Origin: Haliclona indistincta | Taxonomy: Eukaryota > Porifera > Demospongiae > Haplosclerida > Chalinidae | Assembly: GCA_964017065.1 (NCBI GenBank) | Contig: OZ024790.1 | Location: forward strand, 11,515,429-11,579,428 | DNA: 64,000 nt | Direction of reading: 5' to 3' | In this document: positions 1-64,000 of the stretch, piece by piece | How the letters are laid out: the number at the start of each line of letters is the position of its first letter | How positions within the stretch are numbered: the stretch's first letter is position 1 | Notes under the pieces: generated by a model | The model's input: the letters and a program-made list of their open reading frames with translations, nothing else | The model's database searches: none | What the model was told of the DNA's origin: nothing | Position numbers and translations under genes: made by a program

Positions 1-326
1 ATCCACAACATTTGATCAAGTTTAACAATGGCCAGCTACTATAAACATTGACTTTGTACTTCTACGGCTTTCATGGCGTACTTTCGGAAGGTTTTATGAA
101 AAACCCATGCTTTAGGAAGCCCAGAAATGCTAGTTTCATGTTGGTACTGTTGAATTTTTATACTGACTTGTTACCTCTCCTACAGCAGCAGCTAAAGTCA
201 AACTGGAGGGACCTAGTGATCACAACGTGCCTCAGAGCAGTGGAGTACCGATAAATGAGGTCACGACAGCATCTCTTCAATTAGTCGAAAGTAATAAAAT
301 TGTTCCAGTTGGAACCCATACTGACA

Positions 327-328
<2 letters not shown>

Positions 329-372
<44 letters not shown>
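329..372. repeat. (TC)n microsatellite
   Basis: An uninterrupted run of about 22 TC dinucleotides, with a few imperfect units continuing to about 387. Open frames across it are serine/leucine repeats and are not coding. I recognise nothing else in the first 797 bases. Confidence 0.95.
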
Positions 373-375
<3 letters not shown>

Positions 376-797
376 CTCTGTCTCTCTAATGGACTACACA
401 CAATACAAACACAACTGACCATCAACAGGTGTTTGTGCTAACAGCCTACCCCAAGGCCTCAAATTTGGCTCAAAAATGTCAGGGTCACAACTAAGACTCG
501 TTTGGCTTCAATTTTGGAGGGGGAGGGAATCAATACTATCATGCATGTGTATTACTAAGACAGAGAGAGAAGGACATCAGGACATGGAGAGAGAAGGACA
601 TCAGTTTTTGAGAGAGATAATCCCATGTAGGCAAGGCTAAATTTTTAGTGAAATATATTCTGCCAATTAAAGGGTTAAAGTTTGAGAGTAGACCGTGCAT
701 TTTGCTCAACCAAAACTCTTGTAGTGAATATTTCACACACTGTCCTACGTTCAAAGCATTTTAGTGCAATTGGTATAGTATTCAAGCATGCATCAGG

Positions 798-3700
798 CTA
801 TAGTAGTAATCTGATACCTGTTATCTCTCTACCCCAGAAACGCTTTCTGTAAGAGATGGTAGTCATTGTCTTCACATAAATCTTTCTCTGCTGTTCATCA
901 CCACTCATCAGGTATGGTAGCATTAGTCTTGCAATCACAACAGCCTGCATTTACAATGAATAATAGCATAATAAATTATTATTGTGATGTCACTATCGTA
1001 GTTAGCAGGCAAATTCTATAATTATTTCTTTAGCTATGACAAAAGTTGAAATGATTAACAGAAGTGCACCATGAACATTAATGTGTAATGACATCACAAT
1101 AGTAATAACATACTATGTAGTGCCAGGAGCTTATTAGAAGAAGGAGCGTCCAACTCTAGTATTCCGCGTAGTAATATCCAAAACTAAAGTCCGCCGCCGC
1201 GCGCTGTTACTACTTGGAACTTGGGCCTTTCTTTGTGCGTTGTGGCTCGCTATTTCCTACCTATACATTCATCCATGCTTCATCCTGCCCGTTTCAAGCT
1301 AAAACAAGCGAGCGTTCAGCCAGAGCCATGACCGCCGTCTTATGCGGCCGCGGACTTTAGTTTTGTATATTTCCTAGTTGAACGCTCCTTCTTCTAATAA
1401 GCTCCTGGTAGTGCTCACATCATTATAAGGTAGGTCATCATCATCATAGTCCAGCATGTCAATGCCGCCATGAGGAACTTCTTCCAATACAATCTCAAAT
1501 ACCTCACTTATGTTGTGTGCTTTAAATTCCTCTCTTCTCTATAATAATGCAAGCATACACTATTTTTATACTAATTATGAAGCTTTCATTACCTGAGATA
1601 CGGTTTTCTCCAGTTCCTCAGGTGATTGCTTTAACAAGATAATATAATGATAATCAGAATAGTTTAAAATTTTAAGAACTTATGCAAAGACTTTTCAGCT
1701 AAAATTCATCATAGATTGCAATTATCCGGTTTGTGTGTTAATTTTTTGTTTGTAATTTTCACAATGCATTTTTATGCCTAAGAGGACAGATTGAGCTCCA
1801 TAGGTATGCACACAAATGTATGTAGTACACAAAATAATGGTTGTTGGGTTCACAATGATGTGAGGAATCTCGGCAACTGCATAGCTAAGTGCTGAAATTT
1901 GCTCTTCATGGTCAAATCAATGTTTTATGAAAATCAAGTAAATAGATTTGTAATTGGTGGCCTCCTTTTTGATTTAAGCTGGCATTTGCTCGCTTTGATG
2001 GCCATTGCAGGCACTCAAGATCCTTCAGCGAGCAAGACAGTACAAGTTCATAGTTGGTCTCCTTTGCTAAATGCACAAAATACAGTAGGATAGCACATGA
2101 CTATTAAGCTAGCATGACAGAAAGCGCTCTGAGCTATCTCTGGCTTGCTTATAGTTAGGCCGCTCACTCATGTCGTCTGTAGTCATGATCGAGCTGATTA
2201 TGTGGTCAGCATTTATTGGGTTAGAACTGTAAGTTCTGTTGTAGTACATAAGTTATCAGCAGCCGCTTTTCATTTACTGCTACTGAAGTCTATGCTGCAT
2301 CATCAAAGCATTTGTTCATTCTCAGTATTATAATGTGTATCTGTGCTGTACATTTAGATGTATTCATGCATCTGCACCGAGGCATTGTTTCACGGTATAA
2401 TTATTAGTTAGATCATACTTCTAACCTTTGGAAATAATGTGTCATACACATCTTCTTTCAGTAGGTCTCGCCTGTGAAGTTCCCTTCCTAAATACTTCAC
2501 CTGTACAATTTTTTTAAAATTTAGCTATCACTGCTGTATTTGTCAATCTGTCACAAACCTTGCGCGGATCACGATAGCCAGTCAGTAGCTCAAACTTCTT
2601 TGGGCACAGTTGTTTGTACTTTTGGAACATTTCAATTGCTAGTTGAAGCATCATATCTTCACTTCGACATAGTGTATAATACAGCGATTCCAAATATTTC
2701 TTCTTCTCCTCATCATCATTTCCTATCAAGAGTTTCACCATTTGTTCAGTGATGTGCATAGCCTACATGTACAAAACAGTATCAGACAATCCATAACTGC
2801 ATGCAGGTATAGGACAATTACAGAATACAAACAATTGGTTACCAAAGAACAATTTACAGATCAAAGTATTATTCTGTGTTACCTTCTGGTGGTCTATTAT
2901 ATTAAAGTCAGTAGAAAGATTTCGTGAAACAAAATTTTCAACTGATAAATTTTCGAGTTAAAATATTTTCGTGGGTCGACTCTGTCAGAGATGTTCCTGA
3001 CAGCAAAGTAGAACTGTCACTGGCTGAAAAGTAACTCCAGACAGACAGTATTTAAGCTGCTGCCAGACTTGACCATAATCATTCAGGATACAACTCGTAA
3101 CTCGGCATACACGTGTTTACAAAATTTCGTTATTAAAAAAGTTCGCGTGTTTATAATTTTCGTGGTTGATCCTACCAACGTTAACAACGAAAATTTCCCG
3201 ATTTACGGTACATAAACAATGATGAGAGTCTGACTATCTACATGATATCTACATGACTGTCGCACATGTAGATATCTCCTGCACGACTGTTTGTTGCAGC
3301 CACTTATGTAGGGATATCGATGCTTGTCCTGCTGCTTGTCTTGTCAAAAGGTATACAACCAGACTGGTAGTTTCATACTCACTCATCATTTTGTTCCTTG
3401 TTTGCGTACTTTGTCAACCAGTATCCCATGCCTACATCTGGAAGATTTCTTAGAAATCTTTTATTAGCTCACCCACAGCCACACACCGCGAATTTATAAA
3501 GGCCACGCCCACATCATGAGCGTATTCCTGGCTGCTGAAACAATACATTCCTATTAGGTAGTATACTAACACTGGCAAGCACATAAGCAACATTCTAATT
3601 GTTGTCTGAAACGCTAATACTTGCATTGTAGCCGCCATTTTGAATCTCGCCCATCCCTACATATAGCACTACCATGCCTCCCTAATATTTGTGCAGTACT

Positions 3701-6700
3701 CACATCTGCTTTTGGAATCTCTCTCCATCTCCGATATGCACAATGGAATGAATGGTCCACACTTTCAGATGTTTTAGCAGCCGCAACTAACTCATCAGGT
3801 ACATCTTTCTGTACACATACAATACTGTTTCATATACTGGTTTCATAATAATGAACTTACATAATTATATTCTTCATGTTTGCTGTTGATCAAGTCCGAT
3901 ACAAGCATATCCTAATGATGTGAAAATAGTTACCACAGACTCATGTTATGCACTTATCACTTTCAATGACAAATTGACAGCGCTCATAACCCTTTAAGCC
4001 CTATAATGTTGCTTTTTGACAAGATTCATTCTTCAGACACCATAACTTTATGAAAAAGTGCTAAAATAATGTTCCGAAATTAAGCCAAATTGAAGAATAC
4101 AAATAACCGCTAAAAATCCAGTGTTTTTCAGTGTGGCCGTGCATTTTTCTATGGCTTCAATGGAAATTTCTCGGCGGTTCACAAAAACAAAACGGCAGCT
4201 GAGAAAAATTGGGCATTTTACGGCTTCAGGATGTCCAGAAAACATATTTTCCATGATCTGGGCTACATTTTGCAGCAATCAAAACCACTGCTATTTGTAT
4301 GTATTTTTCAATAGCCAGCTCCAAAGTACTGACAGTCAGCAAAAATTGACAAGGTCATTGTACTTTATTAGCTTCACTTCCGCAGTGGGAGGGCATCCCG
4401 ATCGAGTAGGGCATGTTTAAGTGCGGCTACTCACTGGTGAAAAAGGACATAAATTTGAGACCAGTAGCACAAAAGACACACGAGTTACCCGCGAGAGAAT
4501 TGGTCAGCGTTTACGAAGCTAAAATTTCAGCAAGATATCATAGTATTTAAAGGGTTAAGTGAAGTTCATGCATACTAGTGGCTAGTGACGGCTACAATGA
4601 TGGCTACTGGTGACAGCAGACAAATTATTCCAAAGGGACTGGCAACGCGTGCGCAACGCCCAATGCAAATACATTACAGGCGGCACACCCTTTGATTTGA
4701 GTCTGCGGTACGGGTTAAACATTAGTTGCACACGCGTCTGTTCTGATAGCTACGCAACGAGGTGCTGGTTGCTAGGACAGCTCTTGGCGACCATGTTGGG
4801 ACAGTCCTCTGTGGCAGCTCATTGACGACCTCTTGTACCTGACAGGAGTGTTCTGGTTAGACTCTGAGGACACAAGCAACTTGCGTACTGTTCAGTCGAT
4901 TGTATAGTGGACGAAGTTTAGCTAGGATTGCAGGAATAGTGCTGTTCATGTATAATAAGAGATTTGTTTATTATCCTGAAAGATGGTTGTGTTCTTGTAA
5001 GTATAGCTTAAGGTTTTATTCTTCATCAAATTTTGCCGATACTAACACAGACCGCACGCCATCACACATAATCAGCATAATACTGCATGCTGTTGTTGAC
5101 TTAGTGTAACGCTACAGTGCGATAATCTTGGCTGACTGCACTGCTCGTTGTGTTCCTTTTCTAGCGATAAATAAACTTAAGCTGTTCCAGTTTTTCGTTC
5201 TGCCTTCCAGCTTAGGTGCCCGTCTGTGGAACCAGTCTGCATTTGACGTTGATCGTTTCTTCAGCACCGAACTTACGCTGCTTAAAATCTTGGTTAATCA
5301 CCGTTTGGTGCAGTTTGGCGGTCCTTCACTAGGCACGCAATACACTCGTAAGTTGTGATACAGAAGCTAAATTTAACCCGTAACGCAGAACACGGTAAAA
5401 TTCCTGCCTGTTGCAGTCCCTTTGGGATAATTTGTCTATGGTGACAGCCACTGATACTTCACGGATACTTTTGATGGGAGCTGATGGCACGTGTACTGCG
5501 TATCATTAGAACATACCGTATTTCTCGTAAAGATTCCACACCTCCTACACGAAGAGAGTAGAAAAGTGAATTCTAGACATAATTATTGGTCCATATCTAT
5601 GGAAGGAACAGACCTAGAGACATGTTGCATATTAGGGAGGCACGGTAGTGACTCCCTATGTAGAGATGAACGAGAAAAAAGATGGCGGCTACATACAATG
5701 TATTAGCGTTCAAACGCTGATATTTCGCCTGGTGATGAATTGTATACGTCCAAAGACACTTAGATCTGCTCTCTGGCGTTGCCCCATCTTACAGTAGCAA
5801 GGAGATTGCTCGAAATTATTACTAAAGTGACGAACCTGGAAACGGTGAAAATCGACCTTCGTCATCTTCGTTTTCTTTCTTTCTTTCTTCCTTCCTTCCT
5901 TCCTTCCTTCCTTCCTTCCTTCCTTCCTTCCTTCCTTCCTTCCTTCCTTCCTTCCTTCCTTCCTTCCTTCCTTCCTTCCTTCCTTCCTTCCTTCCTTCCT
6001 TCCTTCCACTCGCCTAGCGCCTTTACGCGAGCAGTGTCGAGACCAAAACACCCACGAAAAGTCGTGAAATTCTCCTGGCATGTGCCTTTTGAACTTAGTT
6101 TTTAGCGAAACGACGATATACATTTGACGAGCTCACGATCACGAACAGTTGTCAGCTAAGAGGCAGTTCAAAGATTTGCACTTAGGGCTTGTTGTAAAAA
6201 AATGGGATGCGCCATATGACATACTATTGGCTGAAAATCGAGTGCCATCTCTTTTAGACAGAAGAGTACACATGAAGTTATGTACTATGTACAAGATTGT
6301 AAACACTCTTATTAACTTCCCTAATGCACCTGTTGAGTTAAGGACGATCCCTTATTCTTCAAGACACCTGCATCCTCTCACCCTTCTTGATCATCAGTCT
6401 AAGACTAATTCTTTTTCTGCATCCTTTTTTCCTTCTACTTGTAAAGCCTGGAATAATCTTAATTATGATGTTGTAAGTGTTTCTACCTTTTCGTCATTTA
6501 AGAACTTACTATTCCCTCTTTTGGGTGCACGCCTTTGTATTAGCATAATTAAATTGCTATTGTGTGTGTCCATGCAACTTGCTAAATTGTTATAAAAAAA
6601 AAAAAAAAAAAAGTGTTTGACGCCATTATTGTGATTACGTAATACGCACGTGACCAAACACACTTGTAGAGTATCGCCGTATGAAGAGCGCATATTGGCG

Positions 6701-9700
6701 TCTGGAGTCTTCGAAGAACAACTCACAGAGTAAGCTCGTGTAGTATCACCGTTCTGCTGCTTGCCAGATAGTATCACAGCCATACAGAAAACTCTAAACC
6801 AGAGTGGGCGGGGCTCGTATGCTGTGCATCCAGGCTTCAGCATGCATGAATGCATGAGCTAGTTTCAGTATTTAGGAGCTACAAGTTAAAAAGCAATTAT
6901 CAAGAAAAGCAAACCAAACCAATGATGGAAACAAAAAAGAGATACATTATCTTGCCAAATTCGAACTGCACCAAAAATTTGAAACTCACTGTAAAAGAAG
7001 AAAGGACACAAACAAGAAAAAAAATAGCACCAAAGGTGCAGATGCCTCGGTGGAATGACACATTATCAACAAACAAAACTATCCACCATTCCACAAACAC
7101 GGCAGATGCATGTATACAGGATTTCTGTACAGCAATCACAATGCAGTGCTTTAGTTATGCAATCAGAAGCCAATCAGTGCTGACCACAATTCTACTGGGC
7201 GTGTCTACAATGTTCAGTACAGCCCATGCATACTAGATAACTTCCATAGCTTGCTCACACAATTTCTCTGGACCTGTGCTGTTGTCCTGTAGTGAAATTC
7301 TAACCTATAAGCTTCTAGGTGGTCAACTGTGGATAGCTTTGCCTTTCCAGATCGCCAGCAACAGCTCGATGGCGAGCCGGTGAGTAAATTGCGCCATAAC
7401 TCACGAACAAAGCTTCGTATAAAGTTTTCACATGTTCTAGAGCGAGATAATACCGTGTACTACTTGCATTGCTAGTTTCAGAGCTTAACTTTCAGCGTGC
7501 GCTACAAAACTAAGCCAGCCGTGAGCAATTCACGCGGTAACTTACACACTAAGCTTTAAAATCAAACTTTTGAAAATTCAAGTCCGAGCAAGTATCGATT
7601 TCTACCCGTGTTGCTTGTTTCAGCGATTAGTTTTCAGCGAGCTACGAGAAATCGTTGCGACAGACAGACAGAATGAATGAACTAGGCACCAAAGGTGCTG
7701 ATGCCTCGGTGGAGCACACAGGGACAACCACAGTAAACCAAAGGTGCAGATGCCTCGGTTGAATGCAACAATTTCACATACACAGCAACAAACTGCAGCT
7801 GTTGTACCTTTCTGTACAGCAATCACAATGCAGTACAATAGTTATGCAATCAGAAGCCAATCAGTGCTGACCACTAATTCAACTGGGTGTGTCTATATTG
7901 TTCAGTGCACAGCAGACCGAGGGGTTAGCCTCGTCCCCAGTCCCTCAAAGGAGGGCCTGGTATACACTGACTGCGCATGCTCCAGATTTCCCAGATTTTC
8001 TGGGGAAATAGGATACCTTTGGTACACGTCCGTACCACGTATGACGTAGTAAATAATACAGCTGACTGTCAGTGAACACACGGCTGCTGGTTAGCTACGC
8101 TCGAGCCCCTCCTAGAGCATTACAGAGATGTCGTTTGGGGATGCTCTATCTTTTGCGCTCCAGTCGTTGGTGTGTACGTGTACCTTCATGCTGAAGGTCG
8201 ACTCCTGTAATTAATACTTCATCATACGCACGTGTTTTCCCGCGCGTGCGCAGTCAGTGTATACCAGGCCCTCCTTTGAGGGACTGGGGACGAGGCTAAC
8301 CGAGGGGTCTGACACGGGCTGAAATCTCGTACACAGTCAGTAGAAATCCAAGTGAAATCCAGAAATCCAAGCGCTGAAATATGAAATCCAACGAGAAATA
8401 CAGAAATCCAGAAATACACTGTGAAATCCAGAAATCCAACTAGAAATCCAGAAATCCAACTAGAAATCCAGAAATACAACTAGAAATCCAGAAATCCAAC
8501 TTGAAATCCAGAAATCCACGGTGAAATCCAGTCGAAATCCGGAAAAAAATTACAAATCCATTTGTCCGTTTGCACGTATAGCCACACCTCTCCCTGTACA
8601 TGCTTGCTGCTATTAGCTGTACAGTACATGTTTAGACCTTACACGTGTAATCTTTTATAAGCAGCTGCAAGCAGCACAAACCGACCATTCGAGTAGTATA
8701 TCAAATCGAGTATCAAGTGTAGACTACACATCGTGTCCCGTGTGTGCAGTCAAGCTCTCATAGCAGCTGAGTTCAGTGACTTTATACTTATTGACCGATC
8801 ATAGAGTTACACTACATCATCCAAATAGGGTAACAGGCTAGTGGTCATCACTCACTAATTTTATAGCGTGCGGTAGCAGCAACACCGCAATACTGCAGTT
8901 TGCTAGTAGCCACGCCTGATAACATTGTGCAATACAGGAAGCCCTAAGGTAACCGCCCCTAATTTCAGACGGTTCCCACTCTACTTTTCATAGTGCATTT
9001 CTCAGTAACGCGTTGACGTAGTTTAGCCATTTTCACTATGCAGATAACCACTCATTCAACTACAGCAACTCTCAGTTCTGACAAACAGACTACAAGCTTT
9101 GTGGTCAACACCACACCTCTCTTGTAAAGGGAGAGGTGTGGTGTTGACCACAAATTAACAGTCCTTCCCTGGTCCTTGTACCATCTGTTTGTCAAAAACC
9201 TGAGAGTCAACTTTGCTGCAATCAGCTGTAACTACATGTATGACAACCAACTTGCAAACTGCGAGCGCGCTCGGTGTGGGTCGAGCGTAATTATGCAATT
9301 TCTAGAAGAGAGCACCTGCGTGGCATAACAGTCATCAAGTACGTCAGAGTCAGGCGTTCTCACGAATACACGGAACTGGCAGATGAATCTGGCCAAGCAC
9401 ACACATAGTCTAGTGTTTGCGAGGGCCCTTGCTAGTTGTACATTTGTGTCAGACACGTGATCAACGGTCGACTCAAACAGTTAAAATCAAACTGGAAATC
9501 CACAGGAAATCTAGAAATCCAGAAATCCAACTCGAAATCCAGAAATACAACTAGAAATCCAGAAATACAACTAGAAATCCAGAAATACAACAGGAAATCC
9601 AGAAATCTACTAGAAATCCAGAAATCCAACTTGAAATCCAGAAATCCAACTTGAAATCTAGAAATATCCGAAATCCGCTGGGATTTCGAAATATCGTACG

Positions 9701-12700
9701 CTAAATCAGCCCATGTCGGACCCCTCGCAGCAGACAGCACGTACAACGAGCGAGATAGCTTGCTTAAACAATTTCTTTAGACATACGATGTAACCTATCA
9801 GCTTCTAGGCAGTCAACTGTGGATAGTTTGTCTACGGAGAACTCCAGATCGCCAGCAATGGCCATTGATCGCGAGGTAAGCAAAGCTACGCCATAACTCT
9901 AGAACGCAGCTTCATATACAAGTCTGCCGTGCTGTTCTGAAGTAAAGGCGAACTCACTAGCTGTAAGGCAGCCAGCAATAGACAATTTCGTCTTTACATC
10001 AGCAACTAGATCGCCAGCCGGCGATCGCGAGGTAAGCAATCATGCTATAACTCACGAACAGAGCCTTATAACCAAAATCCTTACAATTCATTTTCAAGCA
10101 AATATCGACTTTAGCTTGTGTTGCACGTTTCAGCGCTTAGTTTTCAGCGAGCGACGAGAAATCCTGCCGACAGACAGACAGACAGATACACACATACATA
10201 CATACACAAACCGACTACCGTATGCCCCGTGGCTCCGCCCACCGAGGCATAAAAATAGCACCATAGGTGCTGATGCCTCGGTGGATTGACATTATATCCA
10301 CAAACACAACTATCCACCATTCCACAAACACAGCAACTGCAGATGCATGCATACAGGATTTCTGTACAGCAATCACAATGCAGTGCTTTAGTTATGCAAT
10401 CAGAAGCCAATCATGCAGTGCTGACCACAATTCAACTGGGCGTGTCTACAATGTTCATTACAGCACACGCATACCACGAGCGAGATAGCTTCCATAGCTT
10501 GCTTACACGATTTCTCTGGACCTGCGCTGCTATCCTGTAGTAAAATTCTAACCTATCAGCTTCTAGGCAGTCAACTGTGGACAGCTTTGCCTTTGGAGAA
10601 GTCCAGATTGCCAGCAACGGTAAACAAAGTAAGCAAACCGCGCCATAACTCTAGAACAAAGCTTTGCATCAAACTTTCGCTAATACACAACCGAGATAAT
10701 GTCGAGATATACCTGCATTGCAAGTTTCAGAGCTCACCGTTCAGCGTGCGCCCCAAAAATGGTGTAACAGATTTACAGACAGACCGATTACAGTATGCCT
10801 CGTGGCTCCGCCCACCGAGGCATAATGACTGACACCACGACTACTGTATGCCCCGTGGCTCCGCCCACCGAGGCATAATAAAAAGATTTCTAACGGATGT
10901 AGGGATAAATAAATCTGCTACTGGTCCACAATGTAAACCAACAAGGAGCAAGCATGGAATGGTAACACGATTGACTTGCTAACAGACCATAGATCCCTAC
11001 ATCAGTGGCTGACTACAGCAGTTCTGCTAGTTGCTATTGACTGACACCTGACATGCATTGAATTGAATTTAGCTTGTGACAAAATAATTATAGTATAGTC
11101 AAAATGTTATGAACAGCCACTGATGTAGGGATCTATGGTCTGTTAGCAAGTCAATCGTGTTACCATTCCATGCTTGCTCCTTGTTGGTTTACATTGTGGA
11201 CCAGTAGCAGATTTATTTATCCCTACATCCTTTTGATTTCGTTAGAAATCTTTTTATTTTCTTTATCATTATGATCCCCTATCCTTACTGATCACCCTAA
11301 TTCATAACGTTCCTTGTCAGGTGACACCCACGTGACACAAAATGGCAGAATATATGACTGACTGGAAAGACAACGTTAGGTTAGGATTTTCCAAACCGCT
11401 GGAAGTTAAGATTTTTTAATGCTGAATTAAGACTCTCACTCTGGTTGCTTACCTGTGAGCCGACAATTTGGTCCCGAACTGTGTTACTTCGTCGACAGCG
11501 AGGGAAAAATGGCTTTTTCCAGTGGTCAAAGTGTTAGGTTAGGAAAATCCGATTCTCTGGGACAAAAAGTCCCGTACTTCACAGAACAGAGCTGTAGACG
11601 CGTTCCAGTTCAAAACACGTGCTCACTGCTACACTCCCAATTATTCGGCGCTTGTGAAACTTATGCGACAATTACCTCCAGATATTGGGCTAACAAATCT
11701 GAAATTGTTTATTTTGCACCGAATTGTTAGAAAAAAATACGGTAAGCACTTATTATCCGGCTATATGGCTATAGATAACAACGCAGTATGTGAAGTATGC
11801 ACTCTTAGTGATATGCACTTATAATTATTACGGTGTATTTTCAAGAAAGAAGTTGAACCCATAACTTTTGCTTTGTGCCTGTATAATGATGATATTGTCT
11901 TGAACCATGAACTGAATAATTTTCTTTGAAATAATGAGTCATCCAACTTCCAGTGTGTGTGTGTGAGCAAGCACAAAAACATGGCAGCCATCGCACATGC
12001 AACTACTTACAAACAAAGGGCTAGTTAAGGTGCTATCAGCGAATGGCTGCTTTGAGGTAAGCTAAATATCATGGTTTAAATTGGCTATTAGGGAGGCACG
12101 GTAGTGACTCCCTATGTAGGGATGAACGAGAAAACAAGATGGCGGCTACATACAATGTATTAGCGTTCAAACGCTGATATTTAGTCTGGTGATGAATTTT
12201 ATACGTCCAAAGACACTTAGATCTGCTCTCTGGCGTTACCCCATCTTACAGTAGCAAGGAGATTGATCGAAATTGTCACTAAAGTGACGAACCTGAAAAC
12301 GGTGAAAATCGAGTTTCGTCATCTTCGTTTTCTTCTTCTTCTTCTTCTTCAGCGCGCCCAGCGCCTTTACGCGAGCAGTGCCGAGACCAAAACACCCACG
12401 AACAGTCGTGAAATTCTCCTGGCAGGTGCCTTTTGAAATTTGTTTTTAGCGTAACAGCAATATAAATTCAGCGATTTCTCGATCGTGATCCATTGTCAGC
12501 TAAGTGTTAGACACCATTATTGTGATTGCGCAATACGCACGTGACCAAGCAGTGGCTAGCGCACGTGACCAAGCACTAGCTAGATCGAGCTAGAGTATCG
12601 CCGCGCCGTATGGATCACGGATAGCACATACCCGGCATTTGTCTGGAGTCTTCGAAGAACGGTAAGCTCGTGTAGGATCGCCATTCTGCGCTTGCCAGAT

Positions 12701-15700
12701 AATTACAAGTGTGGGCGGGGCTCGTATGTACTGCATGCATGCGTAGGCGACTAGGCATATAGGCGAGCTGATATGTACAGCATAACTACAAGTTTAAGGG
12801 ACTACACGGCGAACTATAGAAACGGCTCGATTTGCGTGCTGTTTTTTCTGCCTCACCATCTAGTACTTCACAGCGACCTTACCAACTGCTGGGCGGTCCT
12901 AGGGTGGAGCTAGAGGGCCGAGGGACCCAAATGTTTTACGACATAGTCTTTCTTTAATTTAAAGGTAGCAACCAGGGTGGGTGGGTGGGAGGGGGGAGGG
13001 CGGGCAAGCGGAGCGGGTGAACTTTGCCTACCTCTGGCGCCACAAATGACCTTGCTGCGTTCTTAGCTGACCTCTGTAGCTCAATTCTTGTGCAAACCAC
13101 GAAACTAATTAAATATTCGCGGCCTTGTGACTGACAGACTGAACACTTTACGCAAAAACGCATGCATACGTTTGCTCACCACGAGCCATTCAGTTCACAA
13201 ATCCATTTTGGTGGGCGTGGCTTCTCCGCTCATTGAATAAAATTTTAACTCTTTCTACAGTGTTTGCTCCGCCCACACAAATGACCTTGCTGCGTTCTTA
13301 GCTGACCTCTGTAGCTCAATTCTTGTGCAAACCACGAAACTAATTAAATATTCGCGGCCTTGTGACTGACAGACTGAACACTTTACGCAAAAACGCATGC
13401 ATACGTTTGCTCACCACGAGCCATTCAGTTCACAAATCCATTTTGGTGGGCGTGGCTTCTCCGCTCATTGAATAAAATTTTAACTCTTTCTACAGTGTTT
13501 GCTCCGCCCACACAAATGACCTTGCTGCGTTCTTAGCTGACCTCTGTAGCTCAATTCTTGTGCAAACCACGAAACTAATTAAATATTCGCGGCCTTGTGA
13601 CTGACAGACTGAACACTTTACGCAAAAACGCATGCATACGTTTGCTCACCACGAGCCATTCAGTTCACAAATCCATTTTGGTGGGCGTGGCTTCTCCGCT
13701 CATTGAATAAAATTTTAACTCTTTCTACAGTGTTTGCTCCGCCCACACAAATGACCTTGCTGCGTTCTTAGCTGACCTCTGTAGCTCAATTCTTGTGCAA
13801 ACCACGAAACTAATTAAATATTCGCGGCCTTGTGACTGACAGACTGAACACTTTACGCAAAAACGCATGCATACGTTTGCTCACCACGAGCCATTCAGTT
13901 CACAAATCCATTTTGGTGGGCGTGGCTTCTCCGCTCATTGAATAAAATTTTAACTCTTTCTACAGTGTTTGCTCCGCCCACAAGCAGATTTGTGAGTTTC
14001 TTTGATGATAACTGTCTTTGACCACGCTTTGTTTGCCCGAAGAAACTGAAATTTTCGTCATTCTGATGTTCGAAGTGTAGTCCCTTAAAATTAATAATAA
14101 TAAAGAAAAGCCACCAACAACAGGAAAACTAAACTGATGGTGGAAACAAAGACGGCTCTTTACATGCATGATATTGAACTGCACTTCACTAAAAAAAGAA
14201 AAAAGGACACAAACAAGTAAATTAAAAGGATTTCTATCGAAATCAAAAGGATGTAGTGATGAAGAAATCTACCACTGGTCTACAATGTAATCTAACAAGG
14301 AACAAGCATGGAATGGTAACTCGATTGACTTGCTAACAGACCATATAGGTCCCTACATTCAGTGGCTGTACATAAGATCAATATTTTGTCACAAGCTGAT
14401 CAATGCATATCAGGTGTCAGTTAACAGTAACTAGCTGAACTAGCTATAGTCAGGCCACAACAGCCACTGATGTAGGGACCTATGGTCTGTTAGCAAGTCA
14501 ATCGAGTTACCATTCCATGCTTGTTCCTTGTTAGATTACATTGTAGACCAGTGGTAGATTTCTTCATCACTACATCCTTTTGATTTCGATAGAAATCCTT
14601 TTAATTTACTTACACATAGTTGTCGGTAAATATTAAATTTGGATACTCAGGCTATGCCCTCAGTATCCAAATTCTCTTCACCTCGGTGTATAACCTACAT
14701 TATGATGGTAAATGGCTATAGCCACACAGCTGTAAATTGCCCATAGAACTCACATGTACCTCCAAAACTTTACAACGTAATTACATACCTTACGATCTTT
14801 CAAAATCTGTTGAGCTTTGTCACTTAGTAGCTCTCTCACAAACAGACAAATGCTAAATCGTGCGACCTGTAAAAGCATTTAAACAACATAATTGTTCTAC
14901 TGCTAAACTGCAGGAGTGTGACACTTGCATACCTTCTTTTTATCATCATTATAAACTTCATGCAAGTAGTCTGGGCACAGCTCCTCAAATTTTTGATACA
15001 TCACAACTGCCAACGGAATCAATGAATTAGGAGTTACACAGAAGAACATGGACTTCAGATAGACTGCTCTGCTCTTGCTAGGATGTTCATCTCCATTAGA
15101 CAGAAACTTAGCAGCCATCTGTTCTGTGACTCTGACGGCCTGTGTACAGATTTAAAGTATACGCTTACAATGGAAGGACAGATCTCTCACATCGCCATCA
15201 GGAATGTCTTGCTCGTTTTCTTCAGCAAGATGAAAGGAATGAGATGTTTGTGTAGATTTGAGCACATCAGCTAGCTCTGGATATCGATCTTCCATGTACT
15301 CCTTATAAACAACATGGATTAGCTATAGTTATAGTTCTAAGTGTACAGTTGCCAGATTACCATGACTTTTTTCCTGCTTCTTTCTCTCAGTGCAGAAGCA
15401 TCCTATATAATAACACAATTAGTGAATGTTTCCTGCACTTAGCACTTATTATGCCTCGGTGGGCGGAGCCACGAGGCATACAGTAGTTCGTTTGTTTGTG
15501 TGTCATTATGCCTCGGTGGGCGGAGCCACGAGGCATACTGTAATCGGGCTGTCTGTCGTTCTGTCTGTCTGTTACATCATTTTTGCGGCGCACGTTGAAA
15601 GGTAAGCTCTGAAACTTGCAATGCAGGTAGAAATCGATATTATCTCGAATGTGAACTAGCGAAATTTAGATACAAAGCTTTGTTCTAGAGTTATGGCGTG

Positions 15701-18700
15701 ATTTGCTTACTTTGTTTGCCGTTGCTGGCGATCTGGACTTCTCCGAAGGCAAGGCTGTCCACAGTTGACTGCCTAGAAGCTGATAGGTTAGAATTTTACT
15801 ACAGGATAGCAGCGCAGGTCCAGAGAAATTGTGTAAGCAAGCTATGGAAGCTATCTCGCTCGTATGGCGCGCCGTTTGTATCAAAAATAACGTAGACATA
15901 GTAAAGACAAATTTTGGCCCGCGGCAGCGCGGCCGTGGGGGCTGGTAGGTGTTACTGATGTGGGCGTGGTCTATATACCAGCGATCGCGATCGATCAAGT
16001 ATGTTTCTTCTGTCAGTAGCTGAGTAGCGGGTCACCCTTGTGTGTCTACGCGTATCACTGTCTCTGTGGACCTGTCACTGAGTGTATAGTGTGAGTTATG
16101 GTGCCGCCTTTGTTAGCTAGGCTACAGCAATGTCCGTTGAGCTAGCCTCGGCTCAGGACATGCTGCATGCTGGATGATGCCCTGTGCGCTGGATCAGTGA
16201 TAGTGTGATTAACCTGATGCTCCGTCAGTTATGCTCTGCTAGCATGCATGTGTATCAGCGTATATTTCTCTTTATATATGTCAGAACATGAAATGCTCAA
16301 GTACCATATTAACGCTCAGTAGACTCATGCTTTCTCCCTTCTCTCTCACACACCTAATGCATTATGCACACACAATCTCTCACATTTCCTCAGATATGTT
16401 AGCAAGTCAAATATAATGCACGGATTGCTATACCAGAGGTGATGACGGTCTCAATAAAAATAATAGTAAGACATGATTTCTCAGTATGCATCTTGTCTCA
16501 TGTTTTGCCCACACTACACACTCGTCCACTGTAATGTTTTTGACTCTATCACCGTAGTACTGTCTAACCAGGATTTAAAAATAGCCATGGAGGCCTTCCC
16601 TATGTATTATGACGTCGTGCTTTTGATACAATGAGTGTTTTGTTGGATAGAGCTCAAGTGTTCTCAGCATGATCAGCTGTGTGTTTTGAGACTAGGCACA
16701 TAGCGTAGCAGATCTGGCACAGTTTGTTTCTGTTCCATGACAACTGTTACGATTGTGTTCGATGTTTAGCAAGGGATGACGAAGAACATGTATAATGGCA
16801 ATTTAAGTGAGTGCTTGAAAAGTGGTTTCAACACCATACACCTAAGCAGACTAGTACACATACAGACTGACAAGCAAGCCATTAGTTTTATCATAGATGT
16901 TATGACTACGTGTGCTTGGCTTGCTCAATAGTTGCCGAAAATGAATGTAAAATTGTGTCTTATTGTTCGCCTGCTCTGTGTTTGTGAACACATTCATGAA
17001 GAAATAGTCACTAACTGTGCTCAGCGGAGCCATGTATCTGTTAATTGCACTATGATCATAGATTGCATTAGTCACACCAGTTTCGTCATGGAGGCTGAAT
17101 GTTTATCTAAGATTCCATCCTTTTTGTTGGTTTTCTAATTATGTCACATCAAACATGCTTTTTGTCTCTTTGTAATCCCAGTTACATTGTATTTTTATTA
17201 TCTATGCTTTCATTCACCAAGTTTATTTTTATTGCACTCGGTGATTACTGCACCTGTCACACACTGTATCTGTCTCTTTTTTAATTTTTAAGAACATTTT
17301 CCATGGAGGTACATAATTTTTCCTTCTCTTCACAACACAGGAGCTGTCATCATAATGGTATGTAAGGCTGACAAGTGATCATAAAGACAACTTTGTTTCA
17401 ATTGTACTGTGATATTAATATATAATAACAACTTTTCATCTGTTTAATAGTAATCACAATTAATGATTTTTCAAATGCACTAGCAAACCATTGACAAAAA
17501 TTATTAGTATACTACTAGACATTAATGATCAAACAGTAGCAAGTGAACTATAAGTGATCTTTTAGTTCAAATGCAGTAAGTAATGTAGTAATTTAGTAGA
17601 TCTGGTGTGTGAGAGACACTAAATCAGGAAAAACCACTCTTGCAGTGATCTTTTAGTTCAAATGCAGTAAGTAATGCAGTAATTCAGTAGATCTGGTGTG
17701 TGAGGACACTAAAATGAGAAAAACCACTCTTGCAGTGATCTTTTAGTTCAAATGCAGTAAGTAATGCAGTAATTCAGTAGATCTGGTGTGTGAGGACACT
17801 AAAATGAGAAAAACCACTCTTGCAGTGATCTTTTAGTTCAAATGCAGCAAGTAATTCAGTAGATCTGGTGTGTGAGAATGCTGTGAGGACACTAAAATGA
17901 GAAAAACCACTCTTGCAGTGATCTTTTAGTTCAAATGCAGCAAGTAATTCAGTAGATCTGGTGTGTGAGAATGCTGTGAGGACACTAAAATGAGAAAAAC
18001 CACTCTTGCAGTGATCTTTTAGTTCAAATGCAGTAAGTATGCAGTAATTCAGTAGATTTGGTGTGTGAGAATGCTGTGAGGACACTAAAATGAGAAAAAC
18101 CACTCTTGCAGTGATCTTTTAGTTCAAATGCAGTAAGTAATGCAGTAATTCAGTAGATCTGGTGTGTGAGAATGCTGTGAGGACACTAAAATGAGAAAAA
18201 ACACTCTTGCAGTGTACACAGACCGTATGTACACTATTCACAGCTTTTCATCTTGGGAGATTGGCAATGATTGCTGAAACAAGAAAAGGATGCTGTTTAA
18301 ATCACTAGAAATCAGGATTTAGGATAATGTAAACAAGGATTCTGTATCAGGGTTTGGGCTGTTCCAATTAATCCAACAATGTTAGATGTACTGAAATTGT
18401 ACAGTGTTCACTGTATCTTAGTGATGTAGCAATGCATATAGGCACATTCTGACAGTCACTACACCCACATGCATATACTATTATTATCTTTCGTCATGTG
18501 CAACTCAGATTCAAAATAATTATTATTCAATGATTAGAACTGCAGCTATAGCTAGCTAGAGCAACATGTATCTGCTACTGTGTTCAAAGGAAGTGCACTG
18601 GTCGAGAATGTGAGTCTAGATGGACAAGTAAAACTGACTGACGTCATACCTAAACAAAAAACAATGAAACAAACATTCAGTTAACAAAACAATCCATACC

Positions 18701-21700
18701 CAGACAAAAAATTGAATCCTACTCGGTTATAGCATTACATGCTCAAATTTTAACATCCACCGAGGCATAACCCGCACCAATGGTGCATTTTTATGCCGAG
18801 GGCGGAGCCGCGAGGCATACTGTAATCGTGCTGTCTGTCAGTCATTATGCCTCGGTGGGCGGAGCCACGAGGCATACTGTAATCTAGCCACGTCCCCAGG
18901 CCCCGCCTCCCAAAGCTGAGGAGAGGGCCTGGTACACACTGTGTGCGCATGCGTCTAATATTCATGGAACTTTAATTGCGATGACGTCGTTAGATGGTAA
19001 TTATTTATGTGACGTATTTGCCTACGGGCAATATTATTGCAGCTTTCACTCCCTTTTGCCGTAAGCCATCCACCTGGTCAACCATAAGAGACACCAACTG
19101 AGAGATAACTACTACTAAGCTGTCAGTACGACTGTACTTATGGTCGAAAACGAATGGTAAAACTTGATAGCACAATATCCAGTAGGTAGCCACACGAAAA
19201 CATCACGGCCTTCATATACATGGCTCACGCTGGCTAACTGTTCTGGCTTTGGTGTCATCCGATGCACTGGAGTGCATACAACATAGTAGCCTCGAAACCT
19301 GCTCCACCCGCCATGATCTGTGACGTAAAGTGTAGCGATCATGAACGGAAAATATCCGGTGATTTCTGGAATTCCGTGAATTCCGGCGCATGCGTACGCA
19401 GTGTGTACCAGGCCCTCTCCTCAGCTTTGGGAGGCGGGGCCTGGGGACGAGGCTAACTGTAATCGCGTTGTCTGTCATTATGCCTCGGTGGGCGGAGCCA
19501 CGAGGCATACTGTAATCGCGTTGTCTGTCATTCTGTCTGTCTGTCAGTCTGTCTGTTACACCATTTTTGCGGCGCACGCTGAACGGTGAGCTCTGAAACT
19601 TGCAATGCAGGTATAACTCGACATTATCTCGGTTGTGTATTAGCGAAAGTTCGATGCAAAGCTTTGTTCTAGAGTTATGGCGCGGTTTGCTTAGTTTGTT
19701 TACCGTTGCTGGTGATCTGGACTTCTCCAAAGGCAAAGCTGTCCACACTTGACTGCCTAGAAGCTGATAGGTTAGAATTTTACTACAGGATAGCAGCGCA
19801 GGTCCAGAGAAATCGTGTAAGCAAGCTATGGAAGCTATCTCGCTCGTGGTATGCGTGTGCTGTAATGAACATTGTAGACACGCCCAGTTGAATTGTGGTC
19901 AGCACTGCATGATTGGCTTCTGATTGCATAACTAAAGCACTGCATTGTGACTGCTGTACAGAAATCCTGTATGCATGCATCTGCAGTTGCTGTGTTTGTG
20001 GAATGGTGGATAGTTGTGTTTGTGGATATAATGTCAATCAACCGAGGCATCAGCACCTATGGTGCTATTTTTCTGTCTGTTACGCCATTTCTGCGACGCA
20101 CGCAAAAAGGTAAGCTCTGAAACTTGCAATGCAGGTATAATTCGATAATATCTCGCTTTTCATCGTTTGAAACTTGTATACGAAGCTTCGTTCTCGAGTT
20201 ATCAATATGGCGTGATTTGCTTACTTCCAAAGGCAAAGCTGTCCACAGTTGACTGCCTAGAAGCTTATAGGTTAGAATTTTATTACAGGATAGCAGCGCA
20301 GGTCCAGAGAAATTGTGTAAGCAAGCTATGGAAGCTATCTCGCTCGTGTGCTAAACACTGTAGACACGCCCAGTTGAATTGTGGTTAGCACTGATTGGCT
20401 TCTGATTGCATAACTAAAGCACTGCATTGTACAGAAATCCTGTATACATGCATCTGCAGTTGCTGTGTTTGTGGAATGGTGGATCAGTTGTGCTTGTGAA
20501 TATAGTGTCGTTTCACCGAGGCATCTGCACCTTAGGTGCTATTTTTCTGTCTGTTGCACCATTTCTGTGGCGCACGCAAAAAGGTAAGCTCTGAAACTTG
20601 CAATGCAGGTAGAACTCGATATTATCTCGGTTTTGAGTGTTTGAAATCTTTACACGAAGCTTAGTTCCAGAGCTATGGCGTGATTTGCTCACCTCAATGC
20701 CCGTTTCTGGCTATCTGGACTTCTCCAAAGGCAAAGCTGTCCACAGTTGACTGCTTAGCAGTTGTTAGGTTATAATTTTACTACAGGATAGCAGCGCAGG
20801 TCCAGAGAAATCGTGTAAGCAAGCTATGGAAGCTATCTCGCTCGTGGTATGCGTTGCTATGCTTAAACTGTAGACACGCCCAGTTTAATTGTGGTTAGCA
20901 CTGATTGGCTTCTGATTGCATAACTAAAGCACTGCATTGTGATTGCTGTACAAAAATCCTGTAGACATGCATCTGCAGTTGCTGTGTTTGTGGAATGGTG
21001 GATAGTTGTGTTTGTGGATATAATGTCAACCACCGAGGCATCAGCACCTATGGTGCTATTTTTCTGTCTGTTACACCATTTCTGTGGCGCACGCAAAAAG
21101 GTAAGCTCTGAAACTTGCAATGCAGGTAGAACTCGATATTATCTCGGTTTTGATCGTGTGAAAGCTTTACACGAAGCTTAGTTCCAGAGCTATGGCGTGA
21201 TTTGCTCACCTCAATGCCCGTTTCTGGCTATCTGGACTTCTCCAAAGGCAAAGCTGTCCACAGTTGACTGCCTAGAAGCTGATAGGTTAGAATTTTACTA
21301 CAGGATAGCAGCGCAGGTCCAGAGAAATCGTGTAAGCAAGCTATGGAAGCTATCTCGCTCGTGGTATGCGTGTGCTGTAATGAACATTGTAGACACGCCC
21401 AGTGGAATTTGTGGTCAGTACTGCATGATTGGCTTCTGATTGCATAACTAAAGCACTGCATTGTGATTGCTGTACAGAAATCCTGTATGCATGCATCTGC
21501 AGTTGCTGTGTTTGTGGAATGGTAGATAGTCGTGTTTGTGGATATAATGTCAATGCACCGAGGCATCAGCACCTATGGTGCTATTTTTATGCCTCGGTGG
21601 GCGGAGCCAAGAGGCATACTGTAATCGCGTTGTCTGTCGTTCTGTCTGTTACACCATTTTTGCGGCGCACGCTGGAAGGTAAGCTCTGAAACTTGCAATG

Positions 21701-23082
21701 CAGGTAGAACTCGATATTATCTCGGTTGTGAACTAGCGAAAGTTCGATGTAAAGCTTTGTTCTAGTTCTGTCTGTTACACCATTTTTTGTGGCACACGCT
21801 GAAAGGTAAGCTCTGAAACTTGCAATACAGGTAGAACTCGATATTATCTCGCTTGTAATCATGTGAAAGCTTTACACGAAGCTTCGCTCTTGAGTTATGG
21901 CGTGATTTGCTTTGTTTACCGTTGCTGGCAATCTGGACTTCTCCAAAGGCAAAGCTGTCCACAGTTGACTGCCTAGAAGCTGATAGGTTAGAATTTTACT
22001 ACAGGATAGCAGCGCAGGTCCAGAGAAATTGTGTAAGCAAGCTATGGAAGCTATCTCGCTCGTGGTATGCGTGTGCTGTACTAAACACTGTAGACACGCC
22101 CAGTTGAATTGTGGTTAGCACTGATTGGCTTCTGATTGCATAACTAAAGCACTGCATTGGAAATCCTGTATACTTGCATCTGCAGTTGCTGTGTTTGTGG
22201 AATGGTGGATAGTTGTGTTTAATTTGTGGATATAGTGTCATTCCACCGAGGCATCTGCACCTTAGGTGCTTCATTCCGTCTGTTACTTCAGTTTTGCGGC
22301 GTACGCTGAAAGGTAAGCTCTGAAACTAGCAATGCAAGTAGAACTCGATATTATCTCGCTTTTGATCATATGAGAGCTTTACACGAAGCTTAGTTCCAGA
22401 GCTATGGCGTGATTTGCTCACCTCAATGCCCGTTTCTGGCTATCTGGACTTCTCCAAAGGCAAAGCTGTCCACAGTTGACTGCTTAGCAGTTGTTAGGTT
22501 ATAATTTTACTACAGGATAGCAGTGCAGATCCAGAGAAATCGTGTAAGCAAGCTATGGAAGCTATCTCGCTCGTGGTATGCGTTGCTGTGCTTAAACACT
22601 GTAGACACGCCCAGTTTAATTGTGGTTAGCACTGATTGGCTTCTGATTGCATAACTAAAGCACTGCATTGTGATTGCTGTACAGAAATCCTGTATACATG
22701 CATATGCAGTTACTGTGTTTGTGGAATGGTGGATAGTGTTATTCACCGAGGCATCTGCACCTTAGGTGCTATTTTTATTTTTTGTACAGTGCACTGAACC
22801 CTCATTGAGTCAACAGGATGTCGGAACGCTGATCTCGAAACGCGCGAGCAGCATTTTTATCACTATCAAGCCGGAAACCGAGAGGCTGCAGCGTTGCAAC
22901 ATACGCAGTAACGCAATTGCTCAGGCTGTTATAGTCTAGATGGCATTTTTTCAGTACATGTACATATGACCGCGACTTACCAACCGCCCGTGGTCATACT
23001 TTTCTTTTGCTTGTAACTGGCGCAGTTCAACAGTGTCAACAGCAACGTGCTGCGGCGGCTCTAGACCAGTCACAGTAGCCAT
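798..23082 (-). CDS. Unrecognised modular helical-repeat protein, 12 exons read by eye (about 425 aa)
   Basis: I do not recognise the family. Phase-0 exons on the minus strand, 5' to 3': 23082-22981 (start, donor GTAAGT), 15402-15361, 15301-15191, 15139-14933, 14866-14789, 3911-3861, 3808-3704, 2762-2559, 2500-2426, 1628-1593, 1538-1419, 944-798 (stop). Exons 2-5, 6-9 and 10-12 are three copies of one module: a short exon of 12-17 codons, an acidic exon of 35-40 codons, a core exon starting AVRVTEQM, AMHITEQM or AVVIARLM, and a basic exon of 25-26 codons that is missing from module 3. The cores share Tyr-Leu, 'MYQKFEELCP' or 'MFQKYKQLCP' and look all-helical. Joining the first exon across 7.6 kb of repeats is tentative; phase and strand fit. 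There is no signal peptide unless translation starts upstream at 23133. Exons may be missing in the two large introns. Confidence is high for the module exons and lower for a single gene. Confidence 0.6.
1123..1408. mobile_element. 286-bp MITE with ~30-bp terminal inverted repeats, TSD TAGTG
   Basis: The ends CCAGGAGCTTATTAGAAGAA and the complementary right end match over about 33 bp with one mismatch. Both flanks carry TAGTG (1118-1122 and 1409-1413), a 5-bp target-site duplication. It lies in an intron of the modular helical gene, and the duplication overlaps donor positions +6 to +10 of the exon ending at 1419. No coding capacity. The superfamily is not assigned; 5-bp duplications occur in Transib-type elements. 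Confidence 0.85.
3990..4554. mobile_element. piggyBac-like MITE (CCCTTTAA ends)
   Basis: The left end CCCTTTAAGCCC and right end TTTAAAGGG are inverted. The right flank is TTAA and the left flank ATAA, probably one decayed copy of the TTAA target. The interior (around 4205-4245, gcattttacggcttcaggat) matches the reverse complement of the element at 27120-27718, which has intact TTAA flanks. Nonautonomous. It lies in an intron of the minus-strand modular gene. Confidence 0.75.
4618..5438. mobile_element. 821-bp inverted-repeat element with 10-bp TSD (MULE-like)
   Basis: The ends AGACAAATTATTCCAAAGGG and GGGATAATTTGTCT pair over about 28 bp. TGGTGACAGC flanks both sides (4608-4617 and 5439-5448). 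A 9-10-bp duplication is typical of Mutator-like elements. The interior has only short ORFs that I do not recognise. Confidence 0.75.
5871..6007. repeat. (CTTC)n microsatellite
   Basis: About 33 tandem CTTC units. The long frames across it (repeating KEGR or FLPS) are translations of the repeat and not proteins. The equivalent site in repeat X copy 2 is a short (TTC)n run at about 12327-12352, so the array expanded after the copies separated. Confidence 0.95.
6161..6612 (+). mobile_element. 5'-truncated non-LTR retrotransposon (CR1/L2-like) 3' end with poly(A)
   Basis: An open frame to 6595 has the layout of the C-terminal tail of CR1/L2-type LINE polyproteins. It reads 'LLDRRVHMKLCTMYKIVN', then a proline-rich stretch, 'SFFPSTCKAWNNL', 'SFKNLL' and the stop, followed by 19 A residues at 6594-6612. 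Comparison with the empty site in repeat X copy 2 (gtcagctaag|tgttagacacc at about 12497-12516) places the insertion exactly between 6160 and 6613. Only the last ~145 codons remain; reverse transcriptase motifs are missing. Confidence 0.8.
7030..7915 (-). repeat. R-family repeats (reverse orientation), one long copy and a partial one
   Basis: Starts with a GCACC-AAA-GGTGC hairpin and GATGCCTCGGTGG, then the family's internal blocks in reverse: 'ctatccaccattcca', 'caatcagaagccaatcag', 'actgggcgtgtctac', 'tagataacttccatagctt', and 'aactgtggatagctttgcc'. Fresh hairpin ends occur at about 7687 and 7741, giving a partial second copy to 7915. A MULE-like MITE then interrupts it. Apparent ORFs here are conserved only because the repeats are. 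Confidence 0.8.
7926..8298. mobile_element. 373-bp MULE-like MITE (TAGCCTCGTCCCCAG ends)
   Basis: Arms of about 60 bp beginning TAGCCTCGTCCCCAGTCCC pair with the right end. ACCGAGGGGT flanks both sides (7916-7925 and 8299-8308), a 10-bp duplication. It shares its termini with the element at 18885-19455. No protein. Confidence 0.85.
8340..8560 (+). repeat. Degenerate 'gaaatccagaaatccaac' minisatellite, cluster 1
   Basis: About a dozen imperfect 11-22-bp units of the type 'tagaaatccagaaatccaac'. The same repeat reappears at 9485-9690 in the same orientation, with about 0.9 kb of unrelated DNA between. The reading frames across it (repeating WISGFL on the minus strand) are repeat translations. 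Confidence 0.85.
9098..9154. repeat. Perfect 24-bp-arm hairpin
   Basis: The arms 9098-9121 and 9131-9154 are perfectly complementary around a 9-base loop (ttgtaaagg). Weaker pairing continues outward ('ctctcag..gacaaacag' against 'ctgtttgtc..ctgagag'). This suggests the core of a small palindromic element, or a stable RNA hairpin if transcribed. Confidence 0.8.
9485..9690 (+). repeat. 'gaaatccagaaatccaac' minisatellite, cluster 2
   Basis: A second cluster of the repeat at 8340-8560, with the same unit and orientation and about ten imperfect copies. The two clusters may be the ends of one larger repeat unit. Confidence 0.85.
9740..10875 (-). repeat. R-family repeats, two reverse-oriented copies
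   Basis: A 5'-damaged copy (about 9740-10255) is followed by a fuller copy (about 10256-10820). Each ends in the palindrome ATGCC-CGTGGCTCCGCC...GAGGCAT (10223-10251, 10796-10824, 10847-10875). The 'gatcgccagcaa' and 'cagtcaactgtggata' blocks match the 19.5-22.8 kb array. Noncoding. Confidence 0.8.
10877..11258. mobile_element. Foldback element, copy A
   Basis: Arms of about 155 bp, nearly perfect inverted copies, surround a ~70-bp centre. The arms carry 'ggatgtagggataaat', 'aagcatggaatggtaac', 'gattgacttgctaacag' and 'ccatagatccctacatc'. The same arms recur at 14215-14611 and 50628-50988. No coding capacity. Confidence 0.85.
11259..12085. other. No gene recognised
   Basis: Intron-like sequence between repeats. 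A 91-codon frame at 11455-11730 resembles no family I know and shows no supporting splice context. Confidence 0.5.
12086..14217 (+). mobile_element. Composite repeat X, copy 2
   Basis: Collinear with copy 1 at 5630-7020 but without the LINE. It contains an extra ~1.2-kb segment that includes the 4 x 235-bp tandem repeat. It ends 'ggacacaaacaag', immediately followed by foldback element B. The internal frames are broken and no transposase motif is visible. Confidence 0.7.
13041..13980. repeat. Four near-identical 235-bp tandem repeats
   Basis: The unit starts (cacaaatgaccttgctgcg) are at 13041, 13276, 13511 and 13746, a constant 235-bp period. I see essentially no differences between units 2, 3 and 4. 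Each unit contains 'tattcgcggccttgtgactg' and 'ggtgggcgtggcttctccgc'. This points to very recent amplification or an assembly artefact. Confidence 0.9.
14215..14611. mobile_element. Foldback element, copy B
   Basis: The outermost match is AAGTAAATTAAAAGG against CCTTTTAATTTACTT. The arms are about 160 bp, homologous to copies A and C. It directly adjoins the 3' end of repeat X copy 2, exactly as copy C adjoins the reverse X copy at 50.99 kb. Confidence 0.85.
15447..15880 (+). repeat. R-family repeat, partial forward copy
   Basis: Opens with two ATGCCTCGGTGGGCGGAGCC palindromes (about 15450 and 15509), then 'gaaacttgcaatgcaggta', 'tccacagttgactgcctaga' and 'gaagctatctcgctcgt'. It is truncated before the terminal hairpin. 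It lies just upstream of exon 2 of the modular minus-strand gene. Confidence 0.8.
15881..17549. other. No gene recognised
   Basis: Single-copy-looking sequence inside the presumed large first intron of the modular gene. A short GC-rich stretch sits at about 15915-15945. ORFs of 60-75 codons show no recognisable motif. Confidence 0.5.
17550..18215. repeat. Seven-unit minisatellite, 88-100-bp unit
   Basis: 'gtgatcttttagttcaaatg' recurs at about 17552, 17646, 17735, 17827, 17920, 18015 and 18111. Units vary by small indels ('gagaatgctgtgag' present or absent), so copies were gained by slippage or unequal exchange. The minus-strand ORF across it is repeat translation. Confidence 0.9.
18216..18755. 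other. No gene recognised
   Basis: AT-rich intronic sequence with no supported exon, RNA gene or repeat boundary. Confidence 0.5.
18885..19455. mobile_element. 571-bp MULE-like MITE nested in an R repeat
   Basis: The ends TAGCC-CGTCCCCAG and its complement, with about 70-bp arms, are shared with 7926-8298. ACTGTAATC flanks both sides (18876-18884 and 19456-19464), a 9-bp duplication. The duplicated bases belong to the R-family sequence 'ggcatactgtaatcg', so it inserted into a pre-existing R element. Confidence 0.88.
19466..22775 (+). repeat. Tandem array of six R-family units
   Basis: The block 'ccaaaggcaaagctgtccac' recurs at about 19727, 20227, 20726, 21242, 21943 and 22455, so the unit is about 500 bp with one longer unit. 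Each unit runs from a 'cgcacgc.gaaaggtaagctc' start to CACCGAGGCATCAGCACCTATGGTGCT, a terminal hairpin. Palindromes ATGCCTCGGTGGGCGG precede some units (19481, 21587). ORFs of 60-115 codons recur on both strands only because the units are homologous. No transposase. Confidence 0.88.
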
Positions 23083-23226
23083 GACGGCAGTAAACAGTGT
23101 GACACTAACACAACGACTGCGGAATGTGCACATACACTGATTCTAATAGTAGAGCGGATCTGAACGCTTTTTAAATTAAACCACGAGGAGGGAGGAGCGA
23201 GTGGGCAGTTATTAGAAGCGTGCTGC
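23083..23226. promoter_or_regulatory. Likely promoter/5' region of the minus-strand modular gene
   Basis: Lies directly upstream of the start codon at 23082. An upstream in-frame ATG at 23133 is also possible. No TATA box or other diagnostic element is visible; placement rests on the exon model alone. Confidence 0.3.
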
Positions 23227-23228
23227 TT

Positions 23229-23515
23229 GAAGTACAACGATAAGAGTGCAGCTGTACTCGCATGTACTGGAGGAATAGGCCCCGCCGCTACTTTGACTCT
23301 GAAAAGAATTGGAAACCTTCTTGCTGAAAAACATGATTCTTCCTATGGTCAGATAATGGGTTTTCTGAGGATCAAGTCGACTGAGTTTCGCTCTACTCTG
23401 CAGTGCACTCCACACTCATGTGCTTGCGAGGAACCAGATCCACAAAATCAAAGCCCTTTAACCTGAAGACAGATACCCTAACTTTAGCCATTGCAGAGGG
23501 CAATGGATCCGGTTA
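23229..23515 (+). pseudogene. Fragment of a reverse-transcriptase polyprotein tail
   Basis: The open frame 'AEKHDSSYGQIMGFLRIKS', followed after a frame change by 'LMCLRGTRSTKSK', resembles the conserved end of retroelement polyproteins common in cnidarians and sponges (layout: ...W-[IL]-R-x-[RK]-x-S-F-x-L-L-x-[SA]-[AL]-[IL]-x-C-[LI]-R-G-[ST]-R). It needs a frameshift near 23400 and has no upstream domains, so it is a dead fragment. Confidence 0.45.
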
Positions 23516-24389
23516 ATATTTTTCTCTACAAATCTGAATTGGTCCTATACTTAAATTTTATTTTACCTACTCGTTACATCTAGCACGTACCTGTCTTAAT
23601 AACATTTTGTTGGTCGCATAAGAGTGCAGCTCGGAGTGCAGTGACTACAAACAAACCAAGCAGTCCCTCCAAGTATGGTTCCGCCTGGATTGTCTACTTT
23701 TGATGTTTGTATTTATGTCCATGTACAGATCATGTGTTGCTGCCTGTGTACTTATTATAACACAGTCCTTAATTCCTTCCTTGTGCAGGAATGCTCAGTT
23801 CTATAGTCAGAGAGAGATAGGCTAATACTATGACAGAACAATGCCTCTCTATCAAAAATTGGAATCTATGAAAAAATCATGTATGTGAAAATTAGTGTAT
23901 GAATAGAACTACACTGAAACTTTCAAATAAAAGACACGATTGTTATGACTTTGTGTTTGTTAAAGAGGTTGTTCACAGCTGGTCACAGAAATGTTGTTAA
24001 AATTAAAAATGTATTGGTATAATAAACAAGAACTGCAACAGTGTCTTTTGATGATGGCTAATAATTATTGTGTGTGTTACTCTAAATAGCCTTTATTGGG
24101 AGATCACACTACATTATGCTGTAGATGTGGAATATTTGGGGCAAAATAAGTTTATTACAAGCTTAAGTTAAGTTTCACGTAATGCAATTTCATGTATGAA
24201 GCTTTAAGAACCCCATAACTAAAATCCGTGCTATAAATTTTGTAGGTCACCAAAAAAGTAGTATATGTGTCATGCATTGGTAACATGCATGGTTTGTGTG
24301 TATAATTCATGTGTGTCTTCTAAGATACAGAGAAGTTAGCTAATAGTGTTTCATTCGAGAGTAGAGTGTCTAACTCTACTCTCGACTCT
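23516..24389. other. Intergenic, no gene recognised
   Basis: AT-rich sequence between the retroelement scrap and the start of homology of the PARS2 pseudogene. No supported exon. Confidence 0.5.
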
Positions 24390-25134
24390 CTACAAAAAAA
24401 GATTTTCTCTCGTGCACAAGTGGTTTTATCTGTGGTTTTGTGTTTATATATTTGAGACTAAGTTTCGTTACGAGACATGTCCGAGACAAGGTCTACTGAG
24501 AACAAAGGAGTTCCTAATGAAAGGCAATAATACGCTAAAACTAGTGCTTGAAAATTAATTAATGCTTTGTGCTTTCACTCTAGCAAACATAAATTTCTGT
24601 AACTCTTTATAAGTTATCTTTTCACAGATATGTACAGCTTTGATTTAACCGAGGAAGATGCTAAAACTGCCTACAAAAAAGTCTGCTCTGCTTATGAAAG
24701 CTTTTCGATCGACTCCATCTACCTGTCCAGAAAGGTAAGGTATCAAATTTTGGGTGTGAGGGTTCAAATTTTGGGTGCTGGTTCAAATTTTATGTTTTGC
24801 TCTTTCAGTTGAAACTGACACTGGTACCATTGGAGGATCCTTGTCACATGAGTATCATGTGATCTCTCAAATCGGTGAAGATACCATTTATACGTGTGAA
24901 AGGTAGCAGCGTACTTGGTCTCGAGTTTGAACTATCTCTGTGTTTTGTAAGATGTGGATGCGCCTCAAATTCAGAGCTGGTCAGCAAGGAAGCGTTGACT
25001 CTTCCTCAATGCCCTCACACCAGCGAAACAGTCCGCTGAATAAAGAACAAGCAATCGAGGTCAGTGAGTCTATGTAAACCATTACCTGAGAGGTTTCTGG
25101 TATTTTATATACCTCACGCTTTTCTGTTGGGTAC

Positions 25135-26441
25135 CAGTGTTCTCGCTAGGCCTTTTTTGAGGGGGTTTACCCCCTTGGATTGTAGCAAAACCCCCTTGGA
25201 TGTCTGCTAAAAATGTTAAACGAATGGATAGTAAAGGAAAAAAACATGCTGAAAGCTGGATTCGAACCCTTGTTCTTGACTTCCTCACCCCAATCCTCTA
25301 ACCATTTGACCAAACTGCCAACATAATAGTTGTTGCGATAGGTGTCAATAACATACCAGATAACATACAGTGCTTCCAGCTTAGTCGCTCCACTTTTTAA
25401 TTTTTTGCAACCATGAAATATTTTCGCATGTAAAAATTTTATTTCAATAGCTATATGCATGATTCTTGGAATAGACGTAGTTACATCATATCTCTATCAG
25501 AATGTCAATTCAGGAGGATACAGAATGAACCGTAATGTTTGTACGACATCAAACATGATAGGAACTGGTGCGACTATTGCAGTAGCTACTTTTTAAGAGT
25601 GAACTCAAAAATTACTTCGAGTTAAGAACACACACTTCACTTCAAGTAAATATAGTGCCTTTTACACTGGTATACCAAGAATTGAACATTATCTTTGCGC
25701 GCAGACTTTTTCAGAGCTTGTTGAAGCGTTGAAATTGGAGGTTTTCAATGCCCTGGACTTTTTAAGATCAAACTTCAGAAACCTTTCGAGTTAAGAAAAA
25801 TCCCTTTAGTTTTATAATGATAGGTATATGATACATCCATAAAACAGAATTCAGGCCTGTATCTTTATCGCTTTGCAAGTAGCGATTGCGTTTGTGATAC
25901 TACTCGACGTTGCCGTCGAATTGCTGTCTTACTGATGACGTCGCTACTTCACTCGTACGTTGTATGACGACATCGAGTGTGCCGCGTGCATCTGAAGCGC
26001 GCGCCAAGTGCCCGCCAAATGGCTGTTACTGAACTTGATCTGGTGTCTTTCACATCGCTAGTACGAGGGATTAAGTTTTACAATGTTTCGACAAGTGCAG
26101 TTCGTGTCGGAGATTTTGTTTGTGTTAAAGTTATTATAATCAGTTATTATTGACGTCACATGTTCATGATGATGTCACAACAAAAATTTATAATATAATA
26201 AAATGGCGACTTTGTATTGGTTCTATTGGAGCGACTCCACGGTGCTTGTGCAACGTAGTTCTCTGTTCCTGACTGTGAAAAGGTATGAAAACAAATGGTA
26301 AGTGCAAAATACAACTTAAACTTGCAAAAATGATGCAAAACGTGCAAGTATGAAAAAGTGGATCGACTAAGCTGGAAGCACTGTAGCAGTTAGGTATGTT
26401 AAAATTCCCCCCTTGGATTTAAAATTCTAGCGAGAACACTG
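25135..26441. mobile_element. 1.3-kb hAT-like element in exon 9 of the PARS2 pseudogene
   Basis: The ends CAGTGTTCTCGCTAG and CTAGCGAGAACACTG are perfect 15-bp inverted repeats, with 8-bp target duplications TTGGGTAC (25127-25134 and 26442-26449). CAGTG ends plus an 8-bp duplication indicate the hAT superfamily. The interior is AT-rich without transposase and includes a tRNA-like block. The homologous exon in the intact gene is uninterrupted. Confidence 0.9.
25250..25323 (-). repeat. tRNA-like sequence with intact A and B boxes (tRNA-derived SINE or pseudo-tRNA)
   Basis: On the minus strand the B box GGTTCGAATCC (25258-25268) matches the consensus exactly and the A box TGGTCAAATGG (25302-25312) fits TRGYNNARNNG. 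The spacing resembles a tRNA, but the outer ends do not form a convincing 7-bp acceptor stem, so I do not call a functional tRNA. It sits inside the hAT-like element. Confidence 0.55.
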
Positions 26442-27119
26442 TTGGGTACCATGTATTCTAGCATATCCGACGCTAGTATTCTGAATGTATGCAGGTGAGC
26501 AAATATTCTCAATATTGACGCATGCTTTGACATATTTATTTTGTTCAGTCCGCTACAGATGGGTTGCTATGGTATCGGGATCACGAGGCTACTCCTGACT
26601 CTGGTAGAACACTCACTCACGAAGCACAATGGTCGCATGATATGGCCCAGAGGGCTAGCCCCTTTCTCTGTTTGTGTTGCACCTCTTTGCCACAAAGAGG
26701 TAAGACATCTCTCCAACATGCATGTACGCAGACAGTGAATAAGAGATGGATAATTTTGTGTCTTTGATGACAATGTAATTGTGTTGTGCATGACTTACAC
26801 ACTTAAACTATCCATTTGCATGTACTTTACAGAGGGGTCCGATTTACGGAACGAGATTTCACTGAGTTCAGAGTGATTTCACTGATATAATTAAGTGTGG
26901 GTGTTAGTACACTGGAAATGCTGAGTATACAGAAAAATATGGTGATTACAGCGGTGGTGGTTTCATGATTTCAACTAATTTTACCAGTCAGCGTACAAGA
27001 TTTCACTTGTGTCGTGTCCCTCGTACTATACAGGGTTAAAATCGTGTCGTTGGGCTGCATTCAGATAATGTCTATAGCCAGAGCATTTCATTATCTCTCA
27101 TTCCAGGATTCAGAGTTAA

Positions 27120-27718
27120 CTCTTTAGGGACTGAATTATTTTGACGAAAATTCGACTTGCTCTAAACTGACAGTTTGTCTTGCATTTTCTACAACATGCA
27201 GTACGTTAGCTGTTCCAAACTAGCACTGTTGTTTCCTGGTATGTCAAAGTTTACAACCATGTACTAAACTCTGAGATGGCCACTCCCACTTCGGAACTGA
27301 AGCCGCTTAAGTGCTGCGACCTCGTCATTTTCCAGCCAATTTTGGTCTTCGTTTAGCCCTTGTGACTGATACAAAAACCTGGTGGTGTCCAGGTGAGCAA
27401 ACGGCATAGTTTAGACCATATTCCATGCCCAAGTATGCATTTCCGGGCATCCTGAAGCCTTAAAAATGCCAAAAGTGGCGAGGGGCTCCGCCCCTTCAAA
27501 CCCCAGGTTAACGGGGGGACACCCCCCTTTAAAATTCCCCCCGTGCTGTACGTTTTAGTGGGGAGGGTGCGCCGAAAAACAGGTGGTTTTTTTAGGTAAA
27601 GTCATCTTTTGCAAATAAACTGGATTTGACCTTTCTAGAGCACTTTTTGCACTTTCTATGACATCTAGAGTAGGCGGAGTCAATTATGGCGGTTAAAGCC
27701 GCTATAGGCCTTAAAGGG
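27120..27718. mobile_element. 599-bp piggyBac-like MITE in exon 11 of the PARS2 pseudogene
   Basis: Flanked by TTAA on both sides (27116-27119 and 27719-27722) at a site that reads 'cagagTTAAtgaag' in the intact gene. The ends CTCTTTAGGGAC and GGCCTTAAAGGG are inverted. It shares its interior with the element at 3990-4554 in the opposite orientation. Nonautonomous. Confidence 0.88.
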
Positions 27719-27876
27719 TTAATGAAGAAAGGTCACAAACTATACGATAAGCTACAGAGCCAGTTACCAGATGATGTGATACTAGAGGACAGACTACATT
27801 AATTTTGTCGATTAGTAAACGACTTCGACACATTGAGCTCCTGGGATATCCCATTACAATAGTGTTGGGCAAAAAG

Positions 27877-28186
27877 TAGGGCTGGGACCAAGGTTTGAAT
27901 ATTCGAACATTCGTTCGTAAACAAAACATTCGAAGTTTTTATCTCCTTTCGAACATTCGTGCCACACCCACTATTGCTCAAAAATGCTATTTATATACAT
28001 AGATAAGGCATTAATTTGATAATGAATCAATCTGTAGCTATAGTGAGGTCATAAAACTAATTTTTGTCATAATGATGTGTTTTTGTTTGTTACCATTAAT
28101 TTAATGCACAAAGAATGATTCGAACATTCGTTCGTTTGTTCAACAGAATGTTCGATAGTTCACTATGTACATTCATCCCACCCCTA
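27877..28186. mobile_element. 310-bp hAT-like MITE
   Basis: The ends TAGGGCTGGGA and TCCCACCCCTA, with an 8-bp duplication GCAAAAAG (27869-27876 and 28187-28194), are characteristic of hAT MITEs. The interior has several 'gaacattcg' palindromic motifs. It is inserted exactly at the last bases of exon 11 of the pseudogene, displacing the donor. Confidence 0.9.
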
Positions 28187-28606
28187 GCAAAAAGGTATGC
28201 ACACATGAAAATATTTACCTGTTAGTATAAATTATGTAACAAATGAACTACACAGCTTCTAAACCAACTGGTCTCTAGACCTATGAAACACGATTTTTTT
28301 TCACGAGTTCACGAAGTGGAACAGAACAATAAATTTGCCTCAAAAACAAATTGGTATTGAGCTTTTTGAATCATGAAATAATTATAATAGATCATGTCAA
28401 ATTAATAAATTATTTCATTTTGTGAAATTTTGACCGCTCCCTATACTGTGATAGTATGTTGTGTGTCTCTATTGTAGACTGGTACAGGTCATGTTGAATT
28501 GCGCTACCAGGAAGGCTCAGAGATGGTTGTGGAGACTGTCTTAGAATCTGAAGCAGTAGAGAGAACTATGTCTAAACTGGTTGTATTATTGTCTTCTCTG
28601 TTATGA

Positions 28607-29531
28607 CATTTTTCGCATCTTGTGTACATGTGTGCAAATTGTGGTTAACACTCTCATCATCTCAGTTAATTATTTTGCTAATAGTAGCAGGGTGTCGCTA
28701 GGAACCACAAGCAGTTGATGAAGAGCTTGTTCTGTCAGACATGGTTGGTGGTTTCTGAGGCAAGTTATCGATGAAGAACTATGCATGAGTCCTACAGCTT
28801 CTTTTGAAGCACATTATTGTAATGAGGACATGACTGTTTGAGGATACTGTGTCTCAGCAAATCATTTATGCAATTGGAGTGGTTATGGGAGATGAGAAAA
28901 TATGGATCCAGACAGGTTTGCTCCCAGATCTAAACACGCCAGACGAGGTGTCGAGTGTCGTCCTTTTATCCATCAGAATCTAAAAAATAATAAACTCTTT
29001 AAAATTGAGACGTTAATGCCTTTCTGAAAAAGCTGTAGCCATTATTTGCAGTGAATATTGGTTTTGGCACACATCCCAATACATTCCTTAGGGTCATATT
29101 ACCTTAGAACAGTTGCTAGAAAGTATGTTACTAAAATGGTTAAGAAGATGAAGCCATTATTGTTAATGACACTGCCGATAAAAGGGCGTGGTCATTTTCT
29201 GGTATTTTGCAGCGGATAGACAATTTGGCACATATCGCATCTTATTCCTTGGGGTCAAATTACCGTAAAACAGTTGAGTTATCCTCTCCTAAATTAAATG
29301 CATGCAATCTTAGTCAGGGCCTAGACTAAAGGCGATAGATAAACTGGTGGAATTGGTCATTCTAGTTCATAGCTGTAGTGTGTAACAATTTCGGTTAACA
29401 TGCATTATGCATATGATCATAATTATAAAGACGTGTGTGATGGTGGCTTATTGGAAGTGGGCATGTTGCATTATACCTCATCATTATTCATAGATAGAAA
29501 CCCCGCCTCTCCACCACGTGTATTCGTCTTG
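28607..29531. other. Intergenic; no gene recognised
   Basis: Separates the pseudogene from the intact PARS2. Two diverged blocks at about 29030-29110 and 29200-29275 ('tttggcacacatcccaata' and 'tttggcacatatcgcatct') look like an old local duplication. The last ~130 bp should contain the PARS2 promoter. Confidence 0.5.
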
Positions 29532-32500
29532 ATGTCTTTCGCTCTCAGGTTTCTAGGTCGTTTAGGCGAGACAGTGGACAGATGCAGAGCGCGTATCACC
29601 GCCACTTCCATGTTTCTTCTGAATCGCGACGTCGAACTGCCGCAAAATACAGCAGCAAGTCACAAAGTAAACAAGCTAGGAGAGTAGTTTGTAGATCACC
29701 TTTGATCGCTCCCTCTAGTGGTTGCTTGAGGCCGGCTTCATCAAGCAGTCGTGTTCAGGCGTCTACTACATGCTCCCGTTGGCGCACAGAACACTGGAGA
29801 ATATCATCTACCTTGTAGAACAGGAGATGACCAGAGTGGGCGGGGCTAGAATGATTGCACCTATTTTGACGCCATCAGCACTTTGGAAAAAATCAGGTGA
29901 AAATGATTTCACTGCTGTACGTTTTCACTGTGATGTAATGCCCAATACCTAGGACGGTGGGATGATATTAGTCAGGAGCTTTTTCGGCTCAAAGATGAAG
30001 ACGACAGTCGATACTGTATTGCTCCAGTAAGCACTATATCTTTCCTGTGCTGCTACTCTTAATTTTGAATTGATTAGACACACGAGGAAGCGTTCACGAC
30101 ACTTGCAAAAGAAGAGGTCTTGAAAAAACTTCAACTACCACTGAAGCTGTATCAGGTCAATTTTCCTCTGATGCACAGGTGGTCTTATCTGTGGTTTTGT
30201 GTTTATGTTCAGATTGAGACTAAGTTTCGTAACGAGACACGTCCGAGACAAGGCCTACTGAGGACAAAAGAGTTCCTAATGAAAGGCGAAACACAATGCT
30301 ATAACTAGTGCTTGAAATTGATGCTTTATGCTTTCACTCCAGCAAGCATAACTTTCTGCATCTCTTTATAAGTTCTCTTTCACAGATATGTACAGCTTTG
30401 ATTTAACCGAGGATGATTCTAGAACTGCCTACAACAAAGTCTGCTCTGCTTATGATAGGCTTTTCGATCGACTCAGTCTACCTATTAGGAAAGGTAAGAC
30501 ATCATATTTTGGGTTCGCTGGTTCAAATTTTTTATGTTTTGCTCTTTCAGTTGAAGCTGACACTGGCACCATTGGAGGATCCTTGTCACATGAGTATCAT
30601 GTGATCTCTCAAATTGGTGAAGATACCATTTATACTTGTGAAAGGTACCAACTTATTTGGTCTTGAGTTTGAACTATCTCTGTGTTTTGTAGATGTGGAT
30701 GCGCCTCAAATTCAGAGCTAGTCAGCAAGGAAGCGTTGACTCTGCCTCAATGCCCTCACACCAGCGAAACATGTCCGCTGAATAAAGAACAAGCGATCGA
30801 GGTCAGTGAATCTATGTAAAGCATTACCTGAGAGGTTTCTTGTATTTCAGATAGCTCACGCTTTTCTGTTGGGCACCAAGTATTCTAGCATATTCGACGC
30901 TAGTATTCTGAATGTATGCGGGTAGGCAAATATTCTCAATATTGGTGCATGCCTCTTAACATTGTTTATTTTGTTCAGTCCGCTTCAGATGGGTTGCTAT
31001 GGTATCGGCATCACAAGGCTACTCCAGACTCTGGTAGAACACTCACTCACGAAGCACAATGGCCGCATGATATGGCCCAGAGGACTAGCCCCTTTCTCTG
31101 TTTGTGTTGCACCTCTTTGCCACAAAGAGGTAAGACATCTCTCCAACATGCATGTGCCCAGATAGAGAACGAGAGATAGAGAATTTTTGTGTCTTTGATG
31201 ACAATGTAATTGTGTTGTGCATGACATACGCACTTAAACTATCCATTTGCATGTACTTTACAAAGGGGTCCAGTTTAGCGTACGAGATTTCACTGATTTC
31301 AGGGTGATTTCACTGATATAATTAAGCGTGCGTGTTAATATACAGGAAATGCTGAAGTATACGGAAAGTATTTTCATGATTTCAACTGTGATTTTACCAT
31401 TCAGTGGACGAGATTTCACTTATGTCGGGCCCCTCGTACTTTACAGGGTTAAAATAGTGTCTTTGGGCTGGATAGATATTTTTGCATTCTGATACTGTCT
31501 ATAGCCAGGGCATTCAGCTATCTCTCTTTCCAGGATTCAGAGTTAATGAAGAAAGGTCACGAACTTTATGATAAGCTACAGAGCCAGTTGCCAGATGATG
31601 TGATACTAGAGGACAGACTACACTTGTCGATTGGTAAACGACTGCGACACATTGAGCTCCTAGTATATCCCATTACAATAGTGTTGGGCAAAAAGGTACA
31701 TACACATGAAAATATTTACCTGTTAGTATAAATTATGTAACAAATGAACTACAGTGGAACCTCTCTAAAGCGGACACCATTGGAACCCACCAATAATGTC
31801 CCCAATCGGGAGGTCAATAATTTGTGGGCGTGGCCAAGTTCGTCGCGCAGGACAAGGCAGGTTCGTCAAAACTGACTGAAACTGGAGTCTGTTGTACTTC
31901 ATGACAATCCAGGCATCACCACGAAGTATCTTTCAGGCCTTGCTCGATTCTTGGAATGATCTCCAGGATCAAGGTGACACGCACGCGGCACACTGTCCGC
32001 ACTATCGAGTGTGTTAATGTATTACGTTGGTTGTGTCGGACCCGAATATCGTGGCCGCAATACGGAATAGAGCTAGAGGTGGCCACTATTCGGAATGTTT
32101 TATTGTATTACGTCAATGGAGTTTCAATCGGGACAGCGCGTTAGTGGTCGCATTAGCGAGGTGTCCGCTATTGGGAATGTCCGTTAAGAGAGGTTCCACT
32201 GTACACAGCTTCTTTGTGCAAGCTTAAAAATCAATGCCTAAACCAACTGGTCTAGACCTATGAAACACGATTTTTTTCACGAGTTCACAAATTTGCCTCA
32301 AGTATTGAGCTTTTTAAATCATTAAATATAATAGATCATGTCAATTATTTCATCATGTCAAATGAAATAATTTTGACATGAAATATAATAGATCATGTCA
32401 AAATTATTTCATTATGTGAAATTTTGACCGCTCCCTATACTGTGTATGTGTTGTATCTCTCTTGTAGACTGGTACAAGTCATGTTGAATTACGCTACCAA

Positions 32501-32593
32501 GAAGGCTCAGAGGTGGTTGTGGAGACTGTCTTAGAATCTGAAGCAGTAGAGAGAACAATGTCTAAACTGGTTGCATTGTGTTCCTCGTCATGA
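29532..32593 (+). CDS. PARS2: Mitochondrial prolyl-tRNA synthetase (12 exons, 452 aa)
   Basis: Class II aminoacyl-tRNA synthetase that charges mitochondrial tRNA-Pro with proline. Exons: 29532-29666, 29719-29896, 29953-30026, 30078-30155, 30213-30285, 30386-30493, 30551-30644, 30693-30801, 30851-30921, 30979-31129, 31534-31695, 32468-32593. Phases agree throughout. The first 45 residues are rich in Arg and Ser/Thr, fitting a mitochondrial presequence. Then come the motif-1 region ([14 protein letters not shown]...), motif 2 (CIAPTHEEAF...[18 protein letters not shown]), the short insert with CxxC-like pairs ([16 protein letters not shown]), the '[20 protein letters not shown]' stretch, motif 3 ([11 protein letters not shown]) and a C-terminal anticodon-binding domain. 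Human PARS2 has 475 residues. Intron 5 appears to start with GC rather than GT. A damaged duplicate lies directly upstream. Confidence 0.95.
31752..32201. mobile_element. 450-bp Tc1/mariner-type MITE in PARS2 intron 11
   Basis: The ends CAGTGGAACCTCTCT and AGAGAGGTTCCACTG, about 24 bp with few mismatches, are flanked by TA dinucleotides. TA target sites and this terminus fit Tc1/mariner MITEs. The corresponding intron of the pseudogene lacks it, so it inserted after the duplication. Confidence 0.85.
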
Positions 32594-32759
32594 CATTTTT
32601 CGCATCTTGTGTACATGTGTGCAAATTGTGATTAGCACTCCAATCACCGCAGTTAATTATTTTTGCCCCAATCTAACATTAATTTAATCACCTCCTGGCT
32701 CTCTAAAATGTTAATTCAAGCAAAACTAAGTACATTGTCACTCACAAACATCACCTTTC

Positions 32760-33150
32760 CTCACCTCACTCCCTCCTCTTTTCCTTAGTAATAACCGTTT
32801 AGAGTGTGTGTATTCCTACAAATACTTAGGTGCACTTCTGTGCTCTAACCTCTCCTGGTCTCCTCACATAAGTCTGTCTGTTCTAAACCTATAAAAGTTT
32901 TAGGTACCATTTTTTCACCACTTATCGTTTCCCATCCCCAAAAAACTTTTTTCTGTCTATACTGTGCTCTCGTTCTTCTCCACTTATCCTATTGTTCCTC
33001 TGTCCTGTTCCTTCTGGTGATTCTCGGTCTCTTGAAAAGTTCAATACTTCACCCTCAAATTCTGCTCTAAAAATTGGTCTTCTAATTATTCCTCTCTTCT
33101 CAATTCCACTAACTTACCTACCCTCTCCTCTCGCCGGACTCAGGCTAAAC
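32760..33150 (+). pseudogene. Degraded non-LTR reverse transcriptase fragment
   Basis: One frame at about 32785-32880 reads 'NNRLECVYSYKYLGALLCSN' then 'LSWSPHISLSV', matching the 'YKYLG...LSWSPHI' segment of CR1/Jockey-type reverse transcriptases. Downstream the similarity needs frame changes. No start, no catalytic motif, clearly dead. Confidence 0.55.
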
Positions 33151-33163
33151 ATATACTTACTTT

Positions 33164-33214
33164 CAATGGTACCAGTGTCAGCTTCAACTGAAAGAGCAAA
33201 GCATAAAAAAATTT
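33164..33214 (-). pseudogene. 51-bp inverted scrap of PARS2 (intron 6/exon 7 junction)
   Basis: The reverse complement of this segment matches the end of intron 6 and start of exon 7 of PARS2 (about 30525-30577), including the 'gctctttcag' acceptor, with about two differences. It lies ~570 bp downstream of PARS2 on the opposite strand. Confidence 0.7.
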
Positions 33215-33517
33215 ACATGGGTAGGCGTATGCTAGCAGCACTACATGTAAATGGAGCTGTTGCTGTGTGGACTGAAACGATCGACTGATATAATAGGTCC
33301 CGAATCGTCCGCACACTTTGGAACACGTCACTTGGAGGCGAATTCCAACGTGGTTGTAGAAGCGGCAGACCATTCACTCACAAAATCTACATTCAGTGGT
33401 TAACTTGTACAAAAAGCTGTCCAAAAATCGATGATCTACTCTATAAATAATTATTTTGCCTCAAATTAATTTTTGACTACAATTGTACTCTAATAGTACA
33501 GTGTACACAGTCCATAC

Positions 33518-35006
33518 TTAGAGCTCATTATGCTTGTTCTCTCCATCCCATTGACTTTCTTCTTGCCTATGTGCTTCCCTGTGCTCCCTTCCCTGCTCAT
33601 CAAGCAAAGCTATATCAGACATAATCTCCTTGTGAAACTTGGCTGCTAGCTTAGGTAAAATTTCAAGCGATTCTTGTTCGGAACGACTCTCTCTGATGAC
33701 ATCACGCAGCTGATACCGTGGCCCTCTGAGCTCTTTGGCAGTATCATAACATACACTACCAATAGCAGTCCACTGTGCATACAGGTCCATCGCCTTGATC
33801 ATGAATGGACGTTGTCGCCATAGCCGCCTGCGCTCATCTTCATTTGTCTGCTGATAGTATTTATCAAATTGTTCTGCTGCATCTGAGCCAATTTCTTTCA
33901 AATTGTTACAATGGGCCTTTATTCCGTTCCAGTAGTTAGCAGCATTTAACATTGCTATAGATATTAGCTTTAAACCACCAACAGTTTTGGTTAGTGCATC
34001 AATTGTTATATCAGCAATTTCTTGATTGTCCTTAGCATTTTTAATGCGTTGTGTGAACTCAGCAAAGTCAGCTAGTGATTCAGCTTTTAATTTTCGGTAA
34101 CTTTCCATCTTCTCAAGATATTTATACTTTTCTGCTCTGTAAGCATCTTCAGCATTTTTGTAAGCTTTAAAATCATATGCCTCACCAAATCCAATGTATG
34201 AAGTAAAGGCATTAGCTAGTCTTTTTAAAGGATCTGATTGTGCATTAATGGCCTTCTTCTCCCTCCTTCTTGCATCATAAAACAATCCTTCATATTTTTT
34301 GTAGGCATCTAGAGCTTCCTCTGATAGTTTCTGTGCTCGTTCGACACTTGCCTCCAACTCTTGTTGCAATTGAGTTAAGTTAGTTTTTTTGTCTTTTTCA
34401 CTTTGTTTGGCTGAAGACGTCTCGCTAATTAACTTTATAACAACGTCTATGACTTCCTTATATGATGTATGGATTTTCGTTGCTATTCCTGCCATATTAC
34501 CTGCTATCCTACCAATTGATGTAAATGAATCCTTGGCAAATTCTTCTTGATCATTGTAGATATGCCAGTATGTGGTCTCCAGGGCAGTCAAGACTCTATC
34601 ACTAGCTAGTCCAAATTCTACCAATGAAACTGCTGACTCATCTGTCAATTGCGTGATTTCAATGGCAAGAATGGTAACTTTCCCCTGAAGTTTCGGACGG
34701 AGTGCCAGTCCATTGTATGCTATACGAAGGAATTCACCAACTTTGCTAAGCTCCTCGGTAAATACACGGACATCAAGCTGCATGAGCAACTTGGCACGGG
34801 CATTCTTCACTAACTCTGTGGTAGGAGAGGGTCGCTCTAACAGCGAGAATGATTCCTTACCGACATCTACAGTTACTACTTCGTGCTTCTTTTCTTCTGA
34901 GGCTGCTACTATAGACCAGAGAGTGGTTTTATGTGTTATTACACAAGAATGCAGACTTACCAATCAAGATAAACACAATATGTAGAAGTATCGTCTTGAT
35001 GGCCAT
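33518..35006 (-). CDS. Secreted all-helical protein 1, unknown function (2 exons, 478 aa)
   Basis: Family not recognised. Exon 1 (35006-34961) encodes a signal peptide, MAIKTILLHIVFILI, ending in phase 1. Exon 2 (34908-33518) encodes the rest without introns. The mature protein is almost entirely helix-forming, with charged coiled-coil stretches ('LQQELEASVERAQKLSEEAL'), a central aromatic/Gly patch (SYIGFGEAYDF) and a C-terminal block with ANYWNGI and MDLYAQW. The same two motifs (TTYWNGM, LLYAKW) occur in the divergently transcribed neighbour at 35432-36779, which has the same exon layout, so the two are paralogues. A long helical hairpin with a central apolar patch is a layout seen in alpha-helical pore-forming proteins, but that comparison is only structural intuition; a structural or adhesive secreted protein is equally possible. 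Confidence 0.85.
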
Positions 35007-35431
35007 TTTTGGATCCTGTCCGTTTATACAATACGAGTGGAGGTCAACTCCAGTCAACGATCAGTGACGAATTTTGAAGGATTAGGTCTATAAGTGAATA
35101 TTTCCGACCTCGTGTTATCTATACTTCCCACTTACACTAATGGCATAGTATACGGAAGAGTGCCCAATTTTTTTTCTGTTGTACCAGGAGTCCATAATCA
35201 ACCGCGCCTACATGCATACACATGCTACGCCTACAAGAGTACTACATGTATCACGTCAGGAGGCGGCCTATTGATTTCATGAGTAAGTTGACCTTAGTGA
35301 TAGAAACTACGGGTTCAGGGTGACCGAGATCCCAAGGCCTGGGAGAAGCTACATTCATCTAGTATACGAGATAATCGCGGAACGATCATACAAGTGCCGG
35401 CCGGGCTCGCGAGTGATAACTAGGGCACAAA
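35007..35431. promoter_or_regulatory. Shared intergenic region between divergent helical-protein genes
   Basis: Only 425 bp separate the two start codons, which face apart. A bidirectional promoter driving co-expression of the paralogues is likely. No specific motif is assigned. Confidence 0.5.
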
Positions 35432-36779
35432 ATGCGTTCCATGCCTCAGTTGCTGACTGTCTTGATGCTGGTACTCTCTGTAGAAGGTATGTACATCGGA
35501 ATTTTTTAGAGTTAGAAGTTATGCTACTGGTGTCATCACCGTAGGTCAAGATGAAGTAGCTCAGCAAGTACATACTCTATCTAACCTGCCTGGCCCCACC
35601 TCGTCTGTAGTCCGACAGGAGAAGGACAAGTCGGTAGTAAATGTTGAGACACTTGCGAACAAATTTCGTCAGCTCGGTGGTCTGGGTGGAATAGCCTACT
35701 ATGGCGCCTTTGCATATGGCGATGGCAGTCTGCAAGACAAGACTATCACAGTGTACAAAGATTTGCAGGCTCTACATGAGAAGTATACAACCACATTCGG
35801 CGATTTTGAGTCAACCTCAAGCGATGTTACACGTCAACTGCAGACTGCATTTGAACATCTACAACAGGGAAAGCAAGAGGCATCCATCGATACGCTGAAG
35901 CAGGTCTCTGGTGCCACAACCCGGCTTAAGGCCTCTGCCAGTTCACTTTATCAGACAACTACTGCTAGTGGAACCAAGGTTAAGCAACTGTTGGAGGAGG
36001 CTATCCGTACTAAAGATCAGCACGAAAACCAGAGAAAGCAGTTAGAGCAGGAAAAGCAGAATCTTCAGGCAGAGATAGCGCGGGTACAAAAAGAGAACCA
36101 GAATGCCGAGGCAGCAGTTCAGCAAGCCAAAAAGAAAGCTGATGAAGCAAAACAAGAGGCCGATAGAGCTGAAAGAAAGAGAAAGAAGAAGGGGAAGGGC
36201 ATTGGGGGATTCTTTAATAAGCTACTTGGAAAAATCAAGAAATATAAAAAGCGAGAGAGAGCGGCTCGAGACGAGCAGCGTAATCATGAAGCAAGATTGA
36301 AGAAGCACCAGGAGACACAGAGACAGGTTGAACACAAGCAGGCAGCTTTAGAGAGCAAATTTAAGAATTTGAAAATTGATTACAGTTCAGTGGACGAAGC
36401 TATTGATGCCTTACGCAATGCCAACAAGGAGATTCAGGAGTTGGCAGTACTAGTATCTGCTGATGCCACTACATACTGGAATGGAATGCAGGTTTACACT
36501 AATGACTTGTTCGAGGCATTATCTTCAGCGCAAGACGACATTTCCACTAAGGTTTGGGAATCGCATGCATTTCAATCCAGAGGAGTTTTGCTCTATGCCA
36601 AATGGCTTGCACTTCAGCAACAAAGCTCATATTATTTGGAAAATACTGACGGAGTTAAAGCTCAGATAGCAAGTTACGTTAGCATTGAACACCCATCTCC
36701 TCAGCAAGCGAAAGACATGATCTACAAAATCAAGAGTGGGCAGATTGCTATACCAAAAATTGTTAGGGATGAACTGTAG
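35432..36779 (+). CDS. Secreted all-helical protein 2, unknown function (2 exons, 429 aa)
   Basis: Exon 1 (35432-35486) encodes a signal peptide, MRSMPQLLTVLMLVLSVEG. Exon 2 (35545-36779) holds the remainder. Both exon junctions are phase 1, as in the paralogue at 33518-35006. After a Gly-rich segment (LGGLGGIAYYGAFAYGDG) comes a long coiled coil, interrupted by a Lys-rich stretch around a Gly/Phe patch (IGGFFNKLLGKIKK), then a second coiled coil and a C-terminal TTYWNGM...LLYAKW domain. Heptad-like runs of K/E/Q/A dominate. No cysteine framework. Function is not inferred; co-regulation with its neighbour is suggested by the head-to-head arrangement. Confidence 0.87.
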
Positions 36780-37416
36780 TACTATAGTACTTATATTAGT
36801 AGTACTATCATGTAGTGTAACAAGTTCTTTTCGTAGAATGTCATGCCAATGTACATAGCATGAGTATTTATTTGCTTGTACATTAGAAAATATAATATTA
36901 GCTGACCACAGCGGCAAATATCTTTCTTTCTAGTCAAGAAATATACATGCATCAGCCCAATATTATGTGTACAAGTATAGCCTTATGGCATCAAAACAAG
37001 TCATGTGAATTCCTAGAATCTGATTAACCAATTAGTTTTTTCTTTCACTGACAACAGACTTGCAAGCACAATAGATTATGACATTCATATTAACTTTTTC
37101 ACTTTGCTGCTGACAACAGACTTGCAAATCACTTGCAAATCACAATAATTATAGTCAATATGGAACTTAATATGTCATGGCTTAATGCGTTGACCAGGTT
37201 GTTACAAAACCTGTGCAACAATTTGGTCTATACGTATTATTTTAGTGCCACCATAGATAATATAATTATACTACATTACGTATTATATATTATCTATGGT
37301 GTCATAGACTGTATTAACTATTATACTTTAATCATAGCATAGTAAGTGACATCATGGTGACATACATGTAGTTCAATTAAATTCATGATCATGAAATGAG
37401 CAAATACAGTAACTGT
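36780..37416. other. Intergenic, with a small AT-rich palindrome
   Basis: No gene. At 37249-37301 the arms caccatagataatata and tatattatctatggtg (16 bp each, 21-bp loop) form a hairpin, possibly a tiny MITE. Confidence 0.6.
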
Positions 37417-38190
37417 TATTATGCCTCGGTGGGCGGAGCCACGAGGCATACAGTAGTCGTGGTGTCAGTCATTCAGTCATTCTGTCGCAACGATTTCTCG
37501 TAGCTCGCTGAAAACTAATCGCTGAAAAAAGCAGCACGGGTAGAAATCGATACTTGCTCGGATCTGAATTTTCAGAAGTTTGATTTTAAAGCTTAGTGCG
37601 TAAGTTACCGCGTGAATTGCTCACGGCTGGTTCAGTTTTGTAGCGCACGCTGAAAGTTCAGCTCTGAAACTAGCAATGCAAGTAGTACACGGTATTATCT
37701 CGCTCTAGAACATGTGAAAACTTTATACGAAGCTTTGTTCGTGAGTTATGGCGCAATTTGCTCACCGGCTCGCGATCGAGCTGTTGCTGGCGATCTGGAA
37801 AGGCAAAGCTATCCATAGGTGACTACCTATAAGCTTATAGGTTAGAATTTCACTACAGGATAGCAGCACAGGTCCAGAGAAATTGTGCATGTGAGCAAGC
37901 TATGGAAGCTATCTAGTATGCATGGGCTGTACTGAACATTGTAGACACGCCCAGTTGAATTGTGGTCAGCACTGATTGGCTTCTGATTGCATAACTATAT
38001 ATTGCTGTACAGAAAGGCTGCAGTTTATTGTGTATGTTTTTATAAGTTGTCAGCCACTAACATAGTGTTCAACTAGCAACAGCAGACTTTCATTACTGCT
38101 TGTGTATTTCAGTTCAGCGTATTTAGTCAGACAGGCATGTATGCATAACATTCCACCGAGGCATAAGCACCTTCGGTGCCTAGTTATTGT
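37417..38190 (+). repeat. R-family element, near full length
   Basis: Starts with the palindrome ATGCCTCGGTGGGCGGAGCC...GAGGCAT at 37421 and ends CCACCGAGGCATAAGCACC-TTC-GGTGC. The outermost 12 bp (ATGCCTCGGTGG) are inverted at the two ends. The interior shares 'cctatcagcttctagg'-type blocks and 'tagacacgcccagttgaatt' with the 19.5-22.8 kb array. This is the best single copy for defining the family (~770 bp). Confidence 0.8.
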
Positions 38191-38866
38191 AGCAATGTTG
38201 ACTATCTTTAGTTACAACTACTGCATACCATACTCATGAGTTAGGTAACTAGTGATTCAAATTCATACCAGCCTGGAAAAGAAGCCTGGGACTAAGGTTG
38301 TCAAAATTAACAGTTAATTGGGACCCACCTTGCACAGCTTAGCTAAAAACATACATACACATTATTATAAGTGCATGCCTTGGTTATAAACTATAGTACT
38401 CTAAGAATTCCCTTTGAGTGGTCAATCAATCACTCAGTCAGTCTGTTCAGCGCTAGTAATCACATGATAGAGCCTAAAGTCAAACCTGTCTATTTAGACA
38501 CCTTGGAATGCGATAAAACTGACTTCTAATGAACACATATACCTGTGCGCTGAACACATACATGCACACATGTAGTTAGTACATGCCTACTTCCGTACTA
38601 CTGCAACAGCTGTCCAAAAAATTGATAAAAATACTACGATCAAAGGCCTCAGAAAGTTAGCGGTTTACTGTGTATGTGAAATAGTGGCGTTCCACCGAGG
38701 CATCTGCACCTTTGGTGCTTCATTTTTTTGTATTACAAATTCACACTTGTTTTAAAAGTTTAGCACACTTCTAGAACTGTTACACAAAAATATTTTTCAA
38801 AGTGTGAGTAACTGTTAATCCTGTGTATTTATGCTGTGTTGTAGAGGCCCTGTGCCTTGTGTTGAT
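38191..38866. other. Intergenic; R-family end fragment
   Basis: No gene. A solo right end (CCACCGAGGCATCTGCACCTTTGGTGC) sits at about 38691-38718. The rest is AT-rich and carries the 3' flank of the receptor tyrosine kinase. Confidence 0.6.
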
Positions 38867-41800
38867 TCATGTAGCTGGCTTTGTTGGTTCTTTGACATAA
38901 GGATTCAATGGTGTCCTTGTGTGACTATCACCGGGTATTGGTATTTCTGATGCTTGACTGATCATTCCGACCATGCGCATGTACGGTTCACCATCAACTG
39001 AATTAATGCTGACATGTGATACAGTGTCAGGAATCTCAAGATACATTGAGTTTGATGCTTGTTCTACTACAGGCAGTCTGGATGGAACAGGCAGTCTGGA
39101 TGGATCAGACAGTCTGGACGGATCAGACAGTTCCATGTACAATTCGTCAGCACTCTTTTGCTTGCATATGATCTCGTCGAACGTTGACCGTAGTTCACTA
39201 AACTGTGGTCTGTCACTGGAGTCTGCTTGCCAGCATTGCAGCATGATCATATAGCTGGATGAAATTGTGAATTAGGGGCGCTTGAGGATAATCACTTACA
39301 TTTCTATGGGGCAATTTTCAGGCTTCTCCATTCTGTAGCCGTCCATAAGCATCGATAAAAGATTCTCATTTGTGATATTCGGATAAGGAAAATTTCCTAC
39401 AAACCAAGTTACAAGTCATGTTATTAGATATCTACGTAACTTACCAAGTGTACTGATCTCCCACAAGCTAACTCCAAATGACCATACATCAGAGGCACTG
39501 GTGAACTCTCTGTTGATTATTGATTCGATTGCCATCCACTTGAGAGGCAGTCGAGCCTTTGTAGTCTTCACATACACTCCGTCACTAAGAACAGCACGTG
39601 ACATCCCAAAATCGGTAATCTTGAGGTACTTTCCAACACCAATCAGGATATTCCTGCAAGCAAGATCACGATGGACAACTTGCAAGCTAGCCAAATACTC
39701 CTGTGCAAATTTAAGCAACCATAATAAAAAAGGATGATGCATGCATAGTTTCACGAACCATCCCAGAAGATATTTGGTAGGCGAATGATAGAAGATCAAT
39801 GCTGGGTTGAAATGAACCAAGTTCTTTGTAGTCATCCATTTCATCCTGCAGTGATTTCAAAGTTTAGTTTTGTTTTCCCTTTGGTGTGCATGCAAACAAG
39901 TGTATTCAATACTAACCTGTTTGCGACAAGCGCATAAATAGGTCAACAGGTCACCGTGCTCTACAAACTCTGTTATCAAAGACAGTGGTTCTTGCAGTGT
40001 TACACATCCCAGCATGTTCACTACATGGGCATTATTGCCCTTTGCAATTCTCTTCATCAGTTCGATCTCTTCTAGAAAGTCTCTCTTTTCACTGCCTGTT
40101 GCATGGACTGTGAACAAAAACAAGTTAATATTGTGTACCAAATTTAGTGTTATTACACAAACACGTCAATTTTATGAGTTGCGAGTCTTCCTAGAAGTCA
40201 ATAACAGTAAATTACCAAGAAATTCACTTAGCTATAGTCTATAATGCAACCTACTAGTAGCCATGATAGTATATTACATTTGCTGTTCCACAATACCTTT
40301 GAGAAGCTTTACAGCAAGAAATTCCTTATTCTTTGAATAAGTGATCAACTTCCGGTTGCTAGGCTCGCCACACAGCTGCCCTTTGAATACTTCACCGAAC
40401 TCTCCCTCTCCTAATTTTTCGTGGATGCCAATTGACCATATTGGCACCTCCCAGTCGTCCAAGCAGGGAGACTCATCTATAGGACTACATGCAACAGAGG
40501 ACATGTTTGAAGAAGATGCTCTTCGACCTAACAGCCATGGCTGTTCTTCTAACACATTATCCTGTAAAGTAAGAAATATCTAATAGATTGTGCACTTATA
40601 TTTTATGACGTACGTGGATAAAAATTCTTTTTAGTCTTCTCTTGCGTCTGGAGAGGACTAGTACAATCACAGCGAAGCAGGTTCCCATGGCAACAAACAG
40701 TAGAACTGCTCCGAATGACGCAATGAAATAAAATGGTATTTTTAAAATTGTAGTGTCGGCATCTGTCACTGTAATGATAAAAATAAACTTACTGCTATTG
40801 ATTTGCTCACGTACGTGGCTGAGCTGTTTCTATAACTGTTGATTGTATAGGTGGATAAAATCTTGGAATAGTCGTCGTGGACTTTGTTTGTGACCACTCA
40901 AGTGAAACCCCTCTAGTGCTGTAGTTTGCTATACTGGTATAGCTTGATGAAACTTGTTGCTGTTTTTCTTTTAAAAGGACTGGACTGCCCCAATTGGAAT
41001 ATACAGTCACAAGTTCTTCCTGTGAAGTCTCAGTGTCGACGGTTACCTCATAGTGACTGCGCAACTGATGAAAACAGTCAAAGATCACATGTTTAAACCA
41101 AATGCATGGAAGACAGTATTATAGCTACTTCAAACATACCCACAGTAGCACATGGTTTGGACTGTTGTTGTCTATATCGAGAACAAACACAGTTGCACTG
41201 GGAATATGATGAGAGTACACAGTTCCCTGTGATGCAACATTAAAGCTGTTAATGTGGAAGGCTAGACATATACACGTACTGTAGTATTACTGGTCTGGAG
41301 AGGTATGCTTGTTGTAGGTGTGATAAGACCGATGCCTATTTGGTAAGTGAGACTTGCTGGTGAAGTGTTTGGGATTGATGGTTGTGCCCATTCGATGTCT
41401 ATCTCGCTAATGACAGCACCGAGCGGCATCCAAGAGACAGAAGATGCTGCTGCCGTGATATTTGTAATGTTGCTTGGAATAAGCGGAGGGATGTGCAGTT
41501 CACACCCAATGTGCCAGTCATTATATGGATGTGGCCTACATATTCGTAACTGTTTCGAAAAAATTGAGCATAAAACCGGCATTAATACTTGAAGTAGAGT
41601 ACAAATCTTACCAAATAACGACTTGTCAATGGGCTATCAATGAATATCTTCATTGGTCGTCTTTGCTCATCCGTCCATGAGTAGGTGAATGTATTTGCCT
41701 ATTGTCGCATTTTTGTGACAGACAGTGTAAAATTATTTTGTTCTTACGCACCTTGGGATAAACATTTCTCAAAGTTTCATAGAAAAAGTAGATTCCCTGT

Positions 41801-42239
41801 TTTTTCTTCTTTCTCTCGATTTCAAAATTTGATAAAGTGTTGAGACTGATTCCAGTGAGATTCCACCGCAGAGTGACATCATAGCGATGAACCAGTGGAA
41901 GCCAAGTTGCCCAGCACAGCAACGAAAAATGATCTAATATAAGACAAAAATTATAGCATTGCATTTCGAATGAAGAGAAATGATCGAGATACCATTAACA
42001 GCCTGCCTTGTTTCTCTGTATTTGTATCCTCCAGTTGTTACTCCTGAGAATTTAGTAAAGATCTAATGTTTTTTTAACTTACCTTGTTCTGATTTTTTAT
42101 TTCCTGTGTCACTTTTCTGGTTGGACAGTCCGTTCTTTGCTTGTCCATAGCTAAGAGTCACTGAGGGCTCTTGTCCAATGCTTAACTGTAGCACAACAGC
42201 CAAGACACTGATCACAAATGCAATCTGAATCGCTGCCAT
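38867..42239 (-). CDS. Receptor tyrosine kinase with FN3-like ectodomain (14 exons, 840 aa)
   Basis: Exons 5' to 3': 42239-42083, 42043-41993, 41933-41752, 41698-41612, 41549-41280, 41226-41140, 41064-40815, 40768-40614, 40561-40297, 40107-39917, 39845-39759, 39700-39445, 39396-39300, 39254-38867; phases are consistent. A signal peptide (MAAIQIAFVISVLAVVLQLS) precedes N-glycosylated FN3-like modules, a transmembrane helix (about 40750-40660; FIASFGAVLLFVAMGTCFAV) and a basic stop-transfer stretch. The kinase is intact: G-loop LGEGEFGEVFKG, Lys in AVKLLK, Glu in FLEEIELM, HRDLACRN, DFG, LPLKWMAIES, DVWSFG, CWQADSSDRP. The tail has candidate phosphotyrosines in ELYMEL, SMYLEI, EPYMRM (a YxxM PI3K-type site) and NPYVKE, plus a short SDPSRL repeat. 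Orthology to a named vertebrate RTK is not assigned. It faces the Ig/FN3 receptor at 42541. Confidence 0.93.
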
Positions 42240-42540
42240 CTGCCTCAAGTGCCGTACTCACTTGCGATCAATTATGAAACTGATAACTACTAAAAATTAT
42301 GATGACTTGTACACAATATGTTTTTAAAACTTTTGATGTTTACTAACTCTTCTTAGTAGGAGATTGTTAACAGCTGTTCAGTAAGTTTGTTAATTTACGG
42401 ATGATTGGATTCTTAATAGAGAGGCTTGCATAGAGGTGCATTTGGTATGCAATCATTACCATACTTGTTCTGTAGTGTGATAACATGCACTGCATGCATC
42501 AGAAGAATCAGTCTACACAATAGAGTGAGTATAGCTGTTT
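42240..42540. promoter_or_regulatory. Bidirectional promoter region between the RTK and the Ig/FN3 receptor
   Basis: The RTK start (42239, minus) and receptor start (42541, plus) are 301 bp apart and divergent. Co-expression is likely by position only; no core motif is identified. Confidence 0.5.
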
Positions 42541-45500
42541 ATGGTCTCCACCATGATCTTTATTCGAGCAGCAGTTTGGCTGTTTTTATGCTGCTACGTT
42601 ATAGGTTACTCTCAAGGCAATGTTTTCTTGGCTGGTATCTCTGTGACTCAATCATGCTTTGGAAGTAACATGTCAACTGTAACCTGGCTGAAAAATGGGA
42701 GTCCAGTTGTGATCGACGGAAGAGTCAAAATAATCAATTCAGAGAATTCGTCCAGTCTTACCATCAATCCTCTTCACACATCAGATGGTGGTCAGTATGA
42801 GTGCGTGGTGTTTACAGAGGAAAGTGGATCTACTGAAACATTTTTCTATGATCTTAAAGTAAAAAGTAAGATGAAGTGATACCAAATCTTAAATTACTTA
42901 TTTTCATACTCTTTATAGTACCAAGCAGCAATGCTACATTGACGATCATCCCGAATGCTACATTATATGAGACTATGCCAGTTAAAATTGCTTGCAATGT
43001 ATCAGTGAGTGAATTTGTGAATACACCTTTCACTATCATGAGAGAATGGTCAAGTCCAACACTCATTTCCTCTGGGGCTGACTACAACATCAGCGGTGAC
43101 ACTCTCAATATTAAGCAACTACTCAGATCACGAGACAATGGAAGATTGATCACTTGTGAACCAAAAATTATTCCGCTAAGTGACTATGTGCTACAGAGTA
43201 GCAGTGTCAATACAAGCACAACACTAAGAGTTCAGGGTACGTATGTGTGCTCCATATCAATAGGTTATATTTATATCTACCATGTCTGTAGCACTTACCA
43301 GTTCTCTATTCCAACCGGAAGTCAGTATACCAAGTGTTCCTTTGGCTGGGGACAGCTTTGCGATCACTTGCATTCTAGATGGAGTGGTTGAAAAACTAGT
43401 AGGAGTGAAAGTTGATGTCGAATTTATCAATCCACCTGGAGGAGTACCTATTAATCAAAGCCTAGAGGGATCTGCTTATGTTAGGCAGCAAATTTTTGAT
43501 CCTGTCAAGACTTCTGATGTTGGAAATTATACCTGCCGAGTTGTAATATCATATTTGGGGAAAAGGCCTTTAATGAATTATGATAATGGGACACTTCAAA
43601 TAAAAAGTTAGTCTCTAGATTTTGTACATAATTATTTTAATTGTCTTGTATCAGTTCCTCCTCAGGTGAGTCTCACCATCACTCCTCCTACCGCTCCTGT
43701 GAGTGAAGGCTCTTCTGTCAACCTGACCTGCACGGCTACATTGAACACCACTGTGGTAAACACAGCTGTAACAGCATCTATCGTATGGACTGGTCCTAGT
43801 AGAGACCAGTTTAATAGCAATTCATCTCGTGTCTCCATCATTAACATGTTACAGTCCTCACCTTATCAGAGTGTGATAGTGTTTGACCCAGTGTATAACC
43901 AGGACAGTGGACAATATTACTGCAATGTGACTATAACTAGCAATGACATAGCAGTACTACCTGTGATGTATGGCGCAACTGCCATAATCCTAGGTGAGAA
44001 ATGTCACTATAGTCAATGTACTGAAAATCCTGTTTACACAGTTATAATGCACATTATTAATGTACTGCAATTACATTACAGTATGTTGTTTACATTATAA
44101 TACTACTAATTTAAGTACAGCAAACACTACACAATAACTAAACAAGAATTTAATCATTTATACACAGTGCCAGAAGCTCCAGCTAACTGCTCTAGCACTG
44201 CCCTACTCCCACGACAAGCAACACTGATGTGGACTCCTCCTCAGAATAATCAAATCACTGGATATATTCTAAACTGTTCTGTATTCGTAATCTCTATTGC
44301 ATCTACCAGCACCACATTCAACATCACTAATATTCTTCCATACACTAAATACACATGCACTATAGTAGCTCAATACACTGATATTAGCAGTCCTCCAGCA
44401 CTCTGTAACTTTGAAACACCTCAAGAAAGTAAGTCTATCATATATGACGTGTGAGAAATGTAGTAACTGATAATCTTACCCTCTGCAATAGTCCCAAGCG
44501 ACTCTCCTCAGAAAGTGCTGATCATGAGCAGTATGACATCTGTTATACTGCAATGGCAGCCACCAGCACAACCCAATGGTATCATCACTGCATACAAGAT
44601 CACAGCAATGAACACACAGCAAACAGTGATTGCTAACAGCTCAATCACAAGCTACACATTTTGTGGTCTTCAACCTGGTCATCAAGTGAGCTATACCATC
44701 AGTGCCAGCACTGAAGCTGGTGAGGGACCTACTGCAAGTGTATCAATTACAACAATAAGACAAGGTGCTTACATGCACCATTGCCTACACGGATTCATAC
44801 TGCAACAATTTACATTCCTTTACAGCTTCCTCAAGTGTTGAACACCTAAATGGATTTGGTGGTACAGACAATGGGTTGAACGTGACATGGAGTCCACCAG
44901 CCACACCTCATGGGTTCATTACTCAGTACATTTTTATAGTTGTGAACAATGAGACAGAAGTGAGACCAGCTCAATACAGTGTCACTAAGACAACAGCATC
45001 TTATCATTACATCTCCGATACAAGTGAGTTTTGAAGCTCAATGGTATAATCTAACAATAATTTTCTACTCTACAATAGTATTTGGTGTACCATACTATAT
45101 CATCATCTTTCCACTGGATGATTGTAATACTATTGGAGACCCTGCAAGCATTGTGGTCTTCAGCAAACAACTCAGTTAGCTCCGAGAATTAAGATAAACT
45201 AATGGTCTGATATATCTTTATTGTACATGTACAGGTCCTTTGGTTGTTGTGATGTTCACCGCTGTTCGTTCAAGTGATGGTACTATGGTCATTGTTAGTT
45301 GGCAGCCAGTGACTCTGGAGCAAGCTCGTGGGTTTTTTGTATATCGAGTGATCATCACACCAGTTGTCACTAATAACAAGGGACAGTCAGTAGTCATAAG
45401 AACCGTATCTCATAATGAGACTAGTGTCACTGTGAGTGGACTGGACTCTAGTGTAGAGTACACAGTCAATGTGGTAGTAGTCAATGAGAATAATACGGAA

Positions 45501-47185
45501 CTAGTAGGACCCACTGAACCACCAATAACATTGACTGCACCAACAAGTGAGAGAGTTTCATTTTAAAAATAATAAGCAAAAAATTATTAGTTCCCAATTT
45601 CAACATAGGCCTACCTTTGGTATCTACTAATCTATTAGCAGGATTGGTGGTACCTTGCCTCCTTTCAATAGCTATTATCGTAGCTATTGTTGTCCTTGTC
45701 AAGAAGAGGTCAAATAATTATAAAAGCAGGTTTGTAGTAGCAAGCAATAAATTATAACTGAATTTACATTGTTTTCTAGTCAATCACCTCTTTATGATAT
45801 ACCGCTTGTCTTCGTCAATGCTGCATTTGATGGTCTACCATCACAGAATACGTGAGATGCTTTTTCTCACAATTGTGCTGATTTTATATTTCAGTTGCAA
45901 AGGTAGTTTACAAAAAGAGTACGAAACACCATCTGACGGCACACTTCAGAGTAACCATAGAAACAGCTGGTAATAATAATAAGTTGCATTGTCAATAATT
46001 ATTTTGAACTGTATTTATTTTAATAGTTTGCAAGAAGGAAACAGAGCTCCATCTGATGCGACAGTGCAGCTAAATCAGTAAGTTGTGTTTAATTTAAGGC
46101 TAAGTCTTGCTATTGTTCTCACAGTTTGCGAGAGGAGTACGAAACACCATTTGACTCAAAAGTGCAGGAGAGTCGGTAGATTATGCTATATTAAATTTTT
46201 TACCCATTGCTATTATTCTCACAATTATGTTATCAGTTTGCAAGAGGAGTATGAGACACCGTTTAATTCGAATGTGCATGACAGACGGTAAACAATCGTA
46301 TTTTGGTTCTGTACTGTTATTCTCACAATGACATTGTCAGTTTGCAAGAGGAGTATGAGACACCATTTGATGCAAAGGTTCAAAGGCATTGGTGAGCTGT
46401 ACTTATCAATGGCTGGCTATTTTCTATCATTCACACATTGTTAGCTTACAAGGGGACTATGAAACACCATTTGTTCCAATGGCAGTTCATTCAGGAATAG
46501 TAGAGCAACAACCATTGAACCGGTAATTTAACTATTACAGTGGAGCCCCTTTAATCTGGACACCTCTGGGACCCATGAATGGTGTTTTGCTAAGAGAGGT
46601 GCCTGATTTCAGGGCTCAATAAGCATGCAATGTACCACCTGTAGTGTCCTTATAACAGTGAGTGTCCTTATCTGAGGGGTGTCCACTGTGAAAGGTTATA
46701 CCGTACTATACAGTCAAGATGGTAACTTATCATAATTGTTTTATGATGCAGTAAACCTTCAGAGTATGAAAGGCCAGTAAGTTCCAAAACTAATCTTGTT
46801 ACTTCACATAAAATGTAAGACATGGCTAGGCAATGGCTGATGTTGTGTATACTTCTTTAGTTCATGTAGAGAAGATGATATTGAAATGAAACCCTGTCCA
46901 GCCTACAATGCTAACAGACCTCAATCTATCATAGACACTACTGTTACTAGCACTGCTACTGGTTACTACATGACTGTTGTAAGCAGTGATCATTGTAGTG
47001 AAGCTAGACATTGTACCAGCACAACTCAACTACTATTGCAAGAAGATATTGAAGCCTCAACCGAGGCAGAAAAAAAGCTTCAAGATCCTGTTGAATATTC
47101 GACTGTCTCTAAACCTGATGTTCGAAAATGCAGTCCCACTTTCAAATCAACTGGTGAAGCTGTTTATGCAGAAGTTGAGAAGTAA
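42541..47185 (+). CDS. Ig/FN3 type I receptor B with repeated YETP cassettes and ITIM-like tail (19 exons, 1124 aa)
   Basis: Exons: 42541-42865, 42919-43236, 43292-43606, 43655-43993, 44168-44428, 44492-44764, 44826-45023, 45079-45174, 45235-45546, 45609-45729, 45780-45851, 45895-45969, 46027-46077, 46125-46175, 46237-46287, 46341-46391, 46445-46522, 46752-46814, 46861-47185. Exon 1 gives a signal peptide and the first Ig domain; exons 2-4 one Ig domain each; exons 5-9 FN3 domains (one split over exons 7-8), all joined in phase 1. Exon 10 is transmembrane (about 24 apolar residues, then KKRS). Exons 12-17 are phase-2 cassettes with EYETPS, a degenerate unit without Tyr, EYETPF three times and DYETPF; exon 18 has EYERPV. 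The last exon carries VEYSTV (47090-47107) and VYAEV (47162-47176), both V-x-Y-x-x-V. The ligand is unknown. ATG 42553 is an alternative start. The tail is almost identical to receptor C. Confidence 0.9.
46538..46688. mobile_element. Tc1-type MITE in a cytoplasmic-tail intron of receptor B
   Basis: CAGTGGAGCCCC at the left and CCACTG at the right, with a TA flank on the left (right TA decayed to TG). It occupies the same intron and position as the element at 58455-58581 in receptor C, so it predates the tail duplication. Confidence 0.75.
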
Positions 47186-47390
47186 CAGTGAACTAGACTT
47201 GATCATACTAAAAATTAATGACATGTTTTCACTGCTACATTTACAATCACTAAATATTATTACCTTGAGAAGTACTATTAAAGATAGATTCGTATATAGT
47301 AAAAAACTACAATGAAAACACCAACAATGTTCTGGAATTAACATTATTGTGCTGCATTAAAATTCTCTGTGGCTCATTTATTCTGTCTTG

Positions 47391-48239
47391 TACTTAGACA
47401 ACTTAATGGTCAAACTACACATTCCGATTGACAGACAGAGCTACTTCATCACTTACAATGGAGTGGAAAGAGATATGAAGGAGAGACAAACTCCCACAAT
47501 TACCAGTACAACAATAAGTACTAATTCCACATTTTTGTTCAATATTAAATTAAAGAAAGCACAACGTACTCATATTCAGTTACAGCTGTCAATAGTGTTG
47601 GTAATACAACTAGCGACGTAATAAACTTCACAACTTTTCAACAATTAAGGTATGTAGAGTAGGAACAGCTTTATATAAAGATTCTTTACAGGACCTGTCA
47701 TTTGTTCCAGTATACAGCAGTTTTAACACGTCGTGTTACACTAAGAGTGGTCTCCTCCTTCTTTGTCAGATATAATCTAACTAGTGACTTCACTATTATC
47801 ACTCTTAACACCACTGTCACTATCAACACTAATCCGTACACCAACTATACCTGCACATTGACACCACAGACCATTATTACACCAGCACTCCCACAATATG
47901 TAACTTCGAGTCTCCACAAGACAGTGCGTATTTGTAGGCAATTTAATTATGTGACTATTCTTTTTTTGCATGCAGTCCTGAGTGGTCCTCCTCAGGATTT
48001 CACTTCATAAGCAGTATGCATATGACATCTGTTATGCTGGAATGGCAGCCACCAGCACAACCCAATGGTATCATCACTGCATACAAGATCACAGCAATCA
48101 ACACACAGCAAACAGTGATTGTTAACAGCTCAATCACACGTTATACATTTTGTGGTCTTCAACGTGGTCAGCTAGTGAGCTATACCATCAGTGCCAGCAC
48201 TGAGGATGGAGAGGGACCTATACTGCAATTATACAATAA
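47391..48239 (+). pseudogene. Degenerate FN3 exons from a third receptor copy
   Basis: Three blocks resemble ectodomain exons of receptor B. About 47391-47648 is an FN3 end (TYSYSVTAVNSVGNTTSDV) with a frameshift. 47691-47924 matches exon 5 (NPYTNYTCTL...CNFESPQD) with stops and a frame change. 47976-48239 matches exon 6 (LEWQPPAQPNGIITAYKITA...TISASTEDGEGP) with an early TAA. No signal peptide, membrane segment or tail follows. It looks like the remnant of a tandem duplicate truncated where the oxidase-like gene now lies. Confidence 0.8.
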
Positions 48240-48401
48240 CTCAGAGAAAAGTCAGTTTACTGCAACAACTACATTGATCAGTAAGTTTATCTATGGACCA
48301 ACTAACTGCATGTCACACGTACCTATGCACACACTATACGTATTGTTCAATTCATTTTATGTAAGATGAGTTCGAAGTCCATGACTTGCTTGCATGCGAG
48401 G

Positions 48402-50293
48402 TTATTCTTGTGTGAGTGGACGTCGATAGAGAATTTTCTGCAGAGTGGAATTCACAAAAATATATTTGTGGTCAGGATCAGTAGATCCCAGATGATCAAA
48501 CACTTTCTTGAATTTTTCTAGATTTTCGCCATATCCTTCTTGAATTTTGTCGAAAATTCCATCTATGTGAGTCCACTGCTTTGCCCAGTGTGGTAGACCA
48601 CCCAATTTGAGCCATTCTTCGCCAATCTCTTTGAATAGCTCTCGATAACTGTCTGTCCCTGCGAAGCTGAGGACCTCGATATAAGCGTAGTTTGTGACAT
48701 TCGCGTCTCCTTGTGCAGATGGACAAATAAGACAATTGCCCTTTGCAATGACTCGGAAATCAATGCAAGCACTCAGTGGAAATGACTGGACTTCACAATT
48801 CCCTATGCCTAATCCTTTAGCTGTAAGATAACAGATGTGTAGAAAGAAGTTATGCATGCAGTGATAACTGAATGCATGACATGCATATGTAATTTTTAGC
48901 ACACACCAGTCAAAATTAAGTACAAGCAAGTTGGATAGTTTAAAACTTCGCAATACCATGTAAAAATTTCACTAAGTAAATTTTGGATATTTTAGTGCAC
49001 TGCCTGGGATGCATGATAAGGATTTTTCATTTCAATGATCGCTACATGCATATAGCTTGGAATTGACATGGTGGCTAGAACTAATTATAAAAGTCGGTAA
49101 TAACATGAAATTGTTAATCTATGTCTAACTGTGGTGTAAACTATAGATACATGAGGGTATTATGTAGAGTTTATTATAAGAGTATACATTATATATAGTA
49201 TAATTATACATGTGAGTATAGGCTTGGATTCACATACTGGCAAGGTCTCACTACAGTGTTAGGAATGATCTTGGTGATATTCAATGTTAAATATTAACCC
49301 TGAAGAAACCTGATATTGGGGATGATGCGAAAAATACCACTCCTAAAGCCTTCAATGGTATGGCTTTCCAGGATGTTAGGCTAATATGTTAGGCTATCAC
49401 CCATGTTATGTTAGGCTAGCTTAATTATTCTTAATATAATTGTACCTTTTGCCGCTGTCTCTACTCTATTAATCACAAATTGAATTGCTTGTAAAATTGT
49501 CTGGAAGCTGTCGTCATCATCAATATTGAAGGGAAAGGCAAATTCCATGCAGTAGGCAACCGAGAAATCAATTCCATAGCGAAAGTGAATGGAATATGTG
49601 ATTTCTTCCATTTTTTGTCCAACTGGGTTAGCTGCTTGTACAGCTTGGAAGCCCAGAAACAGAAGCAGTGGAGTTAGGCTGGGATAACGCTGGAGAACAG
49701 GTGTGCCAATTCCACCCATTGCAATTCCAGTTAGCGAATCTGTGAGCTTTTGCATCATCTGAGGTTTTCAGTAGGAAAAAATTCCAACTCAGGTAGTACA
49801 TTATGCAGATGAAAGCAATAGAATTTCTCACTTACACTGGGCTGACGTAACATTCGTCAGTCAAGCTACGCACATTCCGCATCCATACTTGGTCAGATTG
49901 AGGCCTCCAACAATCAAATGGAAGACCAGCTAGAAGAGCACCAAAAATATCGGAAACTCCACTGAATGGAAACCAGAGGAACTCAGTGGTCTCGTTGTTT
50001 TCCACATAGGATTTCAAAGTAGGAGAACTTCCATACAACAGCTCGCCAATTGTCGGATAAGAAGTGCGGAGATAGGAGGTTTTCATCTCTTTTACACTAA
50101 TCGTGACCTCCACAATCACTCCGAACACACCGAGACCAAGCTTCACAGCATTCATGACATCAGCCTCGGTGAGATTGTCGGGCAACGATGATATGTCTAT
50201 GTCATCAGGGAAAGTGCGGAGTTGACCGCTTTGGTCGACAATCTTGATTTTTGTGATCAGATCACTGAGTGGTGATTCATTTTTACCAGTTCC
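48402..50293 (-). CDS. Aldonolactone-oxidase-like FAD oxidoreductase, 5'-incomplete (3 exons visible)
   Basis: Exons: 50293-49838, 49758-49446, 48820-48402 (stop TAA). They encode about 396 residues resembling the sugar-1,4-lactone oxidase family (vanillyl-alcohol-oxidase fold; L-gulono/D-arabinono-lactone oxidases). The first exon opens GTGKNESPLSDLI, typical of the ATHGTG region late in the FAD domain, then VKLGLGVFGVIVEVTI. The C-terminal exon has GLPHWAKQW, YGENLEKFKKV and DPDHKYIFVN, the ALO signature. The last junction is phase 1 and exact; the first uses donor GTGTAAG. Missing is the N-terminal part with the FAD-attachment region, about 100-130 residues. I found no such exons up to 52.8 kb, where repeats intervene and another gene begins, so the gene may be truncated or carry a far upstream exon. 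Activity is therefore doubtful. Confidence 0.8.
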
Positions 50294-50627
50294 CTACATA
50301 ATACTTAATAATAATTATACAAGTCACAATTATTAATGTACATTAAAATTGTTATTGAAACTAAATTCAGTCTTGCATGCAGAGCCTGGAGTTACAATTA
50401 ATTGTTGAATATGGATAAACTATTATTTTATTCATACAGCCAGGAGTCTAAGAATGGTTATTTTTGTTCAGCCAAGCCAACACACACAATGCTATACAAG
50501 TGTTTTTTCAGGCAACCATTTATGCTCGCTCCTGAGTGGGCGTGATAGTCTTAACCACAAGTTGTACGAATCACGTTTTTCAAAGTTGAAGTTTACTTCA
50601 ATCAACTGTAATGTGATCGTAAAATAA
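50294..50627. other. No exon found upstream of the oxidase-like gene
   Basis: AT-rich sequence with no recognisable coding exon on the minus strand, although the N-terminal FAD-domain exons would be expected here. Confidence 0.5.
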
Positions 50628-50988
50628 AAGAAAAGTAAAAAGATTTCTATTGAAATCAAAAGGATGTAGGGTTGTGAAATCTACCACTGGTTCACAATGT
50701 AAACTAACAAGGAACAAGCATGGAATGGTAACACGATTGACTTGCTAACAGACTATAGATCCCTACATCAGTGGCTGCTGTGGTTGGCTATAGCTAGTTC
50801 AGCTAGTTGCTGTTGACTGACACCTGACGTGCATTCAACTTAATTATGTACAGCCACTGATGTAATGGTCTGTTAGCAAGTCAATCGTGTTACCTTGTTC
50901 CTTGTTAGTTTACATTGTTGACCATGCAGTGGTAGATCTCACAACCCTACATCCTTTTGATTTCGATAGAAATTTTTTTAATTTTCTT
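50628..50988. mobile_element. Foldback element, copy C
   Basis: Arms homologous to copies A (10877-11258) and B (14215-14611), with a deletion in the right arm (about 50872-50900 against its partner). It adjoins reverse-oriented repeat X sequence on its right. Confidence 0.85.
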
Positions 50989-51231
50989 GTTTGTGTCCTT
51001 TTTTCCTTTTTCAGTGAAGTGCAGTTCAATATCATGCACGTACTGTGCCGTCTTTGACTTGTTTCCACCATTGGTTTAGTTTTCCTGTAGTTGATGGCTT
51101 TTCTTTATTATCATAACAATTTGTAGCTAAAAATAATTGTATTGCTGTAGATATCAGCTCGCCTACATGTACGCATGCATGAATGAATACATACAGTGCA
51201 TACGAGCCCCGCCCACACTTGTTTGTAGACC
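50989..51231 (-). mobile_element. Repeat X, partial reverse copy
   Basis: The reverse complement of the X 3' end: 'cttgtttgtgtcc', 'cagtgaagtgcagttcaatat', 'ccaccattggtttagttttc', then 'cgagccccgcccacac'. The 'cttcgaagactcc' and 'ctggcaagcgcagaatgg' blocks of X resume beyond the THAP palindrome at about 52479-52560. The palindrome is therefore inserted into, or part of, an X copy. Confidence 0.65.
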
Positions 51232-52460
51232 TATAGATAGTTTCGTGGCAAAGGTGTGATGGAATGTTCGCGGCTAATATTGACCCTAAACTGCGGAAAT
51301 GACGTCAGAATTATGACGTCGCGTGACACGCATCAATTGGCTGGAGGGATAGATTTGTACAGCGCGGTACAGCGTTCAGTGGAAAACGTGCGTTTCTTCA
51401 GTGCTGACCAACTTCCATCGGTTAGCCTTATAAAGGGTCGAATATAGAGAACAATTGCTGCGTTTTTGGATGCTCTAGTTCGGCAAAGAAAGGCTGTTTA
51501 GTAATTTTTTTCCGCTTTCCATTTCACAATCAAGCCTGGGTACGAGGCTAGGGTAGAACTGTGGATAAATGCTGTACTGACGTCGAGCAGTGTGGAAACC
51601 TCGACGTTACTCAAGAATATGCAGCTTAAACTTATAGAAGGTAGTGAAATACAATTTTGAAGGCTAATAGATTGTGTTTTGGTTGGTTCATCTTGCTCTT
51701 CGTCAATCCGCTGCTCAACTACTACTGTTTCATCTTGCTCTTCGTCAATCTGCTGCTCAACTACTATACTGGTTCATCCTGCTCTTCGTCAATCTGCTGG
51801 TCAACCACTGGTCCCTGCTGTTCTTTGCGTCTTCTTGCTCTTCATTGCACCATAGATTATTGCACTGTTTTGGAGTGATTTAGCTGCTCGGTCACATCAT
51901 ATCACCCTTCTATTAAACAGTCTATTATATCTATCTAAATCAGACCCTGTTCCTTGTGTATAGCCTTCTTGTAAGCAGTAGGAAACACACTTGGTACATA
52001 GTCAGGGTGACTAGAATCATGGTGGGGCTTACCCAGTCTATTAGCCTGCAAAATTGTATTTCAAAGTTAAAAAATACTTTCTATAAAGTTTAAGCTACAG
52101 ATTCTTGAGTAACGTCGAGGTTTCCACACTGCTCGACGTACAGCATTTATCCACAGTTCTACCTTGGCTTGCCATTATGAAAAGGAAAGCTGAAAAAACT
52201 TACCATACAGCCTCTTTGCCGAACTAGAGCATCCAAAAACGAAGCAATTGTTGACTATATTCGACTCTTTATAAGGCTAACCGATGGAAGTTGGTCAGCA
52301 CTGAAGAAACGCACGTTTTCCACTAAACGCTGTACCGCGCTGTACAAATCTATCCCTCCAGCCAATTGATGCGTGTCACGCGACGTCATAATTCTGACGT
52401 CATTTCCGCAGTTTAGGGCCGAGAACATTCCATCACACCTTTGCCACAAAACTATCTATA
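51232..52460. mobile_element. Long inverted repeat (~430-bp arms) carrying decayed THAP-domain coding sequence in both arms
   Basis: Arms 51232-51672 and 52032-52460 are inverted copies around a ~360-bp centre. On the plus strand at about 51449-51590 and on the minus strand at about 52256-52095 the sequence reads CCVFGCSSSAKKG or CFVFGCSSSAKR, then FFRFP or FFQLSF, then VELWINAV and (minus copy) RRAVWKPRRYSRICS. This is the order of a THAP zinc finger (C-x-x-G-C-S ... F-x-x-P ... W-x-x-A-x-R ... C-S). Each copy is broken by a stop or frame change. THAP domains occur in P-type and some Harbinger-like transposases; no catalytic domain is visible. Confidence 0.7.
51675..51830. repeat. Three ~45-bp tandem units in the centre of the palindrome
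   Basis: 'catcttgctcttcgtcaat' or 'catcctgctcttcgtcaat' recurs at about 51689, 51731 and 51776. On the minus strand the unit encodes an acidic QIDEEQDE-type motif, but stops interrupt the frame. Confidence 0.7.
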
Positions 52461-52874
52461 CGGCGCGGTTATAAATTATCTGGCAAGCGCAGAATGGTGA
52501 TCCTATACGAGCTTACCGTTCTTCGAAGACTCCTGACAAATATGTGTTCTCCGTGGTCTATACGGCGTGGCGATACTCAAGCTAGTGCTTTTGTGGCTGT
52601 TGCACTGTACAACGAGTAATAAAACCGCTGTAATAGAACGACGAGGGTTGTGGCGTTACTAAGGAAATCGTTTTGCGCAGTTATGCGCAGTAATGCTGTA
52701 GTAGTCGTGAGTAGTCGTTACCGTAGCTGTAGTAATGCTGTAATAGCTGTAGTAGTCGCGAGTAGTCGTACCGTCTAGCTGTAGTAGCATTATCTATGGT
52801 AGCATAGTCACGAGTAGTCGTTAGCCGATCCCTTCTCTAGGTACACGCCCTGTCACGTAGTATGTGCACTGAGG
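52461..52874. promoter_or_regulatory. 5' region of receptor C with short GTAGTCG repeats
   Basis: Begins with the tail of a reverse repeat-X copy (to about 52610), then imperfect repeats of 'tagctgtagtaatgctgta' and 'gagtagtcg' up to the receptor start. No promoter motif is assigned. Confidence 0.45.
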
Positions 52875-55800
52875 ATGATTGCTGCAATCGCTATTACTAT
52901 TTGTGTTCTTTTCGATACATCTGCATCCACGGTGCCAAGTGGCTCCTTTACCATCGAGGAGGGAGCAGTGTTGGGTAGCTTTGATGTGACTGGAGCTCAG
53001 CGCGACATTCACCTCACTACTGGACTGACCTACGAGATCACCTGCAAAGCAGGCGCCGTTCCTGGGCTTGTTGATCAGCGCTGGCACAGAGACGGCAATG
53101 CAGTTGAGAAGAGAGGAGAAAGCGCTGTTTGCAGTAGCTCGCTAACGGAGGTGTTCTACAATGATGATGTCGACAACAGCAATCACTGGGTTTTGAGGTT
53201 TTGTAATTTCGACACCACTCTAGCGGGATCGTACACTTGCCGACCATCTTCAGACTACAACAAATCTCTGATCATCAGTGAAGGTATGACACACACTGCT
53301 GCTGCATAGCACGTGTGGACATTCTCCTGTTGCAGGTAATCCAAGCGTTATTGTTGAGAAAGACGTCATTATTTCATCTGGCAATTTCGCAACTGGTACC
53401 ATAGTGGCTATCTTCTTGTCCGGCATGCCTACTCCTGCACCTGCTAACGTGACTTGGTTATTTAATGGTGCAATGTTGGGCCCTCCTGGAGTAGAACAAG
53501 ATGATAGAGCTCTTCGCTTCAATGCGTTTATTCTCGACCAAGCTGGTGTGTACACTTGCCTAGTGAACACTTCAGCTGGTCTAGGTATGGACAGCTTGAG
53601 AGTCCAGATAAGAGGTATGAAAGTATTTTAACACACTAATCTAACTGATGTCTTTGTGATTCCTAATGTAGCACAACCAGATCTATCACTGAGTGTGGAG
53701 TATAACGCAGATCTCATAACTAGTGGACCAATAGAAGTTCTCCATGGCGCTAACCTGACTCTGTCCTGTATTGACCGCCATGCCTTCCCTCCTCCCTCCT
53801 TTCAGTGGTTCAGTAATGGAGCTGAGATAAGCAACACTGATCTATCAACATCTGTCCAGACCATTGGTAACAACCAATCTCAACTATCTCTGTACAATGT
53901 GCAAGGAGGCAACTTCACACTCAAGTGCACAGCAACCAATAGTGTGGGCAGTAGGTCCAGAATGATCACTGTATCAGTGCTGAGTAAGTGCATTGCATTA
54001 ATATGCACCTTGACACCAATTTCCTGTAATAGCTTGATAATTGCAGTGTGTGAATTTGCTTTCTTTTCATCCACAGCTCCACCACCTCTCACAAGCATCA
54101 CTCCACAAGTAACTAGTGGTCTGGTGGGAAACAACCTCACTCTACTATTGGTCTTCAATGGTGGACACACTCCACTGACTGCTCAATGGAGAAGAATGAC
54201 TACCAATGGAGTTAGTGAAACTATAGTTGAAGGAGGGAGAGTGATTCTAGATGGTCAGCACTCAGTTAATCTCACCATTACCGACCTGGTTCTCAATGAT
54301 GCTGGAATGTATGAGCTGAATGTGACCAATCAAATTGGCAGCAGTGTCTTCAAATATTCAGTTCATGTCTATGGTGAGTGTTGAATGAATAAACACAGAG
54401 AATGGAATCTTTACTCTCTTACACACATACTCCAAATGCTCTTTTCCTCAGATCGTCCAACTGTTAAAAACATCAGCCCATTGACTAGAGGCGTACCACC
54501 TAACTCTCCTTACACTGTAACAGCTCAAGTCTCTGGAGGAACTCCACTTGTACAAGATACAGATATTCTCTGGTCTACTGCTCCAATCACTCAAGGGTTT
54601 CCATCTTTCAATGGATCTGTTGCCTCTTTGCACTTCTCTAACTTGACTTCACCTGTCTTGGTGACTCTCACTGTTCAACATCCATCTGGGAATCGCACTC
54701 TGCTGTTTTACATACCCATTCAACGTGAGTGCATGTGTGTGAATGAAATTATGTACATATGTGTGCGTCTCACTGACCATCAAAGGTTTTGTGTGATTCG
54801 AGAATACCATCAACCACACAGCTGGCAGTGTGGTACTTTACATGTGCCTGTGTGTAGAAGAATCATTCACAGCTTTTTAAACTACAAATGAGCTTTCAAT
54901 GGTTTATGCTTATTGAATTATTATGTTCTATAAATAGAACAATGGGTTCTGTTTTTAGAGGTCACTGTGTTCATTGAAAATCTCTAAATTCAGTGTGTTA
55001 TCTGTGTGGATCAATTACCTTTGTGTTTTGATAACCATTCTTTTTTTGTTGTCTTTTCAACCTCACAGAACCGCCCTCTCCTCCTATGAGTGTTCATCTT
55101 CAACAGATCTCACCTTGCACAGTGGTGCTTTCCTGGGAGCTAGGTCAAATGGACCCCAGTCAATCTGCCTCAGTCGATCAAATATTTGTGGAACAAGCTC
55201 CTAACGACGCCAGTCCTCAAATTTGGGAGAGGATTCGGTCCGTCTCTTCGAGTGATACCAGTGTCACGATTAACCTTGATCCTGATCAGATCTTGCGCTA
55301 TCGTGTGGCTGCGGTGAGCGACGTAGCAGGCAAGAGCGATCCTGTTGAAGCTGATCGACTCGCTAATTCAACTGTAGAAGGTGGGTGTTAATCGGCCGTT
55401 CTTGGTATGGCTGCTGTCATGACCAGCTCATGCCTCATTACCGCATGCAGCAATGAAGGTGTTGTCAACTTTTGTGGCAGCAGTGTTTTCAACATGAGTC
55501 AACATGTGACTCCTTACTGAGTATAGTTGCTAATTGTGGGAACTGTCTTTGTTTGCTGGATGTCATTTACACTGACTCCACTGCACACAAACAGGCACGT
55601 GTCGTGAATTATCAGCTTTAGGGTTAATCACAGCCTCACATGATGATTGGGACTTTCTCCTTTGCATTGCACCAGCTAGTCTTGTCTATATGCTGGGTTG
55701 TCTGACCATGTATCTTGTTTCAGTGCCCAGTATGTATACTTTCACACGCTGATCTAGTGAGCTTATTTGCAATTCTGTAGTAAGCATGTCTTTTGCTACT

Positions 55801-58800
55801 ATTTTTTTGTTCTTTGTGTAACTACTCAATATTTGTCTTGAGGCCTTGTAGTGCGCTACAGCTGCTGGTTGTAAAAGTGCTTTTGTAAATCTCAGGGACT
55901 TTGTGGATTGCATGTAAAACATGGAATGTGGAATGGAATGGAACCGTGGAATGGAATGGAATGCCGCCATTATTGCGTGGTCTCGCACTTGAAACTACTA
56001 AACCCTAAACCCAAGACCATAAAAACCTTCGCCTAACAGCGCCCAGTATTCGCCTAACAGCGCCCAGTATTCGCCTGACAGCGCCCAGTATTCGCCTGAC
56101 AGCGCCCAGTATTCGCCTAACGTGCCAGAATAGTACTGGGCGCCGTTAGGTGCATACTGGGCACGTTAGGCGAATACTGGGCGCTGTTAGGCGAATACTG
56201 GGCGCTGTCAGGCGAATACTGGGCGCCCGGCTGTCAGGCGAATAGTGAATACTGGGCGCTGTTAGGCGAATACTGGGCGCTGTTAGGCGAAGGTTTTTAT
56301 GGTCTTGGGTTTAGGGTTTAGTAGTTTCAAGTGCGAGACCACGCAATAATGGCGGCGATTCCATTCCATTCCATTCCACCGTTCCATTCCATTCCACATT
56401 CCATGTTTTACCGACAATCGGACTTTGTGTACAGTCCTGGTTCATTTCCTCTCAAAAAGAAACAAGACTTGTTTTGTCTAAGTGGTTTCCCCATTGACCT
56501 CAGTGTGGGATTGCAGTCTCTAAAACAACTCATGGGCTGGTCCATTGGTCTTTTGATATGGGCTATACAGCGGTAGTATTGCATCTCTGAGGCTTAATTC
56601 CTGAATAGCTTTGTTGTGTCAGGCACTTAGAGATTATAAGTTCTTTCAGCTGTTGTAACAAATAGCTTCCTAGAGCTTCCTAGAGCACCTGAAACACTCA
56701 CTGATAGGTAAATTATAACTTGACTATGCTACAGCTGTGAAAAAATAACACAAAAATTCTATTTTCCATTCTTTAGGTTTCTCACCAACTGTTACTAAAC
56801 TCACTATGGTACCAGCTTCTGCTACTAGTATTAGTATCAGCTGGGGCGCTCCCTCCGGTCATGACTGTTATAAGATTGTTGGCTACAATATCACTTGTCG
56901 AAATCCTACTACCAGCAGAAAAATGATGTCTAACACAGCCACGACGCTGCCTGTGACTAACCTGAGTCCGAACACATCTTATCAATGCTCCGTGGAAGCT
57001 AAGATTCGCAACAAAGAAGGGATTCCTGTTGCTTTTGATGCATCACCTGCTGATATCGACAGCTATACTCTACCACTGCCTCCCAATCGGCCCTCTCGTC
57101 CTGAAGTGTCCTCGTCCACTCACAACAGCATCACTCTTGACCTGTTCCCTGTGGTTCCTTCTGTTTCTCTAGTACAGATCATAGTTGTCAGACTACCGAA
57201 TGACGACAATCCCAGAGGCTCTCCTGAGACACTTTATCCTAACAATGACAGGTTTTCTACCTACGATAAAGTCCATTCTTCCAGTGACGATTATAGACCT
57301 TACATCGCCGCTCAGTTGAATGCAAATGAGCTTGGAGCCACTTTTGTCATCGGGGAAGACACTGACAATAGAAAACGTTCTAATCACATTAGAAATGGTC
57401 ATCTGGCACCTTCTAGCTACTATACCTGTTTTCTTCGCGTGTATTCTTCGTGGGTAGGCGGGCAGACGTTCACCATTCATAATTCAAGTGTCTTCATGTT
57501 CCCTGTGATTCGTACTGCCCCAGGTGAATCTTCTCCCAGCTCTTTCAATGGCGCAGCTGTGGCTGTTCCTATCTTGTTCCTGATTTTGATTGCAGCTGCT
57601 ATTGGGATAGTGTTTGTCGCTATTTTATTTTTCAGGTTAGTATTACTCACCTTATCTCAATCTCTCTTTCTTTCCCTTTGTGATAAATGGCTACTATGCA
57701 TAGTCATAGTCCCATGTCTTTACTGTAAGGTGTAGGGTGACTGGCAGAGGTTCCTTACCTTGCTACAATATTTAACCCCTCTCTAGCTTGGTGTTTACTC
57801 AGTCCAGCTGCATATGTTCTCCAAAAGTTTACACAGCCATTATGCTATCCAGTTCTCATGTTCCCTAATTAGATTTGTTGTCTACAGCTGACCAGCGCAA
57901 CCCTAAAATAGCCTTTGACAACAATTGGTGAACTTGTTCAACACATGTACATCCCCCCGAGTTCCCTTGTGTGGTTTTTGCTTAATACTTCAACTTCTTT
58001 CTTTAGAAATCAGATGAGAAAAGGTGAACCAGATACTGGTCATGAGTACGAAACACCATTTGACTCAAAAGTGCAGGAGAGTCGGTAAACTATAATTTAT
58101 CATTATATGTTTATCCTTTGCTATAATGTTCTCGCAATTACATTATCAGTTTGCAAGAGGACTATGAGACACCATACTATTCGAATGTGCATGACAGACG
58201 GTAAACGATCGTATTTTGACTCTTTGCTGTTATTTTCACAATGACATTGTCAGTTTGCAAGAAGATTATGAGACTCCATTTGATGCAACAGTTCAAAGGC
58301 ATTGGTAAGCTGTACTTATCATTGACTGGCTATTTTCTATCGTTCGCATCAAATTGTCAGTTTACAAGGAGACTATGAAACACCTTTTGTTCCAACTGCA
58401 ATTCATTTAGGAACAGTAAAGCAACAACCAGGAAATCGGTAACTATTACATGTACAGTGGAACCCCTCTAATCCAGACACATAGAATCTATATATAATGT
58501 CCTGATTTCAGGGATCAAATGAGAACCATATACAGTGATCCCACACTAACACTAGGTGTCCTTATTTGAAGGGTTCCACTGTATACCATACACAGTCAAG
58601 ACGATTATTGATAACTATTATAATCTTAGTAATCCTGCTGAGTACGAAAGGCCTGTAAGTTCCAAAACTAATCTTGTTTCTTCACATAAAACGTAAGACA
58701 TAGCTATAGACAATAGTTGATATTGCATGTGTATACTTGTTTTGTTCACTGTAGAGAAAATGATATTGAAATGAAACCATGTCCAGCCTACAATGCCAAC

Positions 58801-59070
58801 AGACCTCAATCTATTATAGACACTACTGTTACTAGCACTGCCGCTGGTTACTATATGACTGTTGTAAGCAGTGATCATGGTAGTGAAGCTAGACATTGTA
58901 CCAGCACAACTCAACTACTGTTGCAAGAAAATATCAAAGCCTCAACCGAGGCAGAAACAATGCTGCCAAACTCTGTTGAGTATTCAACTGTCTCCACACC
59001 TGATTTTCGAAAGCGCAGTGCCACTGTCGAATCAACTGGTGAAGCTGTTTATGTAGAAGTTGGGAAGTGA
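52875..59070 (+). CDS. Ig/FN3 type I receptor C with YETP cassettes and ITIM-like tail (13 exons, 1125 aa)
   Basis: Exons: 52875-53283, 53336-53614, 53672-53983, 54077-54373, 54452-54724, 55069-55380, 56777-57635, 58007-58084, 58150-58200, 58254-58304, 58361-58438, 58630-58692, 58755-59070. A signal peptide (MIAAIAITICVLFDTSAS) is followed by five Ig-like exons (C-W-C frameworks in exons 1 and 3; exon 2 has Trp but appears to lack the first Cys), an FN3 exon, and a long fused exon holding further FN3 sequence plus the transmembrane helix (VAVPILFLILIAAAIGIVFV). Extracellular junctions are phase 1 and cytoplasmic ones phase 2. Cassettes carry EYETPF, DYETPY, DYETPF, DYETPF and EYERPV. The final exon has VEYSTV (58975-58992) and VYVEV (59047-59061). 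Its acceptor has moved about 10 nt from that in receptor B because the original AG became TG. The ligand is unknown; an immune or recognition receptor is plausible. Confidence 0.9.
55914..56411. repeat. 498-bp palindrome with internal 21-bp tandem repeats
   Basis: Starts gtaaaacatggaatgtgg and ends with its exact complement. The arms contain ggaat-type pentamers, 'cttgggtttagggtttag', and several 21-bp units (cgcctaacagcgcccagtat), which reverse about 56130. Noncoding; it lies in the 1.4-kb intron 6 of receptor C. Confidence 0.9.
58455..58581. mobile_element. Tc1-type MITE in a cytoplasmic-tail intron of receptor C
   Basis: The ends CAGTGGAACCCC and GGGTTCCACTG are flanked by TA on both sides. 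It is the positional equivalent of 46538-46688 in receptor B. Confidence 0.85.
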
Positions 59071-59298
59071 CAATCAATCTTGCTGAAATGACATGTTTTC
59101 TTTGTTATAATGTATTCGTCCTAAAAACATTGACACCTTGGGAAGCATTAGTATACTTTATTTAGAAATAGATTTGTAATGGAACGTTATTATGAACACC
59201 TTGATATGAAGTAGCATTAATATATTGTTGTGCATTAAAATTGATTTCTTCTGCGGCCTCTGCTAAAGTGCTTGTTATATACCGTCCATGAGCATTCA

Positions 59299-59616
59299 AT
59301 CTAGATCAATACTCTGAGAAATTGCAACTCGCTTTGCAAGAAGCACATGATAATGTGAGACAGGAAACAGACAGACAATTGCAACATCAAAAAGAGATCT
59401 ATGACAGGAAAGTTCATGGTCCTGCGTTGGAGAAGGGAGACATTGTGTGGTTGCACTCATCTGTGGTACCAAGAAACAAGTCGAAGAAGTTGCACCATCC
59501 CTGGACTGGTCCGTACGAGGTTGTCACCAAGCTGTCTGATGTAACCTACCGGATTCGTGACATTGACAAGAAAAGGATCAGGAGAGTTGTTCATTTTAAT
59601 CGTTTAAAGCGATGTC
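59299..59616 (+). pseudogene. Ty3/Gypsy integrase C-terminal fragment
   Basis: The frame reads NLDQYSEKLQLALQEAHDNV, then RKVHGPALEKGDIVWLHS, HPWTGPYEVV and VVHFNRLKRC. This is the GPY/F module that ends the integrase of Ty3/Gypsy LTR retrotransposons. No catalytic core, protease, RT or LTR is seen. It ends abruptly at the truncated end of the piggyBac gene on the opposite strand. Confidence 0.85.
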
Positions 59617-61098
59617 ATCAACAGGAGCTGATCGGCACGGTCAACACCACCCATGTACGTGTTGTACTCGACAATTGCAGCCGGCTTTTGCACTGTTTCG
59701 CGTCCACCAGGTGCATGTCTGTTACGTCTCTGCACGCCGACGTGACCAGGTTGGTGAATGGTTGTTAGTATCGTTACCTCTCTCTTATCTGACCACTTGA
59801 TTACTAGCATTGACTCATCCACATTCACTACTTTGGTTTCTCCTTTCTTGATAGGTGGCTTGATCGACTCGGAAATGCCTTTTCTGTTCAGACGCAGTGT
59901 GCCACATGCTCCAAAACCATTTGCACTCAAGTCAGCAAACAGTGCCGGGGAAGTGTAAAAGTTATCTGTGTAACAATGGTGTCCCCTGTTCTTCAATGGC
60001 TCGACAAGCTTCATTACCACAGCATGGGTCAATCCATTTTCCATGGATCCAAGGCTGTCATCTTTTCCTAATGAGATGAGGTATATAGTAAGGCACACAC
60101 ATAAAACATGAATGTAACTAACCAATGTAGAGGTGCCAGTTGTAAACATATCCAGTGTGTGCATCAGAGAGAACAAACGCCTTCAGCCCCCATTTTTTGG
60201 GTTTTTTCGGCATGTATTGGATAAATCCCAAACGCCCTTTATAGCTGATCATCGTCTCATCTACGGATATCTCTTTGTGTAGAGTATATTGCGCCTGGAT
60301 GGTGATCAGTGGTTCAAGAAAGGGTCGAATCTTGAACAGCGCATCATGACCTGGTTCTCCCTTCTTCTTGTACTTTGAGTTATCATTGATATGAAGAAAC
60401 TTCAGTATCATTGTGAACCGGTCTCGTTTCATCACCTGTAAGAACACATTGTACTAAGTATCAACTTCTATGTTATTATTGTTATTACTCTTTTACAGCT
60501 ACTTACTTTGCGGAACGTGTCACAGACATAAGGCCAGGACTTGCTCCAGTGAGACTCGATGGAGGGATATTTGATGAAGCCCATCACCAAGATCACAGCA
60601 ATGAATCGTAAAAGCTCTGGCACTGTAGGCTCTTGCTTCAACCACTGGCTTACTCGAGATTTGGTTGTGACGTTGTTGGAGCTTTTGTACTGCTCACTGT
60701 ATAACTTCGTTTGCTCTATGATATCCTCTAGCATCGCTTGGGTGACGAACCGGGAGAAGTAAGCAAACGGAGACTTGTCAGACTGAGTGGTAGCTATGCC
60801 TGGTTGGAGTACGTACTGCGGAATCTGACCACTGTCTCTCAAGGAAGCATCATCACCAGCAGCATTCTCTACATCCATTTCATTCATAACATCCATCTCA
60901 TTCATATCATTCTCAACATCCATGTCATCTCTCTCTGGACTCCTACTACTAGTCTCTTCATCCTCATCAATCCCCATCATCCCACTCTCTTCTAAGTAGC
61001 CATCAAACTCATCTTAATTCACTGCCTTCACTCAGTTCTTCATCATTCTCTAGCTCATCTAACACTTGTTCTACCGTAAGAATTGCTCTAGCAGCCAT
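59604..61098 (-). CDS. piggyBac transposase (PGBD4-like), truncated, with an N-terminal frameshift
   Basis: Cut-and-paste transposase of the piggyBac superfamily. Exons: 61098-60507, 60435-60123, 60067-59604. The start is MAARAILTVEQVLDELENDE; the frame then shifts near 61010 into DEFDGYLEESG. An acidic N-terminus follows, then the DDE_Tnp_1_7 core with all three catalytic aspartates visible: SVDETMISYKGR, YTDNFYTS and GGVDRADQ. The protein stops shortly after the third Asp, where homology ends at the Gypsy fragment, so the C-terminal part and its cysteine-rich domain are missing. The frameshift and truncation make it probably inactive, though the core looks young. It could be the source family for the TTAA-flanked MITEs at 3990 and 27120, but no matching termini were found around it. 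Confidence 0.87.
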
Positions 61099-61353
61099 AG
61101 CGACCGTAGGTTTGTATAATACCAGCTGCAACTAGTTTACAACACATTACGTCATTACAGCTACTTTGTTTATCACAAAACCACACATTTACACAATGAA
61201 AGCCACACATAGACAATCATTACCACAACTACAAAGAGGTAGTTTCCCTATGGTATACTTAATAATACACAAAGTGCAGTGGGTAAGTTGCGTGTACAAT
61301 GAAAAGGAGCGTTGCTGTGTATGCATATAAATATGCCGTACCCGCGCGCGGGC

Positions 61354-62132
61354 ATAAGGTAGGGCGGGGTAACTTGGAACAAAATTTATGTTCGCGTAAC
61401 TGCCGTGAAGAAGGAAATCGCTGGACTTCGGAAATTATGCTCACACAGTAGGTACACTTATAGCCGATCGTGGACATAAAGAATCTTGGAGCTACCTTTC
61501 GTCTGCTTTGCAACCGAAGCTCGATTGTAAAGTGGACTGAAAATTAGTGGGTGGGGTAACTTGGAACACCATCTCTTTTTGATCTTTCTGGCCGTTTGCG
61601 CAATGAAAGTGAGCGATGATCAAAGAAGGTGAACTCTGGTCGCCTCTAGCACCACTGCAAACGTGTGTCCGAAGCTTTTAGTGCAGTTTTGCAGACAAAA
61701 TTAAATATTTCCCGCGCGCAATCCGCGCCACATTGCGCGGCTAATTTGAAGACAGATGATTATAGCTAAAAACAATGTTTTCTTCACGAAACAAAGAAAC
61801 AGAACAGTCATAGTTACACAGGATGATCTCCTTCTGGTGTTCTACACTACTGTTAGTACTAGAGTCGCTAAAATTGAAATCCAGGAATTTTAGAGACGAG
61901 TTAGAAATTAGTTAGCCCGATTTTGCTGCTAGTCGGGTCCGTATCCCTCGTATAAAAACACTGCAAAGAAGAGAGAGGAGCGTTTATATATACAGGTTAG
62001 AAAGGACACTCATCTACCTTCTAACTGGACCATGCAAAGTTGCTACAGCGGCGACTGTTGGGAAGTACGAGGTCCAAGTTTGAATTTTGTTCCAAGTTAC
62101 CCCGTGTTCCAAGTTACCCCGCCTTACCTTAT
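61354..62132. mobile_element. 779-bp inverted-repeat element with subterminal GGGGTAACTTGGAAC repeats
   Basis: The left end ATAAGGTAGGGCGGGGTAAC pairs with the right end over about 27 bp (one mismatch). GGGGTAACTTGGAAC occurs twice near each end in inverted orientation (about 61366 and 61553; complements at about 62089 and 62106). The target duplication is unclear in AT-rich flanks. No transposase. Confidence 0.75.
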
Positions 62133-64000
62133 ATATATATCTGCCTATTGCGTCAAGAGAGTTAAGATAGCATTCTTACAAGCCTGAACAGACAAATCCA
62201 GTGTAACAGTGAAGATATGCTCGTTGTCTGCTGTGAACACTGCTAGTGGCAGCAGCACAGCCAGCACTCGCGTTCCAAGCCATTTGTACTAAGGTGCGCT
62301 TGCATTAGAATAATTACATACACGGGCGTGCGCGAGTAGGCGTAACCTAGTAACGGAGTTCAAACAGAATGATGGAATGGAGTCTGTTATGGACCAAAAA
62401 TCGCTGTTTTTCTGGAAATACTCGCTTCTTCCAGTGTTTTAGGCCTAAATAGATATCAGGTGCACTGATGGTCATAGGTAGCGTTGCTTCTGTGTAGGTT
62501 TAGTTGCGTTTGGTTCCCTCGCTACTGTGCTAGACTCTCTGAAGAATAGGAAAGAACGAGAGAAGAAGATGAACAAACGGGTGACCACGTGATCTCTGGT
62601 TTACCACCTTAGACCTGGTTTCTTTTGCTTCTAAAGGTCTCTTTGTAATCGCACAAATCGTGCAAGGAGCTTCAAAACGTTAGATACGCTTGAAACGCCC
62701 GTACGACGAAGATATGGTAGTGCCGTACTTAGTGCCTCCAGGCGAGACGCCATCTTGTCATGCCCATAGCAAGTGGCCTTATAGTCTTTATTAGTAGACT
62801 CATTGTAAGCGCTTACCACTTAGGATAGCCCCAAGGTAGTTAAAATACTCCTGATGTCGCCAACAGCCAAGATATACGTGAATTATTGCGTTTAGCCTAA
62901 GTGTAGCCGCCATCTTGTTTTCCGCTCAACCCTAAATATGCCACGTCTACCGCGTGGCATGATAATAATTATCTCTGTTTTTGTGTTCTGTTTTTTCTTT
63001 TTTGGATCACATTTGTATTAGCTTTGCTATTTTGTGGTTCCTTTGCTTTTGCAAAAAATATTATAGAAAAAAAAAAGACGTCATACTCGTGAAAATGTAT
63101 TAACAGCATTCAGTGACCTGGTCAGGCGTCCGCCTGTAACGTGATGTACGAGCTTTCTTCGTTAAAAAACTGTGGTTAACAAGTTACAGAGCTTAAATTA
63201 TGCTATTTACACAATCCAATCATCCACCTAACTAGAGATACTGTAAAAGCGAATACCAAGCCCACAGATTTTGTACGGTTGTGTTTACAAAAGTGGGACC
63301 AAAAAATGTCTTTAACCATCGCTGGTGCGAATCCAAAGCATCTAGAAGCTCAAAATGTATCTATTTACTCGCACCAGTACTTGAACTTTACAATAAACTA
63401 GGCAGAAACTGCAGCAGGCATCTCACGAAGTCCTGGATGTGTTTACAAACTTTCTTTTACATCGCCACGAACCCAAATTTTGCCTTGTCAACATGAAACG
63501 CGCCCGTTGTCTATAGCCAATAAAACCTTGATAGTCTTCGACTAGGAGACACTAGTAGTGAAGAAACGCGCTCCTTTCGTCCCAAGAGCAAGTGCTAAAG
63601 CGAGCAAGAGTTCATACAAAATCCGTATCTGCGCGTTCTTTGTGGTTGTTTGACAAAACGCGAAACGCGCATGGGTCCACCTCTTGCAATACATTTTGAT
63701 TGACAGTTTCTTATCCCGGTTACGTAGTATTAAACTATGATATGAATAATTCTCTTTGATGTAATGAGGTATCCAAATTCGCGTATTGACCTGTGCGTCG
63801 GCGGGTGTAAAAACATGGCGTCACCGCGCACTAGGCAGAAAACTATGCGCCGTTTATCAGGCTATTTGTATCTTCTGCGCCGTTTCGAGTAGCTTGCAGG
63901 TACAAGAGTGCTATTTTCTCTCCAGGTAAGTCGAAATCATAGTTTAAACCGGTTATAAACCTCGGTTTTCGGTGCATATGTGAATTTGGATTCCTCGGGC
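62133..64000. other. No convincing gene
   Basis: Several short frames exist. One at about 62751-62631 on the minus strand (from MASRLEALSTAL) and one at 63814-63891 on the plus strand (MASPRTRQKTMRRL..., stop after 25 codons) could be first exons, but no splice partner is visible. CpG-containing sequence at 63.8-64.0 kb could be the 5' region of a gene running off the window. Confidence 0.4.

Follow-up and report, generated by a model that had tools for sequence, protein, structure and literature searches.

Mammalian paired immune receptors such as the CEACAMs have been described as products of tail replacement under a shared ectodomain (PMC2832619). According to this account, CEACAM paralogues share the ectodomain and often the transmembrane exons, their cytoplasmic exons having been swapped for those of another signalling type (ITIM/ITSM exchanged for ITAM), and gene conversion occurred around the binding-domain exons (PMC2832619). 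Multiple YxxP motifs have been reported in DCBLD2, whose seven motifs are required for binding of the CRKL SH2 domain (PMC6029619), and in Cas, whose YxxP motifs recruit Crk (PMC8266394).

In a window of 64,000 nucleotides (the whole stretch of DNA analysed) from the sponge Haliclona indistincta, receptor C is probably a chimera in which a C2-type receptor tyrosine phosphatase (RPTP) ectodomain and membrane segment sit on a B-type docking tail with five YxxP motifs, predicted to be Crk-type, which would give the same sensor as C2 and the opposite output. This would be a move similar to that of the CEACAMs, made in a sponge and involving a phosphatase and a predicted Crk-type docking array instead of ITIM and ITAM; it is a precise chimera, its parents being of known kinds and its junction known. 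As in the CEACAM account, C and C2 combine ectodomains that closely resemble each other with signalling tails of different kinds, whereas here a tyrosine phosphatase gives way to a YxxP docking array, the join lies inside an exon and the host is a sponge (PMC2832619). DCBLD1 and DCBLD2 are likewise reported as transmembrane receptors with many intracellular YxxP motifs, but under a CUB/LCCL/discoidin ectodomain, while here the ectodomain is Ig/FN3 and nearly each motif has its own small exon (PMC6029619); only Ig and fn3 models exceeded the Pfam cut-off, with no CUB, LCCL or discoidin domain among them. The tail also resembles p130Cas in its multiple YxxP motifs, which in Cas are read by Crk, and differs in that Cas is a cytoplasmic adaptor and the array is here a receptor tail (PMC8266394). 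C and C2 share with LAR/PTPRM-type RPTPs an Ig and FN3 ectodomain with an RPTP-like membrane-proximal domain, although C is devoid of the phosphatase domain. The Botryllus fester co-receptors are presented as Ig receptors encoded in a cluster, their tails bearing a variety of tyrosine motifs; the allorecognition link belongs to them, and the likeness here is one of architecture (PMC12065747). A fusion of an RPTP ectodomain with a YxxP tail was not found described in the openly licensed literature, as far as the text available from these sources extends.

Receptor B, its duplicate D and the tail shared with C

Receptor B (42541-47185, with all its features on the forward strand) is a complete open gene model of 1127 aa and 19 exons, every internal junction being GT-AG. 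The signal peptide and ectodomain (42541-45546), delimited by the complete ORF with its GT-AG junctions and by Pfam, comprise four Ig-like exons (42541-42865, 42919-43236, 43292-43606 and 43655-43993) and four FN3-like units (44168-44428, 44492-44764, 44826-45023 with 45079-45174, and 45235-45546), of which Pfam backs three fn3 stretches, two I-set and two Ig_3 domains, the remaining domains being assigned from the exon pattern. The transmembrane exon (45591-45729) follows from the gene model and from a hydrophobic stretch read directly. The tail is built of cassettes, small phase-2 exons at 45780-46814 with seven YxxP motifs in total: YDIP (45780-45851), YETP (45895-45969), a cassette that lost its tyrosine (46027-46077), four more YETP cassettes (46125-46175, 46237-46287, 46341-46391 and 46445-46522) and YERP (46752-46814). 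The terminal exon (46870-47185) contains the stop and the tyrosine motifs GYYMTV, VEYSTV and AVYAEV; no Pfam family was found in it, and the FN3 and tail region of B gave zero database matches at E<=1e-3 (7993 candidates scored).

A receptor tyrosine kinase, A (38867-42257, reverse strand), assigned by its kinase relatives, lies head to head with B. Both are touched by a 10.3-kb duplication with 92.6% identity between its left copy (40348-50627) and its right copy (66410-76696, extrapolated and outside the window), which carries receptor D; by sequence, D is a recent duplicate of B lying within this block. The 5' part of A is repeated beside D, the duplication cutting A on one side. An FN3 relic at 48021-48240 (forward strand), 91% identical to the second FN3 exon of B (region 44532-44750), corresponds to the third, degenerate ectodomain that had been announced between B and C.

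Receptor C (52875-59070, all features on the forward strand) is also a complete open gene model, of 1125 aa and 13 exons, with in-frame joins and GT-AG throughout. Its tail cassettes (58044-58692) hold five YxxP motifs, one per small exon (YETP at 58044-58084, 58150-58200, 58254-58304 and 58361-58438; YERP at 58630-58692), and its terminal exon (58755-59070) is 83% identical in amino acids to that of B. The two tails align from 46135 in B and 58044 in C to the stops, introns included, with 869 of 1071 columns identical (81%; 60 gap columns), and 166 of 199 residues are identical in the protein (83%). The original prediction of a shared tail including the terminal exon and introns is thus confirmed by the alignment, while "nearly identical" overstates the similarity of sequences with a dS of 0.239. 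In C the shared part starts at GAGTACGAAAC, inside exon 58007-58084 and not at an exon edge, and in B three tail exons (YDIP, YETP and the one with its tyrosine lost) lie upstream of it. A search for further tails in the 144-Mb genome (E<=0.1) placed the terminal exon of B at four sites, B, C, D and a relic, all within a single 36-kb stretch, and the sharing of the tail by B and C is therefore not due to chance. From these alignments, the tail of C is an old copy of a B-type tail.

The ectodomains of B and C are clearly different, as had been claimed: they gave no DNA match at E<=1e-3 and only weak protein matches of the Ig/FN3 type, the best with 20/66 aa (E 4e-4).

The phosphatase C2 and the fusion junction of C

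The ectodomain and transmembrane segment of C (52921-58033; exons 52875-53283, 53336-53614, 53672-53983, 54077-54373, 54452-54724, 55069-55380, 56777-57635 and the start of 58007-58084) are homologous, introns included, to those of C2 (C8:11321578-11326155), an Ig/FN3 RPTP located 247 kb from C, in which Pfam Y_phosphatase (8.4e-76) was detected and the motifs WPDKNVP and HC|SAGVGRTGT were read. Except for the first 61 bp, this part of C is 88-91% identical to C2 in DNA, with 89% over 52921-55883 and 88% over 56423-58033, where the second block ends at the junction; an inverted-repeat element in an intron of C (55884-56422), missing from C2, lies between the blocks. Leaving out the 5' end and this element, windowed identities range over 84-99% (one, of 21 sites, at 100%), and beyond the junction they fall to 39% and 27%. 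At close range the FN3-TM block was found in C and C2 only. By these comparisons, the ectodomain and membrane segment of C are a copy of a C2-type RPTP ectodomain.

The two homologies meet inside one exon (58007-58084), that with C2 ending at 58033 and that with B beginning at 58044, so that the fusion junction (NQMRKGEPDTGH / EYETP, 58034-58044) keeps the frame. The halves of C were joined in frame by genomic recombination inside this exon, and the introns on the B side were preserved. Since the first 61 bp of C are not matched to C2, C is at least tripartite; its signal-peptide segment (52859-52920) is common to C3-C6 and is not found in C2. Read to the stop at 59070, the tail of C contains no PTP catalytic domain, and a search with the PTP tail of C2 gave no match near C among the 132 matches listed. 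On sequence grounds C is not an RPTP and C2, by domain and motif, is one.

Could C be a real fusion that is no longer a working gene, unexpressed or decaying? Sister partial copies do look broken (a frame shift in Ig4 of C3 and a stop in Ig1 of C6), but C keeps 1125 open codons and intact splice sites, and dN/dS is around 0.3 both for FN2-4+TM (0.31, C-C2; 0.57 for the whole ectodomain) and for the tail (0.32, B-C), pairwise values below 1 that are no proof of selection on C itself. We regard this possibility as unlikely.

The direction of the exchange was approached through the membrane-proximal domain of C (57157-57474), which hhalign matched to fish PTPRS with E 1.3e-5 and prob 80.5; the top three of 967 PDB matches to a model of the corresponding exon (mean pLDDT 59.6) were human PTPRM FN3-4, and a PDB sequence search with the domain returned nothing useful. 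The FN3-TM region of C had four matches among 7987 scored candidates from other species, the best (29%) to a repetitive FN3 protein and one (22%) to fish PTPRS. Judging from this modelled RPTP-like domain, the C/C2 stalk probably had the phosphatase architecture first, and this favours transfer of an RPTP ectodomain to a B-type tail. The opposite polarity, in which docking receptors were the original owners of the C-type ectodomain and the phosphatase domain was a later gain of C2, is about as improbable as a non-working C: it is in line with the signal peptide of C type in C, C3, C4, C5 and C6, not in C2, and with the C-type Ig head on B-type FN3 domains in C4 and apparently C5 (FN3 by coordinates only), and has against it the stalk of C and C2, with its predicted RPTP-like domain and its occurrence at close range in these two genes only. 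For the Ig1-Ig4 head alone, this polarity may apply. Ig1-Ig3 of C are nearer to C4 than to C2, and C2 may therefore not be the direct donor.

Predicted signalling through C and C2

B and D have seven YxxP motifs each and C has five, counts that were reached by 0, 0 and 6 of 20000 shuffled tails, respectively, a weak control given that the cassettes are tandem copies. The genome encodes a Crk-like gene (C9:2813445-2815118) whose identity to human CRK is 60% and 67% in the SH2 exons and 49% in SH3. With the chimeric origin of C as the preferred reading, ligand binding or adhesion would cause a membrane or Src-type kinase to phosphorylate the YETP/YERP tyrosines of its tail, which, as in p130Cas or DCBLD2, would then recruit an SH2 adaptor of the Crk type. 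C2, with its closely similar ectodomain, would bind the ligand of C and dephosphorylate, and, where the two receptors cluster at one ligand, could act on the C tail. C is likely to have a ligand in common with an RPTP and to expose Crk-type docking sites.

More speculatively, and in our opinion with a rather low probability, the C8 locus might be a sponge allorecognition-type complex that builds enzyme-substrate pairs, one ectodomain being placed on the phosphatase C2 and on the YxxP tail of C, the ligand read as a balance of kinases (e.g., the neighbouring RTK A) versus a phosphatase at the same site, and modules reshuffled between loci into new pairs. The locus is a candidate source of the receptors by which sponges tell self from non-self.

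Conversion, shuffling and the wider family

The shared tail under different ectodomains had been attributed to paired recognition receptors, with gene conversion keeping the tails of B and C alike while the ectodomains diversify. The divergences do not bear out such homogenisation. In B versus D, the tail (dS 0.090) and the ectodomain (dS 0.079) have diverged to a similar extent, and the cassette exons (4-9% divergent) do not stand apart from the ectodomain exons (3-8%); the most divergent part is the tail cassette introns (53/308 differences in the array vs 18/490 or 19/547, ~3-4%, in the ectodomain). The B-C tail (dS 0.239; introns 91/412, JC 0.26) has diverged further than the C-C2 ectodomain (dS 0.110; introns 72/961), and the ectodomain of C is the result of replacement, not of divergence at its original site. 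In favour of conversion, similarity within the cassette array is patchy, intron Y2>Y3 scoring 0.89 for B-C, 0.80 for C-D and 0.70 for B-D, and the tail copies may have exchanged some patches of sequence; as an explanation of B and C, conversion between paired receptors is very improbable.

The low B-D divergence in ectodomain introns and in the stretch downstream of the gene (46/1460, also ~3-4%) could reflect allelic variation in an animal of very high diversity, raising the question of a contig misjoin or an unpurged haplotype copy. To this we give hardly any credence: the halves of C differ by ~9-12% and 19% in DNA from their relatives, which means that neither is a misplaced copy, and are joined in frame, and the duplication, besides its one-sided cut in A, has its copies 26 kb apart with differing sequence between them.

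Domain shuffling, the other mechanism put forward originally, is strongly supported at the locus by sequence comparison, since C has a copied RPTP ectodomain and C4, a second chimera, combines Ig domains of C type with FN3 domains of B type; modules for head, stalk and tail would have been swapped repeatedly across the wider locus. Additional family members were found as anticipated (D, the relic E, F, G and C2-C6). Beside C3-C6 there was no match to the terminal exon of B in the genome search (E<=0.1), nor to the C2 PTP tail among the 132 matches listed (102/268 candidates scored). The tail of F had six matches in the genome, five within F itself and one weak (E 0.02). Five loci (L041, L042, L043, L050 and L057) are 30-36% identical to the membrane-proximal domain of C and have no PTP in their 1.5-kb flanks.

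Some exons showed dN/dS above 1, as positive selection on the ectodomains might give (C-C2 Ig2 1.79 and Ig5 1.16, C-C4 Ig2 2.21, B-D FN1 3.17 and Ig2 1.03), with a bootstrap P(dN>dS) of only 0.54-0.95. Separately, Ig3 of C5 differs from C at 12/312 sites, compared with 72/639 in Ig1-2 and 26/137 in the flanking introns, a pattern that fits an exon-sized conversion patch in a single case picked after the data had been seen.

Shared tails of receptors B and C

The Ig/FN3 receptors B (42541-47185) and C (52875-59070) are each represented by gene models as full multi-exon receptor genes. Their tails align, introns included, from 46135 and 58044, respectively, to the stop, with 869/1071 DNA columns and 166/199 residues identical, while no DNA alignment was obtained between the ectodomains at E<=1e-3. 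The original prediction of a common tail under different ectodomains is thus supported, whereas its description of the tails as nearly identical was overstated, as evidenced by a shared-tail dS of 0.239 (95% bootstrap 0.153-0.340) and an intron distance of 0.262 (0.212-0.323).

In B, C and D (a copy of B to the right of the window) the tail consists of small exons (45-78 bp) in a row, all of one phase and almost all with a single YETP or YERP, and finishes in a terminal exon bearing GYYMTV, VEYSTV and AVYAEV/AVYVEV; we take VEYSTV to agree with the ITIM pattern. B and D have an additional YDIP exon upstream of these cassettes as well as one cassette without its tyrosine (EGNRAP), and YxxP occurs seven times in B, seven in D and five in C. 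YxxP is described as a Crk/CrkL SH2 motif (PMC8266394, PMC6029619), and the genome has a Crk-like gene at C9:2813445-2815118.

In the genome (144.03 Mb, 46 contigs), a protein search with the terminal exon of B (6/6 candidates scored) yielded four matches, all within 36 kb of contig C8, which carries the window at 11515429-11579428: B, D (93%), C (83%) and the relic E, with a stop (52%). A 1101-bp tail DNA query recovered B, D, C and E again together with 13 short matches, all inside query positions 434-625, corresponding to one intron, which look like dispersed repeats.

Origin of the C ectodomain and the fusion junction

Of 57 genomic protein matches to the FN3-TM exons of C, the sole close one besides C itself (C8:11324876, 90% over 287 aa) is C2, an Ig/FN3 receptor tyrosine phosphatase (RPTP) gene 247 kb away; the remaining matches show <=44% identity. 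At the DNA level the FN3-TM block has four matches, namely C, C2 and two covering only the tail cassettes of B and D. The C-C2 match includes introns and extends from 52921 to 58033 in two blocks (89% and 88%), interrupted by an element inserted in C. The exons of C2 after the C-like part encode a phosphatase (Pfam Y_phosphatase, 8.4e-76) with WPDKNVP and with HC/SAGVGRTGT, which an intron interrupts; another domain begins downstream. The element in the C intron (55884-56422), not present in C2, is an inverted-repeat element with 100% complementary arms (55963-56072 and 56247-56356). A second phosphatase-domain copy (C8:11334212-11335038) lies about 4-5 kb downstream of the first PTP domain of C2, with 74-93% identity to it by exon.

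The sequences at the junction are RNRMRKGEPEISSRHESATGNE in C2, RNQMRKGEPDTGHEYETPFDSKVQESR in C and LREEYETPFDSKVQES in B. In C, the part homologous to C2 extends to 58033 and the part homologous to B begins at 58044; both breakpoints are within exons and the B-side introns come next. The junction is a genomic recombination within exons and not a product of intron-mediated exon shuffling or of retroposition.

The membrane-proximal domain of C resembles that of fish PTPRS (hhalign probability 80.5, E 1.3e-5), and the top three of 967 PDB matches of the predicted model of its exon are human PTPRM FN3-4, a match that is supportive only given the pLDDT of 59.6. Based on these matches, the RPTP form is probably ancestral for the C/C2 stalk. 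Of the two parts that C shares, the tail has diverged more. Intron differences are 91/412 for the B-C tail vs 72/961 for C-C2 (p 2.9e-13, uncorrected and for a comparison picked after the data were seen); removal of the one long intron lowers the B-C figure to 35/222, still higher than that of C-C2. The B-C tail dS (0.239) likewise exceeds that of the C-C2 ectodomain (0.110). In the simplest history, B-type tails formed an old tandem array, one member of which later acquired the C2-type ectodomain; unequal local rates could also be the source of this contrast.

Duplication of B and further mosaics

D arose recently as a copy of B. The 10.3-kb block 40348-50627 recurs with 92.6% identity at 66410-76696 (window numbering continued past its end) and holds the 5' part of the receptor tyrosine kinase gene A, the whole of B, an FN3 relic (48021-48240) and part of an oxidase-like gene. 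For the B-D pair, the tail has a dS of 0.090 (0.047-0.139) and the ectodomain one of 0.079 (0.055-0.104). Intron differences reach 53/308 in the cassette array vs 18/490 in the ectodomain (p 1.4e-10, likewise uncorrected and picked after the data were seen), while the cassette exons (4-9% divergent vs 3-8% for ectodomain exons) are no outlier; exchange between tail copies could have produced this intron peak. Divergence at ectodomain synonymous sites (43/548) is higher than in the downstream stretch 47405-48900 (46/1460; p 1.5e-5, with the same two limits), which contains the FN3 relic plus a portion of the oxidase frame; this difference could stem from old alleles or from exon patches of outside origin.

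Gene A (38867-42257, minus strand) adjoins B head to head. Its D-side copy, near extrapolated 66410-68300, consists of the 5' part only, ends near the kinase-domain start and could encode a truncated kinase receptor. Among the best 120 of 945 relatives of A, the top organism-named ones are sponge proteins, Geodia barretti first (46%), with Dysidea avara, Corticium candelabrum and Oscarella lobularis also represented, and molluscs and others rank after sponges, which makes a sponge the likely source of the DNA. The partial oxidase-like gene (named by eye; 48402-50293, minus strand), left of C, stops at a dispersed repeat at 50628; its D-side copy, with further 5' frames, occupies about 519-3933 (minus strand) of locus L031.

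Used as a DNA query, C 52860-55400 had eight genomic matches: C, C2, the partial relatives C3, C4, C5 and C6, and two fragments, each about 100 bp long, on contig C1. The first 61 bp of C (signal peptide) are common to C3-C6 and not found in C2. C3 and C4 resemble C over the signal and Ig1-Ig4 only, the match ending at 54383, while it ends at 54065 for C5 and 53519 for C6. The sequence of C4 runs on into B-type FN3 domains (55-85% aa to B), and C5 adjoins B-type FN3 matches by coordinates only. C5 differs from C at 12/312 sites in Ig3 vs 72/639 in Ig1-2, a pattern suggestive of conversion over the length of one exon. C3 and C6 appear to be broken. Receptor F (extrapolated 82957-87520) combines B-like Ig4 and FN3 exons (78-86% DNA) with a tail of another type containing one YETP.

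Proposed function and genomic surroundings

The architecture of C, the kind of its parents, its junction and its open frame are established from sequence, and C is a chimeric receptor in a shuffling family. It is not a member of the RPTPs, as it has no phosphatase, nor of the DCBLD family, which has a different ectodomain. dN/dS is about 0.3 for C-C2 FN2-4+TM and likewise for the B-C shared tail, and 0.57 for the whole C-C2 ectodomain. The C tail would be phosphorylated by kinases and act as a docking platform of the Crk type, and C and C2 would recognize one common ligand with opposed outputs. In CEACAM receptors, tails were replaced under a common ectodomain (PMC2832619); since the replacement in C/C2 is of a like kind, a paired-receptor reading is reasonable. 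C may function in the manner of paired receptors, with an RPTP as its starting material. A role in immunity or allorecognition is hypothesized.

Dense FN3-exon arrays, among the matches listed, occur at C10:6.10-6.51 Mb, C5:0.92-1.04 and 5.08-5.21 Mb, C3:15.6-16.0 Mb and C1:5.94-6.34 Mb, and are probable tandem RPTP gene arrays. Among the same matches, PTP exons are interspersed in the arrays on contigs C10 and C5, adjoin that on contig C3 and are absent from that on contig C1. Downstream of the receptor cluster, a large cadherin/Fat-like gene was read from ORFs (L033 3268-9555). Within the window, frames at 59604-61013 (minus strand) resemble by look a piggyBac-type transposase, four tandem copies (235 bp spacing, 86-99%) lie at 13032-14036, and a repeat family with a spacing of about 500 bp occupies 19516-22801.
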